Assembly: GCF_020171845.1 (NCBI RefSeq) | Contig: NZ_JAIVAM010000010.1 | Coordinates: 62,001 to 126,000 of the forward strand | Origin: Cytobacillus kochii | Lineage (GTDB): Bacteria; Bacillota; Bacilli; Bacillales; Cytobacillaceae | Direction of reading: 5' to 3' | DNA: 64,000 nucleotides | Shown here: positions 1 to 64,000 of the stretch, in pieces | Position numbering within the stretch: position 1 is the first letter of the stretch | Layout: the number at the start of each line of letters is the position of its first letter | Translations under genes and position numbers: made by a program | Notes under the pieces: generated by a model | The model's database searches: none | Told to the model about the DNA's origin: nothing | The model's input: only the letters and a program-made list of their open reading frames with translations

Positions 1-724
1 GATTTCTACGTTGTTCATTCTCATCTACAGGGTCCTCTTTATGCCACTCTAACAAAACGGATAATTTTCCATGCAAAGGCGTGCGTCCATTATTGACTCT
101 ATCGTTCAATTCTAAATCTAACTCGCCAGCATCTCCCTCATAACGTACCGCCATATAAAAAAGCATTCTGGCAATATCACCCTTCATTTCATCACGAGGT
201 TCAAAAGAATCATGATCATAATAATTACCCTTTGCTTCCTGATGTTCTTTTCCACCATAATCAAAATCTAAGTTTCCTCTAGAAGCATTTACACTTACAT
301 CCGTCGGCCTTAAATGATGCAGGTCTGTTCCTACACCTGGCTCAGTATCAAATCCACCATGGGATTTTGCCCAAATATGTTCACGGTTCCAGTCATCTGC
401 ATCTGGACCTTTTAAGTCCTTGTCTTGCGATCTTCCACTATAGAATAAAATTACATTGTCACTATTTTGTGGATCTTCATCTGTCACCATTAACGCTTCC
501 CATACCTCACGATAAGTCAGTTCATTATGATCATCTATAATCTCATGAAGTGCTGCTTTTAATTCATCTGCCGTTTTCCCTTTTGCCTCTTTATAATAGT
601 TACTATCAACCTGATAATCATTTGTTGTTTGGTTTCCCTCTGTAAGTGGGGATTCCCCTCCTGGCGTACAACTAACTAACAAGCTCAATAAAACTAATAA
701 TGGGATAAATGAACGTATGCCCAT
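1..724 (-). CDS. Secreted endonuclease I family lipoprotein (partial)
   Basis: The frame is open from the start codon at 724 to the window edge, so the C-terminus is missing. The N-terminus is a lipoprotein signal: a hydrophobic stretch ending in lipobox LVSC with the lipid-bearing Cys at about residue 19, so it should be anchored outside the membrane. The mature part has DDWNREHIWAKSHGG, the His-Me finger signature of the endonuclease I family (as in B. subtilis extracellular nuclease BsnA/YurI), followed by HHLRPTDVSVNASRGN and a KGDIARMLFYM segment, all typical. A GGAGAGG ribosome site precedes the ATG. Probable role is extracellular RNA/DNA degradation for nutrient use. Family assignment is firm; substrate preference is inferred. 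Confidence 0.88.
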   Translation of the reverse strand, partial: MGIRSFIPLLVLLSLLVSCTPGGESPLTEGNQTTNDYQVDSNYYKEAKGKTADELKAALHEIIDDHNELTYREVWEALMVTDEDPQNSDNVILFYSGRSQDKDLKGPDADDWNREHIWAKSHGGFDTEPGVGTDLHHLRPTDVSVNASRGNLDFDYGGKEHQEAKGNYYDHDSFEPRDEMKGDIARMLFYMAVRYEGDAGELDLELNDRVNNGRTPLHGKLSVLLEWHKEDPVDENEQRRN

Positions 725-994
725 TGTTTCCTCTCCTTCATAAAGTACTTAAAAGAATATTATCTATGAAAAATAAATATTTGAACAGCACCAACAGTAG
801 GGTTTTATTTAATAGAAGTTTTCCGCCCCTTCCTTCAAAGGAACTGCATGATATATGCTGAAAGTAATATCTATTGGAAATGTCATTTTAGGCAGCTGAG
901 TACTTCGGGGAAATCCTATATGAAGAAGAAAAATCCATGAGTATGAGCAACGGAAATTACATACAATTTGTTAGAAACTTGTTGTTTCCCAAAT
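725..994. other. Intergenic region, no gene seen
   Basis: This stretch between the nuclease start and the terminator of the next gene has no open frame with a ribosome site. It presumably holds the nuclease promoter; I see no clear -35/-10 pair. Confidence 0.5.
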
Positions 995-1035
995 GAAACT
1001 AGAGCAAATCCTCTATTAGAATTTGCTCTAGTTTC
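995..1035 (-). terminator. Hairpin terminator of the yhfK-like gene
   Basis: A perfect 15-bp inverted repeat (995-1009 with 1021-1035) around an 11-nt loop lies just after the stop at 1072 on the minus strand. The T-tract following on that strand is short, so termination may be moderate. Confidence 0.6.
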
Positions 1036-1071
1036 TTTCTATTTATTATTTCCATGTCTCGGTATTTTTTT

Positions 1072-1713
1072 CTAAATCCCTTTTAGCGCCTCACCTATCG
1101 TTTCCTCCCCTGTAACAAGGTCGAATGATTTATGAATGGTCTGATCATTATGAAGCACCTCAACGATTGTTGCAGCCACATCTTCACGTGGAATTGTATT
1201 TCGTTCAAGAGAAGCAGACGCCTTCACTTTTCCTATTCCTGGTTCATTTAATAAGCCGCCTGGACGTACGATGGTGTAGTCTAATGAGCTATTCACCAAC
1301 ATTTTATCAGCATAATGTTTAGCTGCCATATATGGCTCGATCGCTGACCATTTTTCTCGGTCATTCGCATGTATGGCACTAACCATCACAAATCTAGAAA
1401 CGTCGGCTTTTTCCGCTGCTTCGATTGCTTTACCTGCGCCGTCTAAATCAATGAGCAATGTTTGGTCATATCCTGTATGACCTCCTGATCCTGCTGTGAA
1501 GACAACAGCCTCACACCCCTGCATAGCCTTAGCCAATTCATCAACCGTACCAGCTAATGATGCATGGACCGCTTCCATCCCACGGTTTTTAAAATCGGTT
1601 AATTGTTCTTCTTTTCTTACCATTGCTACAGGTGTATCACCGGTTGTTTCACTTAATTTATTCATCACTTGTTTACCAATTTGCCCGTTCGCTCCTATTA
1701 CTAATACTTTCAT
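1072..1713 (-). CDS. NAD(P)-binding SDR/NmrA-like protein, YhfK family
   Basis: The 213-aa protein begins MKVLVIGANGQIGKQVM, a Rossmann nucleotide-binding motif (GxxGxxG), and continues with a YMAAKHYADKML segment and the IVRPGGLLNEPG substrate-side motif of atypical short-chain dehydrogenases. Length and sequence match the B. subtilis YhfK type. The frame is open to 1776, but the ATG at 1713 has an AGAGGAG ribosome site seven bases upstream, so I start there. It is divergent from the yugO-like gene, with about 100 bp between the starts. Substrate is unknown; cytoplasmic oxidoreductase or redox-sensing role is inferred from family only. Confidence 0.88.
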   Translation of the reverse strand: MKVLVIGANGQIGKQVMNKLSETTGDTPVAMVRKEEQLTDFKNRGMEAVHASLAGTVDELAKAMQGCEAVVFTAGSGGHTGYDQTLLIDLDGAGKAIEAAEKADVSRFVMVSAIHANDREKWSAIEPYMAAKHYADKMLVNSSLDYTIVRPGGLLNEPGIGKVKASASLERNTIPREDVAATIVEVLHNDQTIHKSFDLVTGEETIGEALKGI

Positions 1714-1815
1714 TCTAATTCTCCTCTCTTCCTTTTCATTTATCGGTGAAAATCGTTTATGAAAATGGTTTTTCACCTATACTAAATAATACTATTTTCT
1801 AGGGGAGTTTATAAA

Positions 1816-2808
1816 ATGCCACATTATCTGTATTCTTATTTCACTCGCTTACCATTGGTCTTTCGCATACTCATCATGGCACTGATGACAATTATCCTAT
1901 TTGGCGGTTTTGTTCACTTATTAGAGCCGAATAGCTTTCCTACTTGGTTTGATGGTATCTGGTGGGCTGTCATAACTGCTTCAACTGTCGGGTATGGTGA
2001 CTTTGTGCCTCACTCTGTTGTCGGAAGACTAGCAGGAATTGTCCTTGTTTTGACAGGAGCAGGTTTTATTGCTTCTTATTTCGTTGCATTGTCTACTGCC
2101 GCTGTCGCTAAGCAAAATGACTATATTCAAGGAAATTTCCAGTTTAAAGACCATGATCATATTATTGTCATCGGTTGGAATGCTCGTTCGAGAGAAATTT
2201 TGAAAACGATATGTAGCTATGTTAATAGCGTACCCGTCACATTAATAGATGAAACATTGGAGGAAAACCCATTACCCCACCAAAACCTTCATTTCGTCAA
2301 AGGGAATCCACAAAGAGATGATGTGCTCATGAAGGCAAGTGTAATGGACGCTAGACAATTGATTATTACCGCTGATCAAAACAAAGACGAACATCAAGCA
2401 GATATGCACAGTATCTTGACGTTAATTGCTGTTAAAGGAATGAATCCATCTTTACCTTGTATTGTAGAAATCCTAACAACTGAACAGATGAAAAATGCGA
2501 AGCGAGCTGGCGCAGATGAAATCGTGCAAACGAACTTATTAACAAGCTTTGTCATGATTAGTAGCCTTTCTTCAAGAGAAATGGTTACGGCATTTCTCAG
2601 TTTACTAAGGCAAATTGATCAAAGAAGACTAGGTATTGAGCCCGTATTAACTGACCATATTGGGGCTAATTTTCGTGATGTGAGTATTAGCTTAATGAAT
2701 GAAGATATATTGATTCTGGGCATCAAACGGGGAGAAGAAATGATTGTTCATCCCCCTCACCCGTTTTCACTTCAGTCAGAGGACATGCTTATCACGATAA
2801 AAAATTAA
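1816..2808 (+). CDS. yugO: Potassium channel with RCK/TrkA domain, YugO-like
   Basis: This 330-aa protein has a transmembrane helix at about residues 16-36, a pore loop with the selectivity filter TVGYGD at 57-62, a second helix at about 68-90, and a cytoplasmic RCK domain (TrkA-N then TrkA-C) from about residue 112. This is the two-helix MthK/YugO architecture. In B. subtilis YugO is the K+ channel linked to biofilm electrical signalling. AGGGGAG precedes the ATG. The following gene, yugN, converges on it and the two reading frames overlap by four bases; the same pair is adjacent in B. subtilis. The filter is intact, so it should conduct K+. Confidence 0.9.
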   Translation: MPHYLYSYFTRLPLVFRILIMALMTIILFGGFVHLLEPNSFPTWFDGIWWAVITASTVGYGDFVPHSVVGRLAGIVLVLTGAGFIASYFVALSTAAVAKQNDYIQGNFQFKDHDHIIVIGWNARSREILKTICSYVNSVPVTLIDETLEENPLPHQNLHFVKGNPQRDDVLMKASVMDARQLIITADQNKDEHQADMHSILTLIAVKGMNPSLPCIVEILTTEQMKNAKRAGADEIVQTNLLTSFVMISSLSSREMVTAFLSLLRQIDQRRLGIEPVLTDHIGANFRDVSISLMNEDILILGIKRGEEMIVHPPHPFSLQSEDMLITIKN

Positions 2809-3212
2809 TATTGCAAAATCCCCTCTAGTTCTTTAACAAGTTCGTGGCCTATAGCTACATATCTTTCGGTAACTTCTCCGTCCTTATCAACTGGTGCCTG
2901 AAATTGATTAAATGAGGCAGAGAAATTACCGATATTTGCATTATTTTCATCAATATTGCTCTCGTAAATATGTGATAAGAGATAAGGTGTTCCCAGTTCT
3001 ACTGTACAATTGCTTGTATCTAATTGACCATCTATAGACTTGAAGGGTATACGTAAGAAATGGTAACCATTGTTCGTATCAATTTTGTAATCAAACGCAC
3101 CATGATCATAATCCCAATTCCCTCCAATTGTATAACCCATTGGTTTTAATAACTGCTCCAGTTTAAACAAGTGATATTGCTTTCCTTCGATATTAGAATG
3201 AATTTCTCTCAT
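2805..3212 (-). CDS. yugN: YugN-like protein
   Basis: A 135-aa protein of the YugN-like family, recognised by sequence character and by its place beside yugO and pgi as in B. subtilis. There is no signal peptide or membrane segment; it is probably a small cytoplasmic protein. The frame is open to 3236, but the ATG at 3212 (MREIHSNIEG) has AAAGGA about nine bases upstream and fits the family length. Its stop codon overlaps the end of the yugO frame on the other strand, and no terminator hairpin separates them. Function is not known. Confidence 0.8.
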   Translation of the reverse strand: MREIHSNIEGKQYHLFKLEQLLKPMGYTIGGNWDYDHGAFDYKIDTNNGYHFLRIPFKSIDGQLDTSNCTVELGTPYLLSHIYESNIDENNANIGNFSASFNQFQAPVDKDGEVTERYVAIGHELVKELEGILQY

Positions 3213-3297
3213 TGCTTTCATTCCTTTCAACATCATATTTTGCTTAGTTTTACCCTATTCCCTCTCACTAATACTATCGCTTTTCACTTCTCTTTAG

Positions 3298-3978
3298 GCC
3301 TTATCTCATTTATCCATACAGATCGAAGCTAGTCATTCTGAGGGAATTGACACACAAGCTTCAGAAAATGCAAGTCATGCGGAAGGCTTTAGCGCTGACT
3401 ATGCTGAAATGTTTGAAACGATTGATGGAAACAGCATTACACCAGGTAGATTTATCACATTGCAAGGTAAAAAGGTGAGAATAGCAACCAGTGCTGACAG
3501 CTATATTTTAGGGATTACAAGTGCTGCTTCCTCCATTAAGGGGGATGCCGCTGAACTGCATTGGCATCATAAGTATCTAAAGGATCAATGGGGACGCACT
3601 CAATATGAACAAATACACATTGACCCAAATGATGAGAACCTCGCAAAGTTAACGTGTGTAGCACCAAAATTAAACCCCGCAAACGATTCCAAGCAATTTT
3701 ATTTACCAAGAAGCAAACGTGAAGAATGGGTAACAGTTGGATTACTTGGTCAATTGCTAGTGACTGATGATGGTAGTTGTTCAATTGATGGTTACTGTTT
3801 ACCGAATGATGAAGGGATTGCCACATTTTCAGAAACAGGTTACCGCGTGATGGATAGAATTAGTTCTGATCAGATACTAGTCATGTTTAAATCAATGGAT
3901 CATTTTCAAGGGGTTGGCAAGTACGATGGAAGGATCCATATAGACAAGGGAGAGATGCTTAACTATAAAAGAACATAG
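3298..3978 (+). pseudogene. Fragment of phage-type tail/appendage protein with Peptidase_G2 (autocleaving chaperone) domain
   Basis: From the ATG at 3409 the frame encodes ADYAEMFE...GRFITLQGKK...YILGITSAA...WGRTQYE and a KYDGRIHIDKGEML-like end, the pattern of the Peptidase_G2 / intramolecular-chaperone autocleavage domain that ends phage tail spikes and appendages. The frame is open upstream to 3298 without a start codon or ribosome site, and that stretch encodes ASHSEGIDTQASENASHAEG, the head-type repeat that normally precedes this domain. The gene therefore seems to have lost its 5' part. It sits between yugN and pgi where no phage gene is expected, so it is probably a relic of a former prophage or a displaced tail-protein gene. 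A short expressed domain cannot be excluded. Confidence 0.7.
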
Positions 3979-4120
3979 ACGAGTCCCCAATCAATTGATC
4001 ATTTCAACCACAAAAGCTAGCTAACTTGAAATTACCACTCTTAGATCAAATCTTCATACATAAGAGACCTTTTAATCCGACGTCACAAATCACATCTAAC
4101 GATCAGTCTTTTGATTTTTT

Positions 4121-4154
4121 AAAACAAAAAGAACTCGTCACCTGACGAGTTCTT
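4121..4154 (-). terminator. pgi terminator
   Basis: Inverted repeat AAGAACTCGTCA/TGACGAGTTCTT (4129-4154), followed on the minus strand by a T-rich run, directly after the pgi stop. Confidence 0.85.
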
Positions 4155-4169
4155 TCTTACTTTAATTCG

Positions 4170-5519
4170 TTATTTCAAGCGTTCTTCAAGCTCTTTTTTC
4201 TTCTCTTCATAACCTGGTTTACCTAGCAATGCAAACATATTTACTTTATATTCTTCCACACCAGGTTGATCAAATGGATTTACACCAAGTAAATACCCGC
4301 TAATAGCACAAGCTTTTTCAAAGAAATAAACAAGATAACCAAAAGTGAATGCATCCATTGCAGGAATCGTTATAATGAGGTTAGGTACATCGCCATCTGT
4401 ATGGGCAAGCATTGTTCCTTGGAATGCTTTATGATTCACAAAATCAATCGATTGATTAGCTAAATAGTTTAAACCATCTAAGTCATTTTCAAGGTTTTCA
4501 ATTTTCACTTCATGTCGTGGTTTCTTCACTTTAATAACTGTTTCAAATAAATCTCTTCTACCTTCTTGCACATATTGACCAAGTGAATGAAGATCAGTAG
4601 AAAAATTGGCAGATGAAGGATAAATGCCTTTTTGATCTTTTCCTTCACTTTCACCAAATAATTGCTTCCACCATTCTGAAAAGTATTGTAACCCCGGCTC
4701 ATAATTAACAAGCATTTCAATGGTTTTGCCCTTATTATAAAGGACATTCCTTACTGCTGCATATTGATAGGCGATATTCTCTTCTATATCGGCAGAACTT
4801 AACTCTTTACGAGCAGCTTCAGCTCCTTCCATTACTTGATTAATATCAATATTCGCAACGGCAACTGGTAGTAATCCAACGGCTGTTAGCACAGAGTATC
4901 TTCCACCAATATCATCCGGAATAATAAATGACTCATAGCCTTCTTCATTCGCTAATGTTTTTAACGCGCCCTTTTCTTTATCAGTGGTAGCGTAAATTCG
5001 TTTTCTCGCTTCCTCTACGCCATATTTCTCTTCTAATATTTTTCGGAATAAACGAAAGGCAATTGCTGGTTCTGTCGTTGTTCCAGATTTAGAAATGACA
5101 TTAATAGAAAAGTCTTTACCTTCCAATAAATCGATGACATCATGAATATAACTAGAGCTAATATTATTGCCTACAAAAACGATTTGAGGTGTTTTCCTTT
5201 TTTCTTTTGAAAGAGCATTATAAAAACTATGTTGTAACATCTCAATAGCAGCTCTTGCACCAAGGTAAGAACCACCAATTCCGATTACTAAAAGAACATC
5301 TGAATCTTGCTTGACTTTTGTTGCTGCCTGTTGAATTCTTGCAAATTCCTCGCGATCATAATTTTTCGGTAAATCTACCCACCCTAAGAATTCATGACCT
5401 GCTCCTGTTTTATTTTCTATAGCGGTATGCGCTGCTGTTACCGCTCCTTTTAAGTATGATAGTTCATGCTCACTAAAAAAGCTAAACGCTTTCGTATAAT
5501 CAAACTGTATATGAGTCAT
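4170..5519 (-). CDS. pgi: Glucose-6-phosphate isomerase
   Basis: A 449-aa cytoplasmic enzyme interconverting glucose-6-phosphate and fructose-6-phosphate. Signatures include [12 protein letters not shown] near residue 80, the SIS-type segment [16 protein letters not shown], and [14 protein letters not shown], all conserved in bacterial PGI. The frame runs to 5546, but GCGGAGGA lies seven bases before the ATG at 5519 (MTHIQFDY), matching the usual Bacillus start. It is followed by a strong terminator and preceded by about 290 bp of non-coding DNA, so it is monocistronic. Position between the yugN and yugJ homologues matches B. subtilis. Confidence 0.97.
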
Positions 5520-5803
5520 CGTTTTTCCTCCGCTTATGTATTTCATGAATCAATAGTCCTCTATCACTTTATCGAAAGACAAGGAATTTTTCAAGAATCA
5601 GTCTTTGCCACCGACGGTTTGAACAACCAGTTTAACCGTTATCTAGTTCATGATTACATCATTTCCAAAAATAAGGTTTATAACCCATCACTCGTGCTTA
5701 AGCAAAAATTATCCTTTCACCTTTTTTACTATGGGTGTATAAGGCAACTCACACCAGGTGACCACAATTCCATTAAACCCAAATATGATAAGAACCTATA
5801 AAG
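5520..5803. other. pgi upstream region, no gene seen
   Basis: This must hold the pgi promoter. A 111-codon plus-strand frame starting inside pgi crosses it but lacks a ribosome site and similarity to known proteins, so I do not call it. Confidence 0.5.
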
Positions 5804-5829
5804 AAAGCTCCCGTTTCACACGAGAGCTT
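5804..5829 (-). terminator. yugJ terminator
   Basis: Hairpin AAGCTCTCGT/ACGGGAGCTT with a GTGAA loop after the yugJ stop, followed on the minus strand by TTTCTTTA. Confidence 0.75.
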
Positions 5830-5834
5830 CATCC

Positions 5835-6998
5835 TTATAATGCTGAACGATAGATTGAAAGAACATCCTCTTTATCTAATACTTGAAAACGACCAAAAGG
5901 ACCATTATGAACGGCTTTATTTGCCATATCTTCTAGCTTGCTATCGTCTATACCATAATCTGATAATTGTTCGGGTGCATCAATACTGTTCCAAAAAAGT
6001 CTTAAACGAGCAATTCCTTCTAATGCGACTTCCTCATCTGTTTTGCCTGTTGGATCAACTTCAAACACTCTTATTGCTAATTGTTTCATTCTCTCAGGCT
6101 TGGCATGTAATGTATGCTTAATCCAATGAGGGAATAAAATGGCCAAACCGCCACCATGAGGGATATCATAGACTGCCGATACAGCATGTTCAATGTTATG
6201 AGTTGCCCAGTCTCCTTTATAACCCATATTGAGAATACCGTTTAATGCCATTGTACCGCTATATAAAATGGTCGCACGATGCTCATAATTTTCTAAGTCA
6301 TCTATTAGTTTTGGAGCTGTATCCATTATCGTAGTTAAGAGAGATTCGCACATACGATCTTGAAAGTCCGTATTTTCTTCTAAATGGAAATAATGCTCAA
6401 GTACATGAGACATCATATCGACTATGCCATAAATCGTTTGGTCTCTTGGCACTGAATATGTATGTTCTGGATCTAAAATTGAAAATTGAGGGAAAACAGC
6501 CGGGCTTCCCCAAGACAATTTTTCATGTGTTTCCCAATTGGTAATGACCGCTCCAGAATTCATTTCAGAACCCGTTGCAGCTAATGTAAGGACGGTACCA
6601 AAGGGAATCGCTTCTTCCATTCTTACTTTATTCGTCACCATATCCCAAGCATCACCAGCAAATTTCGTTGCTCCAGCAATGGCTTTTGTACAATCGATGA
6701 CACTCCCGCCACCAACAGCTAGAATGAAATCAATTTCTTTCTCGCGGCAAATATTCACACCTTCACGAACGGAAGAAACACGAGGATTTGGATCAACCCC
6801 ACCTAGTTCATACACTTCTGCATCCATTTTCTCAAGCTCATTCATTACCTTATCGTATAGACCATTCCTTTTAATACTTCCACCACCATAAACAACCAGC
6901 ACCTTACGGCCAAAAGGAGAAATCTCTTCGCTTAATTTACTAAGTTCACCTTTACCAAAAATCAATCTCGTTGGATTCCAAAATGTAAAATTCTCCAT
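5835..6998 (-). CDS. yugJ: Iron-containing alcohol dehydrogenase, YugJ/butanol dehydrogenase type
   Basis: A 387-aa group III alcohol dehydrogenase. It starts [19 protein letters not shown], has the nucleotide-binding [13 protein letters not shown] segment near residue 95, and the metal-site region ending in [20 protein letters not shown]. These match NADH-dependent butanol dehydrogenases (YugJ/YugK, BdhA). The ATG at 6998 has AAGGAAGG upstream; a GTG nine bases earlier lies within that ribosome site and is less likely. The enzyme probably reduces aldehydes with NAD(P)H in the cytoplasm; its physiological substrate is not visible from sequence. It stands alone, with its own terminator. Confidence 0.9.
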
Positions 6999-7142
6999 TC
7001 TTTTCACCTTCCTTTTTTGTTATTATCATTTTTTTTACTAAGGATTGCAAAGAATACATCTTTTTTTATTTATTTTAAAAAATAAAATAAATACCTCTCT
7101 GTCATTGTCTCTTCCGAGGAACTAAATGATTCTTTCTTTCGA

Positions 7143-7174
7143 CAAAAAAGACACCGAGATTTCCCCGGTGTCTT
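7143..7174 (-). terminator. yugI terminator
   Basis: Hairpin AAGACACCG/CGGTGTCTT (7148-7174), followed on the minus strand by six T residues, 20 bp after the yugI stop. Confidence 0.88.
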
Positions 7175-7192
7175 CTGTGAAGCTGAACTAGA

Positions 7193-7597
7193 TTATTTTT
7201 TAATTAAATCTTCACGCTCAGATTGTGCAATCCACTCTTGCAATTTATCTTTTAGTGTATTGAAACCTTGGCTACCATTATCCTCTACTTTTTGAGCTAC
7301 AGGATTATTTGGGCGTTTGCGAGGTTTTTTCTCTTTTTCTGTTGGCGCTGGTGCTTCTTGTGTTGCACGAATAGAAAGGCCGATTTTTCCAGCATTTTCA
7401 TCAATAGACAGTACTTTTACTTGTACTTCATCTCCAACACTTAAATGTTCATTAATATCTTTAACGAAGCCATGAGTAACTTCTGAAATGTGAACAAGTC
7501 CTTGTGTATTTTCATCTAATGCAACAAAGGCACCATAAGGTTGAATACCTGTTACTTTTCCAGTAATCACGCTGCCTACTTCAATTTTCTCTGACAT
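7193..7597 (-). CDS. yugI: S1 RNA-binding protein, general stress protein 13 (YugI)
   Basis: The 134-aa protein carries one S1 domain (residues about 5-75: VGSVITGKVTGIQPYGAFV, then GLVHISEV) and a basic tail with EKKPRKRPN. This is the layout of YugI/GSP13, a cytoplasmic, ribosome-associated RNA-binding stress protein in B. subtilis. TAGGAGTG precedes the ATG. The gene is monocistronic, with a strong terminator. Order pgi-yugJ-yugI agrees with B. subtilis. Confidence 0.93.
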   Translation of the reverse strand: MSEKIEVGSVITGKVTGIQPYGAFVALDENTQGLVHISEVTHGFVKDINEHLSVGDEVQVKVLSIDENAGKIGLSIRATQEAPAPTEKEKKPRKRPNNPVAQKVEDNGSQGFNTLKDKLQEWIAQSEREDLIKK

Positions 7598-7788
7598 GGG
7601 AACACTCCTAATTATTAATATTTTATCGTTTATATACGCAATAAAAAATTATATCATACTCTATAGCTAATATCAAAAGTAAAATGGATAGTCAATAAAT
7701 AGTCACAATTAATTAACGAAATGTTCATACAATTACCCGTTAAAAAAGATGATTGGTGGTAAAATAAAATATAGAAGGGGGGGTAAAA

Positions 7789-8073
7789 ATGAATCACATT
7801 GGTGAAAACATTCGCTTAGTCCGTGAACAACATGGGTTAACAAGATTGGAACTTGCAAAAAGAGCGCGGGTAGGTAGTGCAGTAATCGAAAGATATGAGT
7901 CAGGTATTTCTACCCCAGATACGCTAACAATCCTCAAGCTATGTACAATATTGGACATCCCAGTATCAACTATTACAAATCCACAAGTTGACCTTCAAAA
8001 TCAGAACGAGTTCAACCATCCTATGCTTCATCAACAGGATATAAATGAAACTATTTCCAATTCTTACGTATAA
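7789..8073 (+). CDS. Xre-family HTH regulator, 94 aa
   Basis: A small DNA-binding protein. Residues 6-60 form a Cro/CI-type helix-turn-helix (IRLVREQHGLTRLELAKRA, then SAVIERYESG and LTILKLCTILDIPVS). The remaining 30 residues are polar and may mediate dimerisation. GAAGGGGGGG precedes the ATG and a terminator follows, so it is transcribed alone. In B. subtilis this position between yugI and yugF is occupied by other genes (including an AsnC-type regulator), so this is a lineage-specific replacement. The target is unknown. Confidence 0.8.
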   Translation: MNHIGENIRLVREQHGLTRLELAKRARVGSAVIERYESGISTPDTLTILKLCTILDIPVSTITNPQVDLQNQNEFNHPMLHQQDINETISNSYV

Positions 8074-8133
8074 ACATGTAGGTTTTCGGGAAGGCTTATA
8101 TTGTAAGTCTTTCTAGAATTCCCCCTTTGTTGA

Positions 8134-8166
8134 AGGCAATCTGTTATAGGATTGCCTATTTTTTAT
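8134..8166 (+). terminator. Terminator after the Xre gene
   Basis: Hairpin AGGCAATC/GATTGCCT followed by ATTTTTTATTTTA on the plus strand. Confidence 0.85.
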
Positions 8167-8291
8167 TTTATGCCTCAGATAAAATGTTTCTCCTTGTAAG
8201 CAATGGCTACGAATGATATGACTTATAGTAACACCTTACATCACTGTAAAGAAATGAGGACAACCATTGCCAAACGATAAAATGCTTCTAA

Positions 8292-9104
8292 ATGGAAATG
8301 ACTTTTATTAATGAATATTACCCACACCCAACCCCTAAACGATCATTTGTATTATTGCATGGGTTTCTTTCTTCCAGCTTTAGTTTTCGAAAGCTCATAC
8401 CATTGCTACAAAAAGAAAATACAGTACTCACAATTGACCTCCCACCATTTGGGAAGAGCGGAAAAGCAAAAAAGTTTATCTATTCTTATGAAAATATTGC
8501 TTCAACTGTTATTTTACTTCTTGAAAAATTATCTATTCAACAAATCGTGATGGTTGGGCATTCAATGGGAGGACAAATTTGCCTAAACATTGCTCATCAA
8601 AGACCAGACCTGCTTGAGGCTGTAGTCTTATTATGCAGCTCTTCTTATCTACCGAGAATGCCAGCAAAGTATGTTTACGCAAGTCACCTCCCTTTCTTTT
8701 CTCATTTTGTAAAAAAATATCTTGAAAAATCAGGTGTAGAAAAAAACTTAAACAACGTTGTTTATGAAAAAGAAATGATTGATGATGCCATGAGGGATGG
8801 TTATCTAGAACCATTTTTAAACAAGGATATCTTCTATTCCTTAGCGAGAATGATACGTGACCGGGAGGGAGATTTGGATGAGACCTTATTAAAAACAATT
8901 AACACTCCTTGTTTACTCATATGGGGGGAGGCAGACAAGGTGGTCCCACTCTCTATCGGTCAAAGATTACAAGGAGACCTACCGCATAGCGAATTACATA
9001 TCCTTAAGCAGGCAGGTCATCTTATACCCGAAGAAAAGCCTGAGGAGATTGCAGCAATTATCGAACAATATTTACAGAAAAAAGAGAATGGTGGGCTAAG
9101 ATAA
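8292..9104 (+). CDS. yugF: Alpha/beta hydrolase, YugF-like; apparent 5' frameshift
   Basis: The hydrolase core shows the oxyanion HGFLSSSFSFRK, the nucleophile elbow GHSMGGQ, an Asp in WGEADKVVP and the final His in AGHLIPEEKPE, closely following B. subtilis YugF, beside yugE and patB as there. The ATG at 8292 has no ribosome site and lies inside the expected N-terminus. In another frame a TTG at 8267 follows GAGGA by six bases and reads PNDKMLLNGNDF. Removing one T from the TTTT at 8303-8306 joins this to INEYYPHP and gives the family's N-terminal alignment without gaps. So either the sequence has an error, or the gene carries a +1 frameshift. Substrate unknown. Confidence 0.85.
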   Translation: MEMTFINEYYPHPTPKRSFVLLHGFLSSSFSFRKLIPLLQKENTVLTIDLPPFGKSGKAKKFIYSYENIASTVILLLEKLSIQQIVMVGHSMGGQICLNIAHQRPDLLEAVVLLCSSSYLPRMPAKYVYASHLPFFSHFVKKYLEKSGVEKNLNNVVYEKEMIDDAMRDGYLEPFLNKDIFYSLARMIRDREGDLDETLLKTINTPCLLIWGEADKVVPLSIGQRLQGDLPHSELHILKQAGHLIPEEKPEEIAAIIEQYLQKKENGGLR

Positions 9105-9123
9105 TTTTTATTCCATAACCGAT

Positions 9124-9387
9124 TTATTCAATTTCGCAAGAACTATTATTTTTTATCACCAGGAGTTTCTTTGCAAATTTTTCACATTGAGCAAGAGGAA
9201 TTACTTCATCAAAAGAGAATTCATATATAGCTTGGATGTTATGGGCCAATTCATTAGTATCGTCAACAGTTTGTACTACTTGGAGGATATCAGCTATTTC
9301 CGTATCGTAATTACCTGTACCGATATGAAATGGGTCCCAATCATTTAAACAATCAACTAACAAAAGATTCATTTGTTGTGTATTCAT
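9124..9387 (-). CDS. yugE: DUF1871 family protein, YugE-like
   Basis: An 87-aa acidic protein similar to YugE (DUF1871), containing WDPFHIGTGNYDTEIADILQ near residue 17. AAGGTGA precedes the ATG. It converges on yugF with 19 bp between the stops. No function is established for the family, and no catalytic motif is visible. Confidence 0.82.
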   Translation of the reverse strand: MNTQQMNLLLVDCLNDWDPFHIGTGNYDTEIADILQVVQTVDDTNELAHNIQAIYEFSFDEVIPLAQCEKFAKKLLVIKNNSSCEIE

Positions 9388-9475
9388 TATTCATTCACCT
9401 TATTATTTTTCATTTATGTTTACATATCTTATCATATAGATAGAAATCGATAAATAAAGAAATGGTGGGATAGAA

Positions 9476-10645
9476 GTGGAAAATCAATATTTTCATGAAA
9501 TTTTTGATCGTAAAAATACGTCATCAGTGAAGTGGGAATTGACCAAAATGGTTTTTGGAGAAGAAGACGTCCTTCCAATGTGGGTCGCAGATATGGATTT
9601 CAAACCGCCTAAAGAGGTAACAAATGCCCTACAAAAACGTTTAGATCACGGAATTTATGGTTATACATTTGCCTCCCCATCCTTACCAAAAGCAATCAAG
9701 GATTGGGTAAGTGTTCATCACGGCTGGGATATTCCACTGCAGTCCATATTATACAATACCGGTGTGGTTCCATCTTTGGCAGCAGTCGTGCAGACCTATA
9801 CAGAAGAAGGGGACAATATATTAATACATACCCCTGTTTATCCGCCGTTCACAAATGTCATTGAAAGTAATCATCGTAAAGTTTTACGGTCTCCACTTCA
9901 GCTTGTTAATGGACATTACAAAATTGAATTTGATGACTTTGAACAGCAACTCAAAAAAGGTGCGAAAATGTTTATTCTCTGTAATCCTCATAATCCAGGA
10001 GGAAATGTGTGGTCAAAAGAGGATTTACAGAAGATCGGTGACTTATGTATCGCTTATGATTGCTTAATCCTATCAGATGAAATTCATGCAGACCTCGTCT
10101 ATAAGCCCAAAAAACATGTCGCTATCGCTAGCTTAAGCGAGGAACTAAGAGACCAGACGATTACATGCATTGCACCAACGAAAACTTTTAATATTGCTGG
10201 GTTGCAAGCATCCGCCCTTATCATTCCAAATGAGACATTTAGGAAAAAATTTGAAGATTTTCAAGCAAGACAAGGCTTCCATCAATTATCCATCTTTGGA
10301 ATGGTCGGCATGGAAGCTGCTTATACCCATGGAGCAGACTGGTTAGAAGCTTTACTCTCCTATTTACAACAAAATATCCAGAGTGTAAAAAGTTTTATAG
10401 AAAAAGAATTGCCTGATATTGGTGTCGTTGAACCAGAAGGGACGTATTTAATCTGGCTAGATTGTCGTAAACTCGGCTTATCTGATGATGACATTCAGCA
10501 AAAGCTTGTAAAGAAAGGAAAACTTGGATTAGAGCCAGGACCAAAATATGGCCCAGGTGGTGAAGGGTTTGTCCGTATGAACATCGCCTGCCCTCATGAT
10601 ATACTTATGGATGGACTTCACCGTTTAAAAACAGCATTTTCATAA
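9476..10645 (+). CDS. patB: PatB-type aminotransferase / cystathionine beta-lyase
   Basis: A 389-aa PLP-dependent class I/II enzyme of the MalY/PatB type. Features include LPMWVADMDFKPP near the N-terminus, the CNPHNPGGNVW segment, the SDEIHADLV motif, the probable PLP lysine in PTKTFNIAGLQ, and the terminal GEGFVRMNIACP with the substrate-carboxylate Arg. The family cleaves cystathionine and other C-S substrates to give homocysteine, pyruvate and ammonia. A GTG start follows GGTGGGAT. The context yugF-yugE-patB is as in B. subtilis. A strong hairpin follows. Confidence 0.92.
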   Translation: MENQYFHEIFDRKNTSSVKWELTKMVFGEEDVLPMWVADMDFKPPKEVTNALQKRLDHGIYGYTFASPSLPKAIKDWVSVHHGWDIPLQSILYNTGVVPSLAAVVQTYTEEGDNILIHTPVYPPFTNVIESNHRKVLRSPLQLVNGHYKIEFDDFEQQLKKGAKMFILCNPHNPGGNVWSKEDLQKIGDLCIAYDCLILSDEIHADLVYKPKKHVAIASLSEELRDQTITCIAPTKTFNIAGLQASALIIPNETFRKKFEDFQARQGFHQLSIFGMVGMEAAYTHGADWLEALLSYLQQNIQSVKSFIEKELPDIGVVEPEGTYLIWLDCRKLGLSDDDIQQKLVKKGKLGLEPGPKYGPGGEGFVRMNIACPHDILMDGLHRLKTAFS

Positions 10646-10653
10646 GGATTCTG

Positions 10654-10697
10654 TAAAAAAACATGTCGGAAAAACGATCTCCGACATGTTTTTTTAT
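10654..10697. terminator. Bidirectional terminator, patB and GNAT gene
   Basis: Inverted repeat AACATGTCGGA/TCCGACATGTT with A-run on the left and T-run on the right, between two convergent genes; it can act in both directions. Confidence 0.9.
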
Positions 10698-11266
10698 TTC
10701 AATAAATTCTCTTCTAAATGCTTTTTTATTTCTAACCAATCTTCTATTGTCACACTATACATCACTGTGTGACGAATTTCTCCATTCCTACGAATCATAT
10801 GATTGCGTAATACCCCCTCCTTCTTAGCACCTATTCTCTCAATTGCCTGTTGTGATTGGAGGTTCTCATGGCCTGTTTTTATTTGTACTCGATTTAATTT
10901 CAGTTCTTCAAAACAATAAGACAATAAAAGGTATTTACAGTTTGTATTGATGGCACTGCGCCAATAATGAGGATGAAGCCATGTTGAACCGATTTCTAAC
11001 CTCTTATGGGTAAGGTCCACATCTAAAAACCAGGTACAGCCAATAATTTGCTGCTCCTTTTTATTAAAAATAACAAAAGGGAACTCTCTTCCTTCTTCAC
11101 GCTTTTTGATACCCGCTTCAACATATGTAACGACATCACTATATTGGGTTAAATCGACTGACATATGTGTCCAAATTGACTCGTCTTTCGCTGCCTTGCT
11201 TATCCCTTCAATATGACAAGTTTCCATTGGAATCAGTTGTACTACACTATTTTCTAGTTGCTTCAT
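10694..11266 (-). CDS. GNAT acetyltransferase, RimJ/RimL type
   Basis: A 190-aa N-acetyltransferase of the RimL-like (Acetyltransf_3) group. It has the EIGSTWLHPHYWRSAINTNC core strand and acetyl-CoA region, followed by LNRVQIKTGHENLQSQQAI and GVLRNHMIRRNG, a typical ending for this group. Members acetylate ribosomal-protein N-termini or small amines; which one applies here cannot be told. It is monocistronic and its stop lies inside the shared terminator. Confidence 0.88.
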   Translation of the reverse strand: MKQLENSVVQLIPMETCHIEGISKAAKDESIWTHMSVDLTQYSDVVTYVEAGIKKREEGREFPFVIFNKKEQQIIGCTWFLDVDLTHKRLEIGSTWLHPHYWRSAINTNCKYLLLSYCFEELKLNRVQIKTGHENLQSQQAIERIGAKKEGVLRNHMIRRNGEIRHTVMYSVTIEDWLEIKKHLEENLLK

Positions 11267-11463
11267 AAAGTTCCCTCCCTTTACCCTATTAAAGCATATT
11301 TACTATAAAATAAATATGGTTTTTTACATAATATTCTTACTTTTATTCACGTAATGATTTTCATTCATTTATTTTAAAAAACTTATGACTGACTTCGCTC
11401 ACTCTAATGGTTTACTGTCTCTTCTATCGATAAACAAGCCTGGTTTTTTATCGTTTCCTAAAC

Positions 11464-11501
11464 AATAAAAAAAGAACAAATCCCTTCCAGAGTTTGTTCT
11501 T
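11464..11501 (-). terminator. Terminator of the SOD-like gene
   Basis: Hairpin AAGAACAAA/TTTGTTCTT (11472-11501), followed on the minus strand by a seven-T run. Confidence 0.85.
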
Positions 11502-11523
11502 CCTTCCGTGTACATAGTATTGG

Positions 11524-12084
11524 TTAACTCTTACTATTTTGTGCTTCTTTCTGCTTTGGTTCTTTGTTCTTTGAAACCACTCCACATGCAATTCTTTCCC
11601 CTGAGTCGCCAGAAGGCTGTGTCATTCCATCATCTGTTTTTTCATCAATGACAATAGATGTACCATCTTTTGTTAATAATGAAGACTTGTCATCTTTCAT
11701 TGTAACTTCAGCTGCAACTAAGTCTGTCTTCACTTTCCCATCATCTTCCACAATAATATTAGGTAAATCTCCCGCATGATGACCATCTTGATTCAGTAAA
11801 CCATGATCTTTATCTTCGGGATTAAAGTGATTACCAGCCGATTTAAAATCAGGAGCCTCACACTCACCTTTCTCATGGATATGAATAGCATGATCCCCAG
11901 GGGGCAGACCTTTTAAATCTAAGCCTAACTTGACCCCACTGGCCTGCTCTTCTAATTTAATCTTACCAAGAGAATCCCCTACTGCGTTAAACATTTCTAC
12001 ATCTACCTTTTTTACTTCCTGTTCTGTACAACCCATTAATAAAACAGATAGACTAAATAATAAATAAACTATCTTCTTATTCAT
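11524..12084 (-). CDS. Cu/Zn superoxide dismutase-like lipoprotein with an altered copper site
   Basis: A 186-aa lipoprotein: lipobox LMGC with Cys19, then a Cu/Zn-SOD fold. Ligands by comparison with SOD1: HIH at 68-70 (two Cu ligands), bridging His86, Zn ligands His94, His102/103 and Asp106, and the RIACGVV end with its disulphide Cys. The fourth Cu ligand (His120 in SOD1) is Asp147 in the segment [11 protein letters not shown]. subtilis YojM also lacks copper ligands, so loss of this site is known in the family. TTGGAGG precedes the ATG at 12084; the longer open frame upstream lacks a ribosome site. Dismutase activity is uncertain. Confidence 0.85.
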
Positions 12085-12131
12085 AAAGAAAGCCTCCAAA
12101 AAGAAAATCATGCACTTAGCTTTTCCCAATC

Positions 12132-12164
12132 CAAAAAAAATACAACCACTACTCAAAGTGGTTG
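12132..12164 (-). terminator. Terminator of the 69-aa membrane protein gene
   Basis: Hairpin CAACCACT/AGTGGTTG (12143-12164) with eight T residues following on the minus strand. Confidence 0.85.
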
Positions 12165-12194
12165 TCGAAAAGTTTACAAACATGAAAGTTACCT

Positions 12195-12404
12195 TCAATC
12201 AACAGAGGAGTTTTTACTTTTTTGTTTTAATTGGTCTTCGAGTTCGCGTGTTTTTTCACTCTCTTTTTTTGAGTGGTGAATAAACCATCTCATTACAAAT
12301 CCTGCGAGAATCATAAAGGCAACTAACCATATAACGGCCGGAATATATTCTGTCTTGTCTTCTGGAAAATAAAGAAATAAAGAAAACACATAAGTTTGAA
12401 GCAC
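12195..12404 (-). CDS. Small single-pass membrane protein, 69 aa
   Basis: I do not recognise this protein. It has a hydrophobic segment at about residues 21-43 ([19 protein letters not shown]) and a charged C-terminal tail with predicted coiled-coil character ([19 protein letters not shown]). A GTG start follows AAAGGAAC, and a strong terminator lies after its stop, which together support a real gene. It lies between two lipoprotein genes on the same strand. Confidence 0.65.
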
Positions 12405-12471
12405 GGCTATGTTCCTTTCTTACTTTCGTTGATATCCTTATTATAACAGTCGATGTAATCTATACCAACCT

Positions 12472-13215
12472 TTATTCGATGACTTGTATTTTCTCAATAA
12501 TCACGTCTTCTACTGGTTTATCGTTTTCATTTACTTCTACTTGTGCAATTTCATCAACAATATCCATCCCATCTATCACCTGTCCAAAAACAGTATGACG
12601 CCCATCTAGCCATGGCGTTCCACCATTTTCCACATATTTCTCAATAATGTCAGTTGGATATTCATTATCTTTCATTTGTTGTTCTAGGCCATCCCCTAAT
12701 GTTGTATTCTGAACAATGAAAAATTGACTACCATTTGTATCAGCACCTTTGTTAGCCATCGATAAGGCACCGCGAATATTAAATAATTGATTAGAGAACT
12801 CATCCTCAAAGTATTCCCCGTAAATACTTTCTCCACCAATTCCTGTGCCTTCAGGGTCTCCACCTTGGACCATAAACTCTTTCATAACACGATGAAAGAT
12901 AACGCCATCATAATAGCCTTCTTTACTATGAGTGATAAAGTTTTCTACTGTCTTAGGTGCAATATCGGGAAAAAGTTTAATCGTAATTTCGCCTAATGAT
13001 GTTACCATCTTAACGACCTGCTCATTTTCCCCTACTTCATTGGAAAGCTGTGGGAAACCTTTTACTTTAGCAGCTTCGCCTGTATCATCTTCTTGTGTTT
13101 TTTCCTCTGCTGTTGACTTGTCCCCTTTGTCTGCATCAGCTGTATCGTTATTCTCACCACAACCAGCAAGTAATAAAAGAAGCATTGCAAATAAAACCAA
13201 CCATTTTTTTCTCAT
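12472..13215 (-). CDS. Cyclophilin-type peptidyl-prolyl isomerase lipoprotein
   Basis: A 247-aa exported lipoprotein: lipobox LLAGC near residue 19, an acidic linker to about residue 60, then a cyclophilin domain with GEITIKLFPDIAPKTVENF, the active-site segment YDGVIFHRVMKEFMVQGGDP, MANKGADTNGSQFFI and DGRHTVFGQVIDGMDIV. The catalytic Arg (FHRV) and Gln (VQGGD) are present. It should speed prolyl isomerisation of proteins folding outside the membrane, as PrsA does with a different fold. It is divergent from kapB, with about 150 bp between. Confidence 0.93.
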   Translation of the reverse strand: MRKKWLVLFAMLLLLLAGCGENNDTADADKGDKSTAEEKTQEDDTGEAAKVKGFPQLSNEVGENEQVVKMVTSLGEITIKLFPDIAPKTVENFITHSKEGYYDGVIFHRVMKEFMVQGGDPEGTGIGGESIYGEYFEDEFSNQLFNIRGALSMANKGADTNGSQFFIVQNTTLGDGLEQQMKDNEYPTDIIEKYVENGGTPWLDGRHTVFGQVIDGMDIVDEIAQVEVNENDKPVEDVIIEKIQVIE

Positions 13216-13362
13216 TATCTCACTCCCAAGCGTATGTATTATACTACCATTATTTTAATATTGTACCGGTTTGTAAAGAGCCTATCTATCTGTTTTATGG
13301 ATTGTCTTTCATTTCTTTCTCATTCATAATATAGGCAAGATCAATTGTTAGGAGGTACATCA

Positions 13363-13743
13363 ATGAGTGAATTAAAGATTGGAGATAAAGTTACCGGGAT
13401 ATACAAAACAGGGAAATATATTGGAGAAATCACAGACATCCGTCCGCAAAGTTATTTGGTAAGGGTCTTAGCAGTGCTGAAGCATCCTACACAAGGTGAT
13501 CTTCATCACCCTAAAGAAGTAGACGGCGTTTTCTTTCAAGAAAGAAGAGCCTTGGCATATAGGGAACAAACGAATGTCCCTTTAAAAATGGTGAAACCTT
13601 TTACCGAAGAAATTCCCGACTATCAAGTTTCACTTCAAGATGCTATTGAAAAAATGCGTGCAGAATTACTTACCAAAAGCACGGAATGGGCAGAAAAAAG
13701 CTTAATGAACTTAAAATCATTAGAAAAAGACTATTTTAAATAA
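13363..13743 (+). CDS. kapB: Kinase-associated protein KapB
   Basis: The 126-aa protein matches the KapB family: a small SH3-like barrel (IGDKVTGIYKTGKYIGEITDI, YLVRVLAVLKHPTQGDLHHP) followed by a helical tail. In B. subtilis KapB is needed for KinB signalling into the sporulation phosphorelay. TTAGGAGGT lies six bases before the ATG at 13363; an in-frame TTG six codons earlier overlaps that ribosome site. The B. subtilis partner kinB normally lies just upstream, but here the upstream gene is a divergent cyclophilin. Confidence 0.88.
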   Translation: MSELKIGDKVTGIYKTGKYIGEITDIRPQSYLVRVLAVLKHPTQGDLHHPKEVDGVFFQERRALAYREQTNVPLKMVKPFTEEIPDYQVSLQDAIEKMRAELLTKSTEWAEKSLMNLKSLEKDYFK

Positions 13744-13771
13744 TTGTTTTTAAACGAACTGTCACAGATTG

Positions 13772-13802
13772 AGTCCTAAATCACATTTAGTCATTTAGGA
13801 CT
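13772..13802 (+). terminator. Possible kapB terminator hairpin
   Basis: A 10-bp stem AGTCCTAAAT/ATTTAGGACT with an 11-nt loop 30 bp after kapB. It lacks a good T-run, so it may act poorly. Confidence 0.45.
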
Positions 13803-14131
13803 TAAATCTCCCTTAACAGTCCCCTTCTCTTTTGCCCTCCGTTCTGGCTGATTTGAAATCATTTATGTGGGCATTGCTTATCTGTACTCCGTATTTCTAG
13901 TTAGCTCCTTTGCTCTTTTGATATTTACCGTTTCTAAAGTAGTATGTATGCACTACGGCTTGATGACCGTCATTCCTTCTGTCACTTCACGAATCCAATG
14001 CAAGCTAGCACTTGATTAAGTGAAGTAGATTAGCAGCAGTACTGTAAAAACAGCGACTTTATTTCTTTCGCCGTTTATCACTTTGACCACTTTTTTTGCA
14101 TAAGGTTTGATATTAAAAACAGGTTTTCATG

Positions 14132-14163
14132 CAAAAAAATAAGACTCAATTTTACTTTGAGTC
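14132..14163 (-). terminator. kapD terminator
   Basis: Hairpin GACTCAA/TTGAGTC followed on the minus strand by ATTTTTTT, adjoining the kapD stop. Confidence 0.8.
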
Positions 14164-14164
14164 C

Positions 14165-14776
14165 TTACACATGTTGCTTCAACAGCTTAGAAAAATCTAT
14201 GACGTCCCCGATTGTAGCAGGCTTCGGTTTCTTTAGATAGCGCTTATCTTTTTCCACAAGCTTAAAGATCTGATAAGTCGTTAAGGCATCATCCAATGCT
14301 TTATGGTGCTTCCCCGTGCCTTCTTTTCCATACTCTTGCACAGCCCTCCATAAACCTGTCTGATTCTGATTACCGAAGAATCGTTTATACTCCATTGATA
14401 AATCTATTTCTTTACCATCAAAGGGAAACGGTAACTCCGTATGTAAACAATTATTTCGCAGCACCTTCATATCCATATTTCCCCATGTAACGATTTTTAA
14501 GGAGGAGACAGTTGGTATTTTCGAAAACTTTTCTAGCATTTGCTTAAAAGTGATTCCTGTATCAACCTGTTGTTGAGAAATTTTCAAAAATGAGCTACAC
14601 CTTTTAGATAAATGAGGATACTTAATTGGTTTCACATAAGATGAAAACTGGTCAACGATGTTTCCACCCTCTACCAAAATATAGCCCACTTCAATGATTT
14701 CAGGATAAAAACCTTTCCAATTCCGTTCTGGCATTGTAAATTCAAAATCAATAAATAAATATCTTGCTCCTTCCAT
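14165..14776 (-). CDS. kapD: KapD, DEDDh 3'-5' exonuclease-like sporulation inhibitor
   Basis: A 203-aa DEDDh exonuclease-fold protein: Asp10 and Glu12 in FIDFEFTMPE, a middle TWGNMDMKVLRNN motif with its Asp, and KHHKALDDALTTYQIF with the final His and Asp. All metal-binding residues are present. KapD of B. subtilis inhibits the KinA route to sporulation, although its nuclease substrate is not known. Here it is transcribed opposite to kapB and 420 bp from it. It has its own terminator. Confidence 0.92.
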   Translation of the reverse strand: MEGARYLFIDFEFTMPERNWKGFYPEIIEVGYILVEGGNIVDQFSSYVKPIKYPHLSKRCSSFLKISQQQVDTGITFKQMLEKFSKIPTVSSLKIVTWGNMDMKVLRNNCLHTELPFPFDGKEIDLSMEYKRFFGNQNQTGLWRAVQEYGKEGTGKHHKALDDALTTYQIFKLVEKDKRYLKKPKPATIGDVIDFSKLLKQHV

Positions 14777-15071
14777 CAGCTGTGACCCCCCTTTTTACGT
14801 AAATAATAAGAAAAGATCCCTTCTTTATAAACGGATTTTATCGTGTACTCTATTGTTATTATAGCATGCTATTTTTTTATTTTTCAGTTATTTGAATTAA
14901 AACCTAAATATACTCCATCATATTCTTGACTGTCCCAAATATGTACTTTTTTATTTCTCATGTTATGTACGGTCATTTTAGAAAATCCCCTTCCCTATAT
15001 AAACCAACGAAGTTATGCATAGTATTTGGGATTGCATTATTCATTGGTAATCTCATCATCATTGTTCAAAT
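14777..15071. other. Intergenic region upstream of kapD
   Basis: It should hold the kapD promoter. A 65-codon plus-strand frame crosses it but lacks a ribosome site and runs into the terminator hairpin of the next minus-strand gene, so I do not call it. Confidence 0.5.
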
Positions 15072-15107
15072 AAAAAAGATCCGAGCAAAGTCAAATTTGC
15101 CCGGACC
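15072..15107 (-). terminator. Terminator of the 67-aa protein gene
   Basis: A 12-bp stem (15078-15089 with 15096-15107, two G:U pairs) followed on the minus strand by TTTTTTATTTG. Confidence 0.85.
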
Positions 15108-15157
15108 TTTCAAGTCTTATTAGTGGTCTTTAGCCACGTATTTTTGGAAAAATTTTT

Positions 15158-15361
15158 TCAAGACACTTCTCTAATTTTCACGTACTCTCTTGGAGCAAAA
15201 TCAGATACATCCGCTTCTATTTCCAAATTACTCCATTCACTTTCATACTTTTTAGGTTGATCTGCCTTCAGTTTATTTGACATTTCCTGTGATTCAACGA
15301 ACCATGCACTGCAGAAAATGATGGCAAATATGCCTATAGCAGTTATTATTTTCCCAAACAT
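15158..15361 (-). CDS. Small protein with N-terminal membrane anchor, 67 aa
   Basis: Unrecognised. Residues 1-22 (MFGKIITAIGIFAIIFCSAWF) form a membrane anchor or signal, and the remaining 45 residues are polar and acidic. AGGTGGTGG lies eight bases before the ATG, and a strong terminator follows 50 bp after the stop, so it is likely expressed. It is divergent from mrpA, with about 260 bp between. Confidence 0.62.
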   Translation of the reverse strand: MFGKIITAIGIFAIIFCSAWFVESQEMSNKLKADQPKKYESEWSNLEIEADVSDFAPREYVKIREVS

Positions 15362-15619
15362 TTACAAACCACCACCTAAAAATAGTTTGTATAATTATTC
15401 GTTTTTTTATTCATTTAAAAAATTTTTGCCAAATATCGACGTGTTTCTACTTATTTATAAAGTTAATGGGGAATCCTACTGTTAGAGGATTTCTTCAATG
15501 CAACTGATAACTTTTTACGTTATAATTACTACCGTAGCTGTTGAACTTTAGTATGAATAGCATATTTCTCTGCATTATCTTGCAATTCACAGATTTTTTC
15601 TTCAAAAGGGGGTAATTTC

Positions 15620-17995
15620 TTGTCACTGTTACATTTGGCGATTATTGCGCCATTTATTATCGCAGTGTTTGTACCGCTTATATATAAAAATATTAAGTCA
15701 GTACACACAGGGTGGTTTATACTACCACTTCCTATTCTGCTGTTCATTTATTTCAGTAGTTTTATTTCTAAAACAACAAATAAACAAGTAACAATGGAAT
15801 CGTTTTCATGGATCTCTTCTTTAGGAATTGACTTCACAGTTAAAGTGGATGGACTTGGTTTATTATTCGCTTTATTAATTACTGGGATTGGTTCGTTAGT
15901 TATTCTGTATTCTATTTACTATCTTTCTAAACAGAAAGAGAAATTAAATACATTCTATGTTTATTTATTGCTGTTCATGGGGGCAATGCTTGGTGTTGTT
16001 TTATCAGACAATTTAATTGTCCTTTATGCGTTTTGGGAATTAACTAGCTTTTCATCTTTTCTCTTAATTGGCTATTGGTACAATCGAGAGAAATCACGCT
16101 ATGGTGCACAAAAATCAATGATTATCACCGTTTTAGGTGGACTAGCTATGTTGGGAGGAATCATCCTTCTCTATAACATGACCGGAACGTTCAGTATTAC
16201 CGAAATTGTCGCACAAGCTGACACAATTATTGATCACCCACTTTTTGTTGCCGCTCTTTTATGTATTCTATTAGGTGCATTTACGAAATCGGCACAATTT
16301 CCATTCCATATCTGGTTACCAGATGCGATGGAAGCACCAACCCCTGTTAGTGCTTACCTTCACTCAGCTACAATGGTTAAAGCGGGGATCTATCTAGTAG
16401 CTAGAATGAGTCCAGTTTTTGCCGAAGACACTTTATGGATGGGGCTCATCATTGCTTTTGGATTGTTCACATTATTCTGGGGATCCTTCTCAGCGGTCAA
16501 GCAAACCGATCTAAAATCTATCCTAGCCTTTTCGACCATAAGTCAACTTGGATTAATTATGTCTTTATTAGGTGTAGGAGCAGCTGCGCTACATTACGAT
16601 CAACCGAAATATTTTACTGTCGCTACAACTGCAGCAATATTCCACTTAATTAACCATGCAACTTTTAAAGGTAGTTTATTTATGGTTGTAGGAATTGTTG
16701 ACCATGAAACTGGTACAAGGGACATCCGTAAACTTGGTGGCTTGATGAACCTAATGCCTATCACTTTTACGATTGCAATTATAGGTACCTTCTCAATGGC
16801 TGGTCTTCCGCCATTTAATGGATTTTTAAGTAAAGAGATGTTCTTTACTGGGATGATTAATGCACTTCATATGGATTTTGATTGGAGTATCATTATCCCA
16901 ATTATTGCATGGATTGCGAGCGTTTTTACGTTCATATACAGTATGATCCTTGTTTTCAAAACATTCACAGGGAAGTATCAACCTGAAAAATTAGAGAAAA
17001 AACCGCATGAAGCGCCAATTGGTATGCTTATATCTCCAATTATTCTGGCTTCATTAGTTATTGTTATTGGCTTTTTCCCTAATATCATAAAACCAATATT
17101 AGTACCTGCTATAGAAACGGTTATGCCAATGTATGAGTTTGATGTTCATATTTCTATGTGGCATGGTTTTAATACAGAGTTGGTTATGACAATAGGCGTT
17201 ATTATCGTTGGGGTTCTGTTGTATCTCGGATTAAATAAGTGGCGCGGAATTTACGGGATTTTCCCTGAGAAGCTTGCACTTAATCGTTTTTATGATGGGC
17301 TACTTGATTCAATGTATAAAGGATCTCACAGCTTGAACCGCAATGTAATGACAGGTTCGATTAACCATTATTTAAGTTATATGTTTTTGTTTATGGTTGT
17401 TCTTATTATTGGTTCATTGTTTGGGCAAAACGCCTTCGCCTTTAGCACTGATAATCTGGCACCTATTCATTTTTACGAAGTCATACTCACATTGATAGTT
17501 GCAATCTCATCAATCGCATTATTATTTGCTAAGTCCCGTATCGTTTCGATTCTTTTAACTGGAACAATAGGATATATGGTCTCCTTGTTGTTTATTGTGT
17601 TTCGAGCGCCAGATTTAGCACTAACACAACTAGTAATTGAGACGATTTCTGTATCACTATTTTTACTTTGCTTCTATCATTTACCGAAAAAACTAACAGA
17701 TGATCCTGTACCAGTTAAAGTCCGTAATGCGGTTATCTCAGTCGGAGTGGGTTTATTCGTAATTTTAGTTGGATTAACAGCGCATAGTACAAAATTATTT
17801 GATTCTATCTCACAATATTATATTGAAAACACGTATAGTGAAGCGGCTGGAAAAAACATGGTGAATGTTATCCTAGTTGACTTTAGGGGCTTTGATACGA
17901 TGTTTGAAATTGCTGTGCTAGGTATTGCTGCACTAGCTATTTTCAGTCTGATTAAGTTAAGGAGAAATGGAGGAAAGAAAATTGAAAACAAGTAA
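15620..17995 (+). CDS. mrpA: Na+/H+ antiporter subunit A (MrpA)
   Basis: A 791-aa polytopic protein homologous to complex I NuoL plus an NuoJ-like C-terminal part. The proton_antipo_M core includes FGAFTKSAQFPFHIWLPDAM-type residues near 215-235 and a conserved HSATMVKAG. The MrpB-type end contains FRAPDLALTQLVIET. A TTG start follows AAAGGGGGT. It is the first gene of the mrpABCDEFG operon, whose products form one membrane complex that exports Na+ in exchange for H+ and supports growth at high pH or salt. Gene overlaps through the operon suggest translational coupling. Confidence 0.97.
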   Translation: MSLLHLAIIAPFIIAVFVPLIYKNIKSVHTGWFILPLPILLFIYFSSFISKTTNKQVTMESFSWISSLGIDFTVKVDGLGLLFALLITGIGSLVILYSIYYLSKQKEKLNTFYVYLLLFMGAMLGVVLSDNLIVLYAFWELTSFSSFLLIGYWYNREKSRYGAQKSMIITVLGGLAMLGGIILLYNMTGTFSITEIVAQADTIIDHPLFVAALLCILLGAFTKSAQFPFHIWLPDAMEAPTPVSAYLHSATMVKAGIYLVARMSPVFAEDTLWMGLIIAFGLFTLFWGSFSAVKQTDLKSILAFSTISQLGLIMSLLGVGAAALHYDQPKYFTVATTAAIFHLINHATFKGSLFMVVGIVDHETGTRDIRKLGGLMNLMPITFTIAIIGTFSMAGLPPFNGFLSKEMFFTGMINALHMDFDWSIIIPIIAWIASVFTFIYSMILVFKTFTGKYQPEKLEKKPHEAPIGMLISPIILASLVIVIGFFPNIIKPILVPAIETVMPMYEFDVHISMWHGFNTELVMTIGVIIVGVLLYLGLNKWRGIYGIFPEKLALNRFYDGLLDSMYKGSHSLNRNVMTGSINHYLSYMFLFMVVLIIGSLFGQNAFAFSTDNLAPIHFYEVILTLIVAISSIALLFAKSRIVSILLTGTIGYMVSLLFIVFRAPDLALTQLVIETISVSLFLLCFYHLPKKLTDDPVPVKVRNAVISVGVGLFVILVGLTAHSTKLFDSISQYYIENTYSEAAGKNMVNVILVDFRGFDTMFEIAVLGIAALAIFSLIKLRRNGGKKIENK

Positions 17996-18407
17996 CGTTA
18001 TCTTGCAATCGATGACGAAAGTTTTATTATTTCTCATCATGATTTTCTCCATTTACATCTTTTTTGCTGGACATTATACACCTGGAGGCGGATTTGTTGG
18101 TGGCTTATTAACTTCAGGAGCCATCCTACTCTTACTCTTGGCCTATGACCTACAAACAGTAAGAAATATTTTACCAGTCAACTTTTTATATATGGTGGCA
18201 GTTGGTTTAGTATTTGCGATTGGAACTGGTGCTGGGTCACTCATTTTCAACAAACCTTTTTTAACACATGCTTTTGGAGATCTTCATGTACCTATATTAG
18301 GTGAACTCCACTTGCATACAGCTACATTGTTTGATCTAGGGGTATATCTTGTTGTTGTAGGTGTGACAATGTCCATTATTCAAACGATAGGAGGAGATGA
18401 TGAATAA
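17982..18407 (+). CDS. mrpB: Na+/H+ antiporter subunit B (MrpB)
   Basis: About 141 aa with four membrane helices and the MnhB motif HYTPGGGFVGGLL near residue 30. An ATG at 17967 is only two bases from AAGGAG, while a TTG at 17982 is eight bases from GGAGG, so I prefer the TTG. The start overlaps the end of mrpA by 14 bases. It is a membrane subunit of the Mrp complex. Confidence 0.95.
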   Translation: MKTSNVILQSMTKVLLFLIMIFSIYIFFAGHYTPGGGFVGGLLTSGAILLLLLAYDLQTVRNILPVNFLYMVAVGLVFAIGTGAGSLIFNKPFLTHAFGDLHVPILGELHLHTATLFDLGVYLVVVGVTMSIIQTIGGDDE

Positions 18408-18748
18408 TGGAAATACTAATGATTATTATTGCCGGCATTCTTTTCATGTCAGCGACCTACTTGATGCTATCACGAAGTGTTGTGCGAATCATATTAGGGA
18501 CAACTGTATTAAGTCACGGCGTACATCTTCTCTTATTAACTATGGGAGGCTTGAAGAGAGGTGCACCCCCTCTAATAGGTGAAGAAGCCAGTGCATATTC
18601 AGACCCTCTTCCTCAAGCACTCATTTTAACTGCAATCGTCATTTCTTTTGGGGTTACCGCTCTATTCCTTGTATTAGGGTATCGCTCTTATAAAGAACTT
18701 GGAACAGACAATATGGAGAAATTGAGAGGAAATGATGGCAATGATTAA
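18407..18748 (+). CDS. mrpC: Na+/H+ antiporter subunit C (MrpC)
   Basis: A 113-aa NuoK-like protein with three membrane helices, containing VLSHGVHLLLL and SDPLPQALILTAIVI, the NuoK/MnhC signature. Its ATG overlaps the mrpB stop (TAATG), a coupled arrangement. Confidence 0.96.
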   Translation: MEILMIIIAGILFMSATYLMLSRSVVRIILGTTVLSHGVHLLLLTMGGLKRGAPPLIGEEASAYSDPLPQALILTAIVISFGVTALFLVLGYRSYKELGTDNMEKLRGNDGND

Positions 18749-20231
18749 TTTTTTAATACTACCAATTTTAGTTCCATTAATTACCGCCGTCATTCTGATC
18801 TTCTTAAATAAGTCAGTTATTGCTCAAAGGTGGGTTTCTGGTCTATCGGCTTTTGTAACAGTCATTCTATCTGCCTTGTTAGTAAATAAGGTGAAAAATG
18901 ACGGTATACAAACATTAAACTTATCAAACTGGGATGCTCCTTTTGGCATTACCCTCGTCTCTGATATGTTATCTGCTTTACTTGTATTAACAACGAGTAT
19001 CGTCGCATTTGCTTGTATCATTTATTCGTTTAAGGGAATTGGCGAAGCACGTGAAAAATATCATTTTTATGCTGCATTACAATTTCTAATTGTTGGTGTG
19101 AATGGTGCTTTCACAACAGGCGATATCTTTAACCTATTCGTATTTTTCGAAGTGATGTTAATGTCTTCTTATGCGTTGATTTTACTTGGTGGAACGAAAA
19201 TTCAATTAAGAGAATCCATCAAGTATATACTCGTTAACGTTATTTCATCTGGTCTATTCGTCATTGCGGTTGGTTATCTGTATTCAGTCGTAGGAACATT
19301 GAATATGGCGCATATCGCTGCAAGAATTAGTGAAATAAGTGGTATATCTCAACCTGGTGTGATTTCTATTATTGGAATCATATTCCTGATTGTATTTGGA
19401 TTGAAAGGTGCGATATTCCCACTTTACTTCTGGCTTCCGGGCTCCTATTATGCACCTCCAGCACCTGTAATGGCTATTTTCGGGGCACTTCTCACGAAGG
19501 TCGGTGTTTATTCCATCATCAGGACGTACTCTTTATTCTTTTATGAAGACGGCGGGTATGTTCAACAGGTCATCATGATTCTAGCAATATTAACCATAAT
19601 TGCTGGTATTATCGGAGCCTTGGCTTATTCGGATGTTAAAAAAATTATCATATACAATATTATTGTTGCAGTAGGTGTCATCCTATTCGGTGTCAGTACA
19701 ATGAATGAAAGTGCCTTAACAGGATCAATATTCTACCTCATTCATGACATGATTATTAAAGCAGCTTTATTCCTACTCGTTGGTTTAATGGCGACCATTA
19801 CGGGGACGAATAACTTGAAACAAATGGGTGGATTGATTAAAAATTATCCAGGATTTAGCTGGACCTTCTTCCTTGCAGCACTTGCACTATCAGGTATCCC
19901 ACCGTTAAGTGGGTTCGTAGGAAAAGTGCTTATTGTTCAGGGTGGGTTTTCATCTGAATACTTCATTGGCGCTGCAATTGTATTAGCATCTAGCTTATTC
20001 GTACTCATCTCTATTATGAAAATCTTTATTAATGGGGTTTGGGGCGAACCAAAGACATATGCAAATGAAAAGACGGTTCCTTATAAGCAGTTATTAATCG
20101 CTCCAGTGATCTTAGTCATTCTTTCTATCTGCTATGGTGTAGGTGCAGATTTTATTTATCCGTATATGTCTCAAGCTGCTGAAAGCTTAATCAACACCAA
20201 TTTATATATCGATGCAGTTCTAAAGGAGTAG
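18741..20231 (+). CDS. mrpD: Na+/H+ antiporter subunit D (MrpD)
   Basis: About 496 aa, an NuoM/N-like antiporter subunit with about 14 membrane helices. The core has FGLKGAIFPLYFWLPGSYYA near residue 215 and the LALSGIPPLSGFVGK segment. Three ATGs compete at 18732, 18735 and 18741; the last is ten bases from AGAGGA and aligns with the B. subtilis start (followed by INFLILPILVP). The start overlaps mrpC by eight bases. Confidence 0.96.
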   Translation: MINFLILPILVPLITAVILIFLNKSVIAQRWVSGLSAFVTVILSALLVNKVKNDGIQTLNLSNWDAPFGITLVSDMLSALLVLTTSIVAFACIIYSFKGIGEAREKYHFYAALQFLIVGVNGAFTTGDIFNLFVFFEVMLMSSYALILLGGTKIQLRESIKYILVNVISSGLFVIAVGYLYSVVGTLNMAHIAARISEISGISQPGVISIIGIIFLIVFGLKGAIFPLYFWLPGSYYAPPAPVMAIFGALLTKVGVYSIIRTYSLFFYEDGGYVQQVIMILAILTIIAGIIGALAYSDVKKIIIYNIIVAVGVILFGVSTMNESALTGSIFYLIHDMIIKAALFLLVGLMATITGTNNLKQMGGLIKNYPGFSWTFFLAALALSGIPPLSGFVGKVLIVQGGFSSEYFIGAAIVLASSLFVLISIMKIFINGVWGEPKTYANEKTVPYKQLLIAPVILVILSICYGVGADFIYPYMSQAAESLINTNLYIDAVLKE

Positions 20232-20236
20232 TGAGT

Positions 20237-20716
20237 ATGGCAGTTCAAATTTTATTAAATGTTTGTCTTGGTTTTATGTGGATGTTTCTAACAACAACGT
20301 ATGATCTAGTAGCATTTATCAAAGGATATTTCTTCGGCCTACTCATCCTGTTTGTATTTAGAAACTTCTTCAGTAGCCGTTTTTATTTATACCGTATATA
20401 TGCGGTCGTAAAATTACTCTTTATCTTTATAAAAGAGTTAATTCTAGCCAACATTGCTGTTGTCAAAATTGTTTTAACACCTAAGTTACACAACTCTCCC
20501 GGGATTTTTGCTTATCCAACCCGTTTAGAGAAGGATTGGGAAATCACTACTTTATCTAATTTAATTACTTTAACACCGGGTACGTTAGTTGTAGATATAT
20601 CTGAAGATAAAAAGATTCTCTTTGTTCATGCAGTAGATATGAATGATGTCCAGGATGAAATAGAAGCAATTCAAACAAGCTTCGAAAAAGCGATTATGGA
20701 GGTGAGCCGAAAATGA
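20237..20716 (+). CDS. mrpE: Na+/H+ antiporter subunit E (MrpE)
   Basis: A 159-aa protein with N-terminal membrane helices and a cytoplasmic tail, including LKL-type region ITTLSNLITLTPGTLVVDIS, the MnhE hallmark. AAGGAG lies eight bases before the ATG at 20237; the GTG at 20231 is too close to it. Confidence 0.95.
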   Translation: MAVQILLNVCLGFMWMFLTTTYDLVAFIKGYFFGLLILFVFRNFFSSRFYLYRIYAVVKLLFIFIKELILANIAVVKIVLTPKLHNSPGIFAYPTRLEKDWEITTLSNLITLTPGTLVVDISEDKKILFVHAVDMNDVQDEIEAIQTSFEKAIMEVSRK

Positions 20717-20997
20717 TACAAACTGCCGTTACAATTGCAATCATTTGTTTAGCTCTATCCATGCTTGCATTAGTCTACCGAATCATTATAGGCCCAACAT
20801 TGCCGGATCGTATCGTTGCTTTAGACGCCGTTGGTGTAAACATTGTTGGTATTGTCGCGTTAATATGTATCAAAGTAGATACAACTGCCTATGTAGAGTT
20901 CATTTTGCTATTTGGTATATTAGCGTTTATCGGGACAGTAGCCTTCTCCAAATATCTAGAGAAGGGAGTCATCATTGATCATGATAGAGATCGCTAA
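20713..20997 (+). CDS. mrpF: Na+/H+ antiporter subunit F (MrpF)
   Basis: A 94-aa protein of three membrane helices with RIIIGPTLPDRIVALDAVG, the MnhF signature. The ATG overlaps the mrpE stop by four bases, and GGAGGTGAG precedes it. Confidence 0.96.
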   Translation: MIQTAVTIAIICLALSMLALVYRIIIGPTLPDRIVALDAVGVNIVGIVALICIKVDTTAYVEFILLFGILAFIGTVAFSKYLEKGVIIDHDRDR

Positions 20998-21382
20998 TAT
21001 TATCATCGTCATATTTATTATTCTCGGAGCATTTTTTCACTTAATAGCAGCGCTAGGTGTAATCAGATTACCTGATGTATATACGAGAAACCATGCTGCT
21101 TCAAAAGCTGCTACACTTGGTGTCCTTTGTATATTATTAGCTGCATTCTTTTACTTTTACTTTCATGAGAGTGAGTTTAATACAAGAGTACTTCTCTGTA
21201 TCGTCTTTATGTTTTTAACAGCTCCAGTTGCTGGCCATTTACTTGGAAGAGCAGCCTATCATCATGGCGTAAAAATGAAAGGTAGTAAGGTTGATGATTA
21301 CCAAGAATACCTCGAGATAAAGAAATCTAATGAACAACAAAAATATGAAGAATTTAAAAAGAAATTAGGGAAGAATCTATAA
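20981..21382 (+). CDS. mrpG: Na+/H+ antiporter subunit G (MrpG)
   Basis: About 133 aa with three membrane helices and the PhaG/MnhG motif IRLPDVYTRNHAASKAATLG. The ATG at 20981 aligns with the B. subtilis start; an in-frame TTG at 20975 is closer to GAAGGGAG and remains possible. It overlaps mrpF by 17 bases. The C-terminal tail is charged. Last gene of the operon; a strong hairpin follows. Confidence 0.95.
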   Translation: MIEIANIIIVIFIILGAFFHLIAALGVIRLPDVYTRNHAASKAATLGVLCILLAAFFYFYFHESEFNTRVLLCIVFMFLTAPVAGHLLGRAAYHHGVKMKGSKVDDYQEYLEIKKSNEQQKYEEFKKKLGKNL

Positions 21383-21435
21383 AAAAAACGCTACCATATG
21401 CAATCTAAACTGCATGTAGGTGGCGTTTTTTATTT
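21383..21435 (+). terminator. mrp operon terminator
   Basis: Nested hairpin with outer stem ACGCTACC/GGTGGCGT and inner ATGCA/TGCAT, preceded by A8 and followed by a six-T run, immediately after mrpG. Confidence 0.9.
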
Positions 21436-21774
21436 TAATAAACAAATTTTCCAATCTTGACTAATCAAATGAATGAAACGTAACTTGCGGTTTATTAAAA
21501 AAATATTTTTGATGGCTTTAAACAATTGATTACGATTAAATGAAAGTGTCCCACAAACCTAACTTGTTCAGTTATCATAGAGTAAAGCTTTAGCTGGGAA
21601 ACGTCGTTTGTTTCACTATTTGTGGCTGATTGCCAATTGTTAGTTAACAATGGTTCCTAGTAATTTAACAATTAAAGAGAGCATGTATTACGTTAGGTGG
21701 TAATGATTGTTGTGTGGATACTGGATACCATGCGAAGGTTTAACTTTCACATCATACAATGCCACATATAAAAC
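21436..21774. other. Intergenic region between mrpG and yuxO
   Basis: About 340 bp without an open frame that has a ribosome site. Two convergent terminators flank it. I see no promoter, repeat or RNA element that I can support. Confidence 0.5.
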
Positions 21775-21806
21775 AAAAAAAAAGCAGGGTAGAAATTACC
21801 TTCCCA
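21775..21806 (-). terminator. yuxO terminator
   Basis: An imperfect GC-rich hairpin (21783-21805) followed on the minus strand by a run of nine T residues. Confidence 0.75.
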
Positions 21807-21817
21807 CCCGCATTTCA

Positions 21818-22204
21818 TTAAGACTTTTTCAATTTTAAAACAGCCATTGTACACCTTGATGCACATATTAATTTTTCTTGTTCATCGACGATCTTTATTT
21901 CCCAAACCATCGTTGTTTTTCCTTGATGTAGAACTGTTGCAATTGCTGTCACAACGCCGTCTTTCTTTGACTTAATATGATTAGCATTGATCTCTAGTCC
22001 TGCTACACCTTCTGTTTCTTTATCAACGAGTTCATAAGCACCTAAGCTCGCTACAGTTTCAGCAAGCGCTACAGAAGCCCCTCCATGAAGGATACCAAAT
22101 GGCTGTCTCGTTCTGCCGTCTACAGGCATAGTGGCAACAACCTTTCCCTTTTCAAGGCTTGTAATTTCAATACCTAACGTTTCTATCATTGTTTTTGGAT
22201 ACAT
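21818..22204 (-). CDS. yuxO: Hotdog-fold acyl-CoA thioesterase, YuxO/PaaI family
   Basis: A 128-aa PaaI/ComA2-type hotdog thioesterase. It shows RQPFGILHGGASVALAETVA, with the HGG and the catalytic acidic residue, and a C-terminal INANHIKSKKDGVVTAIATV region. YuxO has been proposed as a 1,4-dihydroxy-2-naphthoyl-CoA thioesterase in menaquinone synthesis; the substrate here is inferred. GAGGGGAGG lies before the ATG at 22204, not the upstream in-frame ATG at 22222. It follows the mrp operon as in B. subtilis, on the opposite strand. Confidence 0.9.
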   Translation of the reverse strand: MYPKTMIETLGIEITSLEKGKVVATMPVDGRTRQPFGILHGGASVALAETVASLGAYELVDKETEGVAGLEINANHIKSKKDGVVTAIATVLHQGKTTMVWEIKIVDEQEKLICASRCTMAVLKLKKS

Positions 22205-22327
22205 ATGTACGCCTCCCCTCAACTACCATTATAACCGAACATATATTTTATGGGAATATTCTGTTTAATCATAGAATAAGCCTTAGGCACATATATTTAT
22301 AACTAATGCGATATTGAAAGGAGACCT

Positions 22328-22729
22328 ATGATGTATCCTACACGTTTTAATCCCTCTCCTATTTGTCCGTATCCTTATACCTATCCTATTTATTGCCACC
22401 CTTATCCACCAATACATATACTACGTTCATTCCCTCCAGTTAATCCAGATCAGTTCATTCAATCAGCAAAAGAAATGGAAGTATTAATGAATAGTGCTAG
22501 TAAATTACTTGATAAAATGGCGAAGTCCAGAGAATACTCCTATAATATTATGACTGCTGCCCAAGAATCAAATCAAACAAAAGTTAATCAATTAATTGAA
22601 TCTGCTGATCTGAACAATCATCCGAAAGTTACTTATACACCAGATGGATTGACCTTAAATTTTCAATCTGCCGGTGATCAAAGTGCGCATTTGTCATTAA
22701 AATTAAAATGGACTACGATGCAAATGTAG
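22328..22729 (+). CDS. Pro/Tyr-rich N-terminus protein, 133 aa
   Basis: Not recognised with certainty. The first 40 residues are rich in Pro, Tyr, Cys and His (CPYPYTYPIYCHPYPP), followed by a helical segment (residues about 43-75) and a beta-like C-terminus (VTYTPDGLTLNFQSAG). AAAGGAG precedes a double ATG at 22328/22331. It has its own terminator. The composition resembles spore-coat or surface proteins of Bacillaceae, but that is inference. Confidence 0.68.
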   Translation: MMYPTRFNPSPICPYPYTYPIYCHPYPPIHILRSFPPVNPDQFIQSAKEMEVLMNSASKLLDKMAKSREYSYNIMTAAQESNQTKVNQLIESADLNNHPKVTYTPDGLTLNFQSAGDQSAHLSLKLKWTTMQM

Positions 22730-22763
22730 GGTTAAGACATATTTTTCAAACCTAATATAGAAG

Positions 22764-22790
22764 AGCAGTCATTTTACGACTGCTTTTTAT
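22764..22790 (+). terminator. Terminator of the 133-aa protein gene
   Basis: Hairpin AGCAGTC/GACTGCT followed by TTTTATTTAT. Confidence 0.82.
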
Positions 22791-22844
22791 TTATATAAAC
22801 TTGGGTTTTCTGTACCATCCTTCAATATATAAATTCAAGCTTAC

Positions 22845-22875
22845 AAAAAAATACCACAGCATCTCTCCGTGGTAT
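22845..22875 (-). terminator. Terminator of the Gly-rich 96-aa protein gene
   Basis: Hairpin ATACCAC/GTGGTAT followed on the minus strand by seven T residues. Confidence 0.8.
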
Positions 22876-22884
22876 CATTTCTAT

Positions 22885-23175
22885 CTAGTTAATCTCATTA
22901 TTTATATTAATATTTGGTCCATAAAGATTGGGATTGCCAGCATAGGCATTTGGATAGCCACCAAAACCTTGATTGCCATATGGAACAGGGCCGGGGCCGT
23001 ATCCGTATCCATACGGTGGACAAGGTCCTCCAAAACACGGCCTAGGTCTAAAGAACAGCGGTGCGGCTAAAGCCCCTCCCGCTAATCCTCCAAGAAAACC
23101 GCCAACAAATGGCGCCGCCAAAAAGGGAAAAAAGCGTTCGTCCGCAACACCAGGATGTCGATAATAATAATGCAC
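22885..23175 (-). CDS. Gly/Pro/Tyr-rich small protein, 96 aa
   Basis: An N-terminal MHYYYRHPGVADERFF is followed by a Gly/Ala hydrophobic stretch (residues about 18-42), then a CFGGPCPPYGYGYGPGPVP low-complexity region and an Asn-rich tail. A GTG start follows AAGGAGGT by eight bases and a terminator follows. The composition is common among Bacillaceae spore-coat or crust proteins. It is convergent with another Pro/Tyr-rich protein gene, so the pair may share a developmental role (inference). Confidence 0.7.
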   Translation of the reverse strand: MHYYYRHPGVADERFFPFLAAPFVGGFLGGLAGGALAAPLFFRPRPCFGGPCPPYGYGYGPGPVPYGNQGFGGYPNAYAGNPNLYGPNININNEIN

Positions 23176-23267
23176 TAGGGATTACCTCCTTTAATTAAAA
23201 GCTGGGTACCTTCCCTATTACATATGCATCTATCATCAATTAAGCGTGGGCTTAATGTGAGTTATTA

Positions 23268-23852
23268 TCATTCACTCTTCGTTAAAATAGCATCCGCGAT
23301 TCCATAATCCACCGCTTCTTGTGCGCTCATAAAATAATCACGCTCTGTATCCAACTTCACCTTGTCTAATGGTTGATTTGTTTTCTCGGCAATCATTTGG
23401 TTGGTTACGTCTTTTAGCTTTAATATCCTTCTTGCAGAGATCTCAATATCTGTCGCTTGCCCTCTTGCACCACCTAAGGGCTGATGAATCATTACTTCGC
23501 TATGAGGAAGCACAAATCGTTTTCCCTTCGTGCCAGATAGAAGCAGTAGTGCACCAAATGAGGCAGCCATCCCTGTACAGATAGTGCGAATATCACACCT
23601 TACATAGTCGAGTGTATCTAAAATAGCAAAGCCCGCTGTTGTTGATCCTCCAGGACTATTAATATAGAGTGAAATATCTTTTTTCTCATCTTCTGCAGCT
23701 AAAAATAATATTTGTGCAACAATATTATTCGCCATATGATCATTGATTTCTTCACCAATCATAATAATCCGATCTCTCAATAGTCTTGAATAAATGTCAT
23801 AGGACCGTTCACCTTTTTCCGTTTGTTCAATTACATAGGGTATCGTGCTCAT
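23268..23852 (-). CDS. ClpP-family protease, probable second ClpP
   Basis: A 194-aa ClpP with an intact catalytic triad: Ser98 in [15 protein letters not shown], His123 in [19 protein letters not shown], and Asp172 in DTERDYFMS. It would form the barrel peptidase that degrades proteins delivered by Clp ATPases. It differs from the main Bacillus ClpP at several positions (TGMAASFG instead of the usual MGMAASMG-like segment) and does not lie in the usual clpP neighbourhood, so it is probably a paralogue. It starts 25 bases after a sigma-factor gene on the same strand, likely one operon. TTGGAGG precedes the ATG. Confidence 0.92.
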
Positions 23853-23877
23853 TAGGAAACCTCCAAAAAGGCAAGCA

Positions 23878-24516
23878 TTAAGCTGCCATCATATTGAAAG
23901 CATTGGAAGGGGTGCTTTGCTTGGAAGTACTATAATGACTGATTACTGGCAGTAATTTGATAAGCTCAGTGGGATGTTGATGCTCAAGTGCCCGATGGAA
24001 AACTTGAAAGATTTTTCTCTTTACCGGCTCATCCCACTGCTGATTCAATTCTTTCATATCTGTTCCTAAACGTTTTCTTGCTCGATGCAATAAACTCTTA
24101 ACAGAGGCTTCTTTCATATTTAACATCTCTGCAATTTCACTATTCTTAAATAAAAACGCTTCTTTTAATGAAAAAGCTAGCGCCTGTTGCACAGTTAATT
24201 TCTCTAATAATAATTCAATTGTTTCTGTCAAATGATGATTTCTCGTTTCGATATCAACATGATTTTCTGTTAATTGCTCTTTTTTCTTTTTTCTAACCAC
24301 ATCAATCCATTGATGATAAGCAATTTTCTTTAACAAAGCTCGTGTTATTTTAGCTTCGTTATACTTCATTGCCTTCAAGATGGTTTCTTGCGCGATGTCC
24401 TCTCCATCCCACTCATTTTGGCAAAGAAAGGTGCAATAGTTTACTAAGTCTCGATAATACTTTTTCGCAATCAAATCTAACGTTGCTGACCGGCTTACCA
24501 TCTGCTCCTTCTGCAT
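23878..24516 (-). CDS. Sigma-70 family (ECF-like) RNA polymerase sigma factor
   Basis: A 212-aa sigma factor with region 2 ([29 protein letters not shown], shortened here to residues about 25-55) and region 4 ([24 protein letters not shown] at about 130-155), followed by a C-terminal extension of about 50 residues. The ATG at 24516 has GTGAAGGA upstream; the in-frame GTG four codons earlier overlaps it. No anti-sigma gene is adjacent; instead a clpP paralogue follows 25 bases later. Regulon unknown. Upstream of it is the proS stop, about 80 bases away. Confidence 0.88.
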
Positions 24517-24597
24517 TGTTTCCTTCACCCCTTCACACTTTCTATTACTTAAACGGCTTTAAGTGAAAAAAAGATATGGGTCAATAAAATTTTTTTC

Positions 24598-26028
24598 TTA
24601 ATAAGCCTTAGCCCAATAGACAAGATGCTTTGCTTCTTCTTTACAGCAAACACACACTTTAGCAATCGCCGTTTCATCAAATGGCATACAACGGGAAGTC
24701 ACACTTGTGTCTTCTTTTATTTTCTCTTCGCATGCTTGATTACCACACCACATCGCTTTGACAAACCCTTGTTTTTCATTAAATATCTGCTTAAACTCTT
24801 CATAAGTATATGCTTCATACGTATGATCGTTGCGATGTTCTTTTGCCTTATGATAAAGTGAAGTTTGAATTCCTTCTAAAAGTTGAACAATTGTTTCTTC
24901 TAGATTTGCTAATGGAGTGACCATTTTCTCTCCTGTATCTCTTCTTGCAAGTACGACTTGGCCCTTTTCAATATCTTTAGGCCCTACTTCTAAGCGAATG
25001 GGCACACCCTTCATTTCATATTCATTAAATTTCCAACCTGGCTTTTTATCACTTGCATCAAGATCTACGCGCGCTACTTTATTTAGTTTTTCTTTTAAAT
25101 CATAGGCAAAATCTAATACGCCATCCTTATGTTGCGCAATAGGAACAATCATTACCTGCTTTGGGGCAACTTTTGGCGGAAGTACTAACCCTCTGTCATC
25201 ACCGTGGACCATAATCATCGCACCGATAATTCTGGTTGTGAATCCCCAAGAAGTTTGCTGCACATACTGCTCTTTTCCATCTTGATCGGTAAATTGAATT
25301 CCAAATGCTTTTGCAAAGCCATCTCCTAAATGATGAGATGTCCCTGATTGTAGCGCTTTACCATCATGCATTAAACTTTCAATTGTATAAGTTAATTTTG
25401 CGCCAGCAAACTTTTCTTTTTCCGTTTTCTTGCCTTTAACAACAGGGATAGCTAAAAGATTTTCACAAATATCTGCATAGACTTCAAGCATCTTTACTGT
25501 TTCTTCTAACGCTTCTTCATCCGTTGCATGACAAGTATGGCCCTCTTGCCATAAAAACTCTAACGTTCGTAAGAATGGTCTTGTTGTTTTCTCCCATCGA
25601 ACAACATTTGACCATTGATTATAAAGCTTTGGTAAATCACGATAAGAGTGAATAATATTTTTATAATGTTCTCCGAATAGTACTTCTGATGTCGGGCGCA
25701 CACAAAGTCTCTCAGCAAGCTCATCTTCTCCACCATGAGTTACCCAAGCAACTTCTGGGGCAAATCCTTCAATATGATCTTTCTCTTTCTGAAGAAGGCT
25801 CTCAGGAATAAATAGAGGCATATAAACATTTTCATGCCCAGTTTCTTTTATCTTTTGATCAAGTGCTGATTTAATGTTCTCCCAAAGGACGTAACCATAT
25901 GGACGAATAATCATGGAACCTCTCACACTCGAATAATCGACTAAATCAGCTTTCTTTACGACATCTGTATACCATTGTGGAAAATCTTCATTCATTGATG
26001 TTATTTCTTTCACAAACTGTTTACCCAT
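24598..26028 (-). CDS. proS: Prolyl-tRNA synthetase, archaeal/eukaryotic type (ProS type 3)
   Basis: A 476-aa class II aminoacyl-tRNA synthetase that charges tRNA-Pro. Motif 2 region [17 protein letters not shown] and motif 3 region [14 protein letters not shown] are present, along with an anticodon-binding domain and a C-terminal zinc domain with Cys pairs (WCGNQAC, CVCCKEE). It has no editing insertion, as is usual for the short type 3 form. Bacillus genomes often carry this enzyme in addition to a long bacterial ProS; whether a second copy exists lies outside the window. A proline T-box precedes it. Confidence 0.96.
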
Positions 26029-26044
26029 ATTGACACCTCATTTT

Positions 26045-26275
26045 TAATTTTTATTCTCAAAGACACAAAAAAGCCCTGCTTTCAAATAGGGACCCAATGA
26101 CTGGTGGTACCACCCTATTTCAAAGCAAAGCTTTGCACTCTTATTGATAACGGTTCAACAAGTAAACCGCATATTCTAAAGAATATGTACTCAGAGGGCA
26201 GGTTCAGCTTTTCATTAATAGATATCTCACAGCACAAACGGATACCTTCTCTGAAAATAATGATGAAAACTTACT
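26045..26275 (-). promoter_or_regulatory. T-box leader controlling proS, Pro specifier CCU
   Basis: The minus strand carries the T-box bulge AGGGTGGTACCACC (26102-26115), just before a terminator hairpin CCCTATTTGAAAGCAGGG followed by CTTTTTT. The upstream stem I region closes with CAGAG/CTCTG and presents GAACCUGCC, where CCU at 26200-26202 fits a proline specifier. Uncharged tRNA-Pro should stabilise the antiterminator and allow proS transcription. Confidence 0.92.
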
Positions 26276-26308
26276 ATTCCTCATCAACGATTAACTATTT
26301 TTTTGAAG

Positions 26309-26337
26309 ATTATATAGAGTTTCATGAAAAATGTCAA
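26309..26337 (-). promoter_or_regulatory. Sigma-A promoter of the proS T-box transcript
   Basis: Consensus -35 TTGACA (26332-26337) and -10 TATAAT (26309-26314) with a 17-bp spacer, just upstream of the T-box leader. Confidence 0.88.
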
Positions 26338-26339
26338 CT

Positions 26340-26740
26340 TTTGATTGAAGGCTCTTGGTCTAATGGCTTTTCACTTCACTTTTTAAGCCCCCTAAAAGTG
26401 AACTTTTTTCTATTACTAGACAAATTAGTACACAGAAGATGTCAAAAATAAGACGATCAATAACAAAATGTGAAAAGATAAACCATCCCGTACAAAGAAT
26501 ACAATCCATTTTTCTGTTTTATTTATTTGAATGAAATCGAATATCCCCTATATGTTTAACTAGAGAAATACAGCCCTATTCAATCCTTTGAATGGTGAAG
26601 AGGCTCCTGAAGAGACGTTACCCATCATAGCAAAAGCATAATAAATGAAAGCTATAAGAAAATCGCGTTCAACATGATTTAGTATTAACTGAACCACTCT
26701 CACAAATTCATACATCGTCTAATATTTCATTCAAAGAATA
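26340..26740. other. Intergenic region upstream of the proS promoter
   Basis: AT-rich, about 400 bp, without a gene that I can support. It separates proS from the ald terminator. Confidence 0.5.
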
Positions 26741-26741
26741 A

Positions 26742-26767
26742 AAAAACCTACCCCAATAAGAGGTAGG
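26742..26767 (-). terminator. ald terminator
   Basis: Hairpin CCTACC/GGTAGG followed on the minus strand by seven T residues, just after the ald stop. Confidence 0.85.
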
Positions 26768-26778
26768 AAAAAGTATCA

Positions 26779-27909
26779 TTAGTTTGTTATTTCTTCATTT
26801 GCAAATGCTGCCTCGACTTGAACATAATCATAACCTAAGTCCCTTGCGACTGCTTCATACGTTACATGCCCATTTACTACGTTTACCCCTAATTTCAATG
26901 CTGGGTTTTGCTCAACAGCTAGATGTGCACCTTTAGTCGCTATTTGTAATGCATAAGGAATCGTTACATTCGTTAAAGCGATTGTTGATGTTCTTGGCAC
27001 GGCACCTGGCATGTTTGCCACAGCATAATGCACAACACCATGTTTAATGTATGTTGGATCATCATGTGTAGTTACATGATCAACCGTTTCAAGAATACCA
27101 CCTTGGTCAACCGCAACGTCGATAACGACTGCACCAGGTTTCATCGTTTGAATCATTTCTTCTGTTACTAATTTTGGCGCTTTTGCTCCTGGAATGAGTA
27201 CAGCACCAATTACAAGGTCAGCTTCTTTTACAGATTCAGCAATATTTAATGGATTAGACATTAATGTTTGAATGCTATTACCGAAAATATCATCAAGTTG
27301 ACGAAGTCTTTCAGGGCTTAAATCAATGATTGTTACATCTGCACCAAGACCGATGGCCATTTTCGCAGCATTAATACCCACAACGCCCCCACCAATAATC
27401 GTCACTTTTCCTCGAGATACACCTGGTACACCCGCAAGTAATATTCCTTGGCCGCCGTTTGTTTTTTGTAAGAATTGCGCTCCAACTTGTGTTGCCATTC
27501 TACCAGCAACTTCACTCATTGGTGTTAGTAATGGAAGTGTACGGTTCACCTCAACTGTTTCATATGCAATAGCCGTTACTCCGCTTTTCACTAGCGCATC
27601 TGCCAATTCTGGTTCTGCTGCTAAATGCAAATAAGTAAACAATACTAGGCCTTTACGGAAATAGTCATATTCAGTTGGTAGCGGTTCTTTTACCTTCATT
27701 ACCATCTCCGCTGCCCATGCTTCTCTTGCCGTGCCTACGATTTTCGCGCCTGTTAACTCGTAATCTTGATCTTGAAATCCACTTCCGAGTCCTGCAGTCG
27801 TTTCAATAAGTACTTCATGTCCAGCTTTTACTAATGCATCTACCCCCGCTGGTGTCATTGCTACACGATTCTCGTTGTTTTTAATTTCTTTAGGTACGCC
27901 GATAATCAT
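26779..27909 (-). CDS. ald: Alanine dehydrogenase
   Basis: A 376-aa NAD-dependent enzyme converting L-alanine to pyruvate and ammonia. It begins [20 protein letters not shown], the family signature with substrate-binding Arg and Lys, has TYLHLA near residue 93 with the catalytic His, and a Rossmann domain [17 protein letters not shown]. Alanine use also feeds germination and sporulation in Bacillus. The adjacent PucR-type gene, on the same strand upstream, matches AdeR, the known activator of ald. A transporter for alanine lies just beyond. Confidence 0.97.
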
Positions 27910-28062
27910 ATCCTTTTGGCCCCTTCCATTTATTATATTAATTTTTAAGTATGAATAAATTGCATAGAATAAATTGTCAAATAATAAATGACAATTTTAT
28001 GTTTCCCTATTGTCAGTATAATAATAGAATGTTGAAATGACTTTGTTTATATTTGAAAAATG

Positions 28063-28104
28063 AAAAAGCATCATTTGTGTAATTTCACAAACGATGCTTT
28101 TTTT
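28063..28104 (-). terminator. adeR terminator
   Basis: A stem of about 17 bp (28063-28079 with 28086-28102) after or within the end of adeR. The stop codon TGA at 28085-28087 lies within the hairpin, so the coding end and the terminator overlap. Confidence 0.85.
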
Positions 28105-29344
28105 CTATGTATTTGCGGATTTGCAGTTCTAAATACAAGGAAAATTTCTCATGTGTACTTTTAAAGTTCACATGAGTGAGTTCAGTAATTCTCTTCAAAC
28201 GATAATTTAATGTATTAACGTGAACATGTAGTATCTTAGCAGCGTCATTTACATTGCTATCATTTAAAATAAAGGCTTCTAGCGTCATTAATAGCTCCGT
28301 TCGATGAGCATGGTCATAATCTATTAAACGTTGGATGACGGGATGTTCATATGCATCACGGCTTCTTATATCAAGAATGGCATCCAAATATTTAAAGACA
28401 CCCAATTGGTGATAAGTATAGATTTCTTGCATTTCTTTCGGATATTGTGATTTTAAACGAAGTACTTCTAAGCATTCTGAATAGCGATCTTCAACATGGT
28501 CATAGGTCAATTTCAAACTGCTACTACCACTAATGATATGATCAATTTCAAATCTTACATACATTTGATTGATAACAAACTGGACAAACTCAGATAAATC
28601 TGTTTCATTTGCCTGTGTAGATGGCGGAGATGCTAGTAAGATAAAATCATTACCCATCGTTGCATAAAAAGTCATATGGATTTTTTGGCTCGTTGAAATG
28701 AGATAAATCATGCTTTGTTCTGTTTGCATGTCTATATCGTCTATAAAGCGAAAAATAATGACAGCAGAGTGTAGAGATGGTTTGATATGAAAATCATCTA
28801 ACTTGTCTATTACTTCTGCATGCTTGGGATATCTGCCAGTTAACAACTGCCAGAAAAAATCCTGATAGCTTTCTTCTCTTTTCTTTTTTTGACGATAAAG
28901 CTTCAACAATTCAATTCTTGCCGATTGAGCAGCCAGTTTTAATAAATACATATCTTCTGCTGTAAGAGACTTATCTCGTTCGACCACCCAAATATAGCCA
29001 AGCACCTCTTCTTGATGCCTAATGGAGATTGCTACCCTATTCCCCAGACCAATTTCTTTAATTTCTGGAATCTTTAATGGTTCAGCACTCCTTAATAATT
29101 GAGGTATAGCATCTGCTTTCCATAAACTATTTATTACCTTTTCGGGAACTTTTCTGCTAATAATCGTTGCAATCCTAGCCTGATCGGTTTGATCATCATG
29201 CGTACTATAAGCTAATAACCGATGATTAGCATCTTCAATAGTAACTGGACATTCAAGAACATCTCTAATTTTATCTACAAATGTTTCTAAGTTATCAAAT
29301 GATCGTTTAAATGGATCTTTCCCGTACTGTTTTTCTCTCTCCAT
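28085..29344 (-). CDS. adeR: PucR-family activator, AdeR-like
   Basis: A 419-aa regulator with an N-terminal sensing region (GAF-like, residues about 15-140), a central GGDEF-related CdaR region, and a C-terminal PucR helix-turn-helix: NDSNVNDAAKILHVHVN, then TLNYRLKRITELT. Beside ald, this is the position and type of AdeR, which activates ald in response to alanine in B. subtilis. Its own stop lies in the terminator hairpin. The alanine symporter gene is divergent from it. Confidence 0.88.
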   Translation of the reverse strand: MEREKQYGKDPFKRSFDNLETFVDKIRDVLECPVTIEDANHRLLAYSTHDDQTDQARIATIISRKVPEKVINSLWKADAIPQLLRSAEPLKIPEIKEIGLGNRVAISIRHQEEVLGYIWVVERDKSLTAEDMYLLKLAAQSARIELLKLYRQKKKREESYQDFFWQLLTGRYPKHAEVIDKLDDFHIKPSLHSAVIIFRFIDDIDMQTEQSMIYLISTSQKIHMTFYATMGNDFILLASPPSTQANETDLSEFVQFVINQMYVRFEIDHIISGSSSLKLTYDHVEDRYSECLEVLRLKSQYPKEMQEIYTYHQLGVFKYLDAILDIRSRDAYEHPVIQRLIDYDHAHRTELLMTLEAFILNDSNVNDAAKILHVHVNTLNYRLKRITELTHVNFKSTHEKFSLYLELQIRKYIEKKHRL

Positions 29345-29571
29345 TTCAAACCTCCAACTGCCTCTTTTTTTTATTATATCTAAACCTTTACATGCTGTCG
29401 AAAAGCTCTTTTCAAACTTATTGATTATTATAAATAGTTAAACTTTTTTAAAATTGATTGAAGTTATCTTTGTATAATTTTACAATAATAAGTATTCTTA
29501 TAATTTTCCGTGCACTTCAAGAATTTTACCAAGATGAAAATGGTTTTGGTTTATTCATTTAAGAAAGCGAT

Positions 29572-29585
29572 TACATTTTTAAATA
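29572..29585. promoter_or_regulatory. Weak cre-like site upstream of the symporter
   Basis: AGAAAGCGATTACA matches the CcpA operator consensus with two mismatches, 40 bp before the symporter start and near a TATGAT -10-like box. Carbon-catabolite control is possible but unproven. Confidence 0.35.
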
Positions 29586-29624
29586 TATAGTATGATATTC
29601 AACTAAAGAGAGGAAGATTCATCT

Positions 29625-31019
29625 GTGGACATTATGAACATACTTGAAAAAGTTAATTCCTTTTTGTGGGGAACCCCCAGTTTAATCTTATTATTTGGGA
29701 CGGGCCTACTTCTAACAATCATGCTTAAAGGCCGTACATTTACGAAACTTTATTATGCTTTCAAATTAGCATTTACAAAGGAAGGAAACGCGAAGGATAC
29801 AAATGATGAAGGCGATGTAAGTAATTTCAAAGCATTAATGACTGCATTGGCAGCAACAATAGGTAACGGAAACATCGCTGGAGTCGCCACAGCTATCACT
29901 TTAGGTGGACCAGGCGCCATTTTTTGGATGTGGATTGTTGGGCTTTTCGGGATGGCTACTAAATACGCGGAAGCCTTACTAGCAATGAAATATCGTGTAA
30001 AGAATAGCAATGGTGAATATTCAAGTGGACCCATGTACTATATTGAGAGAGGATTAGGAGCTAAGTTTAAATGGTTAGCCATTGCCTTTGCCATTTTTGG
30101 TGCTTTTGCCGCTTTAGGTATAGGGAATAGCGTGCAATCTAATACGATTGCTCAAGTAGCTAGTGAATCCTTTGGTATCAACAGTGTGATTACTGGCATC
30201 GTTTTAGCTGTTTTTGCTTCACTTATTATTTTTGGAGGTATTCAAAGAATTAGTACCGTCGCTGGATTCTTTGTTCCCATTATGGCTTTTCTTTATATTG
30301 GTGGCGCTTTAATCATCATTGCGGTCAATTATGAAATGATTATTCCGTCATTTCAATTAATTTTTCATTATGCTTTTAATCCGATCGCAGCAACCGGTGG
30401 TTTTGTAGGAGTTGTCGTATCAGAGGCAATTAAAAATGGTGTCTCAAAAGGAATCTTCTCTAATGAAGCTGGTTTAGGTACTGCTGCTTTAATCGCCGGT
30501 AATGCCAAAACAGACCATCCTGTGAAGCAAGCACTTGTTGCTATGACAGGCACTTTCATTGTTACCATCATCGTTTGTACAATGACTGGACTTGTATTAA
30601 TCATTACTGGCTTTTGGGATTATACAGGTGGATTACTTTCTGGCGTAACCCATGACCCTAATCTCGATGGTGGTGCATTAACGAGTGCAGCATTTGCATC
30701 AGTATTAGGAACAGCAGGAGAATATATCGTCGCTTTTTCTGTTATCTTTTTCGGATTTACAACAATAGTAGGCTGGTATGTATACGGTGAGAAATGCTTT
30801 GAATATATAGCTGGTACAAAGGGAATTGCAGGCTACCGAGCGATTTATATTATTGCTTGTGCAGCTGGTGCAATGGTTAACTTAGCTACCGTTTGGGCAT
30901 TTGCTGATATGGCTAACGCATTAATGATGATTCCGAACTTAGTTGGTCTACTCCTGTTGAGGAAAGTTGTTGTACAAGAAACAGACGAATTCTTCACACA
31001 ACATTATAAAACAAAATAA
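29625..31019 (+). CDS. Sodium:alanine/glycine symporter (AgcS family)
   Basis: A 464-aa transporter of the AGCS family with about 10-11 membrane helices. It has GNIAGVATAITLGGPGAIFWMW at about residues 85-106 (family signature, shortened in motif GGPGAIFWMW) and SNEAGLGTAALIAGNA at about 280. It couples uptake of alanine or glycine to Na+. GAGGAAG precedes a GTG start by nine bases; an ATG three codons on is an alternative. It is divergent from adeR and near ald, forming an alanine uptake-and-use module. Na+ coupling fits the Mrp system in the same window. Confidence 0.94.
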   Translation: MDIMNILEKVNSFLWGTPSLILLFGTGLLLTIMLKGRTFTKLYYAFKLAFTKEGNAKDTNDEGDVSNFKALMTALAATIGNGNIAGVATAITLGGPGAIFWMWIVGLFGMATKYAEALLAMKYRVKNSNGEYSSGPMYYIERGLGAKFKWLAIAFAIFGAFAALGIGNSVQSNTIAQVASESFGINSVITGIVLAVFASLIIFGGIQRISTVAGFFVPIMAFLYIGGALIIIAVNYEMIIPSFQLIFHYAFNPIAATGGFVGVVVSEAIKNGVSKGIFSNEAGLGTAALIAGNAKTDHPVKQALVAMTGTFIVTIIVCTMTGLVLIITGFWDYTGGLLSGVTHDPNLDGGALTSAAFASVLGTAGEYIVAFSVIFFGFTTIVGWYVYGEKCFEYIAGTKGIAGYRAIYIIACAAGAMVNLATVWAFADMANALMMIPNLVGLLLLRKVVVQETDEFFTQHYKTK

Positions 31020-31041
31020 CTGCCTTCCTTACGCAAGTAAT

Positions 31042-31080
31042 AAGAGCCTCACAAATTGAATAATTTGGGGGCTTTTTTTA
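31042..31080 (+). terminator. Terminator of the alanine symporter gene
   Basis: Hairpin built from GAGCCTCACAAATT and AATTTGGGGGCTT, followed by a T-rich run. Confidence 0.82.
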
Positions 31081-31093
31081 TTTATCTGTTCAT

Positions 31094-31327
31094 TTAATAA
31101 AAAGCATTCTTCTTCTTTATGTTTTTAAAGATCTTATAATGAAATAAGAATTCCTTACAATATAATTCTTCGTCGTGGTCAAAATCATAAATATTTAGGA
31201 ACTCGGATAGTATATTTCGATCTGCCTCTAGCCATTGATAAGCAATCCATAATTTATACTTTAATTGTTCATATAAGTGGTAATGCCCTGACTCATGGAA
31301 GATGTCTTCTAATTCGTATTCTGTCAT
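31094..31327 (-). CDS. Hypothetical protein, 77 aa
   Basis: Unrecognised acidic and aromatic-rich protein beginning MTEYELEDIFHESGHYHLYEQ. The ATG at 31327 has GGAGG upstream and is preferred to the earlier in-frame start at 31366. No membrane segment is evident. It is convergent with the alanine symporter gene. Confidence 0.6.
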   Translation of the reverse strand: MTEYELEDIFHESGHYHLYEQLKYKLWIAYQWLEADRNILSEFLNIYDFDHDEELYCKEFLFHYKIFKNIKKKNAFY

Positions 31328-31506
31328 TTCACCTATCCTCCCATCTGTTTTCTTCATTCTCCCCACTAAAAACGATTATTACTCAAAAGGTTGTAAAATA
31401 TTCACTATCTTTGACGAAGCAACACTTGTTTTGTCAAACGTAAAGGAAAATATATTTCTTTAAGCGAATGCTTCTTAATAAAGTAATGATAAGGAGGAGA
31501 TTACTT

Positions 31507-32022
31507 TTGAATACAGGCGCTGTAGCGAAACTACTCGGTGTATCCCAAAGTACTATTCAGCGATGGATAAAACAGCTAAATTTAAATATGACAAAAAATG
31601 AGCATGGACATTATGCTTACTCAGAAGAAGATATTCAATTATTAAAAAGAGTTCATGATCAATTAAATTCAGGTGTCCTTCTTCAAGACATTAAAGTAAC
31701 TAGCAAAAAAATTCGGCACGCCACTATATCTAGTCCACAGATATCTAATGATGAACTTAGCGCAAGAATAGATATGTTAGAACAACGCTTAAATGCAAAA
31801 GCAGATGATGTGACTTCTTATCAGTTGCTACATCACCGGCAGGAGTTAGAAGAATTACACGCAGAAATTGAACGTTTACATGAACGTATACACATACTTG
31901 AAAAGCAGAATTTCATGCAAGTGTCTCCTATTCCCTCTGACAGCCCTACTGCTAGTACCTTTCCCAAAAAAAGAATAAAAAAGCGTAATATCCTTACAAT
32001 GCTTTTCGGCATTAAATTTTAA
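31507..32022 (+). CDS. racA: Chromosome-anchoring protein RacA
   Basis: A 171-aa protein with an N-terminal MerR-like helix-turn-helix (NTGAVAKLLGVSQSTIQRW, then KNEHGHYAYSEEDIQLLKRV) and a coiled coil at about residues 80-140, with a basic tail. This fits RacA, which binds origin-proximal DNA and tethers it to the cell pole during sporulation. The frame is open from 31468, but a TTG at 31507 follows AAGGAGGAG and gives the B. subtilis-like start MNTGAVA. Strong evidence that the organism sporulates. Confidence 0.88.
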   Translation: MNTGAVAKLLGVSQSTIQRWIKQLNLNMTKNEHGHYAYSEEDIQLLKRVHDQLNSGVLLQDIKVTSKKIRHATISSPQISNDELSARIDMLEQRLNAKADDVTSYQLLHHRQELEELHAEIERLHERIHILEKQNFMQVSPIPSDSPTASTFPKKRIKKRNILTMLFGIKF

Positions 32023-32029
32023 AACAAAA

Positions 32030-32060
32030 ATGGTTCCTCCTCAGATTTGGTTGGAACCAT
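32030..32060 (+). terminator. racA hairpin
   Basis: Stem ATGGTTCC/GGAACCAT ten bases after racA; the following T-run is weak. Confidence 0.6.
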
Positions 32061-32348
32061 CTTGTTATCCTTTTTACGGTAATGCTTAAAATGAATATCT
32101 GGTTCTAAAGATCGCGTTGGAAAATGAAAAGAAGATTGACTGAGGGAACTGATATCTGTCAATATTCTTTAATAGTTTCTATTCATATCTTATCTGTTAA
32201 ATCCTAGCTTCCTTTAGGTGTTTATAGTGACATATGGAATGTACGACTACATTTAGCTTTATGGCTTAGACTTTATTACTTTTTCACTTTTTACTCGATT
32301 CTGTTCTTTGACGGTCAGATTTACATGCTTAGTCATTCATGATTCAGC
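32061..32348. other. Intergenic region between racA and yuiF
   Basis: No gene is supported in this stretch; it lies between two convergent terminators. Confidence 0.5.
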
Positions 32349-32418
32349 AAACTCGACCTATATCCATTGCCTCAGGTCGAGTTCACAAAAATAAACCCAA
32401 TCAAATATGATCGGGTTT
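32349..32418 (-). terminator. Tandem terminators of yuiF
   Basis: Two hairpins on the minus strand: AAACCCAATC/GATCGGGTTT (32393-32418, then TTATTTTTG) and AACTCGACC/GGTCGAGTT (32350-32383). Confidence 0.8.
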
Positions 32419-32439
32419 AAGCAATACTCGTTTATTTTT

Positions 32440-33753
32440 TTATAATACCATTGCAGCAATCCATCCAAATATAATGACAGGTATATTATAATGAATAAAT
32501 GTTGGTACACATGTATCCCAAATATGATTATGGTTACCATCCACATTCAATCCAGATGTCGGTCCAAGTGTACTATCTGAAGCAGGTGATCCAGCATCAC
32601 CTAATGCAGCAGATGCACCAATTAATGCAATCGTTGCCATAGGACTAAACCCTAGCTCTATACATAAAGGCACAAAAATGGTCGTGATGATTGGGATAGT
32701 TGAAAAGGATGAACCAACACCAATTGTGACTAATAAGCCTACTAAAAGCATTAATAACGCACCAAAGGCTTGATTATTCCCTATCATCTCAGCTACATTC
32801 GACACAAGGACTTCAACATCCCCTGTTTCTTTCAGCACATCACCGAAACCAAATGCCGCGAGCATGACAAACCCGATAAATGCCATCATTTTCATTCCAT
32901 CTGTTAATAAGCTATCTGCTTCAGCGCCCTTTATGGTCCCACTTAAATAGACAGTTATAATACCGGCCACTGCTCCCATAATCATTGAATCTAGTTGTAT
33001 TTGTACAACTAACGCAATAATGATTGATAATACAGCAAATAAGACACCGCGCATACTATAAGATACCGTTTCAGTTTCTATGATTTCTGATGATTGATAG
33101 TCTCTCGGTTTTCGATAAGATATAAATACGGCTATTATTAAGCCTACAACCATACCTAAAGCTGGAAGTAGCATAGCTAGTGGTATTTGTTGCATATCAA
33201 CATTCAAACCGCTACTTGTCATATTATCTGCTAAGATTTGGTGAAATATTTGGCCAAACCCTGCAGGGATAAGCATATAAGGAGTAACTAAACCAAATGT
33301 AAGAACGGAAGCAATCAATCTTCTGTCTATCTTCAATTCATTCATCACTTTTAATAATGGTGGGACTAAGATAGGGATGAATGCAATATGAATAGGAATT
33401 AGATTTTGTGAGAAACACGCCATAATTAACAATGATAAAATGACTAATGTTTTAGATAACCCTTTCTTTCTTGTCTCTCCCTCTTTCCCTACCTTTTGAA
33501 TAATTTTATCAACAAGGAGATTAGGTAGACCTGTACGAGAAATAGCAATAGCAAAGCCTCCTAATAAAGCATAACTAAGCGCTACTTCTGCACTGCCACC
33601 TAAACCATTTGTAAAGACTTCAATTGTGTTTGTTATACCAAGTCCACCTGTTAACCCTCCCACCAATGCACCTATAATAAGGGATAACACGACATTTACA
33701 CGTAATAGACTTAGTATTAACATGACTAATACAGCAAGTAAAACAGCATTCAT
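32440..33753 (-). CDS. yuiF: NhaC-type Na+/H+ antiporter family protein, YuiF-like
   Basis: A 437-aa integral membrane protein with about 11-12 helices. It includes the N-terminal VNVVLSLIIGALVGGLTGGL and the C-terminal LIGASAALGDAGSPASDSTL with GPTSGLN, the pattern of the YuiF group in the NhaC/ArsB superfamily. Members are called Na+/H+ antiporters or amino acid transporters; the substrate is not certain. It is followed downstream on the chromosome order by pepA, as in B. subtilis yuiF-yuiE. Confidence 0.88.
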   Translation of the reverse strand: MNAVLLAVLVMLILSLLRVNVVLSLIIGALVGGLTGGLGITNTIEVFTNGLGGSAEVALSYALLGGFAIAISRTGLPNLLVDKIIQKVGKEGETRKKGLSKTLVILSLLIMACFSQNLIPIHIAFIPILVPPLLKVMNELKIDRRLIASVLTFGLVTPYMLIPAGFGQIFHQILADNMTSSGLNVDMQQIPLAMLLPALGMVVGLIIAVFISYRKPRDYQSSEIIETETVSYSMRGVLFAVLSIIIALVVQIQLDSMIMGAVAGIITVYLSGTIKGAEADSLLTDGMKMMAFIGFVMLAAFGFGDVLKETGDVEVLVSNVAEMIGNNQAFGALLMLLVGLLVTIGVGSSFSTIPIITTIFVPLCIELGFSPMATIALIGASAALGDAGSPASDSTLGPTSGLNVDGNHNHIWDTCVPTFIHYNIPVIIFGWIAAMVL

Positions 33754-33935
33754 GATTAAAACCTTTCTTTCTATTTATTATTTGCTTTATTTTAGTAAAG
33801 TGTTAGAGTAATAAATTAACATACTGATTCAAGTTCGTCAAATAATGGATTTTTAAGAAAAGTTCCATAATTCTCACTCTTATTCATCAACTATCGGAGG
33901 TTTCACCTATGCAAATATAAGTGCTAAGGAGGAGT

Positions 33936-33978
33936 AAAAAAGCATCTTAAGGAGTTTCTCATCCTTTAAGATGCTTTT
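33936..33978 (-). terminator. pepA terminator
   Basis: A 17-bp hairpin AAGCATCTTAAGGA/TCCTTTAAGATGCTT with a T-rich run on the minus strand. Confidence 0.9.
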
Positions 33979-33991
33979 AATGAATGGTTGA

Positions 33992-35494
33992 TTACTTTAC
34001 TTCAAATCTTTCTACTAGTAGAGCTAATGTACGCGTCATTACCCCTGTGGCTCCAGCAGGACCTAATTCATAAGGTTTATTTGTTGTAGATGTACCAGCT
34101 ATATCCAAATGCACCCATGGTGTATCTTCAGCAAATTCTCCAATAAAGCCGCCCGCCATAATCGCATGGCCTTCTCTTCCTGGTGAATTGTTTAAATCTG
34201 CCACTGGGCTATTGCGAATTCTTTGTTTATCTTTTTCAAATAATGGGAGTCTCCACATCGCTTCGCCTGCTTCGAATGAGGCTTCTAATACTTGTTCAAA
34301 GAAGGTTTCATGATTAGTAATCGCACCTGTTGTTTCTTCTCCTAAGGCAACAATAACACCTCCCGTTAAAGTAGCAACATCGACTAAATAATTGGCACCA
34401 TGCTGTTTTGCGTACGTAATGGCATCAGCTAAAACGAGACGCCCTTCTGCATCTGTATTTAAGATCTCTATTGTTTTTCCACTTAACGAAGTAATAACAT
34501 CATCTGGTTTAAAGGCAGATCCACTTATCATATTATCTGTTGATGGAATAACGGCTAATACATTCTGTTCTGGTCTTAACTCCCCGATGATTTCCATCGC
34601 ACCCAGAACGGCTGCAGCTCCGCCCATATCTGTTTTCATTCCAACAATCCCTGTTTTCGGTTTTATCGAGTAACCACCAGTATCGAAGGTAATTCCCTTT
34701 CCAACTAGACTAATGACATCTTCCCACTGATCTTTCCCTTGATATTTTAGAACAATCATTTTCGGTGGCTCTGTCGAACCTTGATTGACAGCTAACAGCG
34801 CACCCATCCCAAGCTCTAACATTTCTTTCTTATCTAATATTTCTATTTCCAAATCATATTTATTAGCTAACTCAATCGCATATTCTGCCATTGTTGTTGC
34901 TGTTAACATATTCCCAGGCATATTCACTAAAGTTCTTGCAGAGTTTGTTCCCTTACCATAGGCATAACCAACTGTTAAAGCAGATAAAACATCTTCTCTA
35001 TTTTCAGTCGTATAGGCTGTGATTTTATCAATTGTCTTTTCAGGTTCATTTGACTTTTGTTTATATCCCTCAAAACGATAGGTAGCAAGGGTATATGCTT
35101 CACTAACTGCATGACCAACATCGAGGGCATCAAGCTGATCGGCAACAGTAAATGTGTCTAAAAAAACGGCTACTTCCGAAAGTTTACTTTTTTGAATTTC
35201 TTTAAAGGCTAAGCCTATCGCTTCTTTTAATTCATTGAATTGTAATGTCTTTTTCTTACCTAGACCCACAAATAATAATCTCTTTGCACCAATTTTATTG
35301 AAGGTATGTACTTTACTTACTGATTTTAACTTCCCTGATATATCACCTTGCTTAAGAAAATCATTCATTTGTCCTTCAAATTTTTCGTCCAAAGAAGATA
35401 ATTCATCTTTTATTATATTCGGTTCATCGAACAAACCGATAATTAAAACTTCATGAGCGGAGTCATAAAGATTTTCTTTTTTAACTGTAAACAT
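33992..35494 (-). CDS. pepA: Leucyl aminopeptidase (M17), YuiE/PepA
   Basis: A 500-aa cytosolic metallo-aminopeptidase. Signature [14 protein letters not shown] near residue 340 supplies metal ligands and the catalytic Arg; [16 protein letters not shown] and [15 protein letters not shown] carry the other ligands. It releases N-terminal residues from peptides, recycling amino acids. GGAGGTG lies six bases before the ATG at 35494; the open frame extends further without a ribosome site. It is the yuiE homologue beside yuiF and yuiD. Confidence 0.96.
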
Positions 35495-35700
35495 TTTAAC
35501 ACCTCCATAAGATATATAATCATTATATCTAATCTTTCGCATTATTTCGACTAGCTAACTTTATCGTCTAAGTAGATCTGATTTTCAAATCAAAATGTTT
35601 TGTGCTAATCTGTTACTAATAGAAAATCCTTCCTTATAGTAATAATTAATTAATATTAAACACGAACAAAGAATACAAACATCGATAAGGTGGTTAAATA

Positions 35701-36177
35701 ATGGAATTATTTTTGAACTTTCCTCTTTGGTCAGCATTAGCTGCCATTTTCTTTGCACAATTTGTAAAAGTCCCTATTACCTTTTTTGCTACAAGAAAGC
35801 TAGATTGGTCTCTGTTAACAAGTACTGGAGGGATGCCAAGCTCTCACTCTGCTGCCGTTACAGCTTTATCAACAGGGGTGGCCATCGAGGCAGGATTAGA
35901 TTCAGTTCCCTTCGCGATATCAGCCATGTTTGCTATCATTACTATGTTTGATGCAACCGGAGTCCGAAGGCAAGCGGGTGAACAAGCCATTGTGCTTAAT
36001 CAGCTTGTCAATGACTTTAACCGTTTTGTCGATGAAGCGAAATCATGGCCCAAAAAGCCAGACCAAGTAAAACGTAAAGAACTGAAAGAATTATTAGGCC
36101 ATAAACCAGTAGAAGTGTTTTTTGGAGGATTAACAGGTATTTTATTAACATTATTCTTATATGCATTGATATTTTAA
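35701..36177 (+). CDS. yuiD: Divergent PAP2 family membrane protein, YuiD
   Basis: A 158-aa membrane protein of the DUF212/acid phosphatase-VanZ-related family, with TSTGGMPSSHSAAVTALSTG near residue 42 and MFDATGVRRQAGEQA near 80, the SxxH and R motifs of PAP2-like enzymes. A lipid-phosphate phosphatase role is inferred. AAGGTGG precedes the ATG. A BtuF-like gene follows after 19 bases, probably cotranscribed. Confidence 0.9.
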   Translation: MELFLNFPLWSALAAIFFAQFVKVPITFFATRKLDWSLLTSTGGMPSSHSAAVTALSTGVAIEAGLDSVPFAISAMFAIITMFDATGVRRQAGEQAIVLNQLVNDFNRFVDEAKSWPKKPDQVKRKELKELLGHKPVEVFFGGLTGILLTLFLYALIF

Positions 36178-36196
36178 GATATTGGAGGTTTCAATC

Positions 36197-36991
36197 ATGC
36201 GAGTCGCCTCTCTTTGCCCTAGTAATACAGAAATTCTCGCCTACTTAGGATTAACCGATCAACTTGTCGCTGTTGATGATTACTCTGATTGGCCAGCAGC
36301 AGTAAATACTCTACCAAAACTGGGTCCAGACCTCTCTATAGATATGAACGCTGTAGAAAAGGCTAAACCAGACCTTGTGCTGGCATCCTTAAGTGTACCG
36401 GGTATGGAAAAAAATATTCTTGCATTGGATGAACGAGGCATTCCCTACATAACATTAAATCCACAAAGCTTAACAGATATAGAAAATGACTTAATCACTG
36501 TAGCCACAGCCCTAGGAGAAAAAGAAGTCGGCATGCAAGCCGCAGCAAGCTTTCATGAAGAAGTGATAAACTTAAAGAAGTTAGCTAAACAGGTGAAGAC
36601 TCCTCTCTCTATTTATTGGGAATGGTGGCCAAAGCCCGTTTTTACACCTGGAGGTACAAACTGGCTAACTGAAATTAGTGAACTTGTGGGCGGCAAAAAC
36701 CTTTTCGCATCTAAAGAACAAGCAAATATCCAGACAGACTGGGACACCATCCGTGCGCAAAATCCTGATGTCATTTGTTTAGCCTGGGTAGGTGTAAGAC
36801 AGGAAAAAGTGAATCCAGTCATTTTACAGAAACGTCCAGGTTGGTCAAATATGGATGCAATGAAAAACAATAACGTTTATGTCCTAGAGGAAGAATTGTT
36901 TTGCCGTCCATCACCAAGATTAATCGAAGGGGCAATCAAATTGGGGCAGTTATTACATCCGACAATATATTCTTCTCCACTAAAAAAGTAA
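36197..36991 (+). CDS. BtuF-like periplasmic-binding-fold protein lacking a signal peptide
   Basis: A 264-aa protein with the class III substrate-binding fold of vitamin B12 and Fe-siderophore binding proteins: MRVASLCPSNTEILAYLGL, DLVLASLSVPG, and CRPSPRLIEGAIKLGQLLHP. GGAGG lies before the ATG at 36197. Unlike true ABC binding proteins it has no signal peptide or lipobox, so it should be cytosolic, and no transporter genes lie next to it. Such proteins are widespread in Bacillaceae as 'cobalamin-binding' proteins of unknown role. The ligand cannot be told. Confidence 0.85.
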   Translation: MRVASLCPSNTEILAYLGLTDQLVAVDDYSDWPAAVNTLPKLGPDLSIDMNAVEKAKPDLVLASLSVPGMEKNILALDERGIPYITLNPQSLTDIENDLITVATALGEKEVGMQAAASFHEEVINLKKLAKQVKTPLSIYWEWWPKPVFTPGGTNWLTEISELVGGKNLFASKEQANIQTDWDTIRAQNPDVICLAWVGVRQEKVNPVILQKRPGWSNMDAMKNNNVYVLEEELFCRPSPRLIEGAIKLGQLLHPTIYSSPLKK

Positions 36992-37016
36992 TGGGTACTC
37001 ATCCCCCATTACTTTT
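36985..37016. terminator. Bidirectional terminator between the BtuF-like gene and yuiC
   Basis: Inverted repeat AGTAATGGG/CCCATTACT with A-run and T-run on the two sides, between convergent genes. Confidence 0.9.
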
Positions 37017-37023
37017 TTAGTTT

Positions 37024-37722
37024 TTATTCTTTTGTATACTGCTGTCTAAATACTTGTAGTGATTCCGTTTCATTTAACTCTTGTAAATCTTCTTCAGTTA
37101 ACGTACCATCACCGATTGATATTACATAAACATCCAAAGTTTTCTTCCCCCAAGAATTATATACATCATCTACTGTTTCATAATATAAGTCCAATTTATT
37201 TCCTTTAATGGCGCCACCTTTGTCAGCAACTACCCCAAACCCATAATCAGGAATCCACAGTATCGTACCAATGGGGAAAACAGTTAAATCTGCAGCAATC
37301 GTAGAATATAAATCCCTTTTCACCTTTACACCAGAATATGTAATACCAAATTCAGGATGACCTGGATTTTTACCTGTCGACTCATAATAGGCCGTGTATC
37401 CGGTTGCGATTACTTCCTTAGTGTCGTATTGTGACCAATCCCAATCATTCAAAGAAGGTGGTTCCTCAGCAACTGTGCTTGCTGATAATTTCAAATGATC
37501 TGCTTCCAAAGTCTTATTTAAATCTTTAAAGGCCAGTCCAATCGATTTTAAAGCATGTTTGAAAGATAGGGTAGATCCCTCTCCTTCATTAGCTTGTTCA
37601 CTCATATAATCAATCACTTGCTTTGCTTCTACACCTGAAATCGTTTGGAATGTGGATAATAACGCGAAAGAAAACGCTACAGCTATCACCATTCTTTTCG
37701 CCCATTTTTTTATATCATACAT
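37024..37722 (-). CDS. yuiC: 3D-domain cell-wall protein, YuiC-like
   Basis: A 232-aa protein with an N-terminal membrane anchor or signal (residues about 9-29) and a C-terminal 3D domain with three conserved aspartates: [36 protein letters not shown]. The 3D domain is a double-psi barrel related to MltA-type lytic transglycosylases, and YuiC of B. subtilis acts on peptidoglycan. GGAGGAG precedes the ATG. It is convergent with the BtuF-like gene. Confidence 0.9.
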
Positions 37723-37891
37723 CAGTTAATCACTCCTCCCAACAATAGTCATTTCCCTTAATTCAAGGTAATATTCATTTTTTTTAGAAAGAAGCTAAAC
37801 ATACGGTCCTATAATCAAATAAAACCCTTATGTAAATTCAATTTTCTTCATCACTTTGATAGCAAACTAATAACCGCTTGGACTTTCGTAT

Positions 37892-37921
37892 CAAAAAAAC
37901 CAAGAGATTCACTCTCTTGGT
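37892..37921 (-). terminator. Terminator downstream of the repeat array (minus-strand transcript)
   Basis: Hairpin ACCAAGAG/CTCTTGGT followed on the minus strand by a T-run. It lies after the NERD gene and the repeat array in that direction, so the array may be the 3' untranslated part of the NERD transcript. Confidence 0.65.
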
Positions 37922-37935
37922 CCAATAGCTTTCTG

Positions 37936-38853
37936 CTCGAATCCTACAACTTTTTTCTTCGGTCATGGATTTTTGACGTGTTTAACGAATGAATCTTACC
38001 GTCTTTTTCTTCAGTCACGGGTTTTTGACGTATTTATGCATGAATCCTACCATCTTTTTCTTTAATCACGGATTTTTGATTCGTTTACGCCTGGATTCTA
38101 CCACTTTTTTCTTCGGTCATGGATTTTTGACGCGTTTACGCATGAATCCTACCATCTTTTTCTTTGGTCACGGATTTTTGACGCATTTATGCATGAATCC
38201 TACCATCTTTTTCTTCAGTCACGGATTTTTGACGCGTTTATGCATGAATCCTACCTTCTTTTTCTTCAGTCACGGATTTTTGGTGCGTTTACGCATGGAT
38301 CCTACCATCTTTTTCTTCAGTCACGGATTTTTGACGCGTTTACGCCTATACACTTCCACATTTCTCTTCTATCACGGATTTCTGACCCATTTACTCCTGT
38401 ATCCTACCATCTTTTTCTTCAATCACGGATTTTTGATTCGTTTACGCATGTATCCTACCACTTTTTTCTTCGGTAACGGATTTTTGGCGAGTTTACGCAT
38501 GTATCCTACCATCTTTTTCTTCAGTCACGGATTTTTGACGCGTTTACGCATGTATCCTACCACATTTCTCTTCGATCACGGGTTTTTGACGCATTTATGC
38601 ATGAAACCTACCATCTTTTTCTTTGGTCATGGATTTTTGACGCGTTTACGCATGAATCCTACCATGAATCCTACCACATTTCTCTTCGGTCACGGATTTT
38701 TGGTGCGTTTACGCCTATACACTTCCACATTTCTCTTCTATCACGGATTTCTGACTCGTTTAGCATGAATCCTACCACATTCTTCTTCAATCACGGATTT
38801 CTGACTCGTTTACGCGTGAACACTACCAAATTTCTCATCAATCACGCATTTGA
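37936..38853. repeat. 51-bp tandem repeat array, about 18 copies
   Basis: Units begin near 37939, 37989, 38040, 38091 and so on every 51 bases to 38816, with 12 extra bases at 38652 and one base lost near 38762. A typical unit holds ATGAATCCTACCATC, TTTTTCTTCAGTCACGG and ATTTTTGACGCGTTTACGC. Copies differ by substitutions, and units at 38346 and 38715 are near-identical, showing older duplication of a seven-unit block. The period is a multiple of three, so a 259-codon plus-strand frame stays open (17-residue repeats), but it has no ribosome site. The minus strand has stops in each unit. Probably non-coding. Confidence 0.9.
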
Positions 38854-38871
38854 AGCAATCCTTCCATTGTT

Positions 38872-39777
38872 TTATTTTCTTTCATAATAAGTACCTCGAC
38901 CACTTCCTTTTATGGAATAATTGTTTAGGAGGACTCTTCTAATAGTTGATTTGCTTATGGTTCCATTACACCAATTAAAGATGACATGATTCGTTATTTT
39001 CAAAGCAGGAAAAAGAATGGAAAAATCATGAATCAGATCTAACAATGCACTTTCCAAGGGACACTGACTTTTACACTTAGGGCAGATGACCCGATTAGCT
39101 TTCCTTTCCATCTTATCCCTACATCTTTTACAAAATAGCCCTTTGGCTAATTCCTGATATGTATACTCTGTAATGACGAACAATGGAGACTCGGTTTGAT
39201 GGGTTAATAAAGTTTGAATAATCTTTGTGTGATGGGTTGTGGGGGTGTGACGCATTTGGCTTAAATTTCTTATTAGATTTGGGATTTGTGGGGGAAGAAT
39301 GAGTTTCTTTCTTGGCTTAGAATCATACAGCATGAATTCAGGGTTTACAAAAACCAACAAATAATCAAAGGTTAGTTGTAAATGATGTTGGTCTACAAAT
39401 TGTCGAATCAGTGTTTGATTCCGTTCTATTTGAATCAATGGATTTTTTATTTCTTTATTTGAATGATACCAATGCCCATCTTTTATCGTAAAGTTACCGC
39501 TAAAATTTTTAATCTCAAAAAAAGTAATATGATGCTGGTGAACCATGAGTGCATCTACCTGAAAAATCGTATGATTACTTTTTAGCGTGAGGTCAAATAG
39601 AATAGGGATTTCAGAAGGAAAGCCGTTTAAATATTCTCGCCACCTTTTTTCTCCTTCGTAACCTTTAAGCAATAAGTGAAAGTATTGTTTTTCATCGAGT
39701 GAAAATTCCTTTCGCACACTCAGTGCACGTAATAATTGGAGCTGATGTGAGGGATTCAGGGGTTTAATAATGGCCAT
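38872..39777 (-). CDS. NERD domain protein with zinc ribbon
   Basis: A 301-aa protein. Residues about 33-150 form a nuclease-related domain (NERD): GYEGEKRWREYL, then FQVDALMVHQHHITFFEIKNFSGNF with the D and ExK active-site-like residues. The C-terminal part has CKRCRDKMERKANRVICPKC, a zinc ribbon. NERD proteins resemble restriction endonuclease-fold enzymes; their role in Firmicutes is not settled. AAAGGCGG precedes the ATG. The 51-bp repeat array follows its stop codon directly. Confidence 0.85.
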   Translation of the reverse strand: MAIIKPLNPSHQLQLLRALSVRKEFSLDEKQYFHLLLKGYEGEKRWREYLNGFPSEIPILFDLTLKSNHTIFQVDALMVHQHHITFFEIKNFSGNFTIKDGHWYHSNKEIKNPLIQIERNQTLIRQFVDQHHLQLTFDYLLVFVNPEFMLYDSKPRKKLILPPQIPNLIRNLSQMRHTPTTHHTKIIQTLLTHQTESPLFVITEYTYQELAKGLFCKRCRDKMERKANRVICPKCKSQCPLESALLDLIHDFSILFPALKITNHVIFNWCNGTISKSTIRRVLLNNYSIKGSGRGTYYERK

Positions 39778-39848
39778 GATGTACCGCCTTTCTTTTTATC
39801 CATTATAAAAGATTCCACCACAATAAACGACATTATTTTAAAATACAA

Positions 39849-39881
39849 AAAACTCTACTTTTATATATATAGTAGAGTTTT
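39849..39881 (-). terminator. yuiB terminator
   Basis: Hairpin AAAACTCTAC/GTAGAGTTTT with T-rich sequence on the minus strand after yuiB. Confidence 0.82.
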
Positions 39882-39898
39882 CTTTCCCTATGTATAGA

Positions 39899-40222
39899 TT
39901 AAAACATACGATATCCTCTTTTGCGGAGCATGTTAATGACTATGCCAGCAACAATGGCACCAACAAAGCCACTGCTCAAGATGAGAATATCAGCTAATTG
40001 GAGACTCGTGATTTCCGTCCAAAGACTAGAAAAGGCAGCACGAGTGTCATTAAAGTATTCAATGAGTCGAACCTTATCAATAATCCTAATAACGACAATT
40101 GGATAAACAATTGCCATGATCCATGACATTCTTAAAAGCATATTTAATATAAAACCAATTCCGAAAAACAAAACAAAAAAGAGTAACATAGAAATCGGCA
40201 ATACGAAAATGGTCATTTGCAT
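39899..40222 (-). CDS. yuiB: YuiB-like membrane protein
   Basis: A 107-aa protein with three hydrophobic segments (about residues 4-28, 32-46 and 77-98), similar to YuiB. GGAGG lies nine bases before the ATG. Position among yuiC, yuiA and yumB homologues supports the name, although a six-gene catabolic operon is inserted between yuiB and yuiA here. Function unknown. Confidence 0.82.
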   Translation of the reverse strand: MQMTIFVLPISMLLFFVLFFGIGFILNMLLRMSWIMAIVYPIVVIRIIDKVRLIEYFNDTRAAFSSLWTEITSLQLADILILSSGFVGAIVAGIVINMLRKRGYRMF

Positions 40223-40368
40223 TCAGCTTGTCCTCCCTTGCACATCAATACTAAGTTTACTGAAACTTCTCTCTATGCGTCAACATGTTCTTACAATAGA
40301 AATGACAAAAAATAAAGATTTTTCTACTTAAAAGTTAAATTTCTACCTTTAAATCGCATTGAAAATGT

Positions 40369-40409
40369 AAAAAAGCTAGAAGTGCCCATCGAATACGCAC
40401 GCCTAGCTT
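40369..40409 (-). terminator. Terminator of the dehydrogenase operon
   Basis: Hairpin AAGCTAG/CTAGCTT with an inner GTGC/GCAC pairing, followed by a six-T run on the minus strand after the E3 gene. Confidence 0.82.
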
Positions 40410-40424
40410 CATTATGATTACTGT

Positions 40425-41849
40425 TCACACCTTAACAGATTTTTTCTCATTCGGTTTCATATGAATCGCACGGTTATTCAAGCCCTCAATTGCTTCTAAA
40501 ATGGTTTCGTTAAAACTCGGGTGAGGGTACAGTGGGAAATTTAAGTCTTCGTCACGACCAACGAGTTCCATGGCTGTGACTGCTGTACTAATTAATTCAA
40601 TAGCTGAAGAACCAATGGCATGAAAGCCGAGTAGCACATCATTATCTGCATCTTTAATAATTTTCATGATGCCACTTTTTTCACTAGTCACCATCGCATA
40701 GCCATTGCCGCTATAATTGAATTGACTAACAGCAATGTTTAACCCTTTTTCTTTTGCTTCTTGTTCTGTCATGCCCACTGTTGCAAGAGGTGGTATTGTA
40801 TGGGCAACTGCTGGCATTAAGCTTAAATCCACTTCACTATTCAAGCCAGCTATCCTCTCAGCGACCACTTTTCCTTCTTTAATTGACTTAACAGCCGATT
40901 GCCCGCCACCCGTGACATCACCAATAGCGTATATTGTCGGTATATTTGTTTGTAATTGCTGGTTTACTTTAATAAAACCATCAGTTGTACATTCCACACC
41001 TATTCTTTGTAAATCGAGGGTCTTGATATTCCCATGATGCGTTCCTTCCATAAATACATGACTACCTTCACATGTGATCTCCTGGTCTGATTTAGATAAC
41101 TTCAGCTGCAAGAGAGTATGACTTTCTTTTATATCTATTAATTGATAATCACGGTATACTTTGATTTTTTGCTTCTTTAATAATCGCTGTAACTCCCTAT
41201 TAATACTTTCATCAAATGAGAAATTTTCTTTATTTAAAATGAGGGTCACATCTGCACCAAGTTGACGATAAGTAAAGGCCGCTTCTAATGCAATATAACT
41301 ATGACCATAAATGATAAGATGAGGAGGAATCTCCGTTAACCGATAAAGTTCAGCTTCTGTTAGGATTTTGGCAGAGCGATACTCTGTTGGTATTTCAGCA
41401 GTGCTTCCGGTCGCTATAATGACTTTCTCAAAATCATATAAATCAAAATGATGAGACATTTCAATACCTAAACGCTTTTGATTTATAAATTGAGCCTTGC
41501 CACGAATTAACTCAATTTGGTTTGCTTTACAAAGTTCTTCTACCCCTTTACGTAACCGTTCAATTGTCATATTCTTATAATCATTTAACGATTCAATAGC
41601 AAAAGTAGGTTCATCAATAGCAATACCAAAAGAAGCATAATACCCTAGCGCTTCTAACTTCTTTGCAGCTTGCGCGTAAACCTTTGAGGGTATACAACCT
41701 GAGTTCAGGCAAACACCGCCCAATTCATTCTGTTCAACTAAAGTTACCTTCAACCCTAATTGCGCTGCTCGAATCGCCGCGTTGTATCCTCCAGGACCGC
41801 CTCCAATAATGATTAAATCCCGCTTTTCAGCGAATTCGCCTACAACCAT
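40425..41849 (-). CDS. Dihydrolipoyl dehydrogenase (E3)
   Basis: A 474-aa FAD flavoprotein that reoxidises dihydrolipoamide with NAD+. It shows the FAD motif IIIGGGPGGYNAAI, the redox disulphide C47-C52 in GGVCLNSGCIPSK, the IYAIGDVTGGG segment, and a C-terminal HPHPSFNETILEAIE active-site His-Glu pair (reading PHPSFNETI). It is the last gene of the six-gene operon; its ATG abuts the E2 stop codon. It completes the 2-oxoacid dehydrogenase complex. Confidence 0.95.
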   Translation of the reverse strand: MVVGEFAEKRDLIIIGGGPGGYNAAIRAAQLGLKVTLVEQNELGGVCLNSGCIPSKVYAQAAKKLEALGYYASFGIAIDEPTFAIESLNDYKNMTIERLRKGVEELCKANQIELIRGKAQFINQKRLGIEMSHHFDLYDFEKVIIATGSTAEIPTEYRSAKILTEAELYRLTEIPPHLIIYGHSYIALEAAFTYRQLGADVTLILNKENFSFDESINRELQRLLKKQKIKVYRDYQLIDIKESHTLLQLKLSKSDQEITCEGSHVFMEGTHHGNIKTLDLQRIGVECTTDGFIKVNQQLQTNIPTIYAIGDVTGGGQSAVKSIKEGKVVAERIAGLNSEVDLSLMPAVAHTIPPLATVGMTEQEAKEKGLNIAVSQFNYSGNGYAMVTSEKSGIMKIIKDADNDVLLGFHAIGSSAIELISTAVTAMELVGRDEDLNFPLYPHPSFNETILEAIEGLNNRAIHMKPNEKKSVKV

Positions 41850-43058
41850 TTAAATCAGCTCCACTAATAGTTTTGTTGGTTGTTCAATTAATTCAATGAA
41901 ACGGTTAGAAAAAGCAATTGATTGCGCACCATCTATGACGCGGTGATCAAAAGAGATAGAAATATTCATGATAGAACGTATAACGATTTCATTTTCAGCA
42001 TTTACTACCGGCTTTTTCTTCACTGCATGGAAGGTAATAATACTTGTTTCAGGATGATTGATAATTGGCGTTGCCCCTGTACCGCGGCCAAGAGGGCCAA
42101 CATTATTAACTGTAAAAGTTCCACCCTTCATATCATTAGGAGTTAGCTTACCTTCTTGTGCTTTTTTCGTTAACGATTTCATCTCCTCATGGATCGCTCG
42201 GACTGACTTTTGATTAGCTTGGTGAATGACCGGTACCATTAAACCTTCTTTTCCATGTGTCGCCACCCCTATATGATAATCCTTTAACAACCGAATGACA
42301 CCTGCTTCTTCATCTAATCTTGCATTAAATAATGGGTGTTCTTTTAAGCAGATAACAACTGCTTTCAAGAAAAATGCGGCTGGAGAGAGGCGATCCCCTA
42401 AATCCTTTAATTCATTTCGCGCTTCTAATAATTGGGTGACATCGACCTCATCATAATGCGTAACATGAGGAATTGTAAGTAGAGAATGACTCATTCGTTG
42501 AGCGATGACTTTTCTAATTCCTGTAAAAGGAATAGTCTCCTCTAATTTTGTTGTTTCTACTTGTGGCTCTGTTCTCTCTTTTTTCGTTTCTTTCGCACGA
42601 TATCCTTCCACAAATTGATACACATCATCATCCATTACTCTTCCTGCTGGTCCTGTACCAACAATTCTTTCTATATCTATATTTAGATCTCTTGCAATTT
42701 TTCTTGTATAAGGTGCTGCAAGTATACGTTGATAGCGATTCCCATTCGCTTCAGGAGGAACTTCTTTTTCCATACGCGGTGGAACGGTTTCCATCACCAC
42801 TTCTTCTCTCTTTGCAAGGCTCTGTCCATTATCAATTGTCATAATCACCGTTCCAACCGTAACGACTTCTCCTGTTTGAAAAGGAATGGAGGTGATGACA
42901 CCAGCTGAGGGAGCAGGGATTTCAGCCACCATTTTATCAGTTTGTAGTTCAACCAATGGCTGATCTATCTCCACTGTATCTCCTTCTTTGACAAAGTAAT
43001 GGATAATCTCTCCTTCTGTCATTCCTTCACCTATATCGCTAAATTTCACATCAGTCAT
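41850..43058 (-). CDS. 2-oxoacid dehydrogenase E2, dihydrolipoamide acyltransferase
   Basis: A 402-aa protein with a lipoyl domain (residues 1-78, lipoylated Lys42 in QTDKMVAEIP), a peripheral-subunit binding domain at about 110-150 (APYTRKIARDLNIDIERI), and a C-terminal catalytic domain ending in FDHRVIDGA, the HxxxDG active site. It transfers the acyl group to CoA and forms the core of the complex. The sequence is closer to branched-chain than to pyruvate E2, but that is judged by eye. The gene lies 18 bases after E1beta. Confidence 0.94.
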   Translation of the reverse strand: MTDVKFSDIGEGMTEGEIIHYFVKEGDTVEIDQPLVELQTDKMVAEIPAPSAGVITSIPFQTGEVVTVGTVIMTIDNGQSLAKREEVVMETVPPRMEKEVPPEANGNRYQRILAAPYTRKIARDLNIDIERIVGTGPAGRVMDDDVYQFVEGYRAKETKKERTEPQVETTKLEETIPFTGIRKVIAQRMSHSLLTIPHVTHYDEVDVTQLLEARNELKDLGDRLSPAAFFLKAVVICLKEHPLFNARLDEEAGVIRLLKDYHIGVATHGKEGLMVPVIHQANQKSVRAIHEEMKSLTKKAQEGKLTPNDMKGGTFTVNNVGPLGRGTGATPIINHPETSIITFHAVKKKPVVNAENEIVIRSIMNISISFDHRVIDGAQSIAFSNRFIELIEQPTKLLVELI

Positions 43059-43076
43059 ATCATCTCACCCTCCCCT

Positions 43077-44093
43077 CTAAAATGTATAAGCTTTACGAAT
43101 AGCTGTCTCTACTCGTTCTGTTGATGGTAAATAATCATTCTCCAAAGAAAATAATGGCACAGGTACATCAAAGCCAGTCACTTTCTCCACCGGTGCTTTC
43201 AAATATAGAAAAGAAGTATCATTTATAATAGAAATAATTTCGCTACCTAACCCGCCTGTCTCATGCCCTTCATGAACTATGACAACTCTCCCTGTTTTTT
43301 GTACAGAATCAGCAATCAAGTCACGGTCTAGTGGATAAAGGCTTCTTAGATCAATTACATCACAGGAAATACCGTCTTTTTTCATTTGTTCACTAACTTT
43401 CATGACTAAGGGAATCATTGCACCCCAAGCAAAAATGGTGACATCATTGCCTTCTTGCACACGAGTGCCTTTGCCTATTTCAATTCGATAATCGCCCGTA
43501 GGCACTTCTTCTCTACTTCCACGGTATAGACGCATCGGTTCTAAAAAAAGGACGGGATCTGGGTCATCTACTGCTGCTAACAATAAACCTTTTGCATCAT
43601 AAGCGTTAGATGGGCACACGACTTTTATTCCTGGCAAATGTGTAAATAATGCTTCGACACTTTCCGAATGGATTTCTGGTGAGCGGACTCCTGCACCGTA
43701 TGGAGCGCGAATCACCATGGGAATATGATATTGACCGAGTGTACGCATACGCATTCTTGTCACATGAGTCGCAATTTGTTCAAATGCTGGATAGATAAAA
43801 CCGAGAAATTGAATTTCGACGACTGGTTTTAATCCCGCTAACGCCATCCCTACGGCTGTTCCGACGAACCCTGCTTCACTTAGTGGTGTATCGATGACTC
43901 TTTTTTCACCAAAAGTCTCCTGTAAACCATCTGTTGCTCTAAACACACCCCCATTGCGTCCAACGTCTTCACCCATAATAATCGTGTTTTGATCACTGTC
44001 TAGCATCGTCTTTAATCCATCCGTGATCGCTTGGATCATCGTCAACGACTGACTTGTTGCTTTCGTTTTTATTATTTCATTTGACATGACCAT
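43077..44093 (-). CDS. 2-oxoacid dehydrogenase E1 beta
   Basis: A 338-aa transketolase-type subunit: MGEDVGRNGGVFRAT, TPLSEAGFVGTAVGMALAG, FEQIATHVTRMRMR and VVCPSNAYDAKGLLLAAV are typical of BkdAB/PdhB. The ATG at 44093 follows GGGGGGA by ten bases and lies just after the E1alpha stop at 44096, so the two are translationally coupled. With E1alpha it decarboxylates a 2-oxoacid using thiamine diphosphate. Confidence 0.94.
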   Translation of the reverse strand: MVMSNEIIKTKATSQSLTMIQAITDGLKTMLDSDQNTIIMGEDVGRNGGVFRATDGLQETFGEKRVIDTPLSEAGFVGTAVGMALAGLKPVVEIQFLGFIYPAFEQIATHVTRMRMRTLGQYHIPMVIRAPYGAGVRSPEIHSESVEALFTHLPGIKVVCPSNAYDAKGLLLAAVDDPDPVLFLEPMRLYRGSREEVPTGDYRIEIGKGTRVQEGNDVTIFAWGAMIPLVMKVSEQMKKDGISCDVIDLRSLYPLDRDLIADSVQKTGRVVIVHEGHETGGLGSEIISIINDTSFLYLKAPVEKVTGFDVPVPLFSLENDYLPSTERVETAIRKAYTF

Positions 44094-44095
44094 GA

Positions 44096-45157
44096 TTATC
44101 GATTCCCCCCAATCAAGCCTAATTGTTCTTTTTGCCTTGATATCGTCCAAGTAGGTTCTCTAAAGACATGATCAAACATGTCATCTGTGTTAGCAGCAGG
44201 TGCATTTTCCATTTTCTCTACAGCTGCTTCTATCTCCTTACGTATATCAGATTGAATACTCTCTACCCACTCTTCACTCCAAAATCCGCGAAATTGTAAA
44301 TGCTTTTTCAACCGAAGAAGAGGATCCTTCGCCTCTTTTTGACGATTGATTTCTTCTTGATCACGATATTTCGAAGGGTCATCTGCTGTTGTATGTGCCC
44401 CAAAACGAATAACAACTGCTTCAATAAGCGTTGGTCCCTGCCCTTTTCGCGCCCGTTCTAAAGCTTCTTTCACTGCATAATGGACAGCAAAAACATCCAT
44501 ACCATCTACCCGCACGCCCGGTATCCCATAAGCAACAGCTTTCTGTGCAATCGTTTCGGAATTCATCTGTTTTTCAATAGGTAACGAAATAGCGTAACCA
44601 TTATTTTGATTAAAGAAAACGACTGGTGCCTTAAATACACTTGCTATATTTAATCCCTCGTGAAAATCACCTTCAGAAGTAGCACCATCTCCAAAATAAG
44701 CAATGGCAGCGTTGTCAGTTCCTTTATAAACCTCCGCAATTGCAGCGCCTGTAGCATGTGGTAAATGGGTAGCAATTGGTATGGAAGCTGGCATAATTCG
44801 CTTTTCTTTTGATGGTAAACAACCTTCAATTCTACCATTCCAATGAAGGAGCATCCGATCTAAATCTGCACCAAATGTGAGAGAGGCACCGTGATCACGA
44901 TAAGTAGGAAACATCCAATCATTTTCTGACAACGCCAGTGCGCTTCCTACTTGTGCTCCTTCGTGCCCTGGAAAAGGCACATACGTACCAATTCTCCCTT
45001 GCCGCTGTAACGCAACCCCCTTCTGGTCATAGGTGCGTATACGCAACATGTGGTAATAAAATTCCTTTACTTTTTCCTCATTGAATTCTTCTTCATATGA
45101 CTTGTTAACCCATTCCCCGTTCTCATCGATCATTTGATATAGTGGATAACTTTCCAT
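44096..45157 (-). CDS. 2-oxoacid dehydrogenase E1 alpha
   Basis: A 353-aa thiamine diphosphate enzyme: AYFGDGATSEGDFHEGLNIA and FFNQNNGYAISLP form the ThDP-Mg binding motif (GDG...NN), and RFGAHTTADDPSKYR holds the phosphorylation-loop-like segment. It decarboxylates the 2-oxoacid and passes the acyl group to lipoate on E2. GGGAGG lies before the ATG at 45157. It begins 15 bases after the phenylalanine dehydrogenase stop. Confidence 0.94.
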   Translation of the reverse strand: MESYPLYQMIDENGEWVNKSYEEEFNEEKVKEFYYHMLRIRTYDQKGVALQRQGRIGTYVPFPGHEGAQVGSALALSENDWMFPTYRDHGASLTFGADLDRMLLHWNGRIEGCLPSKEKRIMPASIPIATHLPHATGAAIAEVYKGTDNAAIAYFGDGATSEGDFHEGLNIASVFKAPVVFFNQNNGYAISLPIEKQMNSETIAQKAVAYGIPGVRVDGMDVFAVHYAVKEALERARKGQGPTLIEAVVIRFGAHTTADDPSKYRDQEEINRQKEAKDPLLRLKKHLQFRGFWSEEWVESIQSDIRKEIEAAVEKMENAPAANTDDMFDHVFREPTWTISRQKEQLGLIGGNR

Positions 45158-45171
45158 AGTAACGCCTCCCA

Positions 45172-46308
45172 TCATTTAAAATCCCATTTAGGTCTTACAT
45201 TCCGAGAGAAAAAGTTGCTTCTATGTTGCTGTTCTTTCATCTGTCTTTGTAGACGATCTTGGGCGGCTTCTACTGTGTTCTTTCCAGTTGTAGCAGATTC
45301 TCGATATAATTGTAGTAAAGTATGATAAATCGTTCTTGTTTTCTGCAATACTCGCTCTTTACTTGGTCCATATAATTCATCTGCAACTTGAATGAGCCCC
45401 CCAGCATTCACAATATAATCAGGAGCGTATAGGATACCCTTATCATGTAAAAGAGCGGCGTCAGAAGAATGTGCCAGTTGGTTATTAGCAGATCCGACAA
45501 TGGCATGGACTCTTAATTCGCTGATGGTTCTTTCGTTTAACACTCCACCCATTGCACATGGAATGAAAATATCGGCCGATACGCGGTAAATTTCTAGATG
45601 ATCAACTACTTGCACATTACCTCTTAACGTTTCTGCCTTTTCTACAAGTTCTGCTATTGCCTCTTGATTAATATCTGTAACAAACACATTACCACCAGCT
45701 TCAAGCAGTGTTTCTGCAATCTTCATCCCAACTTTGCCTAATCCTTGAATACTGTATGTGCGTCCTTCCAAAAGGTCTGTACCATGTAAATATTGATTAG
45801 TTGCCTGTATAGCATAAACAACCCCTTGAGCAGTAGGGATGGACGAATCTCCTCCACCTCCATATGCTTCAGGTATCCCATTAATGAATCGCGTTTCTTT
45901 TGAAGCATGGACAAAGTCCTCCATCGTTGTCCCCATATCTGTCCCTGTATAAAATCTACCATTCAATGAATCTACAAATTGACCAAAAGCACGAAATAAG
46001 GCAGGTGATTTATCCTTTTTCGGATCACCAATAATGACTGCCTTTCCTCCTCCAAAATCAACATCTGCTGCTGCACATTTTGCGGTCATTCCTTCAGCTA
46101 AACGTAAAGCGTCTTCTAAGGCGGCATCCATATTTTCATAAGGGTACATCCGCGTTCCACCAAGAGCTGGACCTAATGTGGTATTATGAATGGCTATAAT
46201 TGCTCGTAAACCTGTACTCGGGTCATTACAAAAGACTACTTGTTCATGATTAGCCATCTTCTTAAAAATATCGTTTCCTACTTCTTGAGACTGATTAAGC
46301 TTTTCCAT
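45172..46308 (-). CDS. Phenylalanine dehydrogenase (Glu/Leu/Phe/Val dehydrogenase family)
   Basis: A 378-aa NAD-dependent amino acid dehydrogenase. Catalytic lysines Lys77 and Lys89 have the family's 12-residue spacing ([20 protein letters not shown]), and the Rossmann motif is [12 protein letters not shown]. The segments [33 protein letters not shown] and [13 protein letters not shown] resemble Lysinibacillus/Bacillus phenylalanine dehydrogenase more than leucine dehydrogenase. It would convert phenylalanine to phenylpyruvate and ammonia. It sits directly ahead of a 2-oxoacid dehydrogenase that could use the product. Specificity should be treated as likely, not proven. Confidence 0.88.
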
Positions 46309-46320
46309 CCTTGCTCCCCC

Positions 46321-46716
46321 TTAATTGTTGGTAGCTAAAACTTTCTTCGCAATTACTTCTTTCGGAAGAACCGCTTGTTTGACTTCTCCTCTACCAATTA
46401 GTCCAAGTTCATTCATCACAATAACCTCCGTTACTAAAGAACGTTCAGTAATTGTCGTAACGGTCGCAGTTAAAGTCACTTTAGAATTTTCCCCAGATGG
46501 AGCAACATGTTGCATGTGGACAGCTGCCCCCATTCCCTCTTCATGATCCTCAAGAAACGGAAGAAGGATTTTTCTAGAAACCCACTCCATGTGATACACC
46601 ATGGATGCAGTTGAATAGACAGGATGAACAACTTCTCCGTCGAACTGCGCAAACATATCCTTTGTGACATTAATTGTCATTACTTCTGATAGACCAATAT
46701 GTAATCCATCCTTCAT
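46321..46716 (-). CDS. FlK-like hotdog thioesterase
   Basis: A 131-aa single-domain thioesterase. Thr36, Glu44 and His70 have exactly the spacing of the Thr42-Glu50-His76 triad of fluoroacetyl-CoA thioesterase FlK (VYSTASMVYHMEW, then AAVHMQHVAPSG). It probably hydrolyses the acyl-CoA made by the downstream complex, such as phenylacetyl-CoA or branched acyl-CoA, to the free acid. It is the first gene of the operon, 12 bases before the dehydrogenase gene. GGGTGG precedes the ATG. Confidence 0.85.
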   Translation of the reverse strand: MKDGLHIGLSEVMTINVTKDMFAQFDGEVVHPVYSTASMVYHMEWVSRKILLPFLEDHEEGMGAAVHMQHVAPSGENSKVTLTATVTTITERSLVTEVIVMNELGLIGRGEVKQAVLPKEVIAKKVLATNN

Positions 46717-46735
46717 TGCTACACACCACCCTTCT

Positions 46736-46749
46736 TGTATGCGCTTTCA
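46736..46749. promoter_or_regulatory. cre-like CcpA operator in the operon leader
   Basis: TGTATGCGCTTTCA fits the CcpA consensus TGWAARCGYTWNCW with one mismatch. It lies between the promoter and the first gene, about 70-85 bases after the predicted transcription start, a position typical of catabolite repression. Confidence 0.6.
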
Positions 46750-46827
46750 TTGTAGTAACAAAAGAAAATTACCCCATGTTAAATTATTTACGCCGCACCA
46801 CACTTCTGAATTTTCTTTATATTTCGG

Positions 46828-46856
46828 ATATTACAACATTTACTATTTTTAGTCAA
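46828..46856 (-). promoter_or_regulatory. Sigma-A promoter of the phenylalanine/oxoacid dehydrogenase operon
   Basis: -35 TTGACT (46851-46856) and -10 TAATAT (46828-46833) with a 17-bp spacer, about 110 bases upstream of the first gene. No sigma-L type GG/GC element is visible, unlike the B. subtilis bkd operon. Confidence 0.7.
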
Positions 46857-47393
46857 CGGAAAACAGTTAACCAACATACCTCTTCATTTATTATTCGCCT
46901 TGTTTGACTTGAAAGAGCGAAATGAAATGAAGCTGCAATTGTTCTACCTCATACATAGTTTATGTGAAAAAAGACTGAAAAAGACATACTCACTTTGTGC
47001 ATATAAACAAGTAAGGATAACGCAACAACAGGAAAAAGAAGAAATAGAAAACTTGATCACCTTCAGTTATAGAGGAGGTATATAAGGTTTGCTGCCAGAA
47101 CAAATATCAGTCAGCTCGAATGGGGGGATGAATTTAGCTATATAAATAAATGAATCTATAGGTGCGATCATGTGTGCACTATTTATGAATGAATAACCTA
47201 ACTAAGTTAGTAAAAGGGATGGCAAATTACCATTGAATTCTCTATAATGGCACTTCCCTCATAAGATGTATATGGTCGTCACTACAAGAGCACACCATAC
47301 GGGAAACTTTATGAATCAAGTAAACAAGCTGACTTGTCTCACCAGTGTTACAATCAAACCTTTAAACGGGAATCTCTCATAATAATTAAACAA
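46857..47393. other. Intergenic region upstream of the dehydrogenase operon
   Basis: About 540 bp with no gene that I can support. A 61-codon plus-strand frame at 46900-47085 has no ribosome site and no recognisable similarity. Confidence 0.5.
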
Positions 47394-47425
47394 AGCTACT
47401 CTATGTAGGCTCTACTTAGAGTAGC
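47394..47425 (-). terminator. GntR gene terminator
   Basis: Hairpin AGCTACTCT/AGAGTAGCT followed by TTGTTTAATT on the minus strand. Confidence 0.82.
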
Positions 47426-47431
47426 TGATCT

Positions 47432-48088
47432 TTATTTAGAAACGCTTTTATCAATATGCATAAGGACGCCATCAAGTCCTTTTTTTATATGCTGTCTGAT
47501 ATATTCTTGTGCTCCTTTTTCATCACCGCTAAATAATAAGTCTATAATTCTTTCATGTTCTTCTACTAATGTAGGATAGAAGTTTTCCTTTACCATATTA
47601 CTACGCATATAATGAATCTTTGCCCGAATCATTTCTAATAGCTCTGTTAGCTGTTTATTCTTTGAGGCATAAATAATAATATCATGAAAGGCTTGGTCGA
47701 GCTTACCGAGTTCAATTATATCTTTCTTTTCATTTGCCTGATAACTAGCTACTAAATTCTTCTGTAACTTTTCTTTCTCATTCTCTGATATATTATGAAT
47801 AGCTAAGCTGATCGCAAGAGCTTCTAGACTTTCTCTACATTGGAAAAGATCCACTACATCTTGAACCGTCGGTGTATAAACCTTTACATAGCCATCATTA
47901 TATACAAGAAGACCATCTTGAATAAGCATTCGAATCGCTTCTCTAACGGGTCCTCTACTTATGCCTAATTTACTTGCCGCTTTTGCTTCTACAATTCTCT
48001 CAGAAGGTTGATAAACCCCTTCAAGAATTTCGCTCTTAATTATATGATATGCCTGTTGATGCAGAGACTCAGGTTTAACGATACGCAT
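47432..48088 (-). CDS. GntR/FadR-family transcriptional regulator
   Basis: A 218-aa regulator: winged HTH at residues about 8-70 (KSEILEGVYQPSERIVEAKA, SRGPVREAIRMLIQDGLL) and a C-terminal all-helical FCD ligand domain. GGAGG lies nine bases before the ATG at 48088; an in-frame TTG at 48097 overlaps that site. The FCD group usually senses organic acids. It is upstream of, and on the same strand as, the phenylalanine/oxoacid dehydrogenase operon, separated by about 700 bp and a terminator, so a link is possible but unproven. Confidence 0.9.
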   Translation of the reverse strand: MRIVKPESLHQQAYHIIKSEILEGVYQPSERIVEAKAASKLGISRGPVREAIRMLIQDGLLVYNDGYVKVYTPTVQDVVDLFQCRESLEALAISLAIHNISENEKEKLQKNLVASYQANEKKDIIELGKLDQAFHDIIIYASKNKQLTELLEMIRAKIHYMRSNMVKENFYPTLVEEHERIIDLLFSGDEKGAQEYIRQHIKKGLDGVLMHIDKSVSK

Positions 48089-48207
48089 AAATTGCAACCT
48101 CCATTACAAACTTCGCCAATTAATAAACTTTATTATAGCAGAATTTTATTTAAAAATTTTGATATTTGATAGCATGTGAGATAATTCTGCTGTATTTCAA
48201 CAAAATT

Positions 48208-48233
48208 AAAAGCGCTCTAAAACTTAGAGCGCT
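48208..48233 (-). terminator. yuiA terminator
   Basis: Perfect stem AGCGCTCTA/TAGAGCGCT followed by TTTTAATTTT on the minus strand. Confidence 0.85.
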
Positions 48234-48260
48234 ATCATTACATCTTATTCATTTGCTGAA

Positions 48261-48383
48261 TTATTTTTCATGTTTACCAGAACCACCGCAACAAGCACAT
48301 GTTTCCGATCCTCCAAGGATCAGTTGGAAATACCCTTGACCTGCACAATAGATACAAACTTTAGATTCATTTTTTACTGCCAT
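48261..48383 (-). CDS. yuiA: YuiA-like small zinc-finger protein, 40 aa
   Basis: A short frame reading MAVKNESKVCIYCAGQGYFQ, then LILGGSETCACCGGSGKHEK. It has two cysteine pairs of the DnaJ-like CxxCxGxG type (CIYCAGQG, CACCGGSG), as in B. subtilis YuiA. AAGGGAG precedes the ATG and a perfect terminator follows. It lies between yuiB and yumB homologues, as expected. It probably binds one zinc; the role is unknown. Confidence 0.85.
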   Translation of the reverse strand: MAVKNESKVCIYCAGQGYFQLILGGSETCACCGGSGKHEK

Positions 48384-48547
48384 GTTGTTCATCTCCCTTG
48401 GAATAATTGAATTTTCTGATAATAACTAAATAATACAGAAAAATATCAAAAATGGAAAGGTTCAAAAAACAGTAAAAACCCTTTATGTAAACGCATACAA
48501 GCATTATTATCTTTCTTATGCTTTAAATTATGCAATATATCACGAGG

Positions 48548-49036
48548 TTACAAAAATAATTTATAAGCAGTGTATCCAAATTGATCTCCGGGATTAATGT
48601 CATCAATTAATGTTTTGTTGTTATGATTGAGGTTCTCCCATATATACTGAATCATGACTGAAGTTGGTTGATGATGAATAAGTTCCAGTGGATCCATAAA
48701 TTGGACATCATCTAATTCTTTGTCTTCTATTACAATTGTCTGATTTGTATCAGCTTCCAAAAGAAAAATGACCATATTATCGCTAATTTCCCCTTTAATC
48801 ACACCCGTACGAAGACCTATCATCTCTTTCACACGACAAGATAGCCCAGTTTCTTCCTTCACTTCTCTAATAATTGCCTCATCTGCTGTTTCATCTTGCT
48901 CTACAAAACCGGCAGGTAATGACCATTTTCCTTTTAAACCACCGTATTTCTTGTTTACAACTAACCATTCTTTACTTTCATTGATTAAAAGACCACTAAC
49001 CCCAATCCATACTTTACCTCTATCGGCTTTTCCCAT
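48548..49036 (-). CDS. Nudix hydrolase
   Basis: A 162-aa enzyme with a complete Nudix box at residues 43-65 (GFVEQDETADEAIIREVKEE then TGL), matching Gx5Ex7REUxEExGU. It would hydrolyse a nucleoside diphosphate linked to another group; the substrate is not evident. Preceded by an AGGAGAGAT ribosome site. It stands between yuiA and yumB on the same strand. Confidence 0.93.
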   Translation of the reverse strand: MGKADRGKVWIGVSGLLINESKEWLVVNKKYGGLKGKWSLPAGFVEQDETADEAIIREVKEETGLSCRVKEMIGLRTGVIKGEISDNMVIFLLEADTNQTIVIEDKELDDVQFMDPLELIHHQPTSVMIQYIWENLNHNNKTLIDDINPGDQFGYTAYKLFL

Positions 49037-49064
49037 TTTATCTCTCCTTAGATGAATTAATCTA

Positions 49065-49097
49065 TAAAAAAAAGAGCAAACATATCGTTTGCCCTCT
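49065..49097 (-). terminator. yumB terminator
   Basis: Hairpin AGAGGGCAAAC/GTTTGCTCT with a one- or two-base bulge and a nine-T run on the minus strand. Confidence 0.88.
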
Positions 49098-49110
49098 TAT
49101 ATTTAACGCA

Positions 49111-50325
49111 TTAAAGAACGTTGAATTTACCTTTTTTCGCAACTAATGAAGCGCCACCGATCATTAATAATGCACGGTTATCAACCATCTTCTTCATAAA
49201 TGAAGCCTTTTTACCAACCACTTTTTTACCAAATACAACACCAATCGCATCATCTTCACCTAAAGAACATACTGTACCTTTGTTATCAAAAGTAAATGTC
49301 CATAGTTCTTTATTTTGAATAAGTGCAGCAATATTTTTTGCAACTAATTCACCTTGTTGCATAGCAATTTGTGCAGTTGGCGGATAAGGGCGATTAATTT
49401 CTTCATTAATTACTAATGAACTATCACCAATAACAAAGATATTGTCATGGCCAGGTGCTCTTAAGTTCTCATCCACTTTTATACGTCCACGCATGGCTTC
49501 GAATCCTGATTTTTCAATAATGGCATTCCCACGAATACCAGCAGCCCAGATTACAGTACCTGCTTTAATTTCTTCTACATCATCTTCGCCTTTAGCTACG
49601 ATAATACCATCTGGTGTACCTTCTTTAATCGCTGTGCCAATACGGAATTGAACACCTTTCTTCTCAAGATGAGCAACAGCATATTCAACTAATTCAGGAT
49701 CAAATCCTGGTAATACCATTGGAGCTGCCTCAACACATACAATCTTCACCTTTTCAAAAGGTACATCATATTCTTTGCATAATTCAGGAATACGGTTACC
49801 TAATTCCCCAAGGAACTCGATACCTGTGAAACCAGCACCACCAACAACGATTGATAGGCGCGTATCATCTTTTACTTCTTCTGTATTATAAGTAGCAAAT
49901 TGATACTCGATATGCTCACGAATTTGGCGCGCAGAATTGATATTAGAGATAGAGAAAGCGTATTCTTTCAATCCTTTAATACCAAATGTTTCAGATTCTC
50001 CACCTAGTGCAACTACTAGATAATCATATTCAAGCTCACCTTTTTCAAGTAGAACTTTCTTCTCATCTGTTTTAATTTCAACAGCAGTGCCTTTTACAAA
50101 CTCAACTTTACCGTTGTCAATTACTTTACTTATATCATAACGTACACGGTCGTGATGTAATGTACCAGCAGATGCTTCATGTAACCAAGTTGTTTCATAA
50201 TGGTAATCATTTTTATTCACAAGAATAATTTCAGCATCATTTGCTCCGATTTGTTTCTGCAAACGAGTTGCAGTCATTAATCCACCGTAACCTGCACCTA
50301 AAATAACGATTTTTGGCTTTTTCAA
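49111..50325 (-). CDS. yumB: Type II NADH dehydrogenase-like protein, YumB
   Basis: A 404-aa flavoprotein: FAD motif [17 protein letters not shown] at the N-terminus, NAD motif [19 protein letters not shown] near residue 160, and FVIGDSSLV before the C-terminus. It transfers electrons from NADH to quinone at the membrane surface without pumping protons. The ORF is open to 50340, but a TTG at 50325 reads [12 protein letters not shown] and aligns with the B. subtilis start; GGTGG precedes it. It is divergent from yumC, with a Fur-like palindrome between them. Confidence 0.92.
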
Positions 50326-50756
50326 GTGTATCACTTCCACCTTTAATATATTTTATAGTACTTCTTATCTCCTATTTTTCATAAAATAAAAGATTGTGAT
50401 ATTCTTCACTAATACGGACAAAAAAATGTTCGAAAAATGTCACAAAAAATTAATAAATATATCTTCTATTACATAGTATTCCTTTTCTATCTTATTTTCA
50501 AGCTAAATTGACACTTTAAGAATTTTAAGATTTTTTAATTTGATAATGATTATCAATACTATAAAATCAACATTGGTACCGCTTTCACATTTTACCTTTC
50601 TAAAGGAAATTTAACCGTATTTTTCTAGTCAACGCTGATTTTTAAAAGATCATTTGATGGTACATCTTTTCCTCATGCAACACCAAATGATACAGAATAG
50701 TCTAATATTATGGTAAACTAATTAAAACACCATAAATATACTTAGGGGGAATCACT
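50326..50756. other. Divergent yumB-yumC control region
   Basis: About 430 bp without a gene. It contains the palindrome at 50541-50555. A TTGACA at 50508 on the plus strand has no good -10 partner, so I do not define a promoter. Confidence 0.55.
50541..50555. promoter_or_regulatory. Perfect Fur-type 7-1-7 palindrome
   Basis: TGATAATGATTATCA equals the Bacillus Fur-box core (7-1-7). It lies about 200 bp from both the yumB and yumC starts, so iron may control one or both. Confidence 0.7.
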
Positions 50757-51746
50757 TTGACTGAACAGAAGATTTACGACATCACGATTATCGGCGGGGG
50801 TCCAACTGGGCTATTCACCGCTTTTTACGGTGGGATGAGACAAGCATCTGTTAACATTATTGAAAGCTTACCTCAACTAGGTGGACAGCTTTCTGCCCTT
50901 TATCCAGAAAAATATATCTACGATGTTGCAGGATTTCCGAAAATCCGCGCACAAGAGTTAATAGATAATCTTGTTGAACAGATGGACAAATTTGATCCGA
51001 CTATTTCTTTAGAACAATCTGTACAAACATTGGAAAAACTAGCAGATGGTACATTGAAAATTACGACAGATAAAGATGTCCACTTTTCAAAATCTGTCAT
51101 TATTACTGCTGGTAACGGCGCATTCCAACCCCGTCGTTTAGAATTGGAAAGTGCAAAAGAATACGAAGGAAAAAACCTTCATTATTTTATTAACGACCTC
51201 AATCATTTTGCCGGAAAAAGAGTCGTTATATTTGGTGGAGGCGATTCAGCAGTGGACTGGGCTTTAATGCTTGAACCTATCGCAGAAAAAGTTACAATCG
51301 TTCACCGCAGAGATAAATTCCGTGCACATGAACATAGTGTAGAAAACCTTGAAAACTCTAAAGTTGATATCAAAACACCATATATTCCAGCTGAATTAGT
51401 CGGTGATGAAAGCGGTGTAAGCCAAGTAATCCTTGAAAAAGTAGGCGAAGAAGAGAAAGAAGTTATCGATGTCGATGCAGTTATTGTTAACTATGGTTTT
51501 GTCTCTTCATTAGGTCCAATTAAAGAATGGGGCTTTGACATTCAAAAGAACTCTATCGTTGTAAACCAAAAAATGGAAACAAATATTGAAGGTGTTTATG
51601 CTGCTGGAGATATTTGTACTTACGATGGAAAAGTAAAATTAATTGCATGTGGGTTTGGTGAAGCACCAGTCGCAGTTAGTCACGCTAAAACATATATTGA
51701 CCCTAAAGCAAGAGTACAACCTAAACATAGTACTTCAATGTTTTAA
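50757..51746 (+). CDS. yumC: Ferredoxin/flavodoxin-NADP+ reductase, type 2 (YumC)
   Basis: A 329-aa thioredoxin reductase-like flavoprotein lacking the redox CxxC: FAD motif [23 protein letters not shown] motif [17 protein letters not shown] near residue 155, and [24 protein letters not shown] at about 280-305 (given here in part: [10 protein letters not shown]). It passes electrons between NADPH and ferredoxin or flavodoxin and is essential in B. subtilis. A TTG start follows TTAGGGGGA. It has its own terminator. Confidence 0.95.
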
Positions 51747-51751
51747 AAGAA

Positions 51752-51775
51752 GCCCGGATGATTCCGGGTTTTTTT
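51752..51775 (+). terminator. yumC terminator
   Basis: Hairpin AGCCCGG/CCGGGTT followed by a seven-T run. Confidence 0.9.
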
Positions 51776-51930
51776 ATACCATTAAACCGGAGGAAGTTTT
51801 GACCTTTTCCACATGCTAATACCCACCAATCACACTTCTTGTGGATTAAAAATTAACTTACTGACTTCAAATAATCATGCAAAGTAAAAAAAGACCTTCC
51901 CTTTATAAAGGAAAGATCTCTTCACTAAGA

Positions 51931-52023
51931 TTAGCACTCTTCTGGCGTACCAACCTTTGTTGCGGTTCTAAAAGAAGATCCACAGCCGCAATTGGCAATC
52001 GCATTTGGGTTGTCGATAGTGAA
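51931..52023 (-). pseudogene. 3' fragment of HesB/IscA-type Fe-S protein gene (yutM/sufA) at the prophage attachment site
   Basis: The minus strand reads FTIDNPNAIANCGCGSSF then RTATKVGTPEEC and a stop, the exact end of the A-type Fe-S carrier YutM/SufA, including the CGC cluster ligands. A stop codon lies directly before this piece and the upstream sequence is unrelated. In B. subtilis yutM follows yumC, so the gene is in place but cut. Phage genes start 300 bp further on. The simplest reading is that a prophage inserted into the 3' end of yutM; the 5' part, with a phage-supplied end, should lie beyond the far end of the prophage. Confidence 0.85.
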
Positions 52024-52320
52024 TTAGTCGGTCAGTTAGACGGTAGATTAAACGCGATAATATCAACGTTTGTTTCATTTTTGACGATTGTTATTGTTCG
52101 TTCGGATTAATAACACCGCTCATTCATAGCGATGGACTACGTTATCACCATCTTACCCAAACTTCGGGAATATGACAAGCATTAATCGGTAGTTAGGACA
52201 AAATTTATTCCATTCAAGGTTCCAGGTAACAAAAACAATCTCGCTCAGGAGATTCATTCGACAAAACTCGGCAGTTTGAGCATGACCGCGCGCGAGAGCT
52301 TTCGACTAACTTTCAAAAAA
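52024..52320. other. Prophage end, non-coding
   Basis: About 300 bp between the yutM piece and the first phage-end gene. It holds a probable terminator at 52231-52254 and no gene that I can support. Confidence 0.55.
52231..52254 (-). terminator. Terminator of the OLD-PLD pair
   Basis: Hairpin AATCTC/GAGATT followed by GTTTTTG on the minus strand, downstream of the PLD-like gene. Confidence 0.6.
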
Positions 52321-53163
52321 TTAAAGCAAATTTTTTAATTCTATAAATTTCTTTGCATAAGTTTCAGCAAGTTTACGATTACGTTTTATCTCCATAGATT
52401 CATGATTATATTGAGCTTTTTTAGTCCAATTATAAGAACCACTTATTACTATCTCCAGATCAATCACACAAAATTTATTGTGCATAATGTTTTTAAACAT
52501 CCCTTGTTCTGGGAAACGATATGTCTCAAAATGATCCTCAAAACGAAACCCGTATCTCCTATTAGTATCATCATCAATTACTATAACTTGTATATTTAAA
52601 CCCTCGGTCTTTTTTTTGATCAATTCATTAAATAAGATTTGGTCGGTAAACCACGCTACAGCAACCCAAATTGTAAATTTAGCTTTTTTTATTTCTTCAA
52701 TAATCTGATTTTGGATATCTTCAAAATATGCCTTAAGTTCGACTGGTTCTTCATAAGTGTCATAACCACTCACACAATATCCGTCTTTTATTTTTTCTAT
52801 GCTATAGCTATTGGATTTAATTATTTTATTCAGACTAGCAATAAATACTTCCTCTTCTGAACCTTCAATTGTATTTTGGTCTATTTGAATTAACGCGGCA
52901 TTAATAAATACTTCCATAAATTCTGTAAGCTTTTTAGAATTATTTATTTTTTTCAATCTATTAGCAACATACTCTTTCCTACTCTTTTTACCCCCATATA
53001 ATTCATTACCTACAAACCCCTTACTCATACTATACATATCTTCAAATCCAATAGATTCGAATAATTTCACTAACTGAGGACCGCTAAAGTAAAACAACCC
53101 GTCTCCTTTACCACACGCTATGAAATCTTTTAACTTATCCAGTGTATATACCTTTAAATTCAA
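52321..53163 (-). CDS. PLD-like nuclease-domain protein in the prophage-end accessory pair
   Basis: A 280-aa protein. The C-terminal half (residues about 145-280) is a single phospholipase D-like domain with the HKD motif HNKFCVIDLEIVISGSYN, as in dimeric PLD-family nucleases. The N-terminal 140 residues are helical, without a recognised family. The upstream gene, 61 bases away on the same strand, is an OLD-family ATPase. A TTG at 53163 follows a run of ten G and AG; the ATG at 53181 lies before the G run and lacks a ribosome site. Base composition is AT-rich compared with the phage tail genes. Probable nuclease effector (inference). Confidence 0.8.
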   Translation of the reverse strand: MNLKVYTLDKLKDFIACGKGDGLFYFSGPQLVKLFESIGFEDMYSMSKGFVGNELYGGKKSRKEYVANRLKKINNSKKLTEFMEVFINAALIQIDQNTIEGSEEEVFIASLNKIIKSNSYSIEKIKDGYCVSGYDTYEEPVELKAYFEDIQNQIIEEIKKAKFTIWVAVAWFTDQILFNELIKKKTEGLNIQVIVIDDDTNRRYGFRFEDHFETYRFPEQGMFKNIMHNKFCVIDLEIVISGSYNWTKKAQYNHESMEIKRNRKLAETYAKKFIELKNLL

Positions 53164-53224
53164 GTTTCTCCCCCCCCCCATTTCATATCAGTTATGTACG
53201 ACTCCTCAAAAAATTCATGTTATA

Positions 53225-54928
53225 TCAAGTGTTCCAACTGTCTATTACTTTTATCAGAGCGTTAATTTTATCCGATAAATCCAAATGATTGTTAAGATCA
53301 TTTTCGTTAAGCAAAGGTATAATTCCTCTCGCAAAAGCCACTTTACTCCTCTCATATTTTGTCCCTTCACCTTTTTTAATTAAATCCAAATAATCTTTTA
53401 TGTTCATATACCTAGTAAAGTCTTCTTTAACTTCCTTATTATAATAGTTATGTATAACCTTCTGAGGGATATAATTTTCTATTTCCTTTCCTTTTGTTAT
53501 CCAAACTAGAGAATCTGCCTCTTCAAATTCTTTTCTGATTCTCTTTTTTGTATCATTAATTTTACTTCCTTGAGACCTTTTATCACTATCAATAACAATT
53601 GCACAATTCCTATTAGCTAATAACAAATTTATTAACTCATTTTCCTCATCCGCTTCAGTAACTGAGTAATGCGAAAGCAACTTCCCCCCATAGTATACAA
53701 TTTGATATTGATTACCCTCAGTGAACTTTCCTTTTCCAAATACTTCTAACCATTTATTTATGTACATTCTATCAGTTGGCCCCTCAACCCAAATAATGCC
53801 GTTAGACTGTAGCAAATCGCTCGCTTTGATATCTAGATCCTTTAATATATTGTTACTATCTTTATAATCCAATGTAGTTTTTGGTATAATTTTGTTATCT
53901 ACGTTCCTTAAATGAATCAAGCTAGTATTCGGATTACCGCTAAACATGTTAATTGGTATATGGGAATGTGTTGTAAGGAAAATGGTTGTTCCGTGATTAA
54001 TTGCCCATTCATATATAAAGTTAAATAAATTTCTTTGAAGTAAAGGATGCAAGTTATTCTCCAATTCTTCTAATATGTAATAAATTTCTTTAGAATCTTT
54101 TTTATAAAGTATTGGTAATAAAAGAAGCTGTATTAGCACTAAGATAATTGTTTTTAAACCACTTCCTGATTTTGACAGAGATATTCTTCCTTTATGCTCC
54201 TCTTCTAAGAATATTTCCCACATATATAAATCCTTTTCATACTCAACTTGTTGGACAACAATGTCTGTAAATATTGCATCTGGATAAATAATTTCATTTA
54301 AATAATTTAATAGATCTCTTTCTACAATTTTACTATCTAAAGTACTAAGGTTAATAAATTTATTAACAATATTCGTTGCTCCTTCACCATTCATTAATAA
54401 ATCTTTTTGCTTGTCTTCTTCCTCAGGAACTATGTTACGTTCAGCTCCAAGTCTTAGAACTGTTATTGTTATTTTTCCTATAATATGATTCGCCAACTTA
54501 TCCCAGTGAGCCTTATGAGATACATCAAACTTCCCGTTTTTAAATTTAGTGAACTCTCCATTTACCGAAATTCTATTTGAGAAATCAGTTTTAGGGGTTA
54601 ATTTAAAGTGGAATATCTCCCCGATAAACCTCATTCCAAATTCTCTATGGTTTCCTCTAATGTCACCGCCCCCTATATTTAGATCAAAACAAGCTTCAAT
54701 CTCTTTATTAGTTAACTTATAACCAATAACTATTTCATTAAAATCTTTCTTATTTTTATTGAAGGTGTTCTTATTAGTTGCGTAAGATAAAATATCTAAT
54801 AAACTCGATTTTCCCGAATTATTTCTACCTATTAAAATATTGAAGGGCTTAATCTCTTCAATTCCTACAAAATCTCCTTCAATGAAGCATTTATACCCAT
54901 TTACATATATTGAGTGTAATTTAACCAT
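53225..54928 (-). CDS. OLD-family ATP-dependent endonuclease (ABC-type ATPase + TOPRIM)
   Basis: A 567-aa protein. N-terminal ABC-type ATPase: Walker A GRNNSGKS at 34-41, signature-like SLSKSGSGLKTII, Walker B YYILEELENNLHP, and LTTHSHIPINMF. The C-terminal TOPRIM part has IIWVEGPTDRMYINKW and AIVIDSDKR, giving the Glu and DxD metal residues. This is the architecture of OLD nucleases such as GajA or P2 OLD, which act in phage exclusion. There is no UvrD-like helicase next to it; the partner is a PLD-like protein. AAGGAGGGG precedes the ATG, and a probable own promoter suggests expression in the lysogen. Confidence 0.9.
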   Translation of the reverse strand: MVKLHSIYVNGYKCFIEGDFVGIEEIKPFNILIGRNNSGKSSLLDILSYATNKNTFNKNKKDFNEIVIGYKLTNKEIEACFDLNIGGGDIRGNHREFGMRFIGEIFHFKLTPKTDFSNRISVNGEFTKFKNGKFDVSHKAHWDKLANHIIGKITITVLRLGAERNIVPEEEDKQKDLLMNGEGATNIVNKFINLSTLDSKIVERDLLNYLNEIIYPDAIFTDIVVQQVEYEKDLYMWEIFLEEEHKGRISLSKSGSGLKTIILVLIQLLLLPILYKKDSKEIYYILEELENNLHPLLQRNLFNFIYEWAINHGTTIFLTTHSHIPINMFSGNPNTSLIHLRNVDNKIIPKTTLDYKDSNNILKDLDIKASDLLQSNGIIWVEGPTDRMYINKWLEVFGKGKFTEGNQYQIVYYGGKLLSHYSVTEADEENELINLLLANRNCAIVIDSDKRSQGSKINDTKKRIRKEFEEADSLVWITKGKEIENYIPQKVIHNYYNKEVKEDFTRYMNIKDYLDLIKKGEGTKYERSKVAFARGIIPLLNENDLNNHLDLSDKINALIKVIDSWNT

Positions 54929-54948
54929 TCTACCCCTCCTTTTGCATA

Positions 54949-54957
54949 ATTATACCA
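54949..54957 (-). promoter_or_regulatory. Extended -10 promoter element before the OLD gene
   Basis: TGGTATAAT on the minus strand, 20 bases upstream of the OLD start codon, with no good -35. The leader would be very short. Tentative. Confidence 0.4.
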
Positions 54958-55025
54958 TATATATAGTAAAAGATGACTAATTCTATCAAGACTTAGGAGT
55001 TTCGTATATAAAAGATTGATCCCCA

Positions 55026-55046
55026 ACCGTTTAGGTCAGGGCGTTT
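55026..55046 (-). terminator. Possible terminator of the phage lysis genes
   Basis: Stem CCCTGACC/GGTTGGGG (two G:U pairs) ten bases after the holin gene; the T-run is weak. Confidence 0.5.
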
Positions 55047-55055
55047 TATTTTCGT

Positions 55056-55265
55056 CTATTCTTCTCGCGCTTTCTTCGTCACGTCGTTATTTTTCCAGTA
55101 GCTCCAAAGCGCAGTCCCGCCGAGGAATGCAAGCGAAATAAACTCGCTCACGCCCGCTTCGTCGACCGGAATCACGCTTAAGCCCGCCATTTCTAAGCCC
55201 GCGTTAATTAGCGCCAAAAGTAAAAGCACGAATCTGCTGACCGTGCCTGCCGAAATTCTATTCAT
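55056..55265 (-). CDS. Phage holin, XhlB/SPP1 type
   Basis: A 69-aa protein with two hydrophobic segments (residues about 10-30 and 40-55) and a charged tail WKNNDVTKKAREE, matching the XhlB/SPP1 holin family. It would form membrane lesions that let the amidase reach the wall. Its start overlaps the amidase stop by one base. Confidence 0.87.
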   Translation of the reverse strand: MNRISAGTVSRFVLLLLALINAGLEMAGLSVIPVDEAGVSEFISLAFLGGTALWSYWKNNDVTKKAREE

Positions 55266-56068
55266 TATTTAGCCTCCTTCGCAATATAAGGCGCATAGCC
55301 CGCTTTCTTCGCTTTCGCCGCCAAGTCGTCCGCATTATCTTTCTTGCTGAACGCGCCGAGCTGTACTTTATATAGCGCGCCATCCTTCGATGCAAACGCG
55401 TCAAATCCTTTAGCCTTCGCTTGCTTGACGAGAGCATCCGCATTAGCCTTCTTACTAAACGCGCCAATTTGAACCTTGAATAAGCTGCCTTTGCTTGGCG
55501 CTGGCTTCGGCTTGCTTGCCGTCTGTTTCTTCGCTAGCTTGAAAGCCTTCGCGATGCCTGCTGCATGCCCCTGCGCAACTGCTTCGATAAATGACGCTTG
55601 CTTTAGCTTTGCCGCGTCCGCTGCTTTATCGATGAACAAGGATTCCGTTAATACTGCCGGCATGCGTGATTCGCGTAGAACGTGATAGTTAGCGCGCTTC
55701 TTGCCTCGGTCGCGAACGCCATCAATTCGTTTCATAATTTCGCTATGAATGGCGTCCTGAAACTTCTGCGTACCCGCGCCAACTGTCGTATAGACGTAGT
55801 CCTCGTAGCCCGTGCCACCGCCTGCGTTAATATGAACGGAGACAAATAAGTCTGCGCCCCAAGCGTTCGCCGCGTCCGTCCGTTGCTTAAGCGACAGTGA
55901 TTGGTCGCCCGTTCTGCTGTACTTAATAGTCGCGCCTTTATAATCGTTCGCGAGAATAGCACCGACACGCTTAGCGATTGTCAGCGTCAAGTCCTTTTCG
56001 CGCAAGCCATTGCCGACCGCTCCTGGATCGTTACCGCCATGTCCTGCGTCAATAAATACTTTTACCAT
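55265..56068 (-). CDS. N-acetylmuramoyl-L-alanine amidase (Amidase_3) with two SPOR repeats
   Basis: A 267-aa endolysin. Residues 1-175 form the zinc amidase_3 domain: VFIDAGHGGNDPGAVG (zinc His), SVHINAGGGTGYEDYVY (zinc His), and VLTESLFIDKAADA (catalytic Glu). Two C-terminal SPOR repeats follow (LFKVQIGAFSKKANADALV and LYKVQLGAFSKKDNADDLA), which bind denuded glycan. No signal peptide, so release depends on the holin. GC-rich codon use is like the other phage lysis genes. Confidence 0.94.
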   Translation of the reverse strand: MVKVFIDAGHGGNDPGAVGNGLREKDLTLTIAKRVGAILANDYKGATIKYSRTGDQSLSLKQRTDAANAWGADLFVSVHINAGGGTGYEDYVYTTVGAGTQKFQDAIHSEIMKRIDGVRDRGKKRANYHVLRESRMPAVLTESLFIDKAADAAKLKQASFIEAVAQGHAAGIAKAFKLAKKQTASKPKPAPSKGSLFKVQIGAFSKKANADALVKQAKAKGFDAFASKDGALYKVQLGAFSKKDNADDLAAKAKKAGYAPYIAKEAK

Positions 56069-56090
56069 ATTACCGCTTCCCTTCGTTATT

Positions 56091-56378
56091 TTATTTGATT
56101 AGCGCAATGAATACCGTTATTAAAAGTCCCGCGACCGTCAGCAACGTTCCCCATACCCACTTCGTGTTCGCCTTCATGTCGCGAATGTCATCGCGAACCT
56201 CTTCCGCCAGTTTAATCGCGAAGTCCGCCTTATCTTCTGCTGAGTCGGCTTTCTCGTCCGCTCTTTCCGCAAGACGTTTGATATCGTTTAAGTTATCCAT
56301 CTTCGTATCAATCCGCACGAGCCATTCGCGTATGTCTGCGATTTTCTCGTTAAGCTCGTGTCCGCTCGGTTCCGCCAT
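56091..56378 (-). CDS. XhlA-type phage protein
   Basis: A 95-aa protein with an N-terminal coiled coil (ELNEKIADIREWLVRIDTK and onward to about residue 70) and a single C-terminal membrane helix (WVWGTLLTVAGLLITVFIAL). This matches XhlA/haemolysin-type lysis-associated proteins of PBSX-like phages. The ATG at 56378 is downstream of AAAGGAGGTG. It is the first gene of the XhlA-amidase-XhlB lysis set. Confidence 0.87.
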   Translation of the reverse strand: MAEPSGHELNEKIADIREWLVRIDTKMDNLNDIKRLAERADEKADSAEDKADFAIKLAEEVRDDIRDMKANTKWVWGTLLTVAGLLITVFIALIK

Positions 56379-56406
56379 ATTGCGTTTCACCTCCTTTAAG
56401 GCACGC

Positions 56407-56450
56407 GAAAAAGACGCCCGATGATGGGCGCCTAATGCTGCGCAGTTTGT
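56407..56450 (-). repeat. 44-bp duplicated terminator element, copy 1
   Basis: Identical over 44 bases to 61503-61546. On the minus strand it contains the hairpin GGCGCCCATCATCGGGCGTC followed by TTTTTC. It lies after the deacetylase gene and before xhlA. Confidence 0.9.
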
Positions 56451-56499
56451 TCCTACTGTTCAGCTGTAGAACCGTAAAATTTCATTTTCTTAATAAAAT

Positions 56500-57300
56500 C
56501 TAATATTGATTCCCTAATGTGAACTTCAGCGCATCTCTAGTACATACAGGTAAAATCTTTTCTCTTCCTTGAGTATTGATGTATTGCAAAATCTCTTCCA
56601 ACAACGAAGGGGTGATTTCGTACAAACCGTCCTTCTTTGGATCAATACCATGCAACATAATGACACACCACTGTCTATTCTCAATAGCCTCATCAATCTT
56701 TTCTTTAACATCTGAGAATGTGGTCGTATTCGTTACGGCTATTGCTGAATTAATCCAGTACCTGTCATTTGGGGGAGTATTATTCTGAGCGTTTCCATGT
56801 ACTCTTATACCCTTATAATACTGCATTCCGATGCTTCTTACCCTGTCATCATATTTAGAGAATTGAACCGCATAAGTTTCTGGACTTCCTATGCACCACA
56901 TACTCAAAACCTTCTTAGTCTCACCAAATTCAAAGTGTACTTCTTCATCAGTTTTATCAATTAAACCAATGTCGTGATAGTAGGAATGTGCAGCAATCTC
57001 CACCCCTCTTCTTTCTGCATCTTTCACCTTAAACGGATTGAAAAAATCTTTGTGAAATGACTTTATAATCACTCTCTGCCCAATAATATTAAAAGTTGCT
57101 GGAATACTGTATTTCTCATGAATAGGAAGCGCCAATTCATAGTTATCATTTAGACCATCATCGTAACTCAAGGTAACCATAGCCTGACCATTATAATCTT
57201 CAAACTTAGGGTTACTAATCATTATTGGAAAAGCACTTTCTACTTTGACTTCCTTAGCTTGGTTAATTGACTTTGCTGGTTTTACACTACTCAACACCAT
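56500..57300 (-). CDS. Phage-borne polysaccharide deacetylase (NodB-type)
   Basis: A 266-aa protein with the NodB core: MVTLSYDDGLNDNYELALPI (catalytic/metal Asp pair in YDDG) and EIAAHSYYHDIG (metal His pair), with a final VIMLHGIDP motif. It should remove acetyl groups from a surface polysaccharide, plausibly as a tail-associated enzyme during host contact. There is no signal peptide. It is AT-rich compared with neighbouring lysis genes, and it ends against the duplicated 44-bp terminator, suggesting an exchangeable cassette. GAGGGAT precedes the ATG. Confidence 0.85.
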   Translation of the reverse strand: MVLSSVKPAKSINQAKEVKVESAFPIMISNPKFEDYNGQAMVTLSYDDGLNDNYELALPIHEKYSIPATFNIIGQRVIIKSFHKDFFNPFKVKDAERRGVEIAAHSYYHDIGLIDKTDEEVHFEFGETKKVLSMWCIGSPETYAVQFSKYDDRVRSIGMQYYKGIRVHGNAQNNTPPNDRYWINSAIAVTNTTTFSDVKEKIDEAIENRQWCVIMLHGIDPKKDGLYEITPSLLEEILQYINTQGREKILPVCTRDALKFTLGNQY

Positions 57301-57313
57301 AATTTATCCCTCA

Positions 57314-57865
57314 TCACAAAAGTTTGTTAATTCGAATGGAATAAGTTTGCTCTGCCGAAGAAGTGTTAGATAAGAAAAATTTATATCTCGGTGCTTTAAC
57401 TCTGAATACTCCACTCAACGCTCTACTTCTTACAGCCTCTGCAAAGATAGTATCCCTATCACTTGTTGATGCATCATAGTGATCAGAATTTCCATCTAAT
57501 TTTTGTGCATTTATTCTATATTGATGACTATTAGCAGTGATGACGCCCATAGTAAATTCTTTTGCATCTGTTAAGTCTATGGAAGAACCTTCCGTTAATG
57601 TTAATTGCGCAGAACCTCCAGCCGGGACAGTAATGTTTTCAAATACGAGCTCTTTAAGGGATTTGCTTTTAACTGGTATTGCTTCTTCATCAGTTAGTGA
57701 ATTAAATTGCAAATCTACCGCTTGTGCCACTGGATTTCCGTTTTCATCTTTTGCAACAGTACTTCCCGTCAGTTTCACACCAAGATTACCATCGTTATCT
57801 GTTTTTAAAGCTTTGGCAGTTCCGTCATCCCCACGACCAGCCATCCTTATCATTTCGTTTGCCAT
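57314..57865 (-). CDS. Phage tail/baseplate accessory protein, 183 aa
   Basis: Unnamed phage structural protein. It begins MANEMIRMAGRGDDGTAKAL, a pattern seen at the start of proteins next to BppU, and has a beta-rich C-terminal half. GGGAGG lies before the ATG at 57865; the longer open frame upstream overlaps BppU and is not used. It starts two bases after the BppU stop, so the genes are coupled. Confidence 0.75.
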   Translation of the reverse strand: MANEMIRMAGRGDDGTAKALKTDNDGNLGVKLTGSTVAKDENGNPVAQAVDLQFNSLTDEEAIPVKSKSLKELVFENITVPAGGSAQLTLTEGSSIDLTDAKEFTMGVITANSHQYRINAQKLDGNSDHYDASTSDRDTIFAEAVRSRALSGVFRVKAPRYKFFLSNTSSAEQTYSIRINKLL

Positions 57866-57866
57866 T

Positions 57867-58697
57867 TTACACAACCTCCCAAGGTTCATTTTGTGTTGTC
57901 GTTGCCTTAAACCATTGCGTACTTTGGAATACTCCACCAGAAGTCCAGACAGTCTCATTCCAGAAGTACCAATTTCCATCGTCGACAACAATAAATACAC
58001 CGTTTTTACCTGTAGGTAGTGCTGTTTGTAGGGCTGTTAATGTGTCATATACTCCGTTTACTTTTAATTCTCCAATGCTGGACACTTGTTGCTCAAAATC
58101 TGCCAACTGTGCGGTAAGCCGACTGTCAACATCATTAACTTTATTATCTAGTACACTGACATCAGTACCCTCTAAACGGTCCGCCTCCGTCTTAGCGCGG
58201 TCCCCTTGCGCCTTTGCATAATCCGCCTGTACTTCCGCCTCTACCGCAGCATCCTCCGCTTGCCCAACGGTCGCCCTAAAGCCGTCAACCTCCGCGACAA
58301 TTTCATCTTTGAACTCTTCGATTTGTGATACGCGCATAACGATGCGCTCTTCTACTTCGCCCACCTTGCTCACGTCTAAGCTCGGCGCAACCGTAACCGC
58401 TAAGTAGCCTTCGCTTGGAAATACTTTGCGACTGCCGTCCGGCCATTCAACGTGAAATTCCGCGTTAAACGTGCCGGCTTCGAGCGTCGCTATTTCCGTC
58501 AATTCGTACGCGAGCTTGCCCGCCATTTCATCGACTACTTGCGCCGGCTCGTTAATAATTACGGAATCAGTGTCGCCTCGCTTGCCCATTAAAAAGCGCG
58601 CCGTAGCTCCGATTAAGTTGACCGGTTGCTTGTGCGCGTCGAGTGCCGTATATCTAATTGCGTCATGTGAATCCGTTGTTTTCCATCTTATCGCCAA
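57867..58697 (-). CDS. BppU-family baseplate upper protein
   Basis: A 276-aa protein with an N-terminal BppU-like domain (RWKTTDSHDAIRYTALDAHK, then GKRGDTDSVIIN and AGTFNAEFHVEWPDG), a coiled coil at about residues 105-210, and a C-terminal receptor-side part. It links the baseplate to receptor-binding modules. The first two thirds are GC-rich and the last third AT-rich, a sign of C-terminal exchange. Confidence 0.85.
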   Translation of the reverse strand: MAIRWKTTDSHDAIRYTALDAHKQPVNLIGATARFLMGKRGDTDSVIINEPAQVVDEMAGKLAYELTEIATLEAGTFNAEFHVEWPDGSRKVFPSEGYLAVTVAPSLDVSKVGEVEERIVMRVSQIEEFKDEIVAEVDGFRATVGQAEDAAVEAEVQADYAKAQGDRAKTEADRLEGTDVSVLDNKVNDVDSRLTAQLADFEQQVSSIGELKVNGVYDTLTALQTALPTGKNGVFIVVDDGNWYFWNETVWTSGGVFQSTQWFKATTTQNEPWEVV

Positions 58698-58718
58698 TTA
58701 TATCGCCTCCTATTTTTA

Positions 58719-58748
58719 CGCATGAAAAAAGACGCCTTAGTTGGCGCC
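58719..58748 (-). repeat. 30-bp duplicated terminator, copy 1
   Basis: Identical to 58950-58979. It contains GGCGCCAACTAAGGCGTC and TTTTTT on the minus strand and overlaps the last codons of the 66-aa gene. Confidence 0.88.
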
Positions 58749-58937
58749 TTCATCAATACCCTCATTTGAAATGATAGTAATACCCTTTATCTCTATACGC
58801 GAAAATATATTACGACCAATTAAGATCGTATTTACTTCGGAATCATTTAATTGTTGATTAATAATATTTTCGTCATAAGCATCGGTTTCAAACTCGTATT
58901 CTCCGAGACTATAAGTTGAGACTTTTAACTGAACCAT
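58737..58937 (-). CDS. Hypothetical phage protein, 66 aa
   Basis: Unrecognised acidic protein in the tail module. Its last residues EGAN and stop are part of a 30-bp element shared with the lipoprotein gene upstream. A GGGGGATT ribosome site precedes the ATG. It probably lies between exchange points. Confidence 0.6.
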   Translation of the reverse strand: MVQLKVSTYSLGEYEFETDAYDENIINQQLNDSEVNTILIGRNIFSRIEIKGITIISNEGIDEGAN

Positions 58938-58949
58938 AGAATCCCCCTT

Positions 58950-58979
58950 CGCATGAAAAAAGACGCCTTAGTTGGCGCC
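58950..58979 (-). repeat. 30-bp duplicated terminator, copy 2
   Basis: Second copy of the 30-bp element; overlaps the last codons of the lipoprotein gene, which also ends in EGAN. Confidence 0.88.
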
Positions 58980-59429
58980 CTCTCTTAATACTTTTGCATG
59001 TTCCATTAATCTATTGGCTTCATCGTAATTTTCATTCATAACATTAACGCCAACGTTCATTATTGTCTTTAGATACTCGTCTAGATCAGTATGATTAGGC
59101 TGTAATTCAGCGCCGAATACGTGTAAATACTTGCCCCAATCCGACGTTAGTTCACCAGAGTCGTAGAGTCGAAAAAATTCATTCTCTAAAGCAACCGCAT
59201 TATCCAGTGTAAATACTTCCTTACCGTCGTTTACTAAATCATAAATCTCCTGCGTATCGTACTTTTCCCACGGCAATTTCTCGTCCTTAACTTCTGCGGC
59301 AGCTACATCGGCAGTTACTTCGACTGTTTCCTTATCGCTTTTAGCTTCTTCTTTCACTTCTTCAGTTGATTCATTTGCGCAAGCAGTTAACAATAAAAGT
59401 AGTACCAGCGTAGTTAGTTTCCGCATCAT
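58968..59429 (-). CDS. Prophage-encoded lipoprotein, 153 aa
   Basis: A lipoprotein with lipobox LTAC near residue 17, an acidic linker (STEEVKEEAKSDKETVE) and a helical C-terminal domain. It is inserted between tail genes and ends at the duplicated 30-bp terminator. Phage lipoproteins in such places often block superinfection, as Ltp of Streptococcus phage TP-J34 does; that role is inference here. AAAGGTGATGG precedes a double ATG. Confidence 0.75.
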   Translation of the reverse strand: MMRKLTTLVLLLLLTACANESTEEVKEEAKSDKETVEVTADVAAAEVKDEKLPWEKYDTQEIYDLVNDGKEVFTLDNAVALENEFFRLYDSGELTSDWGKYLHVFGAELQPNHTDLDEYLKTIMNVGVNVMNENYDEANRLMEHAKVLREGAN

Positions 59430-59476
59430 CCATCACCTTTTTATTTTAATCCTAGCATATTCTACCTATTATTTCA

Positions 59477-61441
59477 CTAATAATTTCCACCTCCGCGTGA
59501 TTGAATAAAGAACTGAGTTGTTATTTGTGCAGTTATGCGACCTAGGCTATTAGGCGTAATCTCAATAGTATGCCAACCTCGATTTACCTTGCCGCTTGAA
59601 TCCGTTCCAAGATGGGGAATTAAGTCGATATTCTGTCCGCTAGTTGATGTATGCTGAACTGTATTGCCGTCAACTTTAATCGTTACGCGAGAAGGTGTAC
59701 TGTTTAGCTTGTAAATTCCGTGCTGTATTTCATGCGTATGATTAGGGAGCGTGAAGTCGTGCGTATGATCCGGAATTGTTACGCTATGCGTATGGTTTGG
59801 AATACTGACGTCATGACGGTGGTTAGGAACGTTAAAATCATGTGTGTGAGACGGTATCGAGACGTTGTGTGTGTGGGAGGGAACTGAAACATCATGCGAG
59901 TGATTAAACCTCTCCCCCGGTATCTGCACCTCATGCATATGGTTTCCATAGTTCTCCGAACCTATAGCGTTTTGCGGAACACCACTCACTAAGTTAAGTT
60001 GCGCAAAGTTTCGCGTACTAGTTGTTGTCTGCGTTCCTCCGCCAGAGCTTGACGTTTGTGAGCTACCACCGCCACTTGCCGTCGATGTACTTACTCCACC
60101 ACCGCTCGTGCTTGTCGCAGTTGTCCCCCCACCGCTCGAACTCGTGGCCGTTGTCCCTCCGCCACCTTTCGTAGTCGTTGACGTAGCGCCTCCGCCTTCA
60201 GTAGCTTTTCCATACGTCCTAAATTCCGATGTTTCAAAAGTCAATTCAAGCTTATTCACACGTACCATTTCCTCCGGCAAGTAAAACCGTATGGTAGCCG
60301 GATTATTTGGATCCGCGTTGTCATTATAATCATGTGAGTCTATATTCGTTGCTCCTTGCGCGTAAACTTCGTTAATCTCTTGACGGCGCTCTAAGTCCGC
60401 TTGCGTCGTGCCGAGATTCTCCGTCTTGTTTGCGATTTCTAGCTGAATGTCTCCAGGGCTTCCGACCATGTCCGGCTTGCTCTCGCCGACGATTCGCGCT
60501 TCAAAAGTGCCGAGGTCCGGATCGACTATGCGTACTATACGACCAACGCGTAGCTTATCGACATCCATGCCCGTCAAGCTCGACAAGTCTACGGCGCTAA
60601 TCCGATAGCTAACTTTCGGCACGCTCCGCTCATCAAGCAACGCCTGGGCTGATGCTTTTAACGAGTCAATATCCTCGAATCGACGGTCAACCCAAACGTA
60701 AGGAATCAGTCCATATTTCGCGATAGATGCTGCGTTCTCCAAGTAAGGACGTCCGTTGTTAGCTTCGCGAATAGTAAGTTGATTGACGCCCTCGCCGTAG
60801 CCTTTCGGATAAATACGATTGAGTATGCCCGTCGGATCAATGTCGCGCTGTATCTCGCGCTGATTTTTGCCGAAACGTACTTCGCAAGTTGTCGCGTTAG
60901 AAGGTCGCACGAGATTGAGCGTCCAAGGATAAGACGTAGTATCCCACGTCCATTCGTACTGTTCGTCGAAAGGTTGCGCAATAGAAAAAAGAGGACCGAG
61001 CAATCCGTTCTCGTCCTCCCATTTATAATGAAAATATCGCGTAAAGTCGCAGCGTCCAAGGCGCCAATGCTTCGTCGTCTGTCGCGCAAGTATATATTCG
61101 ATATTTTGCTTCGTCGTCCAATTTATCGTCTGATGATACTCGAATAGCACGTCGTCCAAGAGTGTCGCGATAACGTGGTCGCATTCGTACTTGATGGAGT
61201 AATTCGACTCTGACTTCGTGGTCTGCGACGGCACAATACGAAAAAGACCGATATACTCGCCGGTTAGGTCGTCGATTATCTCGACATAGTTTAACGGCTG
61301 GCATTCGGCATTCTTCGGATCATCTAACGGTAAAATAAAAGAAGCGCCCCAAATTTCGTTGAGACGCTTCTTGTACGATACGCTATATGCATTTTCGAGT
61401 ATTGCGATAGGTTGGCGCGAACGATTCAGTATTTTAATCGT
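59477..61441 (-). CDS. Phage tail endopeptidase/tail-spike base protein with His-rich repeats; non-canonical start
   Basis: About 654 aa. Residues 1-290 match the prophage endopeptidase tail family (Tal): IKILNRSRQPIAILENAYSV, LNEIWGASFILPLDD and VEIIDDLTGEYIGLFRIVP. The frame has no ATG, GTG or TTG before an internal GTG at 61234, although clearly homologous sequence continues to 61441. There an ACG follows GGAGG by eight bases, so the start looks like an ATG changed to ACG. A Gly/Ser/Thr-rich linker lies at about 60010-60200, and HTH-containing 11-residue repeats (SIPSHTHDF, SIPNHTHSV) at about 59735-59940. The C-terminus is beta-rich. Confidence 0.82.
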   Translation of the reverse strand, partial: TIKILNRSRQPIAILENAYSVSYKKRLNEIWGASFILPLDDPKNAECQPLNYVEIIDDLTGEYIGLFRIVPSQTTKSESNYSIKYECDHVIATLLDDVLFEYHQTINWTTKQNIEYILARQTTKHWRLGRCDFTRYFHYKWEDENGLLGPLFSIAQPFDEQYEWTWDTTSYPWTLNLVRPSNATTCEVRFGKNQREIQRDIDPTGILNRIYPKGYGEGVNQLTIREANNGRPYLENAASIAKYGLIPYVWVDRRFEDIDSLKASAQALLDERSVPKVSYRISAVDLSSLTGMDVDKLRVGRIVRIVDPDLGTFEARIVGESKPDMVGSPGDIQLEIANKTENLGTTQADLERRQEINEVYAQGATNIDSHDYNDNADPNNPATIRFYLPEEMVRVNKLELTFETSEFRTYGKATEGGGATSTTTKGGGGTTATSSSGGGTTATSTSGGGVSTSTASGGGSSQTSSSGGGTQTTTSTRNFAQLNLVSGVPQNAIGSENYGNHMHEVQIPGERFNHSHDVSVPSHTHNVSIPSHTHDFNVPNHRHDVSIPNHTHSVTIPDHTHDFTLPNHTHEIQHGIYKLNSTPSRVTIKVDGNTVQHTSTSGQNIDLIPHLGTDSSGKVNRGWHTIEITPNSLGRITAQITTQFFIQSRGGGNY

Positions 61442-61502
61442 GGCGAACGCCTCCTTTTAACTTCGTATTTAGTCCGCGAATATAATCGTTCTTTAATTCA
61501 TA

Positions 61503-61546
61503 GAAAAAGACGCCCGATGATGGGCGCCTAATGCTGCGCAGTTTGT
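61503..61546 (-). repeat. 44-bp duplicated terminator element, copy 2
   Basis: Second copy of the element at 56407-56450, identical over 44 bases. It lies after the 47-aa gene and before the tail endopeptidase gene. Confidence 0.9.
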
Positions 61547-61553
61547 GAAAATT

Positions 61554-61697
61554 CTATTCAATCTCTAAATATACTCTAGTATCTTTCTCTATAATAGTTA
61601 TCTCATTGTCCGAAACACAACCAGCTTCGCAAGAAATGAATACTTCTGCATTTTGATCTAATAATTGTAATTGGTTAATAAGCTCTCTAATGGTCAA
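61554..61697 (-). CDS. Small protein, 47 aa
   Basis: A short frame reading MTIRELINQLQLLDQNAEVF, then ISCEAGCVSDNEITII and an acidic end. The first part resembles the 'KELIEKLQxLDPDAEV' proteins common in phages and mobile DNA. A TTG start follows AGGAGGTGAT. It starts 28 bases after the HEPN-like gene on the same strand and may be its partner. Function unknown. Confidence 0.68.
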   Translation of the reverse strand: MTIRELINQLQLLDQNAEVFISCEAGCVSDNEITIIEKDTRVYLEIE

Positions 61698-61724
61698 AAG
61701 TTATCACCTCCTGCGAGTTATTAA

Positions 61725-62213
61725 TTAACCATAAACTGGAACACCAACTATGAATGGCTCTAGCCCATTAGGGTACCTTCTAAATGAATGTTGGTGGTTA
61801 TTCCTGAAAGTATTATCATCTTTAATATGTTCTAACCATGTACAAGCAGCGTTTATTATTTCTTGACAAAAGATCTCTATATCTATATTTAAAACATTGT
61901 CTATTATATTATTATGCATTACCACCCTTGGATTAGGCTCAATAAATATAACTCTGTCATATCGAGAATTTTTATGTCTTGTGCTTCCTTGATGCAAGAA
62001 TGAACACCTGAAGTAATAACAGTCGTCCGCTGTCATAGAAATTTTGTCACCAACATACTCACTGTACCAGTCCTTGTATTTCCTTCCACTTGTTTGACCA
62101 TCTTCTGATTGTAAAGCTGCACAAATATCAGGAATGCATAAAGCCATTCCTAAAGATAAATGATAAACTTTTGCATTTAAACCTCTTTCAATTTCATTAA
62201 ATAAATCTTCCAT
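61725..62213 (-). CDS. HEPN-like accessory protein, 162 aa
   Basis: An AT-rich gene between tail genes. The helical protein contains MTADDCYYFRCSFLHQG, in which RCSFLH fits the Rx4H motif of HEPN ribonucleases, followed by STRHKNSRYDRVIFIEPNP. HEPN proteins commonly act as toxins or in abortive infection. The identification rests on this motif and the helical look only. AAGAAGGGGG precedes the ATG. It lies upstream of a 47-aa gene and the duplicated 44-bp terminator. Confidence 0.65.
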   Translation of the reverse strand: MEDLFNEIERGLNAKVYHLSLGMALCIPDICAALQSEDGQTSGRKYKDWYSEYVGDKISMTADDCYYFRCSFLHQGSTRHKNSRYDRVIFIEPNPRVVMHNNIIDNVLNIDIEIFCQEIINAACTWLEHIKDDNTFRNNHQHSFRRYPNGLEPFIVGVPVYG

Positions 62214-62339
62214 ATAAAATACCCCCTTCTTTTGTCACGTTCATTCGACAAAAAAAGAGGATATCCTTCTTTTATTATTATATATAAAGTAGTGGTGATA
62301 CATTATATACTGTAAAAAGAATTGATGGAATATATCTTG

Positions 62340-64000
62340 TTATAATTGACTCACTTGCAATGAACCACTATTATCGACACTAGCTTTATATTTAGTTCCA
62401 TTAGGCGAAACAAAAGAAAACCCAACGTATCCACTCACGCTAGGTATAGAAACTGCACCAGTTAATCCTGATACATCATTATTTCCTATTTGAATATTTT
62501 CGCACGTACTTGTTACTTGAATGCCATACATATTCGCGATTGCAGGAATGATGTTTTCTGCAATTTTTATACTTTTACTACTACTTCCTATAAAAATCCC
62601 ACTTCGCTCGTTAAGACTTTCTGTACTTGATGCTCCTATTAGATTGGATTGTATTACTCCTCCAACAACCCCTTCATAGTTAATACCAGCACGACCTGTT
62701 TCTTTTACCGTATTATTCACTACGGAAAGGTTATTAACTAATTGCGCATAAATCATTTCAAGTTGCATTATCCCACAAGTATTTGAATCAAAATTTACAT
62801 TTAATGAGTTCCTAACCCAAAGAGCACGGGTTGAGTTATAGAATTTATTACCCTTAATATCTATTGAATCGGTATAATTTAAATATATAATTCCGCCAGA
62901 GACATTCAAATCCTTTAGCGTATTATCAACTATTTTTACATTTTCAGTGTAAACTCCCGACACGCCATTGATTGAAATATGAGCTACATCGCCAATAGTT
63001 CCCTCGATTATATTCCCTCGTATAATAACCGTACTGCTCTCTTGTGATACTCCCATTTGAACACCATTTATATTCTTAGTGAATTCACTATTCGGTGAGG
63101 GAATCGAAACGTTTATCGATCCGAAGCAGTTGCGGAAAGTGTTACTTTCTACAAATACGTTTTTAAACTTGAAAATCCGTAACGCCCTAAACGGACACTC
63201 TTCGAACGTATTATTAACAACCGTAATATCAGACGGCCATATATCATGCACCGCCATATGTTGCCCCACGCCGACCGGCCAGCTCGTCGTATTCTCCGTC
63301 CCACTCGGACCGAAATAGCAATTGCGTACAGTTACGTTATTTGTCGCAGTACCATCCGGCGCACCAAACGCAGGAAAGCTTCCAGTAGTTGCGATATCAA
63401 TCTGAATAGCCTCCGCATAGTTACGACTCTGATCTGCTCTATCGCGATAGCCAATAAATTTACAATTGTCGACTAGTACGTCTTTAACGCCTGCTAAATC
63501 AAGTGCATGCCCCGCGTATAAATCTTTGAAAGTCACATCGCGTAGAATGATATTTTGCGCATGCGAAACGCTAAAGCCGCTACACTCGAAGTTATAATCG
63601 ATTAAATTCCCGTCAAATACGCCGCCCTCTATGACGATGTTTCCATTTCCTTCGTATCCATAAAACGTTGCGCCATTGCGCCCGTTCTGAAGAATTGACG
63701 CGTTGTGCGACCGTTTGATTACCGCGTTCGGCGACATACGAATATGCGTATTACCATGAACGATTAGTTTTGCCGTCACTTTATAAATCCCCGCCGGCAC
63801 ATATACGCTAACCTGACCGTGCGTTTCTGCGATATCTAGAACAGCCTGTATCGCTGCCGTATCGTCGTTAGTATAATCGCCCACAGCTCCGTAACTTTTC
63901 ACGTTAATAAAATGCTCCAGTTCGTCTACGCGTGTCTTTAAGTTCGGCGCTACATTTCCATACGTACCTGTTCGCGCCTGCAACGTTTCAGCATCGCTCG
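62340..64000 (-). CDS. Phage tail spike, pectate-lyase-like beta-helix (partial)
   Basis: The frame is open past the right window edge, where it reads SDAETLQARTGTYGNVAPNL, a common lead-in of phage minor structural proteins, so the N-terminus is missing. Next is INVKSYGAVGDYTNDDTAAI and VYVPAGIYKVT, the pectate-lyase_3 beta-helix start, then many short right-handed parallel beta-helix coils (for example NNTFEECPFRALRI, SNTFRNCFGSI, GNIIEGTIGD). It is probably the receptor-binding or polysaccharide-degrading spike. The first third is more GC-rich than the AT-rich C-terminal two thirds, which suggests exchange of the receptor-binding part. Confidence 0.88.
   Translation of the reverse strand, partial: SDAETLQARTGTYGNVAPNLKTRVDELEHFINVKSYGAVGDYTNDDTAAIQAVLDIAETHGQVSVYVPAGIYKVTAKLIVHGNTHIRMSPNAVIKRSHNASILQNGRNGATFYGYEGNGNIVIEGGVFDGNLIDYNFECSGFSVSHAQNIILRDVTFKDLYAGHALDLAGVKDVLVDNCKFIGYRDRADQSRNYAEAIQIDIATTGSFPAFGAPDGTATNNVTVRNCYFGPSGTENTTSWPVGVGQHMAVHDIWPSDITVVNNTFEECPFRALRIFKFKNVFVESNTFRNCFGSINVSIPSPNSEFTKNINGVQMGVSQESSTVIIRGNIIEGTIGDVAHISINGVSGVYTENVKIVDNTLKDLNVSGGIIYLNYTDSIDIKGNKFYNSTRALWVRNSLNVNFDSNTCGIMQLEMIYAQLVNNLSVVNNTVKETGRAGINYEGVVGGVIQSNLIGASSTESLNERSGIFIGSSSKSIKIAENIIPAIANMYGIQVTSTCENIQIGNNDVSGLTGAVSIPSVSGYVGFSFVSPNGTKYKASVDNSGSLQVSQL

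Follow-up and report, generated by a model that had tools for sequence, protein, structure and literature searches.

An OLD-family gene and a PLD-type nuclease gene side by side at a prophage end in Cytobacillus kochii: probably two separate single-gene defense modules

Two neighboring genes at the end of a Cytobacillus kochii prophage, one for an OLD-family ATPase-TOPRIM protein and one for a PLD (phospholipase D)-type nuclease, are best read as two independent single-gene defense-type modules that occupy adjacent places in a temperate phage's cargo slot. We put the probability of this reading at roughly three in four. Both genes are real, intact, and well placed, and they are probably concerned with defense. 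Most likely, they are independent cargo genes of the abortive-infection type that were brought together by the shuffling of phage cargo and do not constitute a conserved two-part system. Coordinates refer to the window, that is, the whole stretch of 64,000 nucleotides that was analyzed (contig NZ_JAIVAM010000010.1), in which the following features are of concern.

51932..52023, no strand: attachment-site repeat of 92 bp, with an identical copy at 92663-92754, beyond the window
52024..52164, no strand: end sequence of the prophage, also present at this site in two elements from the same genus (identity 92% and 85%)
52321..53163, minus strand: PLD gene, 280 aa from a TTG start; AbiJ-NTD-like domain, then a single-HKD PLD domain of the Nuc/NucT type
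53164..53224, minus strand: PLD leader of 61 nt with a 10-G tract at 53170-53179, common to PLD relatives lacking an adjacent OLD gene
53225..54928, minus strand: OLD-family ABC ATPase-TOPRIM gene, 567 aa, assigned from Pfam, PADLOC, alignment, a structure model, and a profile search
55056..55265, minus strand: holin (phrog_263, 1e-26)
55265..56068, minus strand: endolysin (phrog_435, 8e-64)

The prophage and its cargo slot

The prophage is about 40.8 kb long and is bounded by an exact 92-bp direct repeat, whose second copy is given in coordinates continued along the same contig. Its extent follows from the two repeat copies, from an integrase gene (phrog_1, 9e-49) that adjoins the far copy, and from the holin and endolysin genes, beside which a second holin match lies near the OLD gene. 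The repeat constitutes the 3' end of a gene (92662-93027) that is presumably of the HesB/ErpA type. Located between the holin/endolysin genes and the prophage end, the OLD and PLD genes are the last prophage genes before the attachment site. An earlier note on this DNA had described them as prophage cargo next to the attachment site, after the holin, and the repeat, the far-end integrase, and the adjoining lysis genes uphold that description. The GC content of the cargo pair is 29-33%, compared with 33-37% in the host flank and mostly higher values in the prophage, where it ranges from 33 to 51% across positions 54500-64000 and exceeds 39% in 14 of 18 GC windows; in composition, therefore, the cargo resembles the host. 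An Rfam scan of positions 51000-57000 returned no match, and the number of promoter-like sites was uninformative (15 observed, 14.3 expected).

The same site is occupied in related genomes. Two genomes of the same genus, G063 and G040, encode integrases that are 95% and 92% identical to the one described here, and the attachment repeat is present twice in each of them as well as in a third genome, G167. Adjacent to the repeat, some 140 bp are conserved in G063 (92%) and G040 (85%), after which the sequences diverge. Neither the OLD nor the PLD gene occurs in the stretches read, which cover 16 kb in G063 and 19 kb in G040 (where the element was followed from one end), and neither genome is among those that matched the PLD or OLD protein. 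The element in G063 is 14 kb long, and a short way past the repeat it has lipoprotein-like and tail-like genes; it may therefore be a decayed prophage. G167 carries a third, different element. The loci L205 (G063) and L207 (G167) are both short elements of 14-16 kb with related integrases at this attachment site. Variable defense-type cargo, often comprising more than one system, is likewise described for prophage anti-phage hotspots of P2/P4, Vibrio, and Bacillus in excerpts of PMC9122126; the Bacillus hotspot in those excerpts is near the integrase, whereas the slot in the window is at the lysis-gene end.

The OLD gene and its class

An intact OLD gene with ATPase and TOPRIM motifs had been reported at these coordinates, and our analysis recovers it. 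Pfam matches to AAA_15 (5e-18) and AAA_21 (3e-16) are both above the cut-offs, and OLD-like_TOPRIM (PF20469) is matched at 0.008, below its cut-off. The Walker A motif reads GRNNSGKS at residues 34-41, the Walker B glutamates are at 287/288, and the TOPRIM acids E382, D447, and D449 are present; these three acids together with K40, E287, and E288 are invariant in all ten sequences of an OLD alignment.

By gene context, the protein fits Class 1, the single-gene type represented by P2 Old. Its neighbors are the PLD gene and the holin, with neither a UvrD-type helicase nor a retron beside it. In excerpts of PMC10568477 and PMC7049728, Class 1 OLD proteins are single genes and P2 Old acts against lambda; an excerpt of PMC13261556 reports phage phenotypes for E. 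coli YbjD, which does not need its TOPRIM domain. Like P2 Old, Thermus scotoductus OLD, and E. coli YbjD/OldB, the window protein has an ABC ATPase followed by TOPRIM, with motifs intact and no adjoining helicase or retron, and like P2 Old it is prophage-borne. It differs from them in having a PLD gene behind it. Class 1 proteins are on average about 50 aa shorter than those of Class 2, and the 567 aa of the window protein compare with 528 for the solved TsOLD and 575-675 for GajA. Its addition to the Class 1 type is of some value, as few single-gene OLD members have a known phage phenotype according to excerpts of PMC10568477 and PMC13261556.

Similarity to Class 1 proteins is only distant, and sequence scores as such do not separate the window protein from GajA or PtuA. 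TsOLD ranks first among PDB profile matches by a narrow margin, with PtuA, Eco8 OLD, and GajA within about two orders of magnitude, and PADLOC places the AriA (9e-22) and GajA (2e-20) models over its Old model (5e-10). When the structure model was used as a query, PtuA and SMC chains came out on top and no OLD chain was among the 50 matches listed. Foldseek comparisons with GajA and TsOLD gave overall TM-scores of about 0.3 with an rmsd of about 20 Å, and therefore back the OLD domains and not the whole arrangement. Helices at 136-152, 184-193, and 200-214 inside the ATPase of this monomer model form a candidate dimerization insert.

With scores of this kind, it could be argued that the protein is of Gabija (Class 2) or PARIS descent and has lost its usual partner, given that the best PADLOC matches are the AriA and GajA models and that solved OLD, PtuA, and GajA sequences receive similar profile scores. 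Yet neither a helicase nor a DUF4435 partner adjoins the gene, and several close OLD relatives likewise do without such partners, making this descent very improbable. We thus favor a single-gene OLD protein as one of two separate modules.

Named systems were also considered. Gabija was rejected for want of a UvrD/PcrA/Rep-like helicase, the neighbors being the PLD gene and the holin. PARIS was rejected because neither the OLD nor the PLD protein has a DUF4435 (AriB) match, and the other neighbor is a holin. As the earlier note had supposed, a defense-system search that included PADLOC found no named system with an OLD-PLD pair, and the portions of the literature covered on OLD nuclease, phospholipase D, and anti-phage topics did not describe one; in excerpts of the anti-phage literature, an OLD ATPase is named in Pgl operons. 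A minor observation concerns a genome of the same order, in which a 209-aa OLD C-terminal fragment (L172 1607-2236) is 52% identical to the window protein.

The PLD gene and its N-terminal domain

Behind the OLD gene, the same-strand PLD gene with a single HKD motif was found as previously described. Its product matches PLDc_2 (1e-21) and has one complete HxK(x)4D(x)6GSxN motif, read from the sequence at H234-N251. The single motif and the PLD fold are those of Nuc-type PLD nucleases, and the protein differs from the single-HKD nucleases Nuc, NucT, and Zucchini by an extra N-terminal domain. The Pfam and PADLOC matches also agree with the claim that the pair comprises two predicted nucleases, both of defense-type families.

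An open reading frame of 286 aa begins at an ATG at 53181 (52321-53181). The real start is probably the TTG at 53163, which gives 280 aa, because a relative on a B. subtilis plasmid (L020, 76% identical) is annotated from an aligned TTG at its position 8019 and several distant relatives (e.g., L062 and L052) start with ATG at the matching position. Given the TTG start, the ten G at 53170-53179 would lie in the ribosome-binding site of the PLD gene; there are five G at this place in the relatives L020, L051, and L047. A run of ten G may make PLD translation vary between cells.

The N-terminus of the PLD protein had been called unrecognized, and indeed has no Pfam match in the window protein; through its relatives it can be recognized as a shared AbiJ-NTD-like domain. 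Specifically, a profile of the N-terminal domain found the same domain before Abi_C in a protein on an Acinetobacter plasmid (L021) and in L141, and before a protein kinase in L144 (fusion matches: Abi_C 2e-21, Pkinase 4e-24). The occurrence of one N-terminal domain on PLD, Abi_C, and kinase proteins of distant bacteria suggests a sensor with swappable effectors, and Abi_C may itself be HEPN-like on our reading of its R-x6-H motif. Four of 12 N-terminal members, the window protein not among them, match AbiJ_NTD3 (PF18860) with a best value of 3e-6, and the three whole-protein scores seen (14.9-25.4 bits) are under the cut-off of 32.5. RP854 is a weak, competing match in 2 of the 12 (best 0.001). 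AbiJ_NTD3 was sought in 200 genomes of the class and not found, no NTD1 model was among the Pfam scan matches, and sequence comparison with solved structures gave no match to the domain below E 0.1. The model of the PLD protein is of moderate quality (pLDDT 77, pTM 0.48) and has a largely helical N-terminal domain; the fold-search matches listed for the protein were nearly all to the PLD domain.

This architecture agrees with that of AbiJ-NTD1 proteins published in 2013 (Anantharaman et al., PMC3710099). Excerpts of that paper give AbiJ-NTD1 a length of about 140 aa and a mostly helical make-up, with HEPN families, HKD phosphoesterases, and kinases as fusion partners, and propose that such domains contact phage components and may restrain a toxic effector; among the partial texts covered, the term AbiJ-NTD1 appears in PMC3710099 alone. 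The likeness to the AbiJ-NTD1-HKD phosphoesterase of its Table 2, as excerpted, lies in an N-terminus of about 120-140 aa, helical in our model, that precedes an HKD motif, and is extended by the kinase and Abi_C proteins on which the domain occurs here. In contrast to the AbiJ families, the window N-terminus is without a Pfam match, and none of the AbiJ_NTD3 scores seen among its relatives reaches the cut-off. The window thus contributes a PLD protein with an AbiJ-NTD-like front domain; both a plasmid and a viral contig carry relatives of it. The Abi_C and kinase loci sharing the domain are L021 3200-4045, L141 1108-1950, and L144 946-1881.

One could suppose that the PLD protein is a plain phage nuclease and that the OLD gene alone serves in defense. 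Such a role is unlikely for a protein whose N-terminal domain recurs on Abi_C and kinase domains, and whose architecture is read as defense in excerpts of PMC3710099. Our preferred reading, in which each gene is a defense-type module, assigns a defense role to both.

Junction, linkage, and proposed action

The OLD and PLD genes are on the same strand with 61 nt between them, so that co-transcription is possible, and they may indeed be transcribed together. These 61 nt, from the OLD stop codon to the TTG at 53163, have homologous counterparts ahead of the PLD gene in L020, L051, and L047. Identity with these relatives is 60-68% from the stop codon to the TTG and 17-41% before the stop. With each of the three, none of 500 shuffles and none of 500 random 61-mers from the same locus attained the leader's global alignment score; for the end of the OLD gene, 228, 355, and 359 of 500 shuffles attained the score, meaning that there is no homology. 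Since homology sets in at the OLD stop codon, the leader belongs to the PLD gene, which was joined with it directly behind the OLD gene; these results show the PLD gene to be a self-contained unit.

Conserved linkage, which the earlier note had named as the test of its pair, was seen from neither side. No OLD gene was adjacent to the PLD gene in any of nine distinct full-length relatives (L020, L051, L047, L062, L052, L053, L049, L054, and L056, of which L051 and L047 are nearly identical to each other), and the partial relatives L055 and L057-L061, left out of the nine, had no OLD match. PLD relatives were searched in genome contigs (11 loci), IMG/VR (1 locus), and plasmids (22 records, 1 over at least 80% of the length). 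The family search matched 16 of 193 genomes, own included, in most cases through the PLD domain alone, and among 398 genomes of the class there was no further full-length relative. In two of the nine, a Gabija-looking OLD-helicase pair lies 3.4-5.8 kb from the PLD gene: that of L020 is annotated, 3.4 kb off, and on the opposite strand, and that of L047 is 5.8 kb downstream, its helicase identified by eye, with a weak OLD match 3.5 kb upstream.

From the OLD side, 98 other loci were screened with the PLD profile, the N-terminal profile, and the HKD pattern, and none gave a match; the window's own PLD did. The screen covered ORFs of at least 60 aa with HMMs from alignment A3 and one HKD pattern, and therefore a very different PLD could escape it. 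The searches for OLD relatives covered IMG/VR (67 loci), plasmids (10 records), and phages (1), and matched 29 of 193 genomes of the family at E 1e-3 and 5 of 397 of the order at E 1e-20 (own included in both); in IMG/VR, single-protein scans with OLD or PLD found no relative and alignment queries did. The 98 loci, mostly distant relatives and some with short or cut flanks, include three places twice (L024-L026 within L043-L045) and several near-identical IMG/VR contigs; the sequence downstream of the OLD ORF extends for 1 kb or more in 76 of the 98 and for 3 kb or more in 60. The best six full-length relatives show 4.9-5.0 kb (L073, L074, and L075), 1.0 kb (L168), and 0.3 kb (L071 and L072, the closest in viral contigs, with only 335 and 281 bases).

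Around these relatives, the OLD genes of L072, L073, L168, and L084 have an integrase or recombinase gene next to them and no partner, and no helicase is beside the gene in L064, L066, L071-L073, and L168. Other neighbors are varied: a HEPN-like gene (below the cut-off) downstream in L074, an exonuclease gene in L075, another ATPase gene in L063, and, next to distant relatives, helicase-type genes in L043 (UvrD-like by eye) and L067 (a DUF3427 gene). Separately, L045 has an OLD-like gene of 634 aa (4658-6562) among unnamed genes; the 341-aa product of one neighbor may, judged by eye, be PLD-like, and it gave no Pfam match at 0.01.

These findings bear on the proposal of the earlier note that the pair may be a two-component anti-phage module with two nuclease activities. 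In a new system of this kind, the OLD ATPase-nuclease and the PLD nuclease would cooperate, for example with OLD as the sensor and PLD as a second nuclease. The shared strand, the 61-nt gap, and the membership of both genes in defense-type families would suit such a system. Nevertheless, linkage was missing in either direction in the loci seen, relatives of each gene were found without the other, and the PLD gene has a separate leader. We therefore rejected the two-component system, which we regard as quite improbable. A further idea is that the OLD gene and the self-contained AbiJ-NTD-like PLD gene are a fresh operon fusion that, from one promoter, would give layered protection: the second nuclease would fire when phages block the first, and the 10-G tract would vary PLD output. 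We consider this a long shot. Under our main reading of two separate modules, the window illustrates that a convincing gene pair can arise from cargo shuffling.

Nuc-type proteins act as nucleases through paired HKD subunits. By analogy, the PLD protein could be a sensor-effector, with an AbiJ-like N-terminus that detects a phage component or restrains the nuclease; upon release, two single-HKD subunits would pair into a nuclease, and the cell would be killed or stalled. The OLD protein, as an ATP-binding dimer, may sense some event tied to infection, perhaps a disturbance of DNA-end repair in the host, after which its TOPRIM domain would cut nucleic acid and stop the infected cell. For both proteins, we infer sensing, nuclease activity, and protection against phages from such analogies. 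The trigger-and-cut scheme for OLD is suggested by two similar cases: P2 Old, cited in an excerpt of PMC13261556 as cutting a host tRNA upon RecBC inhibition, and Gabija, to which phages are proposed to become sensitive through proteins antagonizing RecBCD (PMC12407980, in excerpt). Elsewhere in the same genome, at G000:C1 ~13204-13707, an OLD-like gene is followed by a helicase-like gene, identified by eye (L002 667-2589 and 2586-3503), and these two genes are likely a Gabija system.
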